This document shows positions 1-64,000 of a stretch of DNA of 64,000 nucleotides, piece by piece. Where the stretch lies: NCBI RefSeq assembly GCF_000189635.1, contig NW_002476154.1:124001-188000 (forward strand), in the 5' to 3' direction. Position 1 is the stretch's first letter. Every line of letters starts with the position of its first letter. Below the pieces are notes generated by a model, which worked only from the letters and a program-made list of their open reading frames with translations, searched no databases and was not told the DNA's origin. A program made the translations under genes and the position numbers. This stretch comes from Tetrahymena thermophila SB210 (Eukaryota > Ciliophora > Oligohymenophorea > Hymenostomatida > Tetrahymenidae).

Positions 1-530
1 TTTCTCTTAATAGTTTCAGGACTTTCTTCACGATCTTTCAACTTTTAACTTTATTTATTACTTTAAATGTACCAAGGAACTTATTATTAATCCTTAAAAT
101 TTCCACCAAATTTAGTGTCTGAGTCGAAAGGCTTTCCTTCAAAGAATTTAGAATTTTGCATGTCTAGCTTTTTTTAAGCTTCTTATTTCATCATTTACTC
201 TTCTGCTTCGAATAAATTTACATTTTTCAGTTTTTGTTGCGCAATTTATTCTTCCTTCTCTTGCTTCTCTATAAATTTTTCATGTTGCCTTATTGCTGAA
301 GATCCATAATTTCTTTCTTTCCTTTGTTCATCAGATCTCTCACTTTTACTCTTTTTACTTCTTAATTCTTATATTCTTTGAGAAGATTCGTTTTTTATTT
401 GTTTATCAACATCTTAATTTCTTCTCTCATGTATCTTCTTTTTATCCCTCTCAACTTTTGCTCTATTATCTCTATTATAAACATTCCATTTTTTCTATGG
501 TAGAATATTTAAACCACCGTGTCCACCCAT
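1..530 (-). CDS. LENG1-like protein with CIR_N domain (3' end beyond window)
   Basis: Partial gene whose start is inside the window and whose end lies beyond base 1. With TAA/TAG read as Gln it is open for 176 codons. The first residues MGGHGGLNILPQKKWNVY, followed by NRDNRAKVERD, match the opening of the leukocyte-receptor-cluster member 1 (LENG1) family, whose N-terminal CIR_N domain is shared with the splicing factor CWC25 and the corepressor CIR. The rest is Lys/Glu/Gln-rich and probably helical or disordered (KFIEKQEKEEQIAQQKLKN), as usual in the family. By family, a small nuclear protein linked to spliceosomes; that role is inferred. The start is the first ATG, directly at the conserved MGGxGGLNILP block. 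The gene diverges from the WD40 gene at 849 across 318 bases. No intron is needed in the visible part. The overlapping standard-code frame on the + strand (293-562) is a shadow. Confidence 0.82.
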
Positions 531-848
531 TAGATTTAGTTTTGAAGCTTTGTATTTCTTAGATTAGATTTCAAAAATTAGATTAAATTACAAAATTTCT
601 GCAATTTATTTAATATCAACCAAATCATTAATTAAAAAAGTAAGTAAGTAAAAAAAGAAAGAAAGAATGTTATCAATCAATATCTTTGCAAATCAATAAT
701 TAAAATATAACATAATAATAAATAAAAAATTAGTAACTCTCAATATTATAAACTCTTAAAAAGAGTTAGATTGTTATTTACAGCTATTATTTAAAATCTA
801 ATATAAAATCTAGAATATTTAATATAAAGTAGAATAAATTGTGCAAAA
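531..848. other. Divergent intergenic region
   Basis: A/T-rich spacer between two divergent starts, so it should hold both promoters. It contains short simple runs (aagtaagtaag, aaagaaagaaag near 640-665). I see no RNA gene or recognisable motif. Confidence 0.5.
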
Positions 849-3800
849 ATGATAAGCAAGTCTGTGAGTATGCAATCTTCAATCAATAAATCTTATGCTT
901 CTTATTAAAAAAATTAAGTGTTAACTAAAAAGATGTCAATGTACTAAATATAAATGAAATAGCATTATGAAGAGTTAGAAAAAAGAGCTTAAGAGAATTA
1001 TAAAAAAGATAGAGAAATCGTAGACCATTTAAATGATTGGAAATATTGTGATCCAGATAATAATCAAGATGAGCTACCTATGCCCTATAGGTAATTTTTT
1101 TAAAAATTTCTATCAAAAGATTCATAGAATTATGAAAGAATAAATTATTTAAAAAACATGTGATTATAATATTATTTTAAATAGATATATTGACGAGTTT
1201 ATTAAAGATGATATTATTAAACAAGTTCTTGTCAAAGTAGGAGAAATTGAAAAATAAAAGTTGGATCCAAGTTATGATGGTATTTATTTATTTTGAAAAA
1301 AGCAGATGCTTTAATTATATTATACATATTTTAAGGGTAGCTAAAAGCAATTACACCATCAGGAGATATAGAGTCTCTCAAATCTGCCACTTTTATTTCT
1401 GAGCCCAAAGGAAATCCATCAAAGCACATAATTATAGGAGATAAATTTGGAAATATTTTCATATTTGATTAAACCAAAAAGCAAATAGTTTCTAAATTCG
1501 ATTAGTTACCAAGTAAACATCTTTCATGATAATTTAAATAAATCTATTTTTTATCAATAAGTTCTACTAAATAAATATATTAAGAACTTGTTCATTCCCT
1601 AAAAATAAGTTTTACAAATCTCTTTACAGTTTAAAATAAAAAATGCTTTACTAATAAAAATTTATTTAATTATAAAAAAGAAAAGAGAGTGATACACATC
1701 TCAAGTGTTCATACAAAATTAATTGAATCTCATGTAGTTACTATTGCAGTAGTCTAAAGGGCAGCGAATAAAGTTTCAATTCTTAGGTATTTACTTTAAT
1801 TTTGAAAAAACTTAATACTTATATAATTTAGAAAACTTTTTAATAAATAAATAATCTTTAACTAACTCAAGATACAAAAGATTAAAGATAAAATAATGTT
1901 TAACTAATTCAAATTACAAAAGGTTAAAGATAAAATAAAGATTTTGATAAATTTATATGTAATTGTGGCTGAAAAACAAATGAAGCAAAATTTTTTTAAG
2001 ATCATTTTATTAATTTTTTTTTGTTGTTGAAAAATAAATATAGATATATTGATGGAGAAAATACTTTATAATTATAATCTGTAGTAACTGTGTCTTAACA
2101 ATCTCAAACTAGTGGTTAAAATGCTTCTTCTTATGTATATGAGTCTGTAATAAGTTTAAATTCTACATATTTGGCTTTGCTTCATTACAATGGTAATGTG
2201 TCAATTTATAAAATTACAGAACCTCCTTTAGAAAAAAGAGAGGCTATTATAGATGAAGATTAGTCATATTTTTAAAGAGCGGATGATACTATTTAAAGTT
2301 AGACTTCCTTAAGTAGAAACTAATCACCAAGATATGAAAGGAATAGCACACCATATAAATTACCTGTTTTTAATGCTAAAGAATTACCAGACTTAAAACA
2401 ACATTATCTGATAGAATTTAAAGGTAAGATTATTTTTAATCAAATCAAAATTCTTAAACTAAATTAAATTGAATTGAACTTAGGTAAGAAGAGAGAGAAA
2501 AAATATGATGAAATTATGAAAGAAATATAAAAAGATAATGACGTTTTGAGATCATCACTTCTAGGAATATCTGTTGAAGAGATGTATGCCTAGATTGCTA
2601 GCAAGCAGGCAAATTCTTAATAACAATAATAACAGTAGTCACAACCCCCTGCTGCTGCTGCTCCAAATAACTAGAAAAAAGATGCAAAGAAACCTCTGAG
2701 CAAAGAGGAAATTAAAAAAGAAGAAGCTGCCAAAATTGCATAGCAACAGCAGTAGCAATTACAGAAACCACCAGATTTTTTAAAAAATAAAGAAGTAATT
2801 TTTGGATAAGATAACTTTGATCAATAATACGGCGATATTTCAGATGATGTCAATAAACCTTTTTATCAACCAAAAATAGTATTTTTAAAAGAAAAAGTCA
2901 CCTTTTCAAATAAGGATAAATAATTTAATAAACCCTTCACACAAGAAATAGTAACTGGTCTTATAGTAACTTGGTACAACTCTAAAAATTTCTAATATCA
3001 TGTATTAAATGAAACAACATTTCAAAATTTACCAGTTTAGCAATAATATAAGTATACTCAAAGTGAAATTCGATAACCATCATAACCTAGCTCTTTTAAA
3101 CCTCACATGACAAATAACTACACATTGATTTATGCAATAACATGGTAATAAAAATAAAAAATTATATTTCTTCTCTACATTTAATAACTTTTATATTTAA
3201 ATTAAAAGTATGGATTTATGTGAAAGTTAGAAATATACTGGCTTCGGAATGAAAGATGGCAATATAATCATTTGGGATAATGAATTTTAAGTGGAATCAA
3301 AAAGTTTATAAAATCATAGTTCTAGCATAACTTGCTTAGCTTTCTTTCATGAAAAATACTTAGTTTCAGGATGCAATAATGGATATGTTTTGATACAATC
3401 TTTGGAAAAAGAAAATTAATATTAAATTTTATCTAACACTTATAAGGTACAAAAACAAAATCCAATTTTAAGCATATAAGTTAATAAATATGGATTAGTT
3501 TTAGCAATAGATTCTAAAAAAAATGTAAGAATGTACAATATACATCTTAAAAAAAAAATAGCAGCTTTACACCCTAAAATTTCTTATGATAAATTAGATA
3601 GCATTGATGAGCAAAATTAAAATTAGTTAACTTGGTCTATTAGTCCCTATTTAATTTTTCATCTATCGAAAGGTGATTGATTGATTTGGATTATTTTAAT
3701 TAAATTAGATTTTATTCATAATTTTTTGCTTATAATTCATTAAATATCTATCTATCAACTTAAAATATAAAAAATTTTTAAATTAAAATAGATGGAGATT

Positions 3801-4768
3801 AAATTTATATTTTAAACGAAGAAGTAAATTTACTTAAATTAGAAAATTTAGCTGAGAAAGAGAAAGAGTAAGTTTAAAAAAGCTAAAAAAAGGACGGAAA
3901 TATTCAGATATTTAAATTAGCTGATAGCCTTTCTAATGTTTATGAAGGCGTAAGAAATCTCTACAGAAACGGAGTTGATAAAGATAAAATACTCTTTTAA
4001 TTTACATAAATGACATAAGCTGATTTAGAAAATAAAGAATATTCAATTGCAGGCTAATAGTCAGTTTTATAAAACCAAACGGTTGGAAGTTTAAATAAAA
4101 AATCGATTCTTCTTCCGAGGTTTTCAATTCACAAAAAGTAAATATTTATTACTTATTTTAAATTTTTTAGCTTTTAATCTTTTTATAATAAAAAAGGGCT
4201 ACTACAACATTAAATTAAAGTTCTGTTTCTTAAACTAATTTAAAGATTTTACAATAAAATATCAGCAGTAATTTTAGTAGAGATTTAAGTTCTTTAAAAA
4301 CTCCTTTCCTTCCTAATTTAAATAAACTTAAAGATTAACTTTCTAGCCCTAAAAGCGATTATTCTTCCATAAACTCTGCTAGAAAATCGATAAACTTTAA
4401 AATTACATCTCAGCCTCAAGGACTCACTGAATAAAAACTTCATCCTGAAAAATACTTATGGAAATCTTAATATACAGAATCTTCAAGTTATGACCCTATA
4501 AACAACACCTTAATTTAAGCAAGAGAAAGAGTTTCTAGATAGTAATATCCTATTCACTAAATTAATAAAAATTTATTTAACATATATAATAATTAGGCAT
4601 CTTTTAGAGGAATCATTAAATAAATCTATTATAGTTTTAGAGAAAAATCTTAAAGCTAAAGAGGATGAAAAATAAGCCCGTATTGAGTTAGAAAAAAAAA
4701 GACTTTTACAGCAAAGTATAGACGAGATAAAATAAAAAAAAAAACAACAAACCACAAAAAAAAATTGA
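849..4768 (+). CDS. WD40-repeat protein resembling WDR93/FAP297 (ciliary)
   Basis: Ten-exon model: 849-1090, 1185-1279, 1336-1512, 1681-1786, 2044-2423, 2484-3144, 3209-3672, 3792-4137, 4197-4541, 4597-4768. Lengths sum to 2988 bases, so 995 residues and TGA. All introns are GT..AG (55-257 bases). The N-terminal part has the block DELPMPYRYIDEFI, which recalls the start of WDR93-type proteins. WD40-like strands follow: IIIGDKFGNIFIFD, YLALLHYNGNVSIYK, GFGMKDGNIIIWD and YLVSGCNNGYVLIQS. A Gln/Ala/Pro- and Lys-rich insert (residues about 365-430) separates the two propeller halves, and the C-terminus is a charged coiled coil (KAKEDEKQARIELEKKRLLQ). WDR93/FAP297 belongs to the C1d projection of the ciliary central pair; if the assignment holds, this is an axonemal protein. 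The WD40 architecture is clear. The WDR93 identity is a resemblance judged by eye and could instead be another axonemal WD protein. Confidence 0.7.
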
Positions 4769-6811
4769 AACTAACTAAAAAGCTACAAAATATAATGTAA
4801 ATTTCAATTTATTAAAATAAATAAAACATAAATTAAAAAGTAAATTATTATTAAATATCATTAATTGTTGTATTTAATATTAATAAATTATTTTTAATTT
4901 ATCAAATTTAATTAAATTTCAGATTTTATTGTCAAATTTTATGTTAAAAAATACTTGGTAAATTTAATTTATTATTTGTCTTCTTTATTTGTTAATTTAT
5001 TAATTACTATTTAATTATTTTTAAAATCTTTATTTTAATTCAAAATTTATTTGTCATTTTGTATTTTAGGTTTAATATTTTTGTATTTCTGTGTGTATTT
5101 ATTTTATTTTAGAATAATGACTTGATTGAACAAAGTGAGAATTAATTCAAATTTTTTTAATTAAGACATAAATATTTAACTAAGATATAAAATAATGAAT
5201 GACTAAATTCTAAATATATTCAGTAAATAGAACAGCCAAAAAACAGAAAAATGACAAACAACATATAAGCAGAATTTGAAGTTGAAAATTCATGAAAGAA
5301 ATTATAGAGATATAAATTTTGAAAATAAAATTGAGTTTATAAGTTGAAAATGTTATTAGATTAAAGGTAAAAATGAATAAAGTAAAAAAAGAGATATTAA
5401 TTTACTTTATAATATAAATAAATACATATATATTTTCATATATCTAAAAACAAACAAGAGATATTTTAAAATTCCTAAAGAAATATTCTTCTTTTTATTA
5501 GTATGCGTAATGATCTTCTTTGATTGAGATGTGGATCAAGAAAAATACCACTTTGAAAATTATTAATTAACTAGCAATAAATAATTGTATAAGTAAATAA
5601 ATATATGATTTTATGTATATATGCATGTTTGCTCGCTTATATGCATAATGAATGGGTGACTTAAAAAGAGTTGGGTTAGCGGATCAATCGAATAAGCATC
5701 GTATAAAGTAAAGAATTTATCGATTAGTATAACAACAACAAAAAGAAAAAAAAATTAAATAAAAATTTAGAAAATCTTAATAAAAAAAGGAATAATAATA
5801 CCATATAAAAAATAAGAATAAAAGAAGAAAAGAAAAAATTTTAAGTATAAAAAATAAAGTAAGAAAAAAGAGTGTGGCAAACAAAGCAAAAAGGCAAGCA
5901 AGTCAATAGGAATTCAAGGAGAGACTGAATAAATATTTTTGGCGATAAGTAATCTACTTTAAAAACAAAAGTAAATAAGAGTTAAAAATATGTAGGACAA
6001 GCATCAATCGTGTTAAATTATGGCAAAATAGATTCAAATATCATTGATTTCTTTAATAAATATTCTTTTGGCATACGCCATTCAGCCTTTATTTATTCAA
6101 ATTCAAATATTATGCAATTTAATTCAAAATGAATTTAAAGTAACTTTTCAACTAGGTGCAGAAAATAATATTTTTTAATGCTTATAAAGTATTCAAATAA
6201 ATTTAATGCCAAATACAGCAAATTTCATTGATTTAGTTCAAACACAACTTTGAATGCTCACTAGTATTCTGAATTTGCCACTTACAAAATTTTTTGCATC
6301 ATTTTTCTTTATCGATAAAATTAAGGCAATAAAAAAGAAGCAATTCGCATAATTAACAAAATTTTATTAAGAGGATTCATTTCACTGTAAGGACAAGGCA
6401 TAATTGCACATAAAAAAAGAAGTTTTTTGTATTTAAGAGAAACAAGTTATTTTGAATCTTCTGTGCAGTTATTACTTTAATTAATTTCTCCTTAAATTAT
6501 TAAAGTTGCAATTGAAACAAATAACATAATTTATATGCTTATAGCATACTTTTAGTCTCCTACATTTATGTTTATATTAAAGACTTATTTAATCCAGTTT
6601 ATTTATACAAACAGGCATCTGATACAGAGACAAAACCAAAAAAATAGGTTGAAATAACTAAACTTTGTTAAGGAGAAAATCATTAATATAAAGAAAAACA
6701 AAGGCATTACTGCAAGCAAGCAAGCAAAGTAGTAAAGACAGATAATCATAAATACCAAAAATACTTTTAAAGAGATCAAAAATAAATTTATTTAAAACAA
6801 TTTGAGCATAA
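4769..6811. other. Intergenic region with purine-rich leader upstream of LIS1
   Basis: No gene is supported. The first kilobase is plain A/T. From about 5700 the + strand becomes A/G-rich (runs such as aagaaaagaaaaa near 5820-5890), which is typical of long ciliate 5' leaders. A short frame (5990-6253) is open in the ciliate code but has no coding bias that I trust. Confidence 0.5.
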
Positions 6812-8254
6812 ATGGTTTTAACTTCTAAGCAAAAAGACGACTTGAATCGTGCCATAGCGGAATATTTATAAAAGCATGGATTTGCTAATACTTTACGTCA
6901 ATTTGAAGAGGAATCTAATATTAATTTCAAAGAAACCTAAGACAACAGCAAGCAAGGGAAGGCAAGCACTGCCAATACTGATATTTTAGAGAAGAAATGG
7001 GTAAGTATAACTCGTTTATAAAAGAAAGTTATGGAATTAGAAAGCGAAAACCAACGTTTGCAAGAAGAGAATAATATCCTCAAGCGTAAGCGTCCTGGCG
7101 TAATGCTTTCGAATGGAAATGATTCAAGTAACAACGGTTAAATTGTAGGAGGAAATGGGGGAAATGAATCCCATGATTAAGATTAAAGTTTTATTCCAAA
7201 AGAACCAGCAAAATTTGTCATGCAAGGCCATCGTTCTTAAGTCACTTAAGTTGCTTTTCACCCAACCTATAGTATAGTTGCAACTTGCTCTGAAGATGGT
7301 TCTATTCGTTTATGGGATTTCGAATCTGGTTAATTAGAGCGTGCCCTTAAAGGCCATATGGGAACAGTAAATTCAGTAGCATTTGATAGCTAAGGCAAGT
7401 ACATGGCTTCTTCTTCCACTGATCTTTCAATTCGTATTTGGGATTTAAGTCAATATACTTGTATTAGAACTCTTTATGGTCACGAACATAATGTATCAGA
7501 TGTTAAATTTTTACCAAATGGAGATTTTTTAATTAGTGCTTCTCGTGATAAAACTCTCAAGCTTTGGGAAGTAGTTACTGGATTTTGTAAGCGTACATAT
7601 GAAGGTCATGAAGAATGGGTAAAGTGTCTAAGAGTTCACGAATCAGGAACTTAATTCGCATCAGGCTCCTAAGATTAAACTGTTATGGTATGGAATTTAG
7701 ATGCCAATTAACCTTAATAAGTACTAAGAGGCCATGAACATGTTGTAGAATGTGTAGTATATGCAAATGTTCCAATTTCATATGTGAAGGATAAGTTAGG
7801 AAAAACAGAAGAAAGTACAACCAAAGAGGAAGAAGAATAAAAGTCATAAGCAAGTGATAGTAATAGCAATACCCCTTCTGCTAAAAACTCTTTAACTTAA
7901 AATAATACTAAATTGTAATAATCTACTAAAACAATACAAATTTTAATTTCAGGCTCTAGAGATAAAAATATCATCATATGGAATCCATAAAACGCCCAAT
8001 AATTATTTACACTAAAGGGTCATGATAACTGGGTGCGTTCTCTTGCTGTTCATAACAACAATAGATATTTGTATTCATGTTCTGATGATAAATCTTTACG
8101 TGTATGGGATCTTGAAAAAATGAGATAAGCACGTAAAATACATGATGCCCATAACCATTTTATTAGCTCTGTTGCTTTCAATCCAAGCTATCTCATCCTT
8201 GCTACAGGATCAGTTGATACAACTGTAAAAATATGGGATCTAAAGGATTATTGA
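6812..8254 (+). CDS. LIS1: LIS1 (PAFAH1B1 orthologue), dynein regulator
   Basis: Intronless, 480 residues. LIS1 binds the cytoplasmic dynein motor domain and is needed for dynein transport and nuclear/spindle positioning. Visible in order: LisH dimerisation motif (residues about 7-37, [20 protein letters not shown]), a short coiled coil (about 58-88), then seven WD40 blades with the expected GH...WD pairs (IRLWDF, IRIWDL, LKLWEV, VMVWNL, IIIWNP, LRVWDL and VKIWDL). Segments such as [30 protein letters not shown] and [11 protein letters not shown] follow animal LIS1 closely. The usual loop before GSRDK is enlarged to about 60 residues (about 318-380), rich in Ser, Glu, Gln and Asn, which explains 480 residues against about 410 in animals. 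The in-frame TAA in GSQDQTVMVW falls on a conserved Gln, a good proof of the code. Start: first ATG before the LisH motif. Identity is secure. Confidence 0.97.
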
Positions 8255-10321
8255 TTATTCAATTTGGCCAACCAACAAAATTATTGATTGAACACTTCTA
8301 TAACAATTGTACATGAAGAAAAATATTTCATCTAAAATTTAATAAATAAATAAATAATTAAGAACTCTGTTAATTTTATTAATTGTAGCACATTTTTAAT
8401 GAAAAAAAAAAACAAAACTTTATCAACAATTAAAATCAAAATAAATAAACAAGTAAATAATAAACATAAAGCTACGAAAATAAATAATAAATAAATAAAT
8501 AAAATAAATAACAGACTTAAAAGTGTATTTAATAGCTGAGCCATTTCTTTATTATATACATATAGATGGCTAAGTGCAAACAATAATTCAATTAATGTTA
8601 TCGTTTTTAAATAATTATATAAATTCTTACAAAGTCATTAAAATATAATTAAAAGAAAGGAGAGAAAAACTTATAAGAAAGGAAATAGGTAAATTCTGAA
8701 CTAACTTATATCCTCCACTAACTTACCTATCTGCCTATATATCTATCTATCTACCTACCTAACTACCTGCCTAAAACTCCTTCTGTCTGAAATCTTTTTT
8801 GATAAGTGAAATAAATATCAATAAACTAATAATAAAACAGATCAAATAAATAACCATTTAAATCAACAAATATAATTATTATTTTTATTATTTACTCATG
8901 TATTAATTATGTCTTCTCATATAACAAAAGTAATTATGCATATAATTTCTCTATTTAGTTAATTATTATTTAGTTCTATTTATTATTTCATTCATTTTCT
9001 ATTTTGTTCTTTTTTATTATATTTAGTCTCTCATTCATTCTCTTAGTTATTTTTAAGTTATATTAACAAACACTTTAATTTGGTATTAAAATATCTTTTG
9101 GTTTTATCTTTACAAATTAAACATACATAAAATTTATGAATATCTGATATTTTAACTATTCATCTAATATTTTTGCTTAAATTATTTATTTATTTTAATA
9201 AAAATAACTATTAAAAAAACATTTAATTTTCTTTTTATTATGAATTTATAATAAATTAATCTATCAAATAATAATATATATCTTGAAAATTAACTCTATC
9301 TTTAGAAATAAATATGTGAAATAGTAGATACTAGTGATCGGCCTAATATTATTCAGCCTAACCGAATAAAAAAAATATGTATATACTGTAAATGCTCATT
9401 AATTAAGGCATTCCCTAAGTATCTTTTTTACCCAAAAAAAAATGACTCACATCTTTTTAAATATTTACCTTTAATCAATGTAAAAATATGATATTTAATA
9501 AAATATTACAGTTAATGTTGCCCTAAAAAAATAATTTTTGTTGATTTAGTATCAAAATAATTTTTAAAATACTTTATGGATTTAAAGTATTTAAATTTTC
9601 AAAGACAATATTTATAATTAACAATATCAAATTTATAAATTTTATCAATAAAATTTTGATATTTATTATTTAACTTAAATCATATAATTTTTAATAAATC
9701 CACAAATAGCTCAGAGTACTTTTTTTAAAATCAGGTAGGTCAATTTTTGAATATTACTAAACCAAAAAGTATTTTTATTTGAATTCACCTTCATTTTTTT
9801 AAAAACTCATATAATCAAATAATAATTATCTATTGAAATGTATATAAAAACAATCAAATTTAAATTTAATATTCTTTTCGTTCATATTAATTATTATACA
9901 TATATTTTTATTTTTAGAATCAAAATATTAATTCTACACTAAAAATATTATTAAATTAATGCTTTATAATACAAATTGAGCAAAATAAATAGCTATTATT
10001 GTTATTATTTAAATATCTTATCAATAACTCAATTACTTATTTAACAATAAAAAAATTCAATTTTTTAATATTTTTGTGCTGACCAAGCTGATAAATGTTA
10101 TTTCTCAAAATAATTTTTAAATGAGTGAGTGATTTTTGTAGTTAATTTGAAAATAAATAAATGTATAATAATGAAATATAAATTGCTTAACTTCAATATA
10201 TGAAAACAAAGGTATATATATTAATGTTAATTAATTAATCTATTCCATTAAATCATAATACATTTTAGAGATATATATAAATTTAAATTTGAATATTTAA
10301 ATTACATGAAAATCAAGTTAA
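8255..10321. other. Intergenic region, A/T-rich
   Basis: No gene seen. It holds a pyrimidine-rich tetranucleotide tract (separate entry) and an isolated GC-richer imperfect palindrome near 9337-9366 (gatcggcctaa...gcctaaccgaat). The open minus frame at 8332-8583 is low-complexity Leu/Phe translation of A/T DNA and not a gene. Confidence 0.5.
8720..8776. repeat. Degenerate (CTAY/CTAC)n pyrimidine tract
   Basis: Irregular tetranucleotide repeat made of ctat, ctac and ctgc steps between tcctccacta and ctaaaactcc. Similar short tracts recur in other spacers of the window (for example near 12895 and 20730), so this looks like ordinary intergenic simple sequence. Confidence 0.7.
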
Positions 10322-10771
10322 TCAGTTTTATTAATCTTATTTTGCAGCATATTTAATTTCCCAAAAAGCCTTATTGATACTTCTATCTAATACTGTGTTG
10401 TTCTATAAATATTGACTTTTATTGTTGCTATAAATATTTTCTGTATCTGTTCTAATGATTGAACCACACATCATCATAAAACCAAAGAAACCTCCAGATG
10501 ACACTATTGAGAGTGGAAGTACAATTAATTTTCTTGTTTTTATTGCTGCCCAGGTACCAATAATTGCACCCATCATACCACCTACTGCACATCCCATAAG
10601 GAAACCATTTTGGGCTTAGCTTTGTAGCATGCCCAATTAATTTTATAATATTTTTAATTTTTTTTCTCTTGAGCTAACCTTTTTAGGGGTTTCTAAAACG
10701 TTTGTATTATCTTCTTCCAAGTAGGCATATAAATCTACTTATTTATCAGAGTTCTTCTTATCAAATGACAT
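10322..10771 (-). CDS. Romo1/Mgr2-like mitochondrial inner-membrane protein
   Basis: Intronless, 149 residues. After a polar N-terminal stretch of about 70 residues comes the Romo1/Mgr2 signature: two Gly-rich membrane helices, the first about FLMGCAVGGMMGAIIGTW and the second about LSIVSSGGFFGFMMMCGSII. The GG..GA..GT spacing and the SGG.FGFMM block are the family hallmarks. Romo1 (animals) and Mgr2 (yeast) are small inner-membrane proteins; Mgr2 is a lateral gatekeeper of the TIM23 translocase. A similar place here is inferred from family. The protein is longer than the usual 80-110 residues because of its N-terminal extension (MSFDKKNSDKQ onward) and a 40-residue C-terminal tail. The extension is not obviously a targeting sequence. 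Confidence 0.8.
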
Positions 10772-12223
10772 TTTTACGCTATTTATAATTTTGCTTTTCT
10801 CTATTATTCTATTTATTTTTTAAAGTTATTATAAAACTAACTTGTGCTTCTAAAATATTCTTTAGATTTTTCGATATTTTTCTTAAATATTATTATTGAC
10901 TTGTAAAGAAGTATAAAAGCAATTAATCTGTCAATGATTTATATAAATTAGTTAATTAGATTTGATCATAAATATTTATTTATTTATTAAAGAACCCTAA
11001 CATTTTAAGCTATGCTTTACAAATTATCTTAAAATTAAAATGCTGGAAAATAATTGAAAAAAGTGTGGCTTCTTAGAATAAAAATGTCTTTTATATATTT
11101 ATTATTCACATTTACAACCATATATAATTTTGATGAGTGGATAATATAAGTAATTTATTTCATAAATATAAACAAAAAATTATAACAAATATTATTTTAA
11201 ACTAAAAAATGATTGATTCATCTAACAATTTTTGTTTTTTCTCAATCAATAAAATTCATTTTTATATTTATTTTTATCTAATTTAAAAAAATCATTTTTT
11301 TAATTTCATTTCCATATTTTTAATTAATGAATGAATGATAATGTAAAATATTTATTTTTTTTTAAAGGTTATTCTAGCTGTATTAATGCTTCAAACTTTT
11401 CTATTTCATCAAAAAATAATGTAATAAAATAAAAAATTTAAACCAATTTATAGTTAATGAAATTATGAATTTTAATTACAAATTGGCAACTAATGATATG
11501 CTTATCTGTACTTAAAGCTTTTAATACTGATCAAAAATAACAAATATTCAATTGTTAATAAATCACAAAATTATTTAATAAAAATTGTAATAGCAATTTT
11601 AGTTATTTTTACAAAAAAATCATTTTTTCTGAATTGTATTTTATTAATAAATTAGACTTAAAAAGTATTTTATTTCTAAATTTAACAATCTTATCATGTT
11701 ATTTATTTAAATTATCAGTTTTTGAATATTTTAATAATTAATTTGTGTAAATGAGAATTTTTGGTAGATAGAAGTGCTTTTACATTATAATAATAATTAA
11801 AAATAATTTTAGTTAAATAGAATAAATATCTTAAATTATATTTTCATACCATAATGAATAAAGGTATTTTGTTTTAAATTAATTGAATTTGTTAAATTTA
11901 ACCTTATTGGTTGGAATTTGATGAATGTATAAATAAAAAAGATATACATATTTATCAAGTTAAGGTAAACTAGCATGTAAAAAATAAATATTGGAATTTT
12001 GTATGTAAATTAGCTTAAAAAACTAAAGAAATAATTAATTTATTGATAAAATATGCAATATTTATTTATTTATATACATGGTTAATAATAAATTCATCTA
12101 TAACTTATTTAAAATAGATTAAAGCTTTTATTTTATAAATTTTGTTATCTTCTATTGTTTCTTTCCTCTTTTTTATGAGGAAAACAAAGTCAAATAAATA
12201 TTTAATATGAATGATATGATGTT
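10772..12223. other. Intergenic region, A/T-rich
   Basis: Promoter side of the Romo1-like gene followed by the 3' side of the LAMTOR3-like gene. I see no ORF, RNA gene or structured repeat in it. Confidence 0.5.
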
Positions 12224-12604
12224 TCAATTTTTTATATTTTCAATTGCTTTGTTGAGTTATGATAGAGATTCTTTCATATCTTCCACAATTTTATTAATAA
12301 ATGGAAGATTTGCGTCTTTTACGCAAAACATACATATCTTTAAGTTTTCCCATAATTCCATATAGATCAAGTGATCAGTATACATAAAAGTTATTGCTTT
12401 TGCTTTAGTATTATTCAACTTCTGTAAATGTTCATTTCTTTATGTGATAAAAGTTGAGAGCATTTGGGCAGCAGAGTTGTATTTCTCTTCATCTTATCTG
12501 TAGCTTGCACATACTTAAATTTCTTCTTTATCAGTTAATACGATAGCATTGATAAAATCAAATTTTTCAATGTATTTTTTCAAAAAATTGTTTAATTCTG
12601 ACAT
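12224..12604 (-). CDS. LAMTOR3-like roadblock-fold protein (Ragulator subunit)
   Basis: Intronless, 126 residues, the normal size of LAMTOR3 (MP1). The pattern MSELNNFLKKYIEKFDFINA, then IVLTDKEEIQV, then AAQMLSTFITQ, then KAKAITFMYTDHLIYM follows the LAMTOR3 order: N-terminal helix, first strand pair with a (V/T)-D-(R/K)-(D/E) turn, central helix ending in LSTF, and the strand that reports the lysosomal surface. It ends with an amphipathic helix (IVEDMKESLSQLNKAIENIK). In animals LAMTOR3 pairs with LAMTOR2 inside Ragulator, which anchors Rag GTPases and TORC1 to lysosomes; that role is inferred. Another roadblock/LC7 protein is possible, since the fold is small and divergent, but the LSTF spacing favours LAMTOR3. 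Confidence 0.72.
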
Positions 12605-15238
12605 TTGTTTGGTTAGCCTTATTTACTTGCTTGCTTGCTAGCTATAATCACTATTTTTTGCAAAAATCAATCTATAAATTGTTTCTATTTTAATATTCTT
12701 AATTTAATTAAAGTTATCTAAAATTGAAAGAGAGGTCTTCTATTATTTATTATCAATTTTTCTTTTTGTGAAGTGAAATATCCTGATAAAAAATATATCT
12801 CTCTCTAAAGTTCTAACTTTGTCAAAATTTTACTATTTAAAGTAAAATTGAAATATTTCTTTTATTAAAACATCAACTTACCTGCTTACCTGCCTATCTA
12901 CAGAACATACTCAAAACAGTTAAATAATATTTATTCATTTTATTCTTCCTAAAAAAATAATAAAAATGTTTTAATTATTATCAACCCAAAAAAAGCAAGG
13001 AAAATCCTTGTTTATGAAATTAATTTATTTAATTTAGTTAAATTTTAAATTAAATTTATTTCAAATTTGCTTTGATTGACATTTTAAATTAACATGTTTT
13101 AAAATTTGATTTGATAGAACAAGAATATAATTACTTCTTAAATTTTTATCAAAATATAAATTTAGAAAACTTTTCTTACTTTTAAATATATTTTTATTTG
13201 ATAAAATTTGTTGAAAAAAATTTTAATGCTTTATAATTAGAAGAAAGTTTTTTGTAAAGAAAATATTTATTTTATCTACTTTAGTAAGAGATGAAAATTA
13301 TTAAAATTTTTATTTAATCTATTAAAAAAAACTAAGTTTATACCATAATACCTCTTTGTTAAATCTGTTAAGAGTTAATATGTAGACTAAAAAACTCTAC
13401 AATATTTCATACATACTAATTTTTATGAAATTAAAATGTATTGTTATACAAATAACGAGGTATTTATAAAAAATCAATTATACTGAATAGAAAATTAAGT
13501 ATTTTTTGTGAAGGAAGATTAGAGGTAGATAATATTTAGCTAACTATTTAAAAATATTTTTAAATTACAAAATTAACCCAAAAATTAAGAATTAAGGATA
13601 CATATTCTTTTTAAAAAGAATTGATATCGATAAATTTTTGAATTAATCTATTAACTTATGAGGACAAAGGATTAGTTAAAACTCTCAAATCTATTATAGA
13701 CTAATTTAATATCTAAATAAACATAACTAGATATTCTAAATTTAGACAATAGTGATAAAGATCATCTCAGAAAAATAAAAATTGCAAAAGGAGTAACCAA
13801 ATTTTGTAAATTTAAAAGTTGAGGAAGTTTATAGGTTTACAAATGATTAGTTAGAAGTTATATCAAGCAAGCTGAGGAGAAATAATCATAAAAGATTTCA
13901 AAATAAAAATAAATTAATAGTTTGCCTTAATTTTTATTAACAGAAGTAATAAATTTCATTTTAATGAAGGCCTTTCTTAGCAGTAATGAAAATTTTTTTT
14001 TTTTATAAAATTTTGCTATTATCCTGTTATTTGGTTCTACTGTAAAAGCAGAGTTTTATTTTTATGGAAGTGCTATATATATAAAATAATATATTTCTAA
14101 CATTTATTTTTTAACCTTTCATATAGATTAACAAAAATAATTCTAATTACTAAATATAAATATCAGATAATATACAGTAGATCTAGTTTTTTTATTACAG
14201 TATAAAAATGAAGTCTCCTTCCATCACTAATAATATTTTCCTTCAAATTTGATTATTTTTCGGATAAGAATGCATTTTATCATTTTGCTACAGTTTTCAG
14301 AAAGAAAAAGTAATTTGAAATGAAAAAGATCATAAAAAAAATTCAAACAAAATCTACTAAATCATTAGAAAAGAAAGAGATAATTTTATTCTCGACAAAG
14401 ATGAATTTTTATATTTTTTTTTATTCATAGTATTTTGTTAAAAATCAGTACAAACAAAATAATTAGATAAAATTTTATAGTAATCAACTAAATTTGATAA
14501 ATTATGCTAATAATAGTTTAAAATCCTTCAAATGTTGCTTTTAATCTTCAATAGCTAGAAATATGAAAGATATTCACTAAAAAAGACTAAATTGTTTGTT
14601 ATTAATAATTTTAATAATAATTTTTCAAATTCATATTATTCATAGATATTTCATGTTGAATAATTTCTTAATCTATTTTACTTTGTAATGTAGAAGTAAA
14701 CTGATAATTTCTTAAGAAAATATAAGTAAATAAAAGTGTGTTACTTTTTAAAATTTAAATAGAAAATAAAAATAATTATAGCTTTTTAACAATATTGTTA
14801 TTATAAAAGGTAAATATAATTTAATAATTACTTTATCATTAAAATTAAAAATAAATAAGATTAATTACATAATAGAAAAATTTATTTATTATTTATTTAT
14901 ATTTTTTTCTTCTTTGTTCTCAATATTTTCCAAAACAAAAACTTTATCAATCAAATCTTTTAAATTCTGACTATTTTCTTTAATTTTAGAAATAACAAAT
15001 TCAAAAAAAAATTTAATCTAAAAATTTGATTCTGATTAAATCCACAATACAACTCTCTAGAAATATTAAAGAAAGTTAAAAGTTTTTTTTTGTGTAAAGG
15101 TTAGTGTTGTTTTTAGTAATGATAAATAACTATTATTAGGTGGTAGAATATTTAAAAACAGCAAATATTTATAAAAAATAATTAAGAAAATAAATTAATT
15201 AAAAAAAAATAATAATAACTTAAAAATAATTGTTAAAA
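12605..15238. other. Intergenic region with one short open frame
   Basis: Mostly featureless A/T. A 55-codon frame at 13658-13822 (+) lies in a slightly less A/T-biased patch (13600-13960). It contains LKLSNLLQTNLISK and HLRKIKIAKGVTKF and may be a decayed exon, but homology cannot be named. Nothing else supported. Confidence 0.4.
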
Positions 15239-16349
15239 ATGGCATAAGTAACTCCTTCTTAAGTAAAAGCTGTTGGATTAGTAAGTCCTTAATGTGAACT
15301 CTAATTGATATAATAAGCTCCTCTAAAATCTCTTGGAGCTAAAGATTTACTTGTCAAAATAGAAGCTGTTAGCATAAATCCTGCTGATCACATGATTCTT
15401 AAAAGAGCTAGAAGTAATGCTTTCACAGAGGAAAATCCCACGATTGTTGGTTTTGATGCAAGTGGAGTTGTTGTTAAAGTCGGAACTGACTGTTAACTTT
15501 TTAAAGTTGGAGATTAAGTTTTTTATGCAGGAAGTAACTTAAGAAGCGGCTCTCATTAGAATTATTAAATTGTAGATGAGAGAATAGTTGGAAAAAAACC
15601 AAAAAATTTTTCCCATACTGAAGCTGCTGCTATTCCTTTGGTAGCTCTCACAGCATATGAAGGATTAGTTGAAGAAATGAAAATTGAAGATACAAAAAAA
15701 GCTTAAAGAAACGATAAAACTATTCTAATTGTTGGATGCGCTGGAGGAGTAGGAAGCATTACAATTTAAATTGCTAAAAAGGTCTTAGGTTTAAAAGTTA
15801 TTGCCACTGCATCTAGGGAAGAGAGCAAACAATTTTGTTTAAAAATGGGAGCTGATTTTGTGATTAATCATAGCTATCCATTGGTAGAAGAGCTAAAAAA
15901 AATTAATATTGATGGATTAGATTATATCTATAATTGTGTGGATATGGGATAGAATTATTTTAATCAATTTACATCTTTGATTAAACCGTTTGGCCATATT
16001 CTTGGTATAGTAGGTTTTGATGAGCAACTTGATTTAAAGCCTCTTTTCTTTAAGAGAGCAAAAATAACTGCTGAATTTATGTTTACTCGTTTCTATGTTT
16101 AATATAGAACCAGAAAAACAGAATTAAATTCTAAATCGCATAAGTGAGCTATACGAAAAAGGAATCTTGATTTCCACACTCCAAATGTCAAAGAAATTTA
16201 CAGTTGAAAATCTAAAATACATGCTCAAACTTTCAGAATCTGGAAAATGCATTGGAAAAATGGTCTTATACGATGTTTAAGAATTTTTTGGTGGAAAAAG
16301 TAATCAAGCAAATAGCCCTAAAAATACAAATTGTTTTGGCTTCTTTTGA
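15239..16349 (+). CDS. MDR-family quinone oxidoreductase-like dehydrogenase, frameshifted
   Basis: Medium-chain dehydrogenase/reductase, about 369 residues after allowing for the frameshift. The N-terminal GroES-like domain has SINPADHMIL and GFDASGVVVKVG. The NAD(P)-binding domain begins near residue 165 with VGCAGGVGSITIQIAKK. The C-terminal part has LYEKGILISTLQ and SGKCIGKMVLYD, as in the family's zinc-free quinone oxidoreductase/ZADH-like branch; I do not see the four structural-zinc cysteines. By family it reduces quinones or enals with NADPH; the substrate is unknown. One surplus T in cgtttctatg at about 16090-16092 shifts the frame. Downstream codons fit the family only after skipping it, and the original frame meets TGA shortly after (16146-16148). 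So either a sequencing or assembly error, or a recent pseudogene truncated by about 85 residues. No intron explains it. Confidence 0.82.
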
Positions 16350-17621
16350 AATCCTGAATTAAAAGCTTGTTTATCATTAAAATTTAATATAAAGATATTC
16401 ATTTTTTTTTAAGTTTGAAAAGAATTTGTGTATTTTTTTTATGTTGTCTTCAAAAATTTTATGCTAAAATTGTTAATTTTAAGTTCAATTCAAAAATCAT
16501 AAAACTCTCAATTGACTATTGAGCATTATAATTTAAGTATAGCTACATTAGAATTTTATATTAAGTAAATCTTAAAGTGATAAATATTATTATTTGTATT
16601 AAAATCAATTATTTAATCATTTTTAAATTCAGATACATAATTCATTCATTCAAAAAATAGCACAAATTTTTCATAAATTAAATTAATTCTTTTCAAATTA
16701 TAATTTCAATTTTGATTAGCTGAGATATTTACTATATAAATTATTATCATGAGTAATCTTGAATTTAAAGGGTTAAAAATATACACTACCTTTTATCAGT
16801 CATTTATATCAATTATATCTATCATCAATTAAATTAGTTTATTTTTAACAGATAAAATTTTTAAAATATTGATTTTTTAAAGAACTCATACCCCTGGTCG
16901 AGGAGTTATGGTAATTTTTAAATATTTGACTATCAATTTATTATTGATTAATTAATTTTGATTAAAAATAAGATGATTACCAAAGTAATTAAGTTTTATG
17001 AGAAGTAATTACTCCATATATTAAGTAATTAATTTATTAAAAAATTAAATACTTAAGTATATAATTTTAATAAAATAAATAAATACTTGCTCCACCTCTG
17101 TAATGAGGATTGACTGTTGACTAATTTTGTTTTGTTATTAATTAATTATCTTTGAATGTTTCTATTTAGATTAATAGTTATAAAGTTAATAATAAAATAA
17201 TTGGAAATTGAATGTTTATTGATAGTTTATAAATATTCATAGCAAATAATTAATTTACTGAAAATCAACAAAAAATAAGTAAGATACATAATTTTTGTTC
17301 ATGGTTTAAAAAAATTATAAAATATCAAATAGATTAAGATGTTTGAATATAAAACATACTTGAATTATAATTATAAAATTATAACTTGAAGTTTTAACTT
17401 TGATTTTTTATTTTAATTAAAAATATTTTCATTTTAAAATAAAATATATTGTCATAGTAAATTTGTTTTTTCTTTCTAATTTTTGATTCTTGAAGACTAT
17501 TTTTTAACAAAAACTAAAATTAAATTTAATTAGATTTATTTTGAATGAGAAACATCAAATAAAAATTGTTAATAAAATTTACAAAAATATGAAATTTAAT
17601 TGAAAAGAAATAAATTTTTAT

Positions 17622-17642
17622 TAATTAATTAATTAATTAATT
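17622..17642. repeat. (TTAA)n simple repeat
   Basis: Five tandem attaatta-type units. Self-complementary, with no sign of function. Confidence 0.85.
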
Positions 17643-17727
17643 CTTAAATTGATTTAACAATTGAGGTAGTCCTCTTGAATGTTTATATTTAATTAAAAGA
17701 AATAATTTATTTAGCTCAAAGAAGAAA

Positions 17728-17771
17728 ATTAAGTATTTTTGTAAGAAGAATATTAAGTATTTTTGTAAGAA
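17728..17771. repeat. Short tandem direct repeat, 24-base period
   Basis: The 20-base word attaagtatttttgtaagaa occurs at 17728-17747 and again identically at 17752-17771. Two copies only; probably a local slippage duplication. Confidence 0.85.
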
Positions 17772-18153
17772 AAAATTTTACAAGTTGGAATTTAGCTCAA
17801 GGTCAACATTTGATAGTTAATCCGTTTAGATTTAGAATGTCAATTTGAATTGACTATAACTAAGGATTTTGACAGATTTCTTAGGATGGAACCGCTGTAA
17901 AAAAATTGATTTCTTTTATTTTATAATTTAAATTAATTGTAAATTTACTACAAATTATTTTAATTTTTGCTTTTAGAGAGCAAATTCATTAAATTCTACT
18001 CTTTAAATTTTTATTTAAAAATAATAAATAGGTAGCCTTAATAAATCTAAAATAAAGGAATCTAAAAAAATTAATTGTTGCATTGATATTTATTGATTTA
18101 GCATTTTAAGAATTAAGACATAAATATTCAAAAAAGTTGTAACAAAGTTTATT

Positions 18154-18308
18154 ATTTGCTTTTCCGTTAAGGTTATTTAATAAAAAATTTAATATCTTTT
18201 CAAATTATACCTTTGATATCAACCTTTTTTATTAATTAAAGTAGAATTTAAAGGTATAATTTTAAAAGATATTAAAATTTTTTAAATAAGCTTAACAAAA
18301 AAGCATTA
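18154..18308. repeat. Imperfect inverted repeat, about 60-base arms (MITE-like hairpin)
   Basis: The left arm (18154-18214) and the right arm (18250-18308), read in reverse complement, share gcttttccgttaaggttattt / gcttttttgttaagcttattt and then aatatctttt.aaattatacctt. The loop is about 35 bases. Arms that long, with scattered mismatches and one gap, suggest an aged hairpin or a non-autonomous transposon remnant. No ORF is inside. Target-site duplication is not evident in such A/T-rich flanks. Confidence 0.7.
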
Positions 18309-20328
18309 AACTTTGATATTAAATACCAAACAAATTTGACTAATAAAATAGCTATCACATTTAAAAAATTATCTGAAAATAATTGTATTCTAAGATAATA
18401 TATTAAAGATGATAAATAAATAATCACAAATTAATTTAGAGACTAAATAATATTTAAATTTCAATTTGTATGTATTTATTCATTTTTTATAATATGTAAT
18501 TCTTAACAAACATTTAACAAACTTTAAATGCAAACCTTTTCCTCATTCTTATTAAAAATTAAAAATTTATTTGTTTTAAAAAATTCTACTTATCAATTAT
18601 TAATTAAGTGATGAAAATGAAAAAAATATCTTTTAAAAACAAGATACTTTGACTCAAGAATTCACCCTTTCTATGTCATCCTATCAAGCTATCATCCATT
18701 TTCTTATTTTAATAAGTTATTTTAGATTGTAATTAAAGTTATAAATAAAATAAGAAGAAGTATATTTTGAAATTTGATTATACCTTATTTTTGAAGATAA
18801 AATAAAATAATAACTATAAAAGTAAAACTAAAATTTCAAAGGTAACTTTTACAGATAATTAATCTATTTACTCATTTTTGAATTATGATTTTTATAAAAT
18901 CATTAAAAATGAAAGGATTTGTTAAATTGACTTTTGTGTAATATCATAAAAAATTTAATCTTTAGAAACAAGACCAATTTAATTAATTATTCATATATAT
19001 TTATAATTTAAGATATTTTTAATATGGATTAATTAATTCATGAAGTGTTATTTTATTTAAATACAAAATTGTGCAGTAAAATTAACATTTAGTGATAAAT
19101 AAGACTAAAATTATGAATAGGAGCTAAGAGTTTAGATTAATTTAAAAATAAATACCAAATTCTAAGTTAGAGAGTAATATTTTTTTCAAGTGTAAATTTG
19201 TATTTTTTGCTTTTGGTAGTTAATGATATTTACGATGAAATATATATAGATCAGAATTCCAAAAAAATAATTTCAAGAAGAAGATAAATAATTAATTTAA
19301 ATGCCATTCAATAATTTAAAGCTATATTATCGTTAATAAAAATATACACTAATTTATATTTCTCATTAATACTTGAAAATCTTTTTGATATAATAATTCA
19401 TTATTTTATTACATTCAATTTTTAAAATAAACAACAATTAATGACAGCGTTTTATTTTATTTTATTATTTTGGTATATTTTTGAAGCTAAAATTGATATT
19501 GGTGATATTTATTATACCAGAGTAAATGTTAATAATAGTATTTTTATACTTATTTTCTTAACTATTTTTTTGGTAAATAAAAATTATATTCAAAATATCA
19601 TTTTATGGAATAGAAAATCCAGATAATATTTGTTTCTATATTCACTGTAAACTTTCAAACCGTTAATGACATGAAAAACATAAATTATTAATATTAGACT
19701 ATGGCAAACAGTAACATCTGTAATCTTCGCAAAATTATAAGTAAAATAGGCTAAACTAAAACTTAATTTATTAACCAGAGAAAGTATTTCTTTGCTTTTT
19801 AAAGGTAGAATGAAGATAGATATTTTGTGGCTCATCTTACGTAATAAATTAATGTTTAGGATGACACATGACTAATAAATAGTCTGAGTTTTTATTAGCA
19901 TTATAAAAACTCTTTAGAATACTTTTTTTAAAAAATAAAAAATCACATTAGAAATTTAAATAAATTAGTGGGGATATTCATTCACTTAATTTTTTTGTTT
20001 AAATAGCAAAGAAAAAGAAAGTGAATACTAAGAAATTAGGCATCATTAAAAAAATTTATGCAGATAAGAAAAACAGGGAGAGAAAGAAAGAAAGAGTGAA
20101 TCTATTAATGAATAAATGAATGAATATGTTGATTCTCTAATTAGTAGAGAAACAGGAAAAAAATAAAAAGAAAAAAAGAAAGCTAAGTAATTATATTCAA
20201 ATTACTATAAATAGTAAAGCAAATAATTAAATAATTATTATGTTTTTCCTCCCCAACAATTATTTCATCATTTATTTTATTAAATAGTGATTGAAATATT
20301 ATTTAGAGAAACGAATCTATTGACATCA

Positions 20329-20895
20329 ATGTTATTGTTTATGCTTTCGATTTCACTAGTCCTCTCAGAAACTTTGATTGAAATTAAATTCTTATCAAAG
20401 GTATTGTAAGGTAACACTTTACTTATGAAAAGAGGTGTATTTCAAAATCATAATAATATATTTGCATTCTAAAAAATTAAATCAACCAAAGATTCACTTA
20501 AAAACCTATAAAAAACCTAACTTAGCTTTATTCAAAAGCCCTATCTTTAAATCCACAGCAAAACGCAACATATCCTCCAACATATTTCCCCCCTTTCAAC
20601 GAAGTTGTGTACCGTCATCCAGAAATGCTCTTTAGCAAATAAATCTAGAAATTCTTAAAGTCATTCATTCCTGCTAAGTTATACCACAGAACTATGTACA
20701 ACACTTAATGCGGGTATTTACCTCTTATCTATATATATTTACCTACTTATTTCTTCCATTCAATTTTATTAGTATTTATCTTTTAATTTTTAATGATTTG
20801 CTACAAGCTTCTAAATTTACTTAAATATTAACCTTTTTGCAAGGTATTTTAAGCCATTTTATTTTTATAAAAGCATGTTGATATAATCATATTGA
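20329..20895 (+). CDS. Small protein of unknown function (tentative three-exon model)
   Basis: The central exon (20526-20713) is the firm part. One frame reads LNPQQNATYPPTYFPPFNEV, VYRHPEMLFSKQIQKFLKSF, then IPAKLYHRTMYNTQCG, using C-ending and AAG codons (TTC, AAC, TAC, CGT) that elsewhere in this window mark well-expressed genes. The model joins a first exon 20329-20400 (hydrophobic MLLFMLSISLVLSETLIEI), the central exon, and 20844-20895 ending in TGA. Lengths 72+188+52 give 103 residues, and both introns are GT..AG. The first exon is the weakest choice, because other ATGs upstream could be used with other donors. Product not recognised; the Pro/Tyr-rich middle followed by a basic helix would suit a small mitochondrial or secreted protein, but that is a guess. 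Transcript data would settle the exons. Confidence 0.4.
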
Positions 20896-21136
20896 ATGAC
20901 TTATAATTTCATTTTTTTAAATTATTGATATTTATTTCTCTCAGTAAACAATTGTAGCTATTTTTTAAATTAAAGACTTTCATTAAAAATTAAAAAGAAA
21001 AAAGAAATCAATCAATCAATTAATACACTAATTCATTCATCATTTATATATTAACTAATTTTGTTTATAAAAATGAATTTTTAGATTTAAAAACTTGAAC
21101 TCTTCACAACAGAATCAAGGTTAAGAGTTAAAATTA

Positions 21137-22909
21137 ATGATCAATGATGTCTACTAAAGAGCTTATGAATCTTTTTTAGATGAAAACTATGAAGAAAGTG
21201 CTAAGAGCTTCAAGTAGCTCAAGAAATTAGATCCTCATAATATCCATAATCAAATCAATTATAGCATAGCTCTATAAAAATCTAACAAACCATATGACGG
21301 TCTTAAAGCTATTAAGAAAGCCCTATCTATGATTGATGGCAATTAAAACAAAGGTTAGCAATAAAACAATTAACAAGATACTTCTGTTTTATAGCAAAAT
21401 ATAATAGCTCCTAATCCTTTTCTTAAATCATCTGCCTTAGCTGTTAAAGCTTAATGCTTGGCTTCTTTAAATTAAATTGATGATGCTATCAAAATTTACG
21501 AAGAAGCAGCAAGTCTTAACAACCAATAATACCTATCTTTAGGTAATTTCTGTTTTGAATAGAAAAGACTTCATAAAGCTCTTGTCCATTTGTTAAAAGC
21601 AGCTAGCACTAAAAACTAAAGTCTAAACGAAGTTATGATTAGCATTATTAAAACGCTTTACGAATTGCGTTTATTTAAAGCTTGCTTTGAATTATCTGAA
21701 AAATACCTATTTATTTTTCACAATCAGTATGAAGGTATGTATTTTGCAGGAAAATCTTGCTATCAACTCAATAATAAAGAAAAAGCTAGAAAATATCTAG
21801 AAATGGCTGTCGTTGTAGCTCCTCAATAATTTGAACCAGTGATTGCCCTCTCAAAATTATTAAGAGAGCAAGGAGAATGCTAAGAAGCTCTTAACATCTT
21901 GTAAAAATTTTTGAATTACGATTGCTCTTAAGCAGAGATCTACCTGGAAGCTGCAGAGAGTCTAATAAAATTAAATAGAAAAGACAATTTAATTGATTAT
22001 TTGTAATAATCTTTGAAATTAAATTAAAAATGCTTAAGGACTCACATATTGCTAGGAGAAAATTTAACTAATTTACAAGAAAAGATCAAGATTATTGATA
22101 TAGGGTTAATCTACTTTCCTGACTCTCATGAGCTTCATTTCCTGAAGAGCACTATTCACTAATAACTAAATAACACAGCTCTTTAGATTAGAGAATTAGA
22201 AAAGTGTCTTTCCTTGTTAGAATAAAATAGAAATAATAACTAAGTAGAATGCTAATATTCATTTAAATATCCGTAACAGCTAATCTAGGCGATTACTTGC
22301 AAGCTTTAGGAAGAATAAATTAACCCTAATGAGCAACTTGAATTGTAATCTAAATTAAATAAAATTAAATTGCAATATGAGAGCTACTTTTAAGAAAAAA
22401 CAATTAATTAGAAAATACTTTCTGCCTTGGAGGTAAAAAACAGTAGCACTGACCTTTCAACATTACTTTTAAACTAAACTGATTTGATTCACTTAGTTAA
22501 AGCAATAAATAAAATTAATTTGCAAGGAGGAATCCACTTTTTAGTTGGATTGGAATATGCTAAAAGGAATTAACACTAACAATCCCAGCATAATTTAGAA
22601 TAAATTGAAATGTTTGAGTTACCATTAGAATCTTAGATAATAATAAATTTCTTGCAATTTCATAATTTATTTGAATAACAAGATTATTAAAGATCCCTCG
22701 AAAAAATAAATGTTATCTAAAAATAACTTGAGTCTAATCGTTTGTCAGAGTAACTAATAGCCGATCTTAAGCAAATGGCAAAAGAAACAAATCTAGGAAA
22801 GTCATTTACATAAATGGAAGGATTGTAAGACGTCAAATAGTTTTGCTAAGAACAAATAGAAACACTGGCAATAACAATGAAGTTGAAGCAAGTATTTCCT
22901 TAATTTTGA
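21137..22909 (+). CDS. TPR-repeat protein, unknown specific role
   Basis: Intronless, 590 residues. Helical tetratricopeptide-type repeats fill roughly residues 5-290: RAYESFLDENYEESAKSFKQ, PYDGLKAIKKALSM, CLASLNQIDDAIKIYEEAAS, FCFEQKRLHKALVHLLKAAS, ELRLFKACFELSEKYLFIF, KSCYQLNNKEKARKYLEMAV and KLLREQGECQEALNILQK. A Gln/Asn-rich gap of about 30 residues (near residue 75) interrupts the first repeats. The C-terminal half is helical but without clear repeats. TPR arrays are scaffolds for protein-protein contacts and occur in ciliary transport (IFT/BBS), APC/C and chaperone adaptors; the sequence does not say which. Start: an upstream ATG at 21073 is out of frame and closes after about 22 codons, so 21137 is used. 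It begins 241 bases after the tentative gene at 20329-20895. Confidence 0.75.
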
Positions 22910-23800
22910 GAGTTGAGTTAATAGTGAAAAAAATTTTTTTAATATAAATATATATAAAATCATCATCATTATCATAAATTACTTACCTACCATTCACTTT
23001 TACTACAGAATACTAAAAATTAATTTTACTACTTTGTTTGTATCTCATCACTAAATAAATCTATATAGTATTTTATTGTTTGATTAATTCTATCAGAAAT
23101 TTTACTTATATTATATTATATTTTTTTATTACAATATTATGTTATTACAATGAGGAATTAAAAATTAATCAAAGTATTAGATAATTAAATCAAAAAAATT
23201 CTTATCTATCTTGCGATTGCTTGCATATTTAAGATCAAATATCTAACTAACTGAAGAATTTCAGAGAGACGAATCAATAGTATTATTTATCTTCACGTTT
23301 TGAAATATTATATAATCACTTTTTGGTATCATTAAGCTCAAAAATTATGGAAAAATAATAATTTCTTTAATTTAGAAATTTATTTATTAATTTAAATTTA
23401 AATGCAACTTTTTTACTTAATTTTTAACTTTTATCCGACAATCATACATTTAAATATTTTATGTTAAATTTTAAAATGTAATTTGTATATTTTAAATTAA
23501 TATGGATTATTGTTTGTTTGTTTTTTTGATTTTTACACGAATTTGAAGTTTATTAAGTAATTAAAAAGTTAATTAATTAATTAAGTTAAGTTAAGTTAAA
23601 ATATGTGTTATAGTTGATGAATTTGCAAAAATAAATTGATAAATAAAACTGCATTTAAATTTATTTTAATTTTATTTATAATCTATAAAATGAATTTATT
23701 ACTTTCATAATAAACTTAGAAATAAATTACTTAATAATTTGTTTTAATTTTTTTAAATTAAAAATAATTAATTTGGTATTTTAAACATATTTTAGAATTT
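22910..23800. other. Convergent intergenic region
   Basis: Spacer between two 3' ends. It contains only short simple repeats (catcatcattatcat near 22961, ttaagttaagttaag near 23582). No gene seen. Confidence 0.55.
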
Positions 23801-26800
23801 TCAAACATCCAACTAAGTATTTTTAGAAACGTAGCTCATAATGTAGGGGTTTTCGATAATAGATTCAAAACTCATTAAGCACAGAATTTATTTTGCTTGA
23901 TTTAAACTTGATTGAAGTTTTCTGATAAAATAATACCAGCCTATACCAAATATCAAAAATATCACAATTGAAGCATAAACAAATAAATTAATTTCTATTT
24001 AATATAATTAAGAGCTAATTCCTAGTAAAATATTCAGGCTTGCATCTAAAACAGCTCCTAAAATTGCTTCAAAAACTAAATAGCTTTCTTATATAGTATT
24101 GAAATCATACTTTGAATCTAGACTTCTGTAAATTTAAACAAATGTATTCATAACTTGCTAATTTATAAATAAATCAGACCAGACTTCTTATATTATGGAA
24201 AAGTAATTTTTTAAGACAAACATTATTCCGTTAGTGAAAATGCTATTATTCATTTAATTGCACTCGTCTAAACTAGATTTTTAAGTATTTACTTGCTGAG
24301 AAGTAGTTAAAAAGCTTAGATTATTATAAACACTAGAACAAGCATCTTTTTGGAAAGAGTTTAAAATAATTGAGTTAAATTAACCTTAATACCATCTTTT
24401 TTAATTAAACTAGCCCTGCAATGAATAGAAATCATTTATAAGTGATTAGTTATCTTAAATCAATTTCTAATTAAAAAAAATTTAATTTATAAATATTTTA
24501 AATAATTTCTTACATTCATAAAATCTTAAAGAGTTGAGCTGGCTTTGTTGCTTTGATTTTAAAGAAATAAGTTTGTATTAGCATAAAGTAAACCTTAAGA
24601 TGCACTCCAGAGGAATGTAGATTTGCCGAAAATATAAAGTTCACTTGACCCATAATTAAAGTAATCATATGTTTAATAACCGTAAATATACTTAACAAAA
24701 GGATAAATAGAAAATAGACAGAATGAGAGCAGTTGGATTATAATGATCCAAATTTTCATTTTACTAAAGTTAGTTGTATTACTAATTGACCTCTTTTTAT
24801 ATTTAATTTCCTGATTGAAGTTAAAATCTTAGTTTTTTTCTTGTTTGAAACCAGATTACAAGTTTGAAACAAAAATAAAAGATTCTTCGTATATTTCAAT
24901 CATACTTTCTATTTTATCTTTTGGAAAAGTAGAAAACAATTTTAAAAACTCTTCTATTTTGACTTGATTATAATAATAAATTGGAGACATGCTTATGATA
25001 TTTCCTAATGAAACAGAAAAAACCAAAATCATAGTCATATACATAAAAGAAATAGTATCTGATAATGACTATTAACTTAAGTTATAGCTTTCTGTTAAAT
25101 AGCTACTAAATTCTGTATAAAACTGATAATAATTTGTAAGTATATTATTAATCACATCTGAACTATTGACTCTAATAATTGCATACCTTTTTATTTATAT
25201 ATAATTTTTGTAATATAATTTCATTATTATTTTATGTATTTTATTATAAATGAGTAATTTTTTAAATAATTTTTATGAAAATTTAAAATTTTATATTTTC
25301 AAAATTCACTGAAAAAAATACGAGTTTATTTTCAAGTTGAGCAGAATTAGTTAAAAATTTTGAATGTTTTTTAAAATAATAAATTTACTAGAAAATCATC
25401 AGAAGAAAATTTCTAAGTGTGTAATAGATTGATTAATTAAAGCTAATAGGTCCTCTATCAAAGTATTCATTTATAGTCATGTTATTGGCTAGTAAATAGC
25501 TTTAATTATTATTATTATTTAAAACATTAAAAATATATAAAAATGAAAAATAAATAGTTTTTACTTTAGATTATGTGAGTTATATCTGTCTACTATTTGT
25601 TAAAAATCTGTTTTAATGATCTCTAATTTGCTCGTAGTATCATTTGAATATTTTTAAAGCAAATTTTAATCTGGTAGAGTTATAAAGGGATATATTTTCG
25701 AAGGAGTTTAAGTAGCCAATACTTCATACTCTCGATTGGAAATAATCTAAAAGGTACTTTCAATAATTTCTATAATTAGCCTCTGCTCTTGAATATTAGC
25801 AATATAAGTATCGTAGTTATTTTTATTGAAAATAAAAGATAGGAAGGTTACAAAAGATATACAAAGCAGACTTACTATCCAAAAGAGTTTTATCACTAAT
25901 TTATTTTAATTAATTAAAATGTCAGAATTAATAATTCGTATTTAAACATTACACTTGATGCTGAGAGTGGATTTTTTATTTTTAATAAGCTTTATTATTT
26001 TCTTTTTCACGTTATAATTTTAGAGTGCACTTTATTACTAAGATGAACTCCCTCCTGCTGATGTTTTCTTCTTTTTATTTTTAATATTGGCGAGAATAGG
26101 AACTTTTTATTTGGTCTTTCTTCTATTTAGAGATTTCATTGATTATAGTTTTCTAGGAGATTCAAACTCATCTTCTTCAAAATCAGAATCAGATAAAACT
26201 GCTTAAGTTTAAATTTTTTATTTAGCTGTTTTGGTATTATCACCTCCTCTTTCTGATTCGTCTTTAATCAAAATACCATCAACTCTTAAAACTGCTAATT
26301 CTCTTTCGTTTTCATCTTAAAAATAATATTGTTATTTCAATTTCTTAATCCAGAACATGCTATTTTTGACTTACCTAAGCACTTTTTTAAACAGTCTAGA
26401 CATTCTCTTTCTCCTTGAATTTTCCTTAATGTAATATTAATGTTATTTTAATATTATTTAGACACAAATAGAATCAGAAAATAAATAATAGATTTCCAAA
26501 ATAAAATCATGATAATAAATATACTGAATAAATATTTGAAAAAAATCATTCATTAAACTCTCTTTTAATTTATATATGTTATTATTTAAAAAGAATTTAC
26601 TTGTGTTCGGATTGATTATTTCATAGAAGTGTTTAATCGATAGCTGGCAACTGATGATTTCATAGAATTCAATTTGATAATATCATCTTTCGATTTATAA
26701 GGACTAAATTAACTTCTTTTTTATATACTGCTATTCATTGAAGATTTACTAGCTGAAGAAGATGGTAGGTTAAATTTAGAATTTATGTTTTGATCACTTT

Positions 26801-29800
26801 GTTAATGGTTTGAATCAATCTAAAATTAATCTTCATTACTCTTTGATTCTGAACTATTTAATCTTGTATCATTGAAGCCTTCATGCTAAATATCATTGTC
26901 TGTTTTGTTTTCATAAGCTGCAAAACTTACATCATTAAATTAATTATTATCAATCAACGGATTTCTCTGAGTTGTTGAAAAAATTTAATTATCTGATAAA
27001 TTATTATGGGAATAATCTTCAATTTCTCTATTAGTTTAATCTATTTCATTATTGGAAATACTAGAAATGTTATTATTGTCTCTTGTTATAAGACCTTAAT
27101 ATTCATTTCTTGAAGTAGTTATTAAATTATCATTTTCAGTCAATGGTCCTCTCTAGGTTTAAAAGAATTCTTTTGTTTCATCCATTTTTTAGTTATTGAT
27201 AAAAGAGATGTCTTAGAATTGTTATTGTGAAGCACTATAAAATAATGAAGAATTATTCATATCATCAGTGTTAATACTACTTGTCATTTTATTTATAAGT
27301 CCCGTTTTTTGCTTAATGCCAAAGCTTTTACTCTGATTTACACCGAATTGAGAAGTAAATTTAGATGAAGATTTTGTCAGTTAATTTGACTCTAAATTGT
27401 TGTTCATATTTGTTTATGAATATTTATTTAACACTTAAGTGTCTTCTTCATCTTCTTCCTCAGCTTATCCCTCTTTGATTTCTTCTACCACTTAGCTTTT
27501 AAATTATGAATGGGTTTATCTCAAAGATTAATGACTTACTTTATAATCGCTAACATATTAAGAATCATTATCATCATCGTCATCATATTAGGAGGTAGCA
27601 AAGCTTTTAAAATAAGTTGATTCAACAATAGAAGAATTTGTTATAGTGTTGCTTAAGAAAGTCCTTCCATTCTAGTAAAAATAAGTTTTAGTAAAAGGAT
27701 TGTTGCTCTTTTTTCCAACCTAATCAGAATCTACTTGAGTCATTTTAAGATCTAAACCAAGAAGTCTGTTTAAGTCTTTTTTGAGATCATTAAATTAATC
27801 GATCTTATTTTAAGAAAAGAATTAATGAAGTAAATTAATAGCAATAATTAAAAACAAACCTTTTCAGAAACTCTGCCTATCCTTCTAATCTAACGAAATT
27901 GAATATAGTAAAATGATTTACCAATACTACTCTCAATTTTTTTTACATCTGCTGAAATTTCAAAGAAAGCATATTTATGAATAAAAATTTTGCAAAGTAG
28001 CAGAGAGAGTTCGGTCTCAGGGTGACCACTTTTCCTTGTAAGCTGCTCCATAATAGTTTTACTAAGTGGAATTAGCATAATAGTATTGACTGTTTTACCG
28101 TTAATGAGATTTGAGCTTTACTTGAAATTTAAAGCACCAATAAGTGGAATAATTCTTAAAATATCAATATTCTTGATTCGATGATATTCGTCCTTAAATT
28201 AAAATTAAAAGCATTATCTGTAAAGTTTTTCCGTCATATTTGAAATACAAAAATCATCAGTGAGTAATATATATTCTGTCATTTAAGAAATCTTAGTCAT
28301 TAATCCAGATACTCCGTAATCTTAACTTGAAAAGTGATCTATTTTGATTCTTAAATCTATAGGCACTAAAAATCCCTTTGAATTAATAGCAAACTAAAAT
28401 AGTTTATCTTTTTAAAGTTAACTTGAAAAGCCATGCTCAATAAAATTCTTGAGGAAAATATGGTGATATTTTTAATATTATTCTGGAATTATTGCTTCTA
28501 TCTCTTTCCCAATCAAATCACTTTTTTCAAATCCTAAAATATTTGAAACTTCTTGGGTTATTTTCATTATTTTTCCTATAAATTTTATTTTACAAAAAGT
28601 TAAAGATTTAATTTAAAAGTAATAAATTAAATGTATCAACCAGGTTAGTCTAAAAGAGTCAAGTGAATCACACATGATCTGCGTAAGTAGATGTCTATAA
28701 CATAATCTTTTTTATCAATAAAAATAAAATTTTATTTTCTTAGCAATTTTAATTGAGAAATTATTTATTTATTTATTTTACCTTCTGTAAGCAGAGGCTA
28801 AGTAATAATTTACTTACTTTTCCTTGCAAAACTCTTTACTGATTTTGCCTAAAAGTCAAGATACTATGAATATATTCCTGCCAACTTGAAGAGCAAAGTA
28901 CTATGAGGATTTATATCAAACAGATAGGAGATTCTTCTCTTTAAAACTTACTTTACTCGCTGTAATTTTTTGGAAAATTTTTATAGCTTATTTAAGTCAA
29001 TTTGATCACCTGCCAAAATGATTGCAAACTGTCTCATATCACAAAGCTAATTTTTAATAAGGTTCATCAACTCTTCTACGTACACATCAAAATTAAGCAT
29101 ATGACTCATATTAATCCTGACATTTTATATTTTTTTATCATTTATTACAGGTTTATACATAGCCCAAACTTTTCTGTTTAGCATTTAAATTGCCCATTTA
29201 ATTTTAAAAGGCTCATTATCGCAAGATTTTTTTAAGATTAGGATTTCTCTAATAGCAACGCTTGGCTAACATAGCACTTCTGTTAAAAAGCTAGCATAAG
29301 TTACCTAAATTAATTTAAGATCTAAATAAGAATAAAATATTATTAGATAAGATTACCTTCAACCTACTGCAGTTTTTTTATTCTTTTTCGTGAAGTTAAA
29401 AAAATAATTAAAAACTCTCAACAATATAGCTGCACATAAATAGCTTCCACTGCTTTTCAATCTTCAAATTCAGGATATTTTTTGCTTCATATTTTGTACA
29501 AAAACACTCATCTACGCCTTACCTTTAATTTTGTTTGCAATACTGCTTATGCTGGTGTAAACAATATTCCAAAAACATTCCTTTATCTTTATCGAGGTAA
29601 TGAGTAACCCTTAGATTAAAATAGTCATAAAGAATTCTAATATAAAGACTTGCAAGATCTTAATTCATGATTTTCTCTCTAGGAATTTGAGTGAGTTTTA
29701 ATATTAAGTAGTCGTAAATAAGATAAGAAGATTTCATAGATACTGTTACTGTAAAGATGATAATCAAAGAAAAATCAGTACTAGAAGAAAATGAGAATAG

Positions 29801-30655
29801 TGACTCAATAAGCATTAATGTATTCATAAAAAAGTAAGTGATGGAGAGTGAAAAGTTAAATTTAGAAACTTTCCTATCAAAATATGGAAAATTAGTGACA
29901 AGATCAGCAATTCGTTAGCAAGATGCTACTAAGTGAATGAATTGATTTAAAGTAAAGTTATTAGTTACAAAAACTCCTGCTATTATTGACTCTAAGAAAA
30001 CATTAACACTGTAACTAAAACTTTCGTTCTTAGAGCCATAGTCGACTATGATAAAAGAGAAATCAAAATCATGTAATGCTACAAATATCCCAATAAAAAA
30101 AGTAGTGATTATGTTTATTATCCCGATTGCTACATCTACTGAGCTCTATCCATAAAACATGCTGTATATTGCTATTTCAATAAAAGGAAGTAGAAAAACA
30201 AAGTTATAAATGCTAAATATAAAGCTAGAAAGCTGTCCTAATACCATCCTCGTTAAGTTATCTCTGAAAATAAATTGCATGATCAGTGTAGATATAAATG
30301 ACGTGTTTATCAACAGGATAACGATGTTAAAGTAAATTTTTACAGAGTCTTCTGAAGAAAAAAAAGGCAAAAATATAGGATAAATTCTACTTATATCAAC
30401 TACTTAAATAAGTGTTTAAGTTAGCTATCGAGTTACTTATCTATTTAACGGCGCTATTATATTTAGAACATTGCTAGTAAATAATAAAGATACTAGTTGC
30501 AGATAATGAATTAAGATTATTGTTAAAATGAGATAAAGATTTCTTTTAAATGATTTTAAAGCGAATTCAAGTCTTTCATAGTAAAAATTCTTCATCATAA
30601 TTAACAATTATCTCATTAATTCTTTTGGATCAAGAATTGTTTTAAGGATATCCAT
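23801..30655 (-). CDS. TmcB-like multipass membrane protein with PAS domain (~2026 aa)
   Basis: Nine exons on the minus strand: 30655-29357, 29304-28818, 28706-28641, 28575-27860, 27803-26601, 26424-25565, 25499-25389, 25186-24514, 24466-23801. They sum to 6081 bases with consistent phases. Residues 1 to about 330 form several membrane helices (LYLILTIILIHYLQLVSLLF, IVILLINTSFISTLIM, FIFSIYNFVFLLPFIEIAIY). Then comes a cytoplasmic helical block (around 527: FAIILAGDQIDLNKLQKFSK). A PAS domain (about 600-720) follows, with SCVIHLTLLDQPGKIMKIT and LGFEKSDLIGKEIEAIIPEY. A Ser/Asn/Gln-rich acidic linker (about 740-1260) leads to a second membrane half with helices near 1430, 1626, 1723 and 1968. 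PAS and N-terminal blocks are typical of the ciliate TmcB-like family, whose role is poorly known; a sensory function is inferred. The 176-base intron (26425-26600) joins the halves in frame. If it is not spliced, there would be two genes, the second starting at the ATG at 26407-26409. Confidence 0.83.
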
Positions 30656-32252
30656 TTTATTGGGTTAATATAATTACAATAATGAATATAGTGATAGTCA
30701 AACTAATAAGATTTAGTGATCTCTTCTCAATTAATAGTTAGATTTATTTCCTTTTTTAATAATTTTGAAAAGTTGTTGAAATAAATATACTATTTTAATG
30801 TTGTTTTTTGATACTCCTACTTTTTATTCTGATATCAAACAGATATTCAAAAAAAAATAATAATTAATTAAAATAAGTTTTTTATCACTGTTAAAAAACA
30901 TAAGAAAGGAGTATTAGTTAAATGATATTCAAATGAAATTCTAATTTTTTTAAATAAAGCATATCATACTAAATTTAAATATTAATTAATTATCTATTTA
31001 GCCTTCAACTTTTGACAAAGTTTGAACGAAAAACTTAAAAATTTATCAAAATAATTATTTATGTTTGAGAATGAATACAGAAAATTATTTTGTAATTTTT
31101 TCTCTAGTTAGTATTTGTTCATAAGATATTAAATAATTTTTCCCATTTTTTAACTTAAGCTCAATTAAAACAATTTTAATAAGCAATTATTTAAATAATT
31201 TTTTAAAAAATATATTTTTATAAAATTAAGTAATTTAAGTTATCACTAAAATATAATTAATTTTTAGCTATTTAAATTAATAAAAATAATTTTAAAATAT
31301 TCTTAAGACTTATCTCAAAAATAATTTAAAGGATTCAAATTTTGTTTTTTTATTGAAAAATTATTTTGTTATAAATTTAGTTTCGGATTATTTTTAATAC
31401 AATAAAATAAATAGTTGCTTTTTAATTTAAATTAATATTTTTAACATAATACAAATAATTAATTAAATAGGTTATTTAATTAAAATATTTTTCCTGATCA
31501 CTTTATTTAATTATTTCTTTATCTTCGTAAAATAATTTGCATAAATAAATTAAATATTTTTTATATTTTGATAACTAACTTTGAATTACCAACCTTTAAA
31601 ATCATAAAAAGGACAATGCTTTAACTATTAGTTTATTCTTAAGGTTAGAAATTTTATAATAAATAGTGAAATTAAATATTTATCAGCCAAATTTATTTAA
31701 ATCCAAAATAATAACTTAATTTTAAATTTTGATTAAAATAGCCTTGCTTTTGTGATAAAGTTCTTAAGGTAGAGAGAGAGAATTTAAAATAATAAAAAAA
31801 TATCAATTAATCTGCAATTGAATTTCTACCTTATTTATTAAATGTTTATTTCTTTAAATAGAAAATAAAAATAATTGTAGACTCTAAATTGATCGTAAAT
31901 CATTTTAGATATTCGATTAAATTTTATAATTAATTTATTCATACCGAAAAAATTTAAAAGAATAACTTTTTATCCTCTTCGTGATTTCTTTAATATTTAT
32001 TTATGCACATACATTTAATCAATATAATTTCTCCTATAAATTTTTTTATACGAGTAAAAAAATGGAAAAGCTTAAAGTTTTCCTATGATCTAAGTAAGAT
32101 GAATAATAAATAAATAGAATAAAAAACATTTATTTTTAATAATATTAAAAAAGCATTAATAATCAGAAAATTTAAAGGTTTTGTTCTTTTTTTAAACTAG
32201 TATTGACTATAAAAAATATGAGCTCATCCTCATCAAAGTAATTTAATTAGAT
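30656..32252. other. Divergent intergenic region
   Basis: Spacer upstream of the TmcB-like gene (-) and of the membrane protein gene (+). A/T-rich throughout; no gene, RNA or structured repeat recognised. Confidence 0.5.
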
Positions 32253-32864
32253 ATGAGCTTTTTCATTCTATAAATATTTGTTCTTGTATTTTTAAAGCAA
32301 TTAATTCAAGAGCTTACTACATTTGATTTAGATGCTAGCATACATTTTGAATTTGAATTCATTTTAAGTAAAATGTATTATTAGATAATCATGACTTAAA
32401 TTTTTCAAGCATTCTATTGGGGTATCTTGAATGTTTGTTACTATCTTGCCATTTCTTAAAATATCATAAGCCACTTAATCAATTTTGGTATTTAAAACAA
32501 CATCTTGAGTACTAAATCTCGATAACTAACTCTATATCATATTTTTATGATATTTATTTTCATTAATAAAATCATAGGTTACGCCCTATTCACTAAGAGT
32601 AATATTTTATTAATACGCTATAGTAAAATGATCTGTTTATTGTGTATTTCGGTGACTTTTTATTTAATTTGTGTTATCTTCCTGATAATTGTTTTAGGTT
32701 TCTTCGTTAGAGCAGATATTTGTACTTAAATTATCTTTTTGATTCTATGTTATCTATTATTATTGAGATCCATGCACTTTTTACAAGCGCTAAATATTTT
32801 ATTTATCTTAGTTTAGCTGATTTTATTAATCATATACCTATCCTTCATCCTAAGATTGTGCTGA
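32253..32864 (+). CDS. Hypothetical multipass membrane protein
   Basis: Intronless frame of 203 residues, open only in the ciliate code, ending in TGA. It starts MSFFILQIFVLVFLKQLIQE and holds about five hydrophobic segments: residues 2-15, about 55-75 (FQAFYWGILNVCYYLAIS), about 100-115 (IFMIFIFINKIIGYALF), about 130-155 (LCISVTFYLICVIFLIIVLG), and a C-terminal one (QIIFLILCYLLLLRSM...FILV). No family motif recognised. The last helices resemble parts of ciliate seven-helix or RING-membrane proteins only in composition. It lies alone between two long spacers. Better-than-random signs are its length without TGA and the mixed third-position bases. It could also be the remnant of a larger gene. 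Confidence 0.45.
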
Positions 32865-34947
32865 AAGGAAGGTAAATATATTTTACTCATAATTTTCATT
32901 TTACCTTTTACTATTATTTTCTGTGTTGTTTCTTTATAAATTGTTTTTACTTTATATACCAGATGAAGAATTACCACAACAAAATAACTTTTCCATAATT
33001 TTTTGAAATAAAATATTTTAATAAGTATTAAAATCAATCTGCCTGTCTGTCAGTGAATTTCTTTTTTTATCAAATATTTTTTTGTAAATAATTAAGATTA
33101 AAGAAAAATTATTTATTTGTATAAATGGAATGAAATATCTTTCTTTATCTAGTAAATTATATAAAAGAATTTAATTTAATTTTGTAGATACCTTTAATTT
33201 ACTTTAGGATATTTTAAAACTTTTCATATTTATTTTTTAGAGTAGTGATTTCAAGTAGTATAGATTTTTACAATAAATTTGTATCAAAACATTATAAAAT
33301 TTTCATCAACAATAAAAATATGAGGTAGAAATCCTTAAACTTTAGAGATATCGAAGCTATCATTTGTGTTTATTTTTTACTTAAAATATTAATTCAATAT
33401 TAACCAACCCTCAACTTAACATATTTTGTTAATAATTTCAATAAATAAAATTCAATAAAAGAAATTAATTGTAAATAGTTTTAATTTTATTGATCTAATT
33501 TTTTCTTCAAATCTTTTTTTTCTAATCCTATTATACTCAGTTTGTAATTAATTTAAAAAATATTAATGACTATCTTAAATATGTTTTCTTCCCTCATTTT
33601 TATCTATCTATTTTTTTTAAAGAAAACTTTTCTAAAAATATAAAATTTTATACCATCACTCTATCTCTACTTGACCTTCTTTTTCAAATTGATTAACTTC
33701 CCAAAACAAAACGAATATCCGTTTATTTTTTAAAAATAAAAATGTTATTTTAGTAAACTCATTAAATGTTTTAATTAAATAAATACAAGATATAATTTAG
33801 TTAGGAAAAATTTGAACAAAATTGGAAAAAATATATTAATAAATTATTATTTAAAAGAATATTTTTTAACTATCATAAATAATATTAGCTTTAATAAATA
33901 TAAATTTATTTTAAAAAGTAATAAGTAGTTTTTTTCTCTCAAATATATTAAAATCTTGCTGAAAATTATTCAATTATTAATTGCTAAAAATATTTTCTCT
34001 AAAAATTAGTAAGTAAGTAAGATATTTTCTTTGTTAATTGATTGATTAAAATTAATCGTATACATACAGAAAATTATTTATTTTTTAAATTCATAAATTT
34101 TAAAATTTGATTTTTAACTCTTTTAAATTTAAATATCAATCAATAAAATTTGTTTAAATAAACCACTTACTTTGGTGTAATTCTAAATTTAAATACTTTA
34201 TTTTCTAATTTAGGATTTTAAAATTTTCAAAAAAAAGACTAATTAATAAAACCTATAGATATAAAAAATATCATTAAAGTATCTACTTTTTTTTATCAAA
34301 GCTATAATTTATTTAAAGAAATTGTTTAGGATCAGAAATAATAATTATAAAAGATTTGTCATAATCAAATTAATTAAGATTTATTAAAAGTACTTTAAAA
34401 AAAAAAGTATAAACAAAATAATTTATTGTAACCAATTTTATTTCTAATCAAAAATTTCTATTTAAGAATAGAATTGTTTCATGAAAAAAAATCTATGATT
34501 ACACTTTTTAGGCTATTTAAACATTTATTTTTTAACAAAAAATAAAAAAAGAATTATTAAAGTAAATTAAGAAAAAAGATATTAATTAATGATGGCTTAT
34601 GAAGCTTTTGCTATAAATATTTTTTTTTTCTTGCTCTTGCAATGGATTTCAAACATAATTATTGTGAAGGTTTTTTGAAGGAATAAGGAACAAGAAATAT
34701 CCACATCTACCTATCTGTTTATATATTTTTGATAATACTATTAAAGATTTACTAATAATCAATCTGCTAAGTCAATTGAATAGTAAAAAACTATTAATCA
34801 AGTATCACAAGATATGCTGAAGACTTCTTTAAATATCAGACATTCTCTTATTAAAGATTTATAATTAAATAATAAATCATAAATCTTAAAATTTAGTTAA
34901 ATCAAAAAATACAAAATACATAAATTAATTTGTAGGTATATAGGGAG
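32865..34947. other. Intergenic region, A/T-rich
   Basis: Two kilobases without a supported gene. Only poly-A/T runs and short simple repeats (tgcctgtctgtcag near 33040, agtaagtaag near 34010). The minus frame at 32813-33037 is not convincing. Confidence 0.5.
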
Positions 34948-35919
<972 letters not shown>

Positions 35920-36534
35920 AAATTATTCATACTTCTAAAATTATATATTGTATATGTTTACCTGCTTAGTAAATAGCTAAATAAATAAATAAATATTTTT
36001 TTAATGATTTTGGATATTTTTACATTTTAATTTTTAGAAAGCTTCTTTATCATTTTTTTATTAAGTCTTATTAAAATTCTTCTGCTTTAATTTTTGTGAT
36101 AAATTAATGAAAAGATATAAAACAAACAGTAAAATCTTAAAATTGAAAAATAGCCTTTTTTTATTAAAAGTTAAATTGTAAAAATAGCCTTTGCGTTTTC
36201 TTGATAAATAACAAATAAAAGTTTTCAACAAATTAATTATTTTTTTAAAACTATAATAAATAATTTGGTGTTCATTTCTACAATTTTTTATATTTTTTAA
36301 AAGAAATATCAAAGTAAAGCTTTGTTAGAGTAAGTAAGTCATTAAATTATATGTAATTTTAATTAATGCCATATTATTATCAATATAGACTAGCAATAAA
36401 TATTTAAAGGTTCTAATAGAAATCAAATGAAGGTATTTTACACTCATAATTATTAAATACAGAATATTTAAAAGTAAATCTTTTGAAGAATAAATTTAGA
36501 AAATTTATTAAAAATAGATAGATAGTGTACAAAT
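35920..36534. other. Intergenic region
   Basis: Short A/T-rich spacer between two genes on the same strand. It includes a minus frame (36061-36312) with low-complexity Lys/Phe/Leu translation, which I do not accept as a gene. Confidence 0.5.
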
Positions 36535-37641
36535 ATGGAATAGGAAATTATTAAAGTTCCTGCTATTATATCTGATATTGATGGAGTGCTTATACTAGGC
36601 CCAACTCCTATCTAAGAAGGAACTGAAGTCATTAAAATGATACAAAAACCACTTTCAGAGCTTGCTCCAAGTAGGTTTGCTGACGAAAAAGAAATGAGAT
36701 TGCCATTTGTTTTACTTACTAATGGTGGCGGAATGAGTGAGGATAATTTTGTTTTAAAGATAAATAAAATACACAACTTAACCGATGATGAAGTTAACAA
36801 AGTTCGCAAAGAATAAATAATATTAAACTACACTCCATTGAAGAGTGTTATATAGAATCAATATTAAGATAAAGTTATTTTAGTAGGTGGACATGGTAAA
36901 TCTGAAGATATAGCTGTATATATGGGAGCTAAAAAATACATTACTGTTACTGAATATTTAAATATATATCCTATTATTGCACCTATTAAATATTAAAAGT
37001 AATGCCAAGACACTATCAAAGAAGTTTCTTAGCGCTTAGGAATGTCACCTGAACAATTACTGAAAGACCATCTTTAAATATCAGCTATTTTTATTTTATA
37101 TGATCCTGATAAATGGGAAGAATATATTTAGCTTATTACTGATATCCTTACCACAGATGATGGTTCTATTTCTAAAACTTAATATCTCCCTTAATTTGAG
37201 CAACATATACCATTATATTGTGTGTCAAACGATTTAACTTATTAAGATACCTTCCGCTTACCAAGAATAGTGTTTGGATGTTTTAATATAGCTCTTAAAA
37301 GTGTTTACAAGCTACTTTACAACAGAGAACTTAAAATAAATTAATATGGTAAGCCTTCGCCATTGACCTATTAATACGCTGAAATGCATTGCAAAAATCT
37401 AATATAAGAATATAATAAAAAATCCCCTGGAAAGAAATACGAAATAAGTAACTTTTATATGATTGGAGACAATCCATCATCAGATATCTAAGGAGCTAAT
37501 AATGCTGGGTGGACATCTATTCTAGTTAGAACTGGTGTCTTTAAATTTGGAGAAAATTCTGAATAATTTCCTGCAAAATATGTTTGTTAAAATGTTAAAG
37601 AAGCAATTCAATTAATTTTTGAATTAGAAAATTTAAAATGA
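36535..37641 (+). CDS. HAD-superfamily IIA hydrolase, CECR5/HDHD5-like
   Basis: Intronless, 368 residues. Motif I is SDIDGVL (Asp14 nucleophile, Asp16 acid/base). Motif II is LLTNGGGMSE near residue 63. GGHGKSEDIAVYMGAKKYIT marks the NagD-like class IIA cap region, and motif III/IV is the late YMIGDNPSSDIQGANNAGW (about residue 306). The order, with TNGGG and a long C2 cap containing ILYDPDKWEEYIQL and PRIVFGCFNIALKSVY, is that of the eukaryotic CECR5/HDHD5 group (yeast YKR070W), thought to be mitochondrial phosphatases of unknown substrate. I see no clear mitochondrial presequence here. The four acidic residues needed for phosphotransfer are all present, so it should be active. The start is the first ATG, ten residues before motif I. 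Confidence 0.9.
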
Positions 37642-39362
37642 TATTAAAAATAATTAATTTTATTTTAAAAAATTACTTATAAAATAATAACTCTATTTTA
37701 TGTAAATTTATATCATATTTATTGTTAACAAATCTTTTAATTTGAAATAGTTTATATATTTTTTCATTTATATTTGATCAAAAATATGTTTATAAAATAT
37801 TAATTTTTGTAATTTTTATCAAAATAGAAAATTTCATGAATTATCTTTTTTCTATTTTATAAAAATTTTCATCAATCAAATAAAATTTCCTGAATTTTAT
37901 TAAAAAATAATATTTTTATTTTTACATAGTTGATTGTTTTTATTTAATAGTTTTTTAAATTATTTTAATATATTTGAAAAAAATATACTTTAGATTTGAT
38001 TGATGATCAGAATAAGTTAAGTTTAATAACAACATTGACTAATTGATCACCTAATTAAAATTTAGGTGTCATTATTTTAAGATTTTAATGTTTGAATATT
38101 GATTAATAATGCATACTAATTTGATAAATTATATCTAACTTTTGAATACTTTAATGAATTTGTACTTATTTTTGATAAATTCAAAGGAGATAGTAATTAT
38201 TAAAAAATAAAAAATGAGATTAACAATAAAAAAGGATTTTGTTGGATAAATTTAGAACTATTTGATATGCTAAAAAATTATATCGAAACAATAAGTTAGT
38301 AGAAATAATTTTAACTTCCATCAGAATTTATATAAATTCTTATATAAAGAATGTTAATTTGAGGAAAAAATTAGAATTTTCTATTAAGTCATATGTAATT
38401 TATATGATTTAATTTATTTTGCATCTGTCTATATTAATTATCTCCTTTCTTACTTTTATCAAAAATTTTTTTGTAAAATGCAAATAGATTAAATTATAAC
38501 AAATATTAATTTTAATTGATATTTCGAGAATTATCTAAAAAAATTCTAAACCAAAATATTTTTATAAATTGAAGATTATTCAATTACTCTTAATCTATAA
38601 AATTAGTTTGATTTACAAAATGTTTTTTAAGTGCGCAGTAATACTTTCTTTAAAAATTTATGCGTTTTTATTTTTAACTCTTGATAAAGAGAGAGAAAGC
38701 TAACAAATATGAGCAAGCATTAAAGTGGCATACACTTGTACTTATATATAATTATCATAAGCTCTGATTAAATAAATAAATAAAGGCATTCGCTAGCTAG
38801 TTGATATGTTTATCTATATTTATTGTATATGGAAGACAAACGCATTTATAAAAGTTATTTATTTTGATTTATTTCTTCTATCATATTAAATGTCAAATTT
38901 TAGAAATAGATGAGCGATTATGCATAGAAAAATGCATGAATGCATTAATATACTTAGAATTACTCAAAAATTTTAATTAATTTTCTTGATCTTTAAATAA
39001 AAAGAGAAAAGAAAATACGTAAGAAAGATTTATAAATAAAAAAAATAAAAAATAATACAAATTCAATAAATCTAATCAGAAAGAAAACAATTCTAAGCAA
39101 AAAAAACAAAGAAAAGCAGAAAGAGAATACTCTTAAAATTAACAAGAAGGTTCAATAAATCAATTAAAAACAAAATAAATAAATAATTAACTAATAAATC
39201 AATTAGCAAAGTACTTAAAAGCAAACACATAATCATTAATTTCAAATTATAGATTATTCTTATAGAATCAAAGAGAAATAAAAAATACTAAATATAATAT
39301 ATACATATATATATCTATCTATAAATCAACCAATCTGACTATCTAGCAAAACATACCATAAG
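37642..39362. other. Intergenic region with purine-rich leader before LETM1
   Basis: First kilobase plain A/T. From about 38990 the + strand is A/G/A-rich (aaagagaaaagaaaa, aagaaaacaattc), the pattern seen upstream of LIS1 too, probably promoter and 5' leader of LETM1. No gene seen. Confidence 0.5.
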
Positions 39363-40871
39363 ATGAATCATCTATCCCATTTTCTTAAACAAAGCTATGC
39401 AACTTAGAAGATGTTTAATACACCTGTCTTTATGAGCAGTATTTAGATTCTTCAAAACAAAATGAGAAACTCCACTTGGTTTAACTCTATTTTCTCTCAT
39501 TCATTTTTCAAGAAGCCAGTCGAAAAAGATGTAAAGAGCTTTTCTCAATTACAAATTTAGCAATTAAGCAAGCAAGGTCTTGAACTCATCCGTAGTTCAA
39601 ACTCTTCTAACTTGAACAGCGTCCTTTTAGGTGATATCCCTTCATCAACTCAACTCAGCTTTAATAGCGAAAGCTTGAATAGCATGTAGAACAAGCAGAA
39701 TTTAATAAAGCTAGCGAGTAGAAATAATTCAACAGTAAAGCATTTCCTAAAGCAATAGGTACAATATTTGAATAACAATACAAATAATACAAATGGCAAT
39801 ATATAGTAAAACAGCAGCATCAGTAGTAATAAATAACTCTAACAGCAATTATAGTATAATGTCATTTCGACTAAGGAATTCCATGAACAAAAAAAGAACT
39901 ACACAAAGATTAAAGCTTTTGTGAAAGAATTCGTTCTCCTGTTAAAGGTAGGTACTATAGACACTTATACAGATTCTAAGTGGTTCTTCAACCTTTTAAT
40001 GAAAAAGAAAAAAACTTAAATGACTGGCTATGAAGTACGTTAAAGTATGAGAATTCGCTCTGATTTGTTTAAAATTATTCCTTTCTCGTTTTTCGTTATT
40101 GTTCCTGCTGCTGAATTATTGCTTCCTGTATACTTGCTCCTCTTCCCCAACGCTATGCCCTCTTAATATACATTCGATTACGCCTACGATTAATACATCC
40201 AATCTTTGGAAGATAACTAAGCCTCAGCCCATGAGTAATTAGCATATAAACTAAAAAATCACTTGATGGAAAAGTGCAATGTCAGTGTTGATCAATTCCT
40301 CCATAGCGACACCTACAAGCTAGCTTTCTTTAAAAACTACAAAAATTTCGAATAAGAGAATCTTGATTTTAACAAATTTTCATCTGATGAATTGATCACT
40401 GTTTGCAAATTCCTTGGTATGGAAATGATTACTGGTACTTACATTATTTCAAAAATTGCTAATATTCTCATCAACACTCCAATTTGGTTTGCTAATTTAG
40501 GCTGCAAGCTTTTGAAAAAAGAAAAGAAATTTGGCTATAGTAAATTCTCAATTGATCTTAACTTTGGTCCATTTGAAGTTTTAAAACGTTAACTTCTCCT
40601 TGTATAAATCAAACGCCATCTTCAATTATTAAGACTATAAGATCAAGCATTCTTCAAGATGGGTTTCCATGATATTGTTGGTCACAGAATCACTGATTTT
40701 GCCAGAGAAAGAGGTATTACAACAATTTCATGTTACGAAACATTGAAAGCCGTTATAGCTAATGAGTGGGTAAATGTAAATATAAATCGTAAATTCAATG
40801 ATAATGCAATGATTTGGTATGCTATCATGCAATACGACTTCCTTAGAAACGCTAACAATGATATGAATTGA
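39363..40871 (+). CDS. LETM1: LETM1-like mitochondrial inner-membrane cation exchanger
   Basis: Intronless, 502 residues. LETM1/Mdm38/YOL027 proteins exchange K+ (or Ca2+) for H+ across the mitochondrial inner membrane and interact with ribosomes there. Visible: a Ser/Phe-rich N-terminus free of acids for about 50 residues (targeting sequence), a Gln/Asn-rich variable stretch (about 115-165), the conserved block SMRIRSDLFKIIPFSFFVIV followed by PAAELLLPVYLLLFPNAMPSQ (residues about 227-270; single membrane helix with the family's conserved Pro and Glu), and the C-terminal ribosome-binding-like domain, including DELITVCKFLGME, ADs such as LLRLQDQAF, and ARERGITTISCYETLKAVIANEW. It lacks the long coiled coil and EF-hand that follow in animal LETM1, like other short protist and yeast members. 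Codon use is of the well-expressed kind. Confidence 0.94.
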
Positions 40872-41941
40872 GCAAATTAAATGTTAATTTTCAACAAAGT
40901 TAATCTCTAAAAAGAACTACAAAAACAATTTATTTATTTGAGTGATAGAAATTCAATCTGCTTCCATTTATTTACCTTATATTATAAACTAAATCATAAT
41001 TACACATTCAATCATAAATTAATTTAAAATCGCTTCTTAGTATGCATTAATAAATATATAATTACTAGCTTAGTAACATTCCAGAAAATACTAACAAGTA
41101 AATTGATACTTTCTTACTGCTGATTGATAGACCTTAATGACATTATTATTATCCTAATTGTAAAAAAATATTTTCATTCAATCAATCAATCAATCACTCA
41201 AATCATATATTTTAACATAATAAATTTATTTTAAGCGTATACTTATTTACTTACAAATGTATAATTGAGTATTCTTCCTATTTTTAAATTAAATATTCAA
41301 AACTCTCTTTTTATAAATATAATTTTAATTACAAAACTAACCAACTTATACTTCTTGTTCTTTGTTTAAGAATAATTAAAAATCTTTTCTATTTAATTTT
41401 TATATTTTTAATTTTCTTAGATTTAATAACATTAAAAGTTCAAATTATAAAAGCCTTATTTATTATTATTTAATAAAATAAAAATCGTTATTAAATGGCT
41501 TTTAAAAATTATAAAAAAACCAATATAGATGACAAACTCAATTAAATATTTCTTAAATTTTATCTGTTTTATTTTTAAGTAAAATCAATTTGGCATAAAA
41601 TATAAATTTGTTAAAATAATTTTAGCCTTTTTTAAGGAAGAAATTATTGTTTAAAATGAAGAAAAATAAAAAATAAATTAATAATTATATTTAGAATTTA
41701 TTTTCATTAACTAATTTTAGAGGAAAACATATTTTTATTTATTTTTCTTCTATAAAATTTACTTTGGGATGTAGAACAAAAAGAAGAAGAAATAATACAA
41801 GAGTTATATAATATTATATATATAATAGACGTTATTAAAAATTAGGTTTTTAAATTAATTACTGAGTTTTATTTTTATTATTATTATCTTTTATAAGAAT
41901 GCATATAGTTTTATTTTCAATCACTTTAGTTGTTAATTGGA
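40872..41941. other. Convergent intergenic region
   Basis: Between the 3' ends of LETM1 and RRP12. It contains (caat)n near 41180. The sequence is otherwise A/T with no gene. Confidence 0.55.
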
Positions 41942-44900
41942 TCATTATTTCACCTTTTTGTTACTAGTTTTAAGACCCTTTAATGCTCCATCTTCTTTTT
42001 TATTCATAATAACATCGAATGCTTTAGAAGCTCTCTTTTGATGTCTCTTATTTAAAGCCTTTTGATTAATTAATCATACAAATATTAATAATTGCCAAAA
42101 ATGAAAATGAATAAATAATTACCTTAGGATTCAATTAAATAAATGCATATGGATCAGGTTTACCTTTTCTAACAACATCACCACCAGTTTCACCCTTAGC
42201 CTTGAAAGTATCACCAGACTCTTTAATGTTGTGAACAAGATTGTTTTTATTATCTAATTTATGAATGAAAATAATTTTAATTAATCATTTATTTTACAAT
42301 AAAAATAAAAAGTAATACCTGTTCTTTTCTAAGTTAATTTTCTTGAAGTGATAGTCTTTTCATTATCATTGATGTCTCTTTCTTCTTGAATGATAGAATC
42401 ATATGTAGCATATTTGTCTTCTCTTCTTCTCTTTTTACCAGTCATATCTTCAATAGCCTCACGTACGATAATCTTACCCTTGATATATTCAACTTCCTTT
42501 CTTTCATTTTCTTCATTAAGTCTTTCTTTCAATTTCTTTAAGCCAGTGTTGGGAACAAAGTGGAATTATTGTTGATCCTAATCGAATTTAAGCAACAAGT
42601 TCTTTTCTTCTTTTTGTTTAGCTAAATTTTCAGATTCCATACGTTGCTAAACATCAAAGTCAGTTTCTTTATACTTAACTTATGCAGCTAGCTTCTTCCT
42701 TTCAATTCTTTCACGGATTTTCTTTTTTATTTATTATATTATCAAATTATTTAGCTATCAAATGTTAAAATTTTACCTTATTCTTTTAGTATCTTTCCTC
42801 CTTTAAGATACCTCTAACAATTCTCTTATGGGCTTCTGGTACATAATCTTCAACAACAGTTCTAGTAAACTTCCTAATTAATCTTGAAACAATCTACTTG
42901 ATGAGTGATCTGTGCTTATCTCTAATGACTTATTCAGATTCAAATATATTGTTGAAGATATCAGGTAATTCGGTTTTTAACTCAGCCTTTGAGATAATTC
43001 TCATATATTTCTTTTTTTATATTAAAAAATTTATTATTTTCATACTGGAAAAAATTATTTTTTAAAAATTACCTTCAAGTAAACTAAAACAGCTTTAAAT
43101 ATTTCTTTGTTTTATTCCTTTAACAAAAGCAAAATAATCGAGTTAACTTCTTTAATGAAAGCAGTGTCTACGTTTTTTCCGAATTTCTCAAGGAGATAAG
43201 CAATAGAAACGATACTGTCAGCCTTCATTAAACTGCTTGAAGCTCCCAAACCAGCAGAGATCTTTATAAATTTAAATAATTTGTAAGCAAAATTAATAGA
43301 TAAATGAATGAATAAATTACCATAGATATAAAGTCATTTAACATATTTAAATTTAACATTTTTTGAGCAATCTTCTTAAAGAGTTCTTAGGAAGCTTTTC
43401 TAGAGCGAATGTTAGATTCTCTTAAACCTACAATAAGTTCAGGAAGGAAAGTTTAGATGAATTCACCAATTTAATCTACTTAGGATTCTTCTGAATCAAA
43501 CTTGTTTAGTTACCAAATTTAAGTAATGACTTAAAGTCTGATAGGTCTAGCAGAGCTTTAAGTGGCTTATTTATTTTTGAGAATTTCAGATACTTGTGGA
43601 AGGAAAGTATAATGGACTTTGGAGACAATATTGCTTAAAAATTTGTAAGCCTTCTTTTGTAATACAGTTTAATCGTCAAGGAAGCATTTAATGAATTTCA
43701 TAGCCATGTCCCATCTATCATTCTTGAAATCCATAGATTAAGAAACAGCAAGTATCATGTCAAAAGTTTTGACTGAGTTGTTAAGCTTTACTCTGGTTTT
43801 TTCTTCAGTAGAAGTGGTGACAAGTCTTTTGATGTTGTGAGCAAAAGCAGAATTAAGATATTCTTTAGGAGCTATAAAAGCAGCCTATTAAATAACGGCA
43901 AGAATTTATTTAGAAATAGGTTTGCCAGGAATGAGAAGAGTATGCATGGATTTGATAAGTTTTTATGCACGCACAATAGTATCAGCAGGAACATTTTTAG
44001 CATGACTAATAAACTTAAAGCTGTACTCCAAACCACGTAGAATACTTCCGAAGTGAGGATTAGAATCCTTGAGTTCAGGATCTAAGTTATCTAAAATTAA
44101 ATTAAGAGCAGTGAAACCCTTTTCACCAGAAACGATGTGGAATCTGCTAAAGCACTCCCATAATTATAAGAAAACATTAAACATAACTAATTCTTATGCA
44201 TTCATTTTCTATGAAGTAATATCCATACCATTCTTAATTGTAGAGATGTGAGGAACAATATGTTCAAGGAAATCTTCAATAGATTGGTTCTTGGTGTATT
44301 TCAAAAACATGGGAATCATCCATAAACTACTCTTGTCTTCAAAGTCTTCAGCTAAAGGATTTAAGCCTGCTATTTGAAGAGGGAATCTTTTAACAATCAA
44401 ACCAGCACCAATTTTTGAAATTAATTTTGCCATGCACTTTTCAAAACTTGAAGCGTGTCTATTAACTCTATTTTCGACTAATTCTTTAACTATTCCATCT
44501 ATATCTGTCATGCCTATTTATATTATTTATTCCAAATAATTCTTTAACAACATATTTATTTTTTTTATTATTTAAAATGCTTACAATCTTAATCTATCTT
44601 TTGGAAGAAAACACCAAGGACTCCATGAACTTAGATTTATCTATTATCGAAACGGTTGCTTAACATGTGCTAGAGCATAGAAATAATCTTTTCAAAAGTG
44701 TTATCTGCAGTAGAAGACTCAACTCCGAGATTATCGATTTCAGTAAAGTCAAATTCATTGAGGAAACCACCAGTTTTATGCTTTTTCCAAAGATATTCAC
44801 CAATAACTGCAATAATCAAAGTTTCCATCTACTTTTAACCAAATGTTGCAAGCTTAACATCGACTGAGAGGATAATTTCCTAAAGCACAGAAATAACTGT

Positions 44901-46164
44901 AGGGATATACTTTTTAGCAGCATGAATATTTTGTTCGTGCATCAAAATAAGAGTTTAAATAAGACATTATGAATAACTCATAACTACTTTTTGATCAGAA
45001 TGTAAACTAGGTTGGTTATCGATAAATTCCTTAATGAGTGTTTCGCAGTTATCAAAGCTGAGTTGTCTCAATTTCATTATATTCTTTTTATTTTAAAAAT
45101 AAATTAAAAAATTTGACTCTAATCTTCACAATGCATTTTAAATCCCTAAAACTATTTTTGCCCTAAATATTTTTTTGCTAATATTTTTATTGTCTTGCAT
45201 GTTTCTTATTTAAAGAATAAATAGCTTTATGTTTTTTGTATCTTAAATAATGAAATAATAAAAGACATACTTCGAATTAAAGGTAAATGAGAACTTCAAG
45301 ATTTTAATCAGTTGTTAATTAGAGTCTCTTAAGTAATGCAAAAGAAATATCGTTAACGTTATTAATAGGAAGGTTCTAAATAGAGTTGCTTAAAAATTGA
45401 GTGATTATGATGCAAATTTAATCATCTTAGCTGTTTTGTAGGATATCAAGAACAAATTTAGTAACAGCAGTACCAATCATAAATTTAGAAGTAATTTTTT
45501 AAGAGAGAAGGGTGTTTAGGCCTTTCCATGCTTGCTTACGAGCTGCAACTTGTTCATTAATTATATTTTCAATTAATTTGACTAAGGCAACATTATTTTA
45601 ATCGATTTATTATTATGTTTACAGTAATTCTACTAAGATAGCAATAGCAAATTTTTAAGTTAATTGGGTACGGCTTTATTATTCTAAAACTTTAAAAATC
45701 ATTTCTCTAATCTATTCATAGAACTTAATAACGATAGCCATATTCACCTTTGTCAAGAGCTAGTTGAAAAGTAACAATTTAGGCTCTTCGCTTTATATGT
45801 TATTAGCATTTATATCCTACTAGAGTAGTTAAAATAAACTGGCAAATAATGCAGTTGAAATAGTTTTATCTTCAAACATCCCTTTTTTCTGTAAATTATA
45901 AATAAAATATTTTATTAGTAATAGCACGAGCTTAAAAATAAAAATTTTCAATGCAGTTTTTATAAATCTTGTCTAATAAATATAATCTAAAATACCTAAG
46001 TCTACTAATTAACAACTGCAGTAAAAATGCAAAAAATGAAAAATGAAATTTACCTAAAGAGCTTCCTTGATTGAATCTAAAACAATCTTGGCGTTCTTAT
46101 AGAGGTCAGAATCCTTAGACTAAGTGAAGGAGTATAATTAGGTAAATGTGTTCTCTTGTTCCAT
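41942..46164 (-). CDS. RRP12: RRP12-like ribosome biogenesis protein (NUC173 HEAT repeats)
   Basis: Nine exons on the minus strand: 46164-46054, 45888-45271, 45083-44585, 44513-43321, 43261-43073, 43010-42777, 42721-42319, 42253-42123, 42058-41942. The sum is 3495 bases, 1164 residues and TGA, close to yeast Rrp12 (about 1230). RRP12 is a HEAT-repeat karyopherin-like factor needed for nuclear export and maturation of both ribosomal subunits. The body is all-helical. The central part (exon 4) carries the NUC173-type region (PQVSEILKNKQATQSSARPI, then FLPELIVGLRESNIRSRKAS). Exon 6 has the conserved IVSRLIRKFTRTVVEDYVPE and HKRIVRGILKEERYQKNKKK. The C-terminus has GDVVRKGKPDPYAFIQLNPK and a basic tail (NKRHQKRASKAF), the usual family end and nuclear-targeting signal. 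All splice sites are GT..AG. Shadow frames on both strands inside exons are discarded. Confidence 0.93.
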
Positions 46165-47591
46165 ATTCTAATTAGTAAACTTTAAATCTATCTATCTATT
46201 TATGTTGTTTATATGTAAGTGTGAATTTATATTATTTTATCAAAAAAATTGTACAAATCTAATTAATTTTATTATTTTTACTTTTGTTTTTAAATATTTT
46301 TACCCTAAATCAGTCAAAGCTATTTATATATTGTTGTTTGTTATTCTCTACAATTAATTATCTTATTTTTTATTTATTCAAATATATAATATCTTTATTT
46401 CTTGATTTTTGATCACTTTTGTTAAAATGTCATTTTAAGCAATTCTAAATGTTTCCTTTCATCAAAACAAACACATACATTCCCTCATTTTAAAAATAAA
46501 TAATTTTAACAGTTAAAAAATATATTAAAAAAGAATAGAAATTAATTTATTTTTTTAAATTGTACTTATTATTATTTAATTTGTGTATTTTATATAATTT
46601 TTAAAATATCAGCTTTATTTGCATTAGCACTTAATTAAGTAAAATATAAAAATAAAAGATCATATAAATTTATTTTCAGATAGATGATTCTTTATCAAAT
46701 TAATGAAAAATATATTTATAAATTTATTATTTTTGTTAATTTGTAATTCATTTAAAAAAATTGAGTAGTAAGAAAATTTAATATTTCTAAACGAATGCAT
46801 GTTAATTAATATCTTTGATTTTGTTATTTAAAAAAAATTCTTACAAAATTGATATAAAACTATTATTATTTATTTATTTATTATTTGATTTTAGCTGGTT
46901 TATTGATAGAAATTTTATTAAATTTCCTTCATAAGATAAAAGTATTAAAGTTACAAGCAACATAGCTAAATGAATTTAAACAATCAGAGTAAATTTATTG
47001 TAGGATATTTATAATCTTATATTCTAAAAATGGATTTATGATTTTTTGTATTAATTAAATTAAAAGTAGCTTAGATTCTAGAATAAAAATGTTTATTAAA
47101 TTCACTCTACTAAATTAAAATATTATAGACAAATTTTTATTAAATTTCTTCTATTATAAAGGTATTTACTCGAATATTATAGATTCTTGTCATGGAAATA
47201 GAAGCGAAAATATTAAATATTTATTAAGCTTAAGAAAAATTAGTTTTATAACTATAAAAATAGTTCAATGGATTTATATTTTGCTGGTAAATACCTATTT
47301 TGTTTTTAAAAATAATTTAGATTTTTATATCATTTTTCAATATAAACAACTTTAATGATCATAAATATTTTTGCAAGTCCATATTTTTAGAACTCAATAA
47401 GTAATGATTAGTTAGTTAATCTTGAATTGCGTAAGCATAATATATTTTTTATATTACTTTATATAAATTTATTTGTTAATTTAATTAAATTATTAGAATT
47501 AAACAATCAATTAATTGTTTTTTTAAAGAATTAGAAAGGAAACAAATATAATTTTTAGATAGATAGAAAGATAGATATTCGTTTTGTAAAT
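46165..47591. other. Divergent intergenic region
   Basis: Promoter space of RRP12 (-) and of the Gln-rich gene (+). Contains gatagatagaaagatag just before 47575. No gene or RNA recognised. Confidence 0.5.
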
Positions 47592-50500
47592 ATGAGTTAA
47601 TCTAAAGTTAGCTAACTTATAAAATCTTTTCAAGCTTTCTTAAAAGGCATGCTGTAATCTAAAGAGATATCCTTAAATTTTACATAGAGGATAGAAATTA
47701 TGCTATTTTATGTTAACAGATATCCACTAGATTGTGATAAAATGGAAATATTTTCTAACAATTCAAATTCAAATGAATTTTTAGAAAGCTTCATAAAAGA
47801 AAACTCACTGGATGTTTTAATTTTTAGTGTCAAAGAAATACTTTCATAAAAAACAGCTAATTAAAAAGTTTAACCTACGCAAACAGACATATAGCCTCCT
47901 AAAATAGAAATCTAATTATCATAAAATGAGTTGTTGATTAAAGATTATATAAAAAATATGATCTCATCCAAAGACTTGAAGTAAAATCAAAATTAAACTC
48001 AATTAGAATAGAACATGGATTTTGGTGGTTACTAAAATTAAATATAATCTCCTTTAATCATAGAAAATCAAACTTTATAAAATATTTTGCAAGAAGAATT
48101 CACTGACGAAATAGATAGTCTAAATAATAGATTTAATGCTAGTAGTTAAGGTTCTTAAAAAATTTTGAATGAGCAAACAAAGCTGAATAATAATTACTTA
48201 GCATCATCGGAAAGTTTATAAAAAAATTACTTAAAAAGTGCAAGTACCAGTCAAAATATACTCAAATCAAAGAGTCCTTCATTTACTTAATTAGATAATG
48301 TTTAAAATGATACAAAAAGTAAATAAAACGAAATAGTAGCTTAAAATTATTCTATGAACAAATCAAGCTCTTAAGCTGTTTTAGCCGATGAAATAGACAT
48401 AATCTAAAGTGAACAAAATTAAAATATCTATTAAGAATAAACAACGAACTAATATTAGCAAAATAAAAACCTAACAAGTAATGATTTCGTATCGAAAAGT
48501 AAGAATTCTCTTTGTTTAATTTTTAATATTAACAAATTCTTCTACTTTTTAGATTTTATCATATAAGTCAAGAATAATTTTAATTTTTTTTGCTTTTAAT
48601 ATTAAAAATAGATTTAAATATTTTTTTTTTTGTTGAGTTAAGTATTTATTAATTTTACTAATTTAAAACAATATTAGACTTAAATTAAATTTAAGAAAAT
48701 TAAAATCCTAATTAATTTGAAAGTTTGCTGACTAATAATAAAACAAATTTTGGTGATATGAATATAGCAAATGGTAAGTAGAACGAAAACATTTAATACA
48801 ATTATTTGTAATATAATTAATCTCTTTAACAGTACTAATTTGAAAATCAAGAAGAAATCAAAAAGAGTCTTAATCATTTGCTGTAAGATGTGAAATCAAA
48901 TCTACAAATAATGAAGAACCACACTATACAATATAATAACTTGATACAAGAATATCAAGATTAAAATAGCTAGCAAAAAGTATACACACTTAAACAAGGT
49001 TTAGCAGGAAAATACTAATACAATTTTAAGTCTCCCATATAAATAGAAAACAAAGATATGGATCTTAATTAATAGATGAAAAAGTCTTTAAAAAATGTAA
49101 TCCTTTATACTAGGAGGGATAGCATTAAGGCATCTTTTTATTCTATTGAGAGCGATCTGTAAAAAAAATTGTAATAGGCTAAGCACAATTTGTAACATAA
49201 TAATGAAAAAAAATCTTACATAAACGCAGATGAATCTAAATCTGATCAAAAATTTACTCGAGGATAGTAAATAGAATCTCTGTCATAGAGATACATGTTA
49301 AATAGATAGAAGAGCAATAATTCAACCTAAAATACAAACTAAAATAAATCTAATTAATTAGGTAATTCTTAGCCATAGTAAATAGATTAATAAATAGTTT
49401 AAGGGATACATAATTAGCCATATATGATATATAATTAACTTTAATAGAATTAAAACTCCTAGCCAAACTAAGAATATAATAAAAATATAGCTAATTCTCC
49501 CTAACAATAAAATATTTTAAATGAAATTAATTAATAATTTAATAATAAAGAATTACCTAAAACACATCAAATTTAAAGATAATATGATGATAATGAAATA
49601 AATTATGCAAGAAAAAACGAGGCTAATATGCAAATCAGCTAATAAGCATAAATTACTACAAATAGCTTTCAATAACAATAGAATGAGCTAGATTATAGTT
49701 AAGGATAATCACCAAAAATACCAGAAGTACAATAACAGCTAAAAACTTTCTTGTAATCATAGATTTAAAATCAAGATTTATAAAAAAATTAATTGAATTA
49801 TTAATATTTTTAAGTTACATAATAACAACTTTAGCCTTCAATATATCAATAATAATAAGTTTAAAATTAAGAACAACAGAAAAACGGTATAAATTATTAT
49901 GATACTTAGTAGTTGATTGCACCATAAATAATATAATCTCCTGTAGTTTATTAAGAAATATAAACTAAAATTCCAGAATAGTTAAAAAATGAATAAATTT
50001 TTTAGGAAGTTTAATAGCTGTAAATGCCTTAAATATAACATCAAAATATAAATTACCAATTTTAATAGTTTCAAGATCAACAATATAAAAATGAATTGAA
50101 TAATTATTAAGCACCATAATCTCAACCACCTTAATAACTATAACAACCAATTATTTATTAATAATAGGTTACAAATGAAGAAAAAGAAAAAAATTAATAA
50201 TTTTATGAATTGTCTTAGAATTAAGAGTTGATACTCTAACAATAATCTCCATTTTAGGTTGAAAAATAACAAAATTTATTGTAATAAATATAGATTTACC
50301 CATTAAATTAGCAACAAAACCAATCACCACCAATAAATAACTAAAGAAGATTTTAAACTGAAATTAATAGAAATCCATTCAGAAACAAAAATTTACTTGA
50401 ATATAAACAAAATTCTTTTATAGAAAATATTTCTGATAGCAATTAAAACTATCTAAATAAAATTCCAATAGAATTTGCCATACAGTAAAAAAATATTATT

Positions 50501-50791
50501 GACTATGAAAAGACAAATCAATAGAATGATCAGCATATCATTTTATAAAATATGTTGAAAAAATACGATTAAAATTTAACTTCTTCACAAAAAAATTTAA
50601 GAAATAGCAATTCTCCAAGTAAACAGCTCCAGAATATATACTCACTTGAAATTGTGATGTAGTAAACTGCTAACAAATATAATAACCCAAATGGTGTTGA
50701 AATTTAATAATAAAACTAATAATATAACAACTAAAATGAATAATTTTCAGAAAAAAATAAACTTTATAGTGAAAATCAATAAATTTATTGA
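47592..50791 (+). CDS. Gln/Asn-rich low-complexity protein, unknown function
   Basis: Two exons (47592-48498 and 48678-50791, intron GTAAG..TTAG) give 1006 residues. Only about the first 100 residues look folded (MSQSKVSQLIKSFQAFLKGM; IEIMLFYVNRYPLDCDKMEI; FLESFIKENSLDVLIFSVKE), a short helical domain I cannot name. Residues about 300-480 contain coiled-coil-like stretches (NQEEIKKSLNHLLQDVKSNL) and a patch, LKNVILYTRRDSIKASFYSI. From about 480 to the end it is dominated by Gln, Asn, Tyr and Ser, a prion-like composition. Most Gln codons are TAA/TAG, mixed with CAA, so the runs are not simple DNA repeats and have been kept by selection or drift at the amino-acid level. Possible roles are a condensate or RNA-granule scaffold, but no RNA-binding domain is seen. 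It directly precedes the receptor array on the same strand. Confidence 0.72.
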
Positions 50792-51833
50792 ATATTTAAC
50801 AATAAATAAATAAATAAATTAACCTTCTATTTTCCATAGTATATTGAGAGGAAGACTTTCTTTTTCTTTATTTTAAAATTTCTATAAAAAAAATTATTAA
50901 AAGTTAAATTCTAAATAAATAAAAATATATTAATTAGTTAGTATTTTTTGAATATCTTTTAATATTATTTTTGCTTAAATTATTATGTACACAATTTATA
51001 CATATTTAAGATTTTCTCCATCCTAATTATCTATAAAATTCTTATACAAATTAAATAAATTTCTTTAAAAGGTTATTATTAATTGGTTAGAACTGTCTTA
51101 CTACTTTATTTAATGATATTTCTTAATCTAAATTATTGTAATTGTAATTAGTTGTTTTTTTAATTTAATTTTCTTGAATGTAGGCGTCTTTTGATGTATG
51201 TATGTATCTTTTTAAATTATATTATCTCTTATGGTAAACCTAATGATATTTAACATAATAATAATATTTGAGATAATACATAATACTTTTTTATTTTAAT
51301 TACTATAAAAGAATTTGATATGATATCAAACATGATTTATATTATTTGATAATACTAACTTTTCTCTCTCAGTATTGAATATCATATTTATTTTTTTAAA
51401 ATATTACAACATTAAAAAATTATTTTATAAGGAATATTTCAACTTCTTTATTACTTTTAAATTTAATATTTCTACAATTTTTCATTAAATACATCTAAAT
51501 TTTAAACAAAATGTTAGATTATAAAGAGCAAAGCAGATTAATTTTACTTTCTATTTTCTAATTACAATAATTTTATTAATTTAATGCTATTAAATTAAAT
51601 ATTTAGCATATTTTTAAGCTTAAAAAGAGAGAGTAACAAACTTAAATATGTTTAGAAATAGAAATTATAATTATTAAATGAATGCTCAATCTTTTATGAT
51701 AATAATGACATCTGAAATCAAAAAAATTCGAATGTAAAAGTGATTATTTTAATTTACAGTAAAAAAAGAGAGTAAAGCTCTATTTTAATCACATATTTAC
51801 GTTAGTATAAAAAATAGATAGAAACTATAAAAA
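50792..51833. other. Intergenic region
   Basis: A/T-rich spacer upstream of the first receptor gene. It includes tgatgtatgtatgtatc near 51195 and no gene. Confidence 0.5.
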
Positions 51834-54800
51834 ATGAAAATTATTGCAATTTTAGTATTTGAAATAGTGTTAATATTTGCCATAGCTATTTCTAGCTTAT
51901 AAATAGCTCTCTAATATACAAACAAGTATATGAACGAATATGGGCAAAACATCTTTTAAGATGAAATTGAATATAATAGCAATATCTAATCTATCATCTC
52001 TTTTAGATTAGCTAGAGAAATATTTAAGCTGCCAACAAGTCTAAATATGATAAATTCATTCAATGAAAAGATTAATTAAGGTAATGTCAAGTATGAGAAT
52101 AAGTATAAGCCAAGTATTTTAAATATTATTCAAACATACCGTTCTTAAATAAATCCTTTGTACTATCCGCTATTAGCTAAAAACTAAATGCTTTTAAGTA
52201 GTTGGTAATATTCATAATCAAAATATTAATCACTTCTTAACTTTAACCATTTAAAATGTGTTTATTTAAAAGATTTTATTTATTTCGATATTAAATTTTA
52301 TAGAGGTATTCCATATATCATTGAAATATTTTGTAAATTAATTCATTTATTTTAAAACATTTATTTTAGCTAAATAAAACATACAACAAACTCAATATAA
52401 TTAATCAACTTATTTTATATTAATTAGGTATCAATAAAATGCAACTCAAATTAATTTGCTAGACTTTTAATCATAACAAGCCTTATATAATTTTACAAAA
52501 TTAATCCCTTTATTTAATGTTATTTAATAGTAAAGCTAACAAATCTCTTCTGGTGTTTTAACTCTTCCTTATATTTAAGTATAAATTTTTAACTCTTAAA
52601 CAGGAGCAGCTTTAACTAGTTATGTTAACAGTTCTCTATAAATTTAACTAGATACTCCTAATTGTTATAAAGGTTTATTTAACTATACTCCAACCTGTAG
52701 GTTTTTTTATTTAAATACTATAAATTAAACTTCTGTATTTATGAATCCTCCTTAAATATCAGCTGCAGCTACTCCTTCATTTTTATCATAATACGTATGC
52801 TAAAAAGCTGTGTATTACAATCAATAAAAATAAAATATTGATAATAATCGTGTTTTATGCATTTTATTAAAGCTTTCTAATATTTATAATTACTTTCAAA
52901 ACGCTATCCAAAGTTCTAAACAATATTATGTGATAGACCCTCGAACTCTCTTAATATATTATAACTCAAAGAAGGAATACAACTATTCTAGTATAAAATA
53001 AGCCGATAATTTTTATAAAATAGAACTTTAATATTTAGAAGATCAAAATCAATCACAATAAATTCTTAAATTAATCTAAGATAACTATAATACTTGGGTT
53101 TTTTCTCAACAAAATGATAGTTATGTAAATATTTTGCAGATGCTAGATCTAAGTAAAAAAGCTATTGTTATAGATTATAAAAGGAACGGAACAACATACA
53201 AAGCTATCTTTAATCCTATTATTTTATATGATTAAATTCCTAAATTTACTACAATATACACTAAGCAGTAAGGCCTATTGCTTGAATATGCTTACCTTTA
53301 AATTAATATTATATCTGATGAAGATCTAAAAACTTAAACAAACAAATTACTAAATTTCTTCGCTAATTTATTTATTGCAGTTTAAATATCTCTTCTTGCG
53401 TTGAGCATTATAATTTTAATTGTCACAATAATTTTTGCTATTTAAATATAAGCTTAAATTGATAAACCTATAATTCGAATGACTTAGACTTTGGAAAAAA
53501 TTAACTAATTAAAGGAGCTTGTTGATATTTCACAACTTATTAAAAAATATGAAGAAAAATCAAAATTTATATTTTTATCTAAAGAAACTTATCTGCTTTA
53601 TTAAAGCTTTTTGGATTTATTTGAAATGATTCAATACACTTCTGAAAGCTTTTTTGTAGAAAACGAAGGTAAAAATCTGGTTAGCTTGAGTAAAAAGGTA
53701 GATTTCTTTACAAAATTTAAGAATTATAATGCAGCAGGAGTAACTTATAATAACATTGGAAACATATTGCTTAATTAATAACATTACTTTTAGGCGTTAG
53801 AGCATTTCTCAATGTCAATTATGTATGCAAAATAAGAAATTTCTACATTTTTAAAATCTAATCCTGACTCATCCTATTAAAAATTGCTTTAAGACTATTC
53901 GTATGCCGAATAGATAAATCCAAAATCTGAAATATTTTCGTAACGTAAAACAAACTCTTAGAATTTTTAAAAAATTTCAACTACAAAAAGTTAATTCATG
54001 AAATCAAGCCAATTAGTTGAAGAAAAAAGACCAACAAACTAAAAAATAAAAGAATAAGGCTTAAATTTTTCGAACTAGAAACAATAAAGCTAGTTATTTT
54101 ATTAGTAAAAATCATATGATTAATTTATAAAATAAATTGAAGAAAAACTATAAGTTCAAGAATTAATTTTAAGTCTGTTTTATAGAAAGCAAAATTATGT
54201 AATTACTTTGATGGCCTTTTAAGAAAATTTAGATTCATAATAAAAAAAAAGTAAATAAAGCAAAGGATTTTACTTTTGGAAAGAAATAAAAAGCTTACTT
54301 AAAGATTAAATAAAATTAATAAATATAGATCCTGAATTTAAACATATTAATATATTTTTGAATTGCCTTTTGTCTAAGTGTTATTACAATCAATTTTAGT
54401 ATTTTAAAGCCAAATAAAGACTTACAGAGGCATAAAATATGATTCTAAATTTTAGAAACTCATACTAAGTAAAAACATAAGAACACCTTTCATTAAATTT
54501 TAAAAGCAACTAAGTTTCCAAAGAAAATTTTTTTGATGATTCGCAAAGAAATTAAATTAAATAAAATAATTTTTATGATCTAAACTAATTATCGCCAGAT
54601 TTATCAAATAAGTTTGGAATTAACTTAAGCAAAAAATCTTAAAATAGATAAAGTTGTTTTAAAAACTTTAATCCAGATTTAATTGATTAAATAAATATTT
54701 CATAAACAAACTTAACTAGCAAATAAAATTAAAATTAAGAATTGTATGATATTTTTAATAGTTTTGAAACTTCATAAAGAATGTTTTTAAATAAAAAGTA

Positions 54801-56517
54801 AAGCATCAAAAGTATTTATCTTTAGAACTTTTTAGTTAACAGGAATACAAATAAAAATTAGACTTTAGATAACCAACAATTTAGTGATAAATTATAAAAA
54901 TTATATGATAAAGCTTAAGAAGAAAATTCTAAAAATTATAAAATAAATATTAAAACACTTCATCAAATGCTTAGTCAATATTTTTAGTATAGTTTATCAG
55001 AATATTTTATATTTACTAAAAAATATAAAAAAGCTGCTGAAATTTTAACAGATTTATATGAAAATAGCTAAACCATGACATCCAATTTACCTTTCAGAAT
55101 AGTTTTTAAGCTAAAGCAAATTTTTGATGTTTAAAATATTGAAGACTTTATTCTATACGATGAGTATTCTAGGTTTAATAAAAGTTTATCTTTGCAAATA
55201 GCTATTTGCTTGGAAAAAAAAAGCAAATAAGATTTTCCATATGAAAGAAATAATAATTCTTAAAATTAGAATTCAAATTCAAATTATAACTTAATTAATA
55301 AAATAAAAGATCTTTCTAATAACTAAAATTTGTTTTTAAAATAATTATGTGATGTAGTACTTTATAAAAATACTGATAAAATAACTTTATTTACTGTTGA
55401 TGAAGATGAAAAATGTATTGTTTAGAACATAAAATTGATTAGTGCAAAGCTATTTAGATAATTTTAAGATAATGTATTTTCTTAGTTAAATATTCAAAAA
55501 GAAAACATTTTTAAAAGCTAAATCAACGATAGTAAATTTGATGCACATCTAAATAGTGAAATTCTTTCTTTTAATGAAAAATAAATTAGTGTATCTCAGC
55601 ATTTTAATGAACTAAAAATTGAATAAGATTTATTTTCTGACAAAAAAAGGCTTTAAATTAATTCAAGTAATAAAAAGTATTTCATTTCTGACTTAAGTTT
55701 AGTAGCTAAAGACTAAAATAATTATCAGAAAAATAATTTTCAAGAAAACTCTTATAGCTAAACAATTATTTAAAATAATTCTTAAAATTAGAATGTGATA
55801 TAAAATAGTTCTTGTTATTCATAGTTTTAATAAATAAACTAGCTCAATTAAATACAAAAATAGTTTAACATTTCTCTTTCTTTATAATATAACTAAGAAT
55901 AATTTAAACAAAATTATTAGTAAAAACAAAATCTAGAATAAAATAAAAACAAAAAATAGAATTGTTTGATTGAATAATTTATAAATTTTAATAACTAGGT
56001 TCAAAAATATTTTATAAAATAATCTTAACGATAAATAATAAATTAAGCAGAGCTTCAAAACTTTTACTTTTACGATTTTATTAGAAAGGCTTTGGATTAG
56101 ATGATTTCCTTTCTGTATCCTTATAAAGTCTCTCAATAGAATGTCAACTTAATTAATAATTAGACCAAATAAAACTTTGAAGTGTGTAAATAATTTATGA
56201 GCAAATAACTCGATGGACTTGAGTAAGAAAAATCTTTAAAATTTTTAATTTATCAAACATAGTAAATAAATTTTCTATAAGAAGAATTATTTTTGGAATT
56301 ATGTAGTCTTTTAGTAGAATTTCGTATCTAAATTATCATTTTTTTAACTGAAAAAGGTGATAATTCTTTAGAAACGAGTAAAGATTTCTCTTTTACTTTT
56401 AAGAATAAATAAATATTAAAAATATTTAAAACTGATGAAGAAATCATTTAGTATTTAACTTTTTAAAGAGATAGCTTCTCAAAATTTACATATTTTTCTT
56501 ATATTCAATACTATTGA
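51834..56517 (+). CDS. Cache-like receptor with TPR and vWA-like C-terminus, copy A
   Basis: Exons 51834-52204 and 52428-56517 give 1486 residues. Order: N-terminal signal anchor (MKIIAILVFEIVLIFAIAIS); about 400 extracellular residues with Cache-like marks (NCYKGLFNYTPTCRFFYLN, matching the YxPxxRxWY turn of Cache proteins, and FMNPPQISAAATPSFLSQY); YYVIDPRTLLIYYNSKKEYN; second membrane helix near 432-458 (IAVQISLLALSIIILIVTII); HAMP-like IDKPIIRMTQTLEKINQL; TPR-like repeats at about 560 (GVTYNNIGNILLNQQHYFQA), about 768 (CLLSKCYYNQFQYFKAKQRL) and about 985 (YFIFTKKYKKAAEILTDLYE), separated by Gln/Asn/Ser linkers; and a C-terminal block (about 1335-1486) ending in IQIIIFLTEKGDNS, reminiscent of the last strand of a vWA fold. 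By family logic a chemoreceptor passing ligand binding to a cytoplasmic scaffold. Ligand and output unknown. No kinase, cyclase or methyl-accepting domain is present. Confidence 0.82.
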
Positions 56518-56900
56518 GAAATTTCATGTTTTATAAAATATAAATTCAAGTATTGTATATAGAGTAAAATGCCATTTCTATTTAAAAAATAAGCTAAATT
56601 TAATGTTTTGATTTAATTATAAGACAATAATATTTAATTTTTAATAAACGAGTAAAATAATTTTTATATTTTTATAATTAATTACACATACATAATATTA
56701 TTTCAATCACAAATTTATAGATAATAAATTTTTGATAATAATTAAAATTCAAAAATAAGAAAGAATTTAATAAAAAACTAATAATAATTGTAATTTATTA
56801 TTAGAATAAAAGTTATAATAACAATAATTAATATATTTGGTGAAATAAACATTTCAAAGTAGAAGTTTTAGTAATAAGTAATATCATACAAAAATATCAA
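56518..56900. other. Short spacer between receptor copies A and B
   Basis: 383 bases of A/T-rich sequence. Must hold the 3' end of copy A and the promoter of copy B. No shared motif with the spacer before copy A that I can prove by eye. Confidence 0.5.
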
Positions 56901-59900
56901 ATGAAAATAATAGCAATTTTAGTTTTTGAAATAGTATTGATATTCGCTATTTCAATCACTAGCTTATAAATAGCTCTTCAATACACTAAAAAATATTTGA
57001 ATGATTATGGTGATATCATCTTTTAATAATAAATAGAATTGAGTAGTCACATATAATGTTTGACATCATTTAGATTAAGTTAAGAAATATTAAAATTACC
57101 ATTAAACCTAAATATTATTAATTCTTTTCATGAAAAAGTCATTCAAGGTCATGTTAAATCTAATAGTCATTACAAGCCAAGTATTTTAAATATTATTGAA
57201 ACATATTATTCAAAAATAAGTTCTGATCTCAATTAATTAGTAGCTAAAAACTAAATGTCTATTAATAGCTGGTATATAATTAATTAATAACACACTTTTT
57301 ATATACAAACATAAAAGTTAAAAATATTTTATTAAATGGAATTTTATTTGCAAAGTTAATAATATTTTTAATTTTATATAAATGTTTTATCTAATTTATT
57401 CATATTTACTTTTTACAAAATGCTTATTTATTTTATATTATAGGTTTTAATAGAATGCTACTTAAATCAGTTAATTAGATATATAAGGAAAGGAGATTTT
57501 ATATAATTTAACACTTTTGATTCCATTAATGAATGCAATTAAATATTCATCAAACTAAAATATTTCAAAAATTTCAACTCTTCCATTTAGATTTACAGCA
57601 GTATTTGATTCAAGAGAAGGAATTATATTAGCTACTTATGCTAACAGTTCTCTGGATATTAAGTTAGATAGTTCTAATTGCTATAAAGGATTATTTGATT
57701 ATGATCCTAGATGCAGATTTTATTTTATTAACAGCTTAAATGAAACTTCAATATTTATGAATCCACCTTAAATATCAGCTTCTGCTACACCTCATTATAT
57801 ATCCTAGTATGTTTGTTAAAGTTTAATGTATTAAAATTAATTTACTTAGAAAATAGATAATCGATATGTAACATGTTTTGAATTAAACTTATCAAATATT
57901 AATAATTATTTTTAGAATATCATACAAAGTTCTAAGTAGTACTACGTAATTGATCCTAGAACGCTTTTAGTATTTTTTAATTCAAAGAAACAATATAACT
58001 TCACAAATATAACTTAAGCTGATAATTTATACAACATTGAACTTTAATACTTGGGAGATCAAAATTAAACCCAATAGATTCTCAAATGTATCAAAGATAA
58101 TTATAATACTTGGGTTTTTTCTTAAGAGAATGACAGATATATGAATCTATCTTAAATGCTTGAATTGAGTAGAAAAATTATCATATTAGATTATATTAGG
58201 AATGGAACAGCTTACAAAGCTATTTTTAACCCTATTATTTAATATGATTAAATTCCTAAATTTATGATAAAATATACAAAATAGTAAAGTCTTTTGCTTG
58301 AATATGCTTATCTATAGATAAATATTATTTCTGATTAAGATCTCAAAATATAGACTAATAAATTACTGAATTTATTTTAAAATTAGTATATTATTACATA
58401 AATAGTTCTTATAGGGATAAGTTTTATTATTTTGTTTATTACAATATATTATGCTATTCGGATACAAAAGAGTATTAATAAACCTATAGCCCGCATGACA
58501 AAATTATTGGAAAAAATAAATTAATTGAAAGAATTAGTCGAAATTTCACAGATTATTAAAAAATATTAATAAAGAGATTGGTTTTTACTTTTACCCTTAG
58601 AAATATATTGTCTATATACAAACTTTTTGGATTTGCTTGAGATGATTTAGTACACTTCAGAAAATTATTTTGAAGGAAATGAAGGTGAAATTTTAATAAA
58701 ATTAAGCAAAAAAGTGGATTTTTTTAAAAAATTTAAGAATTATTATGCTCTTGGACTAACTTATAATAATATTGGTAATATACTTCTAAAATAAGAGTAA
58801 TATTTCTAGGCATTAGAGAATTTTTAGTTAGCAATAATGTATGCAAAATACGAGATAACTTTTTATTATTAATAAAATCCAAATTCGTTGTATTAAAATT
58901 TTCTTTAAACACACTCTTTTGCTTTTGCTTAAGATGGGAATATAAGTTAAAATCAAGAAAATTAAAGTTATTATTTAAAGTAATTAAAAAAAAATAATAC
59001 TCCTAAGAGTCAATTTGTAAAAAAAGGTTTTTAAAACTAATAAAATAAACAAAAAGTTGAAATACCAAATAATTAAACAAACTCATCACAATAAATGAAT
59101 TAAACGATATCAAATAAAAGTTTATAGAACAAAAAAAATAACAGCTAACTAATAAAATAAAAATAAGATAAATAAAAAGTGTAAGAACTGATACTAAATC
59201 TATTTCACAGATAGCAGAATTAAATCATTACTTTGATATCTTTTTAAGAACATTAAGATAAAAAGCAAAATTAGTAAAAATAATTCTAATTTTGGAAAGA
59301 GATAAAAAGCTTAATTAAAAATTAAATAAACTTAATTAATAATGACCAGGAGTTTTCATATATAAAAATGTTTATGAATTGTTAGCTTTCTAAATGCTAT
59401 TATAAACAATATCAATACTTCAAAGCAAAGTAAAAGTTTGAAATTGCTTAACATGTATTAAGTAATTAGGTAAAATAAAAATAATTGAAAATATTAGAAA
59501 TTGCTTCTCAGCATTTTAAAAGTAATTCTATTCCAAAATAATATCCTTTAGATGAAATTGAGCAAGATAAACCATGTATCAATTAATTAAATGAAAAAAA
59601 TTTGCATTCGTCAGAATCATATCATAAGTTTATTTAGAATGTTCAGTTGACTTAATAAAAAACAGGCAATTAAACAAAATATTTTAATTTAGATTTATCA
59701 GGTTCTTTAAATAATTAAAGTGCAAATAATCATGAATTATTAAATTATAAGTCAGAATTGTATGATTAAAATAGTTTAGAAGCTTCTTAAAAGATGCTGT
59801 TGAGTAAAAAAATATAAAATTAAGAAAGCTAACTGAGCTTTTTCTAATAAACAAAAATTAAAAGACATTAATTAATAAATCCTTAAAATGAATAGACTCA

Positions 59901-61533
59901 ATTATTCAATAGTAGTAATAAATTTGATCTTTAAAACAATACTTAACAGAATAATAATAATAATAATGATAAAAGCGAAACAAATATGAGAATTCTTTAT
60001 CAAAACTTCAATTCGTATCTTTAGTATAGTCTATCAGAATATTTTATTTACAAAAAAAAATACAGAAAAGCTGCTGAAATTCTTACGGAATTATTTGAGA
60101 ATAGTTAAACAATTACTTCTAACATTCCTTTCAGAATAGTTTTTAACCTCAAATAAATATTTGATGCTTTTAAAATTGAAGATACTATACTGTATGAAGA
60201 ATATTCTAGGTTTAATAAAAATTTATCTATATAAATTGTCATTTGCATCCAAATCAATATCAATTAAGACTTTTACTAGAGCAATAAGCAAAATATATTA
60301 TAAAATTAATCTAAAAAAAGCCAAAGTTATTTTAATTAGAGAAAAGAATTTAAAGATAATTAAGTATTATTATTAAAAAAACTAATTTCCAAAGTACTTA
60401 AAAAAAGCTCTGATAAAATAAGTTTATTTTCTTTAGACTTATAGGAATAGACAATTATATAAAATACAAAATTGGTTAATCCTCTTTTATTTAGATAAAC
60501 TTAAAATGATATATTTGATAAAATAAATACTCTAAATTCAAACAGTAGTTTATTAAAAAGCCACGAAAGCTAATTATGTAAACAAGATAAATAGAACAAT
60601 TGTGAGACATAGTCTTTTAATTATTAATAGCAATCAAATAATGTCTTCTAGCATTTTAATTAAATGATATAAGAAGAAGAAGATCACTTGAATAAAAGTA
60701 AGTAGCAAATAAGCAAAGAATATAGAAAAGTGTTCATTTCAGATTTAAATTAACAAAATAAATCTATTTAAAATTTTATCAACAATCAAACAACTTGCAA
60801 TTAAATTAATTTGAATTTAAAAGGGTAAATGAATTATTCAAATTTTCAGCCAATTAGATAAACTCAAGACTAAAAATAAAATTGTGTTTAGAATAGCGAA
60901 AAAAGCAGTGTTGATGACTAACTAAATGATTATTATTTTTAATTTATTAAAAACCAGAGTATTGAAAAAAAAAATTAAGACAGACTTTCGGGATGTTTTC
61001 ATTAGTAATTAAAAAGTTTATTTTTATAGATCTATGAATATTTAGGTAAAATATAATAAAAAACATCTATTACCAAACTTGAATAATCAAATTTTTTTTT
61101 TTTTGATTTTATTGCAAAAGCTTTGGATTAGCTTATTTCTTATAAATATATATACACAATTGCAGAAAATAACTACAATTAAATACATAATCCATCTAAA
61201 TCAAATTTCTAAGTCTATAAATAGTATATGAGCGAATAGCTAGGTGGTCTTGAATAGGAAAAACCATTAAAATTCATAATTTATTAAACAGATTAAATAA
61301 ATTTTATAAAAGACTCTTTATTTTTGAACATGTGTAATGTTTTAGTGGAGTTAAATATTTAAATTATCATATTTCAAGCTTAATTACATGATACTTTTAG
61401 TTAGTCTTATAATCACAAAAATAAAGAAGTAATTAAAATTTTTAAAAGTTATAATGAAATTGTTCAGTATTTAATCTTCAAAAGAAATAGCTTCTCAAAA
61501 TTCACACAGTTCTCATATGTATAATACTATTGA
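56901..61533 (+). CDS. Cache-like receptor with TPR and vWA-like C-terminus, copy B
   Basis: Paralogue of copy A: exons 56901-57271 and 57444-61533, 1486 residues, the intron at the same codon (inside a Trp codon, phase 2). Signal anchor MKIIAILVFEIVLIFAISIT is nearly identical to copy A. The extracellular marks recur (NCYKGLFDYDPRCRFYF; FMNPPQISASATP; YYVIDPRTLLVFFNSKKQYN), here with the fuller Cache-type YDPRCRFYF. Second membrane helix ...QIVLIGISFIILFITIYYA, HAMP-like NKPIARMTKLLEKINQL, TPR-like GLTYNNIGNILLKQEQYFQA, CQLSKCYYKQYQYFKAKQ and YFIYKKKYRKAAEILTELF. The linkers between repeats have diverged almost completely, while repeats and membrane segments are conserved. The vWA-like end (LNIQIIIFQAQLHDT) is more degenerate than in copy A. 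Reads without any TGA to 61531-61533, so apparently intact. The standard-code frame at 60161-60376 is a shadow. Confidence 0.82.
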
Positions 61534-63683
61534 AGAAAACAAAAATTAATTATAGATTTAATAATAATTTGTTTATTTATAAAATTTATTTTAATTTAAA
61601 ATTATTTATGAGTTGAGAGTATGCATCGATTATTAAAATTTAACTATAAAAATATTATATTTTTAGTCTTATTTTTTTAGAATACAGAAAATAAAAAATA
61701 AAAAAAATTCTGCAATAATGTTTTAAAAATATAAATATTTAACAATAATTATGATGAAATCAATTAATATTTATATTCTAAAACAATAATTATTTTTTAT
61801 ATTATTCTTATATTTAATGCTATTGAATATATTTTAAAAACCATTAAAAAACTCTATTTTAATTTTTTTAAAATCTAAGATTTCGTGAGAATAAATCAAA
61901 AAGTCTTTTTTTAAATCATGTTAATACCCATTTTATTTGAAAATTTTCTTAATTATTTTATAAATAAAAATTATAATTGTCCTTAAGCCAAATAATATTA
62001 TGCAGATCAAGTAGTTTAATTGTTTTTCTAATTGTTATTTAATTAAGATGTCTTTTTAAATCAAATAATTTTTAAAGAAGAATTTTCTTTTGAATTGTGA
62101 TTAGTTAAAATTCATTATTAGAATTCTATTTAAATACTTTCTAAATTGTTATATTATTTATTTATTTTTAAATTATAAGAAACTTAAAAATAATATTTGA
62201 TGAGAGTATTTCATATATAAGTTTGTTGAAATATATATTTAAAATTTTTATATTTTGAAAATTTTCAATGGAAGAAAAATAAATTCATTTTTATGAAATA
62301 TAAAATATACCTTTAACATAAAAATCAAATAAATAATTACTCTAACTCCTGATTATTAATGAACCAACCACTTATAATAAGGATCAAAACAATTTTAGAA
62401 CCAAATTATTAATTATCCAAAAGGAAGTGGAGGTGGGGAATTCCCTTAATTAATCAGGAGCTATAGTATATAATCTATAAAACTTTCAATTATTAATCAT
62501 AAAGGGATTCTAATTAATAATTCTTTAAAAATATTGAGTTAATTTAGCCAATCAAAATTTAATATATTATTTTGAAGAAAAAAAAAAAATAAATAATAAA
62601 TGATTGGTATATTTTTATTTATTAAAAATAAACCCAAATAAAATTGATTGAATTACTTAATAAATAAATAATTTAGTAAATCTTATAGAATAAAAAAATT
62701 ATTTATTCAAAATTCAAATAAGGGGAAGATAAATTCGCTGTTTAACTAAACTTGATGAATACAGTTTTAGAGACTGGTAATAGTATATAATTTTTGAATT
62801 GATAAAATATTAAAGAGTTAAAATCAAAAAAATTTGAAATACGATGAATTTAATAATATTTTTGATTACTTTTTTTATGTACATTTATTTTTATGTTAAT
62901 ATTTCAATTGCTCAATTTATGAAAAATAATATGTCTAAAATTATCAATAAATTCTAAAAATGAGAAATTTATCTAAAAACAAACACGTTTAAAAATACAA
63001 AGTAAATAAAAAATATTTTGTTATCAATTAATGTTTTATTGAAAAATTTAGAGTTAAAGTGTTATATACTTGAGCAAAGCAATAAAAATTAATAACAAAT
63101 AAATTTAATTTTATAATTCTTGAAAATATAAGCAGTAGATGGCTAGAATTAAAACTAAAATTTTCTTTATTTTTAAGCCTACTTAGTTCTAAATAAAATT
63201 AATAAACATTTTTGCACTTATTTGGTTCTATAAAATATAAATAATTATTTGTCTTAAAATACTTTTCAATATAAATCAATCAAGCAACCATTTTTAAATA
63301 GAGTTGCTTTAGTTATTACAAAAAAAGTGAAATTTTCATTTTCATTTGTCATTTTTATCTCAAGAAATAAATGGGGGATGTAGTTCTAGCTGTAGTTAGT
63401 TGTAGTTGTTAATAAAAAAAGGAATTAAATAATTTCAAAGAAAGAATAAATTATGTCTTTTAGTTTGAGTGTTCTTTTCTGATAATATAGACAACATGTG
63501 ATTTTTATAAGTATAATTATAATCGGGTAAAATTTAAGACTCATAAAAGTATAATCCAGTAATAAAAGAGTTAGTTACTAGAGATAATAGAAAAAAGTTA
63601 ATCTTTTGATCACAAATAAAAAATAAATAATAAATAAATTAGAAGTAAGTAATAAATCTAAAAAAGCTTCTTAGTAAATAGAA
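61534..63683. other. Spacer between receptor copies B and C
   Basis: 2.1 kb, much longer than the spacer between A and B. Mostly A/T, with one GC-richer insert (62343-62463, separate entry) and ctagctgtagttagttgtagttg near 63386. No readable receptor fragment was found. Confidence 0.45.
62343..62463. repeat. 121-base segment bounded by short inverted repeats
   Basis: Left edge taactcctgattattaat and right edge attaatcaggagcta (tagctcctgattaat in reverse complement) match over about 14 bases with one mismatch. Inside is an unusually G-rich patch (62422-62444, gaagtggaggtggggaattccc) for this genome. It looks like a small non-autonomous element or a structured transcript, but is a single copy in this window. 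Confidence 0.5.
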
Positions 63684-64000
63684 ATGAAATTGATAGTGAT
63701 TTCAGTAATTCCAGTTGTTTTGATATTTTTCGTAGCAATATCTAGTTTACAAATAGCTCTCTCATATACAAAGCAATATATCAACGAATATGGTTAGAAT
63801 ATATTTTAAAACTAAATAAAATTTAGCAGTAGCACTGAGTCTATTATTTCTTTTAGATTAAGCAGAGAAATCTATAAGATACCAGTCTATATTAGTATGT
63901 TAAATTCGTTGCATGAAAAAATGACCTAAGGTGAAGTTATTATGAGCCATTTATATAGACCAAGCACTGTGAATTAAATGCTGTTATATTAATAAAAATT
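63684..64000 (+). CDS. Cache-like receptor, copy C (start only, runs off window)
   Basis: First 105 codons of a third tandem paralogue. MKLIVISVIPVVLIFFVAIS is the signal anchor, followed by SLQIALSYTKQYINEYGQNI, TESIISFRLSREIYKIP and HLYRPSTVN, all aligned with the first exon of copies A and B (SLQIALQYTNKYMNEYGQNI; IISFRLAREIFKLP; YKPSILN). In A and B the first exon is 371 bases, so the intron of C would lie just beyond the window. No stop or frameshift in the visible part. Divergence from A and B is clearly greater than between A and B, so it is the older branch or the faster evolving one. Confidence 0.8.

Follow-up and report, generated by a model that had tools for sequence, protein, structure and literature searches.

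Bacterial chemoreceptors built on a dCache_1 sensor, of the PctC type, terminate in a chemotaxis signalling domain, and the amino-acid-sensing form of the domain, dCache_1AA, carries the motif R-x-W-Y and a later Asp. CACHD1 combines Cache and vWA within one protein; in alpha2-delta and CACHD1 the vWA and Cache parts are both extracellular, and there is no HAMP or TPR. For alpha2-delta, a passage of PMC4822843 describes Cache and vWA in one protein, a combination that the ciliate family reported here would share if its C-terminus is a vWA. For chemosensing in Tetrahymena, receptor knockouts are the subject of two papers (PMC3226668, PMC5497023), one concerning a GPCR and the other a chemorepellent receptor.

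The window analysed here is a stretch of 64,000 nucleotides from the Tetrahymena thermophila SB210 contig NW_002476154.1. It was read with the ciliate code (table 6), with which it holds 39 ORFs of at least 250 aa; with the standard code it holds none. Splicing gave two-exon gene models, and copies A and B are both complete, each with two exons and 1486 aa. Copies A, B and C all lie on the + strand, with the following features:

51834..52204, + strand: copy A exon 1, encoding the signal-anchor TM1 (residues 3-21) and the N-terminal helix of the sensor
52205..52427, + strand: copy A intron, GT..AG, interrupting a Trp codon
52428..56517, + strand: copy A exon 2, encoding the remaining sensor, TM2, HAMP-like region, TPR, low-complexity linkers, vWA-like end and stop
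52429..53346, + strand: copy A dCache sensor, exon-2 part, by profile against Asgard dCache
53386..53442, + strand: copy A TM2, by hydropathy
53458..53643, + strand: copy A HAMP-like region, by hhalign against Asgard HAMP-TPR (probability 98.7, E 3.5e-16)
53578..53760, + strand: copy A HAMP-to-TPR junction of 61 residues, equal in length in ciliate and Asgard proteins
53746..53814, + strand: copy A TPR, the sole Pfam-recognised repeat (E 0.0023, below cut-off)
55183..55419, + strand: copy A vWA-like part, first half, beta1-alpha1-beta2 by alignment, with no DxSxS
56050..56514, + strand: copy A vWA-like part, second half, by alignment; block dN/dS 0.23 (A/B) and 0.29 (A/C)
56901..57271, + strand: copy B exon 1, gene model
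57272..57443, + strand: copy B intron, gene model, matching the copy A intron
57444..61533, + strand: copy B exon 2, gene model
57700..57726, + strand: copy B dCache motif YDPRCRFYF, by sequence, motif comparison and profile alignment
58390..58446, + strand: copy B TM2, by hydropathy
58474..58776, + strand: copy B HAMP-like region plus its junction with the TPR, by profile comparison and junction length
58759..58836, + strand: copy B TPR, Pfam TPR_1 (E 0.0059, below cut-off)
60220..60456, + strand: copy B vWA-like part, first half, by alignment, with no DxSxS
61075..61530, + strand: copy B vWA-like part, second half, alternating helices and strands in a low-confidence model (pLDDT 48.5)
63684..64000, + strand: copy C exon 1, ATG at 63684, truncated by the window edge; the gene runs on in the contig (L011)

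The initial annotation had described three head-to-tail paralogues that expanded by local duplication. The common strand and the local duplication were confirmed, and the number was revised: the contig carries five same-strand copies, in an array that starts in the window and extends beyond it. Across the sensor-to-TPR part A and B share 65% identity, and the quoted motifs are real (YDPRCRFYF and NPPQISASATP in B, YTPTCRFFY and NPPQISAAATP in A). The product of copy A exon 1 aligns with the Asgard N-terminus from Met1 onwards, and a scripted search for a GT..AG intron that splits a Trp codon found that form in 14 of the 16 paralogues. Genome-wide, a count with HAMP-TPR as marker gave at least 83 family loci, with 39 on one strand of a single contig (C308). 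Some other copies have an in-frame TGA within the matched stretch, and copy E shows a frame change between two ORFs (L013), which may be due to introns or decay.

Selection was assessed as dN/dS, computed per block in six pairs. The values were 0.15-0.36 for the sensor, 0.08-0.18 for TM2-HAMP-TPR, 0.16-0.48 and 0.09-0.36 for the N-terminal and C-terminal vWA blocks, 0.16-0.63 for the middle TPR-like part and 0.41-1.68 for the linker. For the sensor, the HAMP-TPR part and the C-terminal block the values stay within 0.08-0.36, which marks these as genes under constraint and not as ORFs arising by chance.

Hydropathy placed two strong hydrophobic helices in each copy (residues 3-21 and 444-462 in A, 3-21 and 440-458 in B), and a third, weaker peak (1.8-1.9) was found in the C-terminal part of both. 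The part between the two helices had been read as a Cache sensor. None of the 16 family members matched PF02743 (dCache_1) at E<=1, and a PF02743 search of the Tetrahymena genome missed the family; the Cache assignment is supported by a colinear profile match to PF02743-positive Asgard proteins, located between the two TM helices. When TM1 was included, the sensor matched its Asgard counterpart with E 1.9e-6, and the sensor score was reached by none of 60 column shuffles. Taken alone, the sensor gave a probability of 90 with TM1, 31 for both sides without TM1 and 60 for the exon-2 part. The structure model of the sensor (pLDDT 36) was of too low quality to be used and had no significant fold match. 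R-x-W-Y is present in 4/16 members (L014-L017); the Asp, judged by eye, was not seen at the presumed equivalent place. Four cysteines are invariant across the 16 ciliate sensors, which is consistent with an extracellular domain. N-glycosylation sequons number 9-11 per 400 sensor residues and also 13-20 per 1026 cytoplasmic residues, and therefore carry little weight for topology.

The family had been considered ciliate-specific, and this is contradicted by Asgard archaea, in which the same dCache-HAMP-TPR-vWA order was found. A search of about 85,000 prokaryote genomes with the ciliate profile yielded two loci that were confirmed, each in a Heimdallarchaeia (Asgard) MAG, and the complete one of the two (L041:1464-4106, Heimdallarchaeota MAG) encodes dCache_1, HAMP, TPR and VWA in that order. 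Matches were present in 68 of 227 Asgard genomes and spanned sensor to vWA in 54; there are also matches that lack the sensor part (e.g. G113, G132 and G140; query 376-880, frames of 578-585 aa). Among 30 Asgard proteins scanned with Pfam (E 0.001), TPR_12 and VWA_2 were found in all, dCache_1 in 29 and HAMP in six. Since these proteins end in TPR-vWA, the view that a prokaryotic Cache receptor always terminates in a kinase, cyclase or chemotaxis domain is contradicted as well. Profiles of 14 of the 16 ciliate and 29 of the 30 Asgard proteins aligned colinearly from TM1 to TPR over 502 columns (probability 99.2, E 1.5e-19), and a second run on overlapping data, 16 against 30 sequences, gave 402 columns (probability 98.8, E 1.4e-16); overall identity is about 15%. 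On the strength of these alignments, the stretch from TM1 to TPR has homologues in an Asgard family with canonical dCache, HAMP, TPR and vWA domains. Our literature search found no published description of an Asgard dCache-HAMP-TPR-vWA protein.

Both the proposed HAMP-like linker and the TPR were borne out by comparison with the Asgard proteins. HAMP (PF00672) had no Pfam match in the 16 members at E<=1, and single-sequence Pfam scans of the family recognised TPR alone. By profile (values listed above), the coupler after TM2 is homologous to a Pfam-positive HAMP (31.2 bits in L041, cut-off 25). A single Asgard protein directly matched the HAMP-TPR part of copy A (53419-53769, E 2.8e-4) and of copy B (58510-58782, E 0.001), and the HAMP-TPR profile score was reached by none of 60 column shuffles. 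TPR_2 was found in 15 of the 16 members at E<=1 (best 4.7e-7), the ciliate and Asgard TPRs matched with a probability of 96.8, and in the window copies no TPR exceeded the Pfam cut-off (A 18.4 bits, cut-off 27; B 16.8, cut-off 27.8). The junction measures 61 residues, ungapped, in 16/16 ciliate and 29/29 Asgard proteins. The order of parts, as predicted from sequence, is TM1, dCache, TM2 and a HAMP-like coupler at a fixed distance to the TPR, with long low-complexity linkers.

The proposal of a vWA-like end stood in one respect, in that a core C-terminal profile, with its low-complexity insert removed by hand, matched Asgard vWA (E 5.8e-4, probability 29-34; score reached by 0/60 column shuffles). 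It found no backing in the unedited profile (probability 0.6; separate halves 2.9 and 0.5) or in Pfam, where VWA had no match in the 16 members at E<=1 and a PF00092 search of the genome missed these genes. The divergent subfamily alone aligned with Asgard vWA over 126 columns with a probability of 4, with the segments in the expected order and YTD opposite LTD. The MIDAS motif DxSxS is invariant in the 30 Asgard proteins and occurs at predicted beta1 in none of the 16 ciliate members. The C-terminal model (pLDDT 48.5), likewise too weak for use, had no significant fold match; its top Foldseek rows were phosphoribosyltransferases (best E 0.075), and CMG2 vWA chains were among the 50 rows, not significant. 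Judged from alignment, the ciliate C-terminus probably adopts a von Willebrand A fold that has lost its metal site (MIDAS). Pfam showed no enzymatic domain, in agreement with the non-enzymatic output proposed earlier.

We propose, with a probability of roughly three in four, that these genes encode single-chain dCache-HAMP membrane receptors whose output is a TPR/vWA scaffold and which have multiplied into a chemosensory repertoire. The sensor would lie outside the cell and bind a small molecule, and the resulting movement would be relayed by TM2 and HAMP to the TPR block. Because no enzyme domain was seen, the TPR/vWA part may act by binding or releasing a cytoplasmic partner. Dozens of tandem copies, with sensors that are constrained yet diverging, would then form the repertoire, with the ligand range differing from copy to copy.

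The likeness to the Asgard proteins could instead be convergent, with Cache-HAMP and TPR modules fused independently in each lineage. These modules are promiscuous, identity is low, and the Asgard matches without a sensor suggest that the parts are shuffled there too. The ungapped junction and the identical order of parts argue against this reading, as do plasmids, in which 62 of 72,556 records matched and none had a place covering 80% of the Asgard protein (two matching proteins scanned were TPR arrays, one also with a DUF294_C match); we regard convergence as improbable. A C-terminus of another Rossmann-like or PRTase-like fold, which would make the output a different binding module, is unlikely: the phosphoribosyltransferase rows from a weak model, the failure of PF00092 and the unedited profile would favour it, and the core-profile match with its shuffles, the ordered divergent-subfamily alignment and the non-significant CMG2 rows speak for vWA.

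The same proteins might also serve cell-cell or self/non-self recognition (kin, mating, predator), their diversity being used in surface recognition and not for dissolved chemicals. Recognition molecules, too, typically come in large tandem families whose outer domains have diverged, and the conserved sensor cysteines would fit. However, dCache domains of known ligand bind small molecules, and the sensors are under purifying selection in all six pairs, with no diversifying selection at whole-domain resolution, at which single sites could still be affected; we consider this role rather doubtful. It is very improbable that the array is in decay, a relic made up mainly of pseudogenes that recent duplication has kept. 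The in-frame TGA and the frame change of copy E could point to a relic, but the frames of A and B are open at full length with matching introns, and dN/dS in the folded blocks is well under 1, values close to 1 being confined to the linkers.

A chemosensory role for these receptors remains our preferred reading, and the layout shared with Asgard archaea, together with the dozens of copies, makes them good candidates for chemical-sensing surface receptors. At least 83 candidate loci are available for Tetrahymena chemosensing, and the sensor domain is clear in the loci that were read. More tentatively, the proteins may represent an undescribed receptor class common to Asgard archaea and ciliates, inherited from the archaeal ancestor of eukaryotes or transferred from Asgard, in which the ciliate vWA without a metal site is a plain scaffold and the 83 or more genes are a main chemosensory repertoire. 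Because the layout is common to both groups, its history across eukaryotes is directly testable.

Among known systems, PctC (5ltv) and related bacterial dCache_1 chemoreceptors resemble the family in a YDPRxRxWY-type motif in the distal sensor half; the motif match of the copy A sensor to PctC (E 1.3) was not significant, so no family claim was drawn from it. The same genome holds dCache-HAMP genes (C9 and C17; L029-L032) with dCache_1 scores of 31-38 bits in the scanned frames (cut-off 45) and a weak HAMP match in L032, but these have a Q/N-rich tail and no TPR or vWA match in the scanned stretches. The Asgard protein shares the order of parts, the 502-column alignment and the fixed HAMP-TPR junction. 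It differs in its canonical Pfam domains, its several TPRs, its length (881 aa against 1486 aa), its lack of long Q/N-rich linkers and the second dCache gene that follows it in 18/30 loci. A TPR/vWA output without an enzyme would be an addition to the outputs already known for Cache receptors.

Copies A and B each encode 1486 aa and contain a single intron, which interrupts a Trp codon in both; copy C starts at 63684 and is cut by the window edge. A script that looked for this split-Trp form recovered the end of exon 1 in 14 of 16 paralogues and gave no scoring exon 1 of that form at loci L024 and L028. The window is of ciliate character: its G+C content was 18-30% in 2-kb steps, and 39 ORFs of at least 250 aa were found under table 6 compared with 0 under the standard code. 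Ten neighbouring ORFs (window 6812-50791) were scanned against Pfam. Three of these ten had no Pfam match (25477-26553, minus strand; 29213-30679, minus strand; 48512-50791), and seven were assigned by Pfam as ordinary neighbours:

6812-8254, WD40 protein
14738-16147, zinc alcohol dehydrogenase
21095-22909, TPR protein
34930-35919, alpha/beta hydrolase
36535-37641, HAD hydrolase
39363-40871, LETM1-like
43225-44586, minus strand, RRP12-like

The genome searched comprised 101 Mb in 445 contigs, the window being 124001-188000 of contig C335. Sensor and C-terminal searches placed five family copies on C335, all on the same strand. In the fifth (L013), the reading frame changes between ORFs 984-4067 and 3821-5560, reflecting either a further intron or decay. 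With the divergent member L025 as query, 114 matches were obtained, which the HAMP-TPR marker reduced to 83 loci on 24 contigs, a lower bound since this marker recovers only four of the five C335 copies. A sensor match lay upstream of the marker in 52 of the 83 loci, and 31 had none at that threshold. The minus strand of one contig, C308, carries 39 of the loci within ~322 kb (446342-768355).

When single members were compared with Pfam, only TPRs were detected, apart from chance-like matches, and Pfam listed no kinase, cyclase or chemotaxis domain in family members. Six pairwise dN/dS comparisons indicated constrained folded blocks and near-neutral linkers, with dS for A/B and A/C near or beyond saturation. 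The sensor has four invariant cysteines. Their domain class and the way the family has expanded lead us to infer that these proteins would sense chemicals.

A profile of the TM2-HAMP-TPR region (A3), together with two peptide patterns, was run over a collection of 84,980 species genomes. Among 95 pattern-matching stretches, two were confirmed, in a Heimdallarchaeota MAG (L041) and a Kariarchaeota MAG (L042). The L041 protein (881 aa) matched dCache_1 (64.4 bits, cut-off 45), HAMP (31.2, cut-off 25), VWA (54.9, cut-off 23.8) and several TPRs; TPR and VWA were found in L042, whose gene is cut at a contig edge. Within the phylum of the L041 genome, 68 of 227 genomes matched at E<=1e-20. Among the candidates scored (at most four per genome), one match spanned sensor to vWA (query start <=50, end >=790) in 54 of the 68, and the match was partial in 14, at contig ends or with the sensor not matched. 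At a Pfam E of 0.001, 30 Asgard proteins gave TPR_12 (30/30), VWA_2 (30/30), dCache_1 (29/30), VWA (26/30) and HAMP (6/30), and the DxSxS metal-site motif was invariant across the 30 read. In five genomes (G113, G132, G140, G151 and G139), frames of 472-585 aa carry matches that start at HAMP or slightly upstream (query 374-427); judged by these starts, the proteins seem to be without the dCache sensor part.

Ciliate and Asgard profiles (14 and 29 proteins) aligned from TM1 to TPR over 502 columns (probability 99.2, E 1.5e-19), and alignments A1 and A8 over 402 columns (98.8, E 1.4e-16). The HAMP-TPR part reached 98.7. The sensor part gave 60 for its exon-2 portion, 31 when both sides lacked TM1 and 90 with TM1 included. 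The vWA core gave 29 once an insert was cut out and 0.6 unedited; the divergent subfamily alone reached only 4 against the Asgard vWA, over 126 columns. Pairs of unlike parts scored <=1.3, except HAMP-TPR against Asgard TPR (96.8), two parts that overlap. Column shuffles reached the observed score in 0/60 trials for each of four pairs, and in 0/60 for three more vWA sets. Counted from the second HAMP helix up to the TPR, the junction was 61 residues in 16/16 ciliate and 29/29 Asgard proteins, with a best identity of 33% and a median of 16% (464 pairs).

A single Asgard protein searched against the ciliate genome matched the HAMP-TPR of copy A (E 2.8e-4) and copy B (E 0.001). On contig C114, it matched HAMP-TPR and then vWA parts in order (E 2.5e-7 and 6.3e-10); PF00092 scored above its cut-off at the same place, with the first 23 model positions missing. 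On C40, a family HAMP-TPR match lay near a VWA match slightly under cut-off.

In 18 of 30 Asgard loci, a second same-strand dCache gene follows the first, its open frame starting 4-14 bases past the end of the first gene (for example L041:4110-5345). Such a second gene is also present in L042 (1374-2792), which the script missed because the first gene there is cut; it encodes dCache and HAMP, and no output domain was seen in it. Ciliate contigs C9 and C17 carry separate dCache-HAMP genes with Q/N-rich tails (L029-L032). Two Asgard HMMs were compared on these genes: the one built from the second gene of the pair gave best E values of 8e-14 (L032) and 1.5e-11 (L029), and the one from the first gene was weaker (4.7e-7 and 2.3e-6). 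Ciliate counterparts may exist for both halves of the Asgard gene pair.

No description of the dCache-HAMP-TPR-vWA layout was found in a literature search, most subscription papers lying outside its reach. TPR is one of seven top domain classes in species-specific Tetrahymena genes according to Xiong et al. 2019 (PMC6564038), whose main text does not contain the word 'cache'. The Cache models of Upadhyay et al. 2016 (PMC4822843) were built without eukaryotic sequences, and archaeal sCache and dCache are described as almost exclusively from Methanomicrobia in the histidine kinase section of PMC5847659. Upadhyay et al. view archaeal and eukaryotic Cache domains as apparently transferred.
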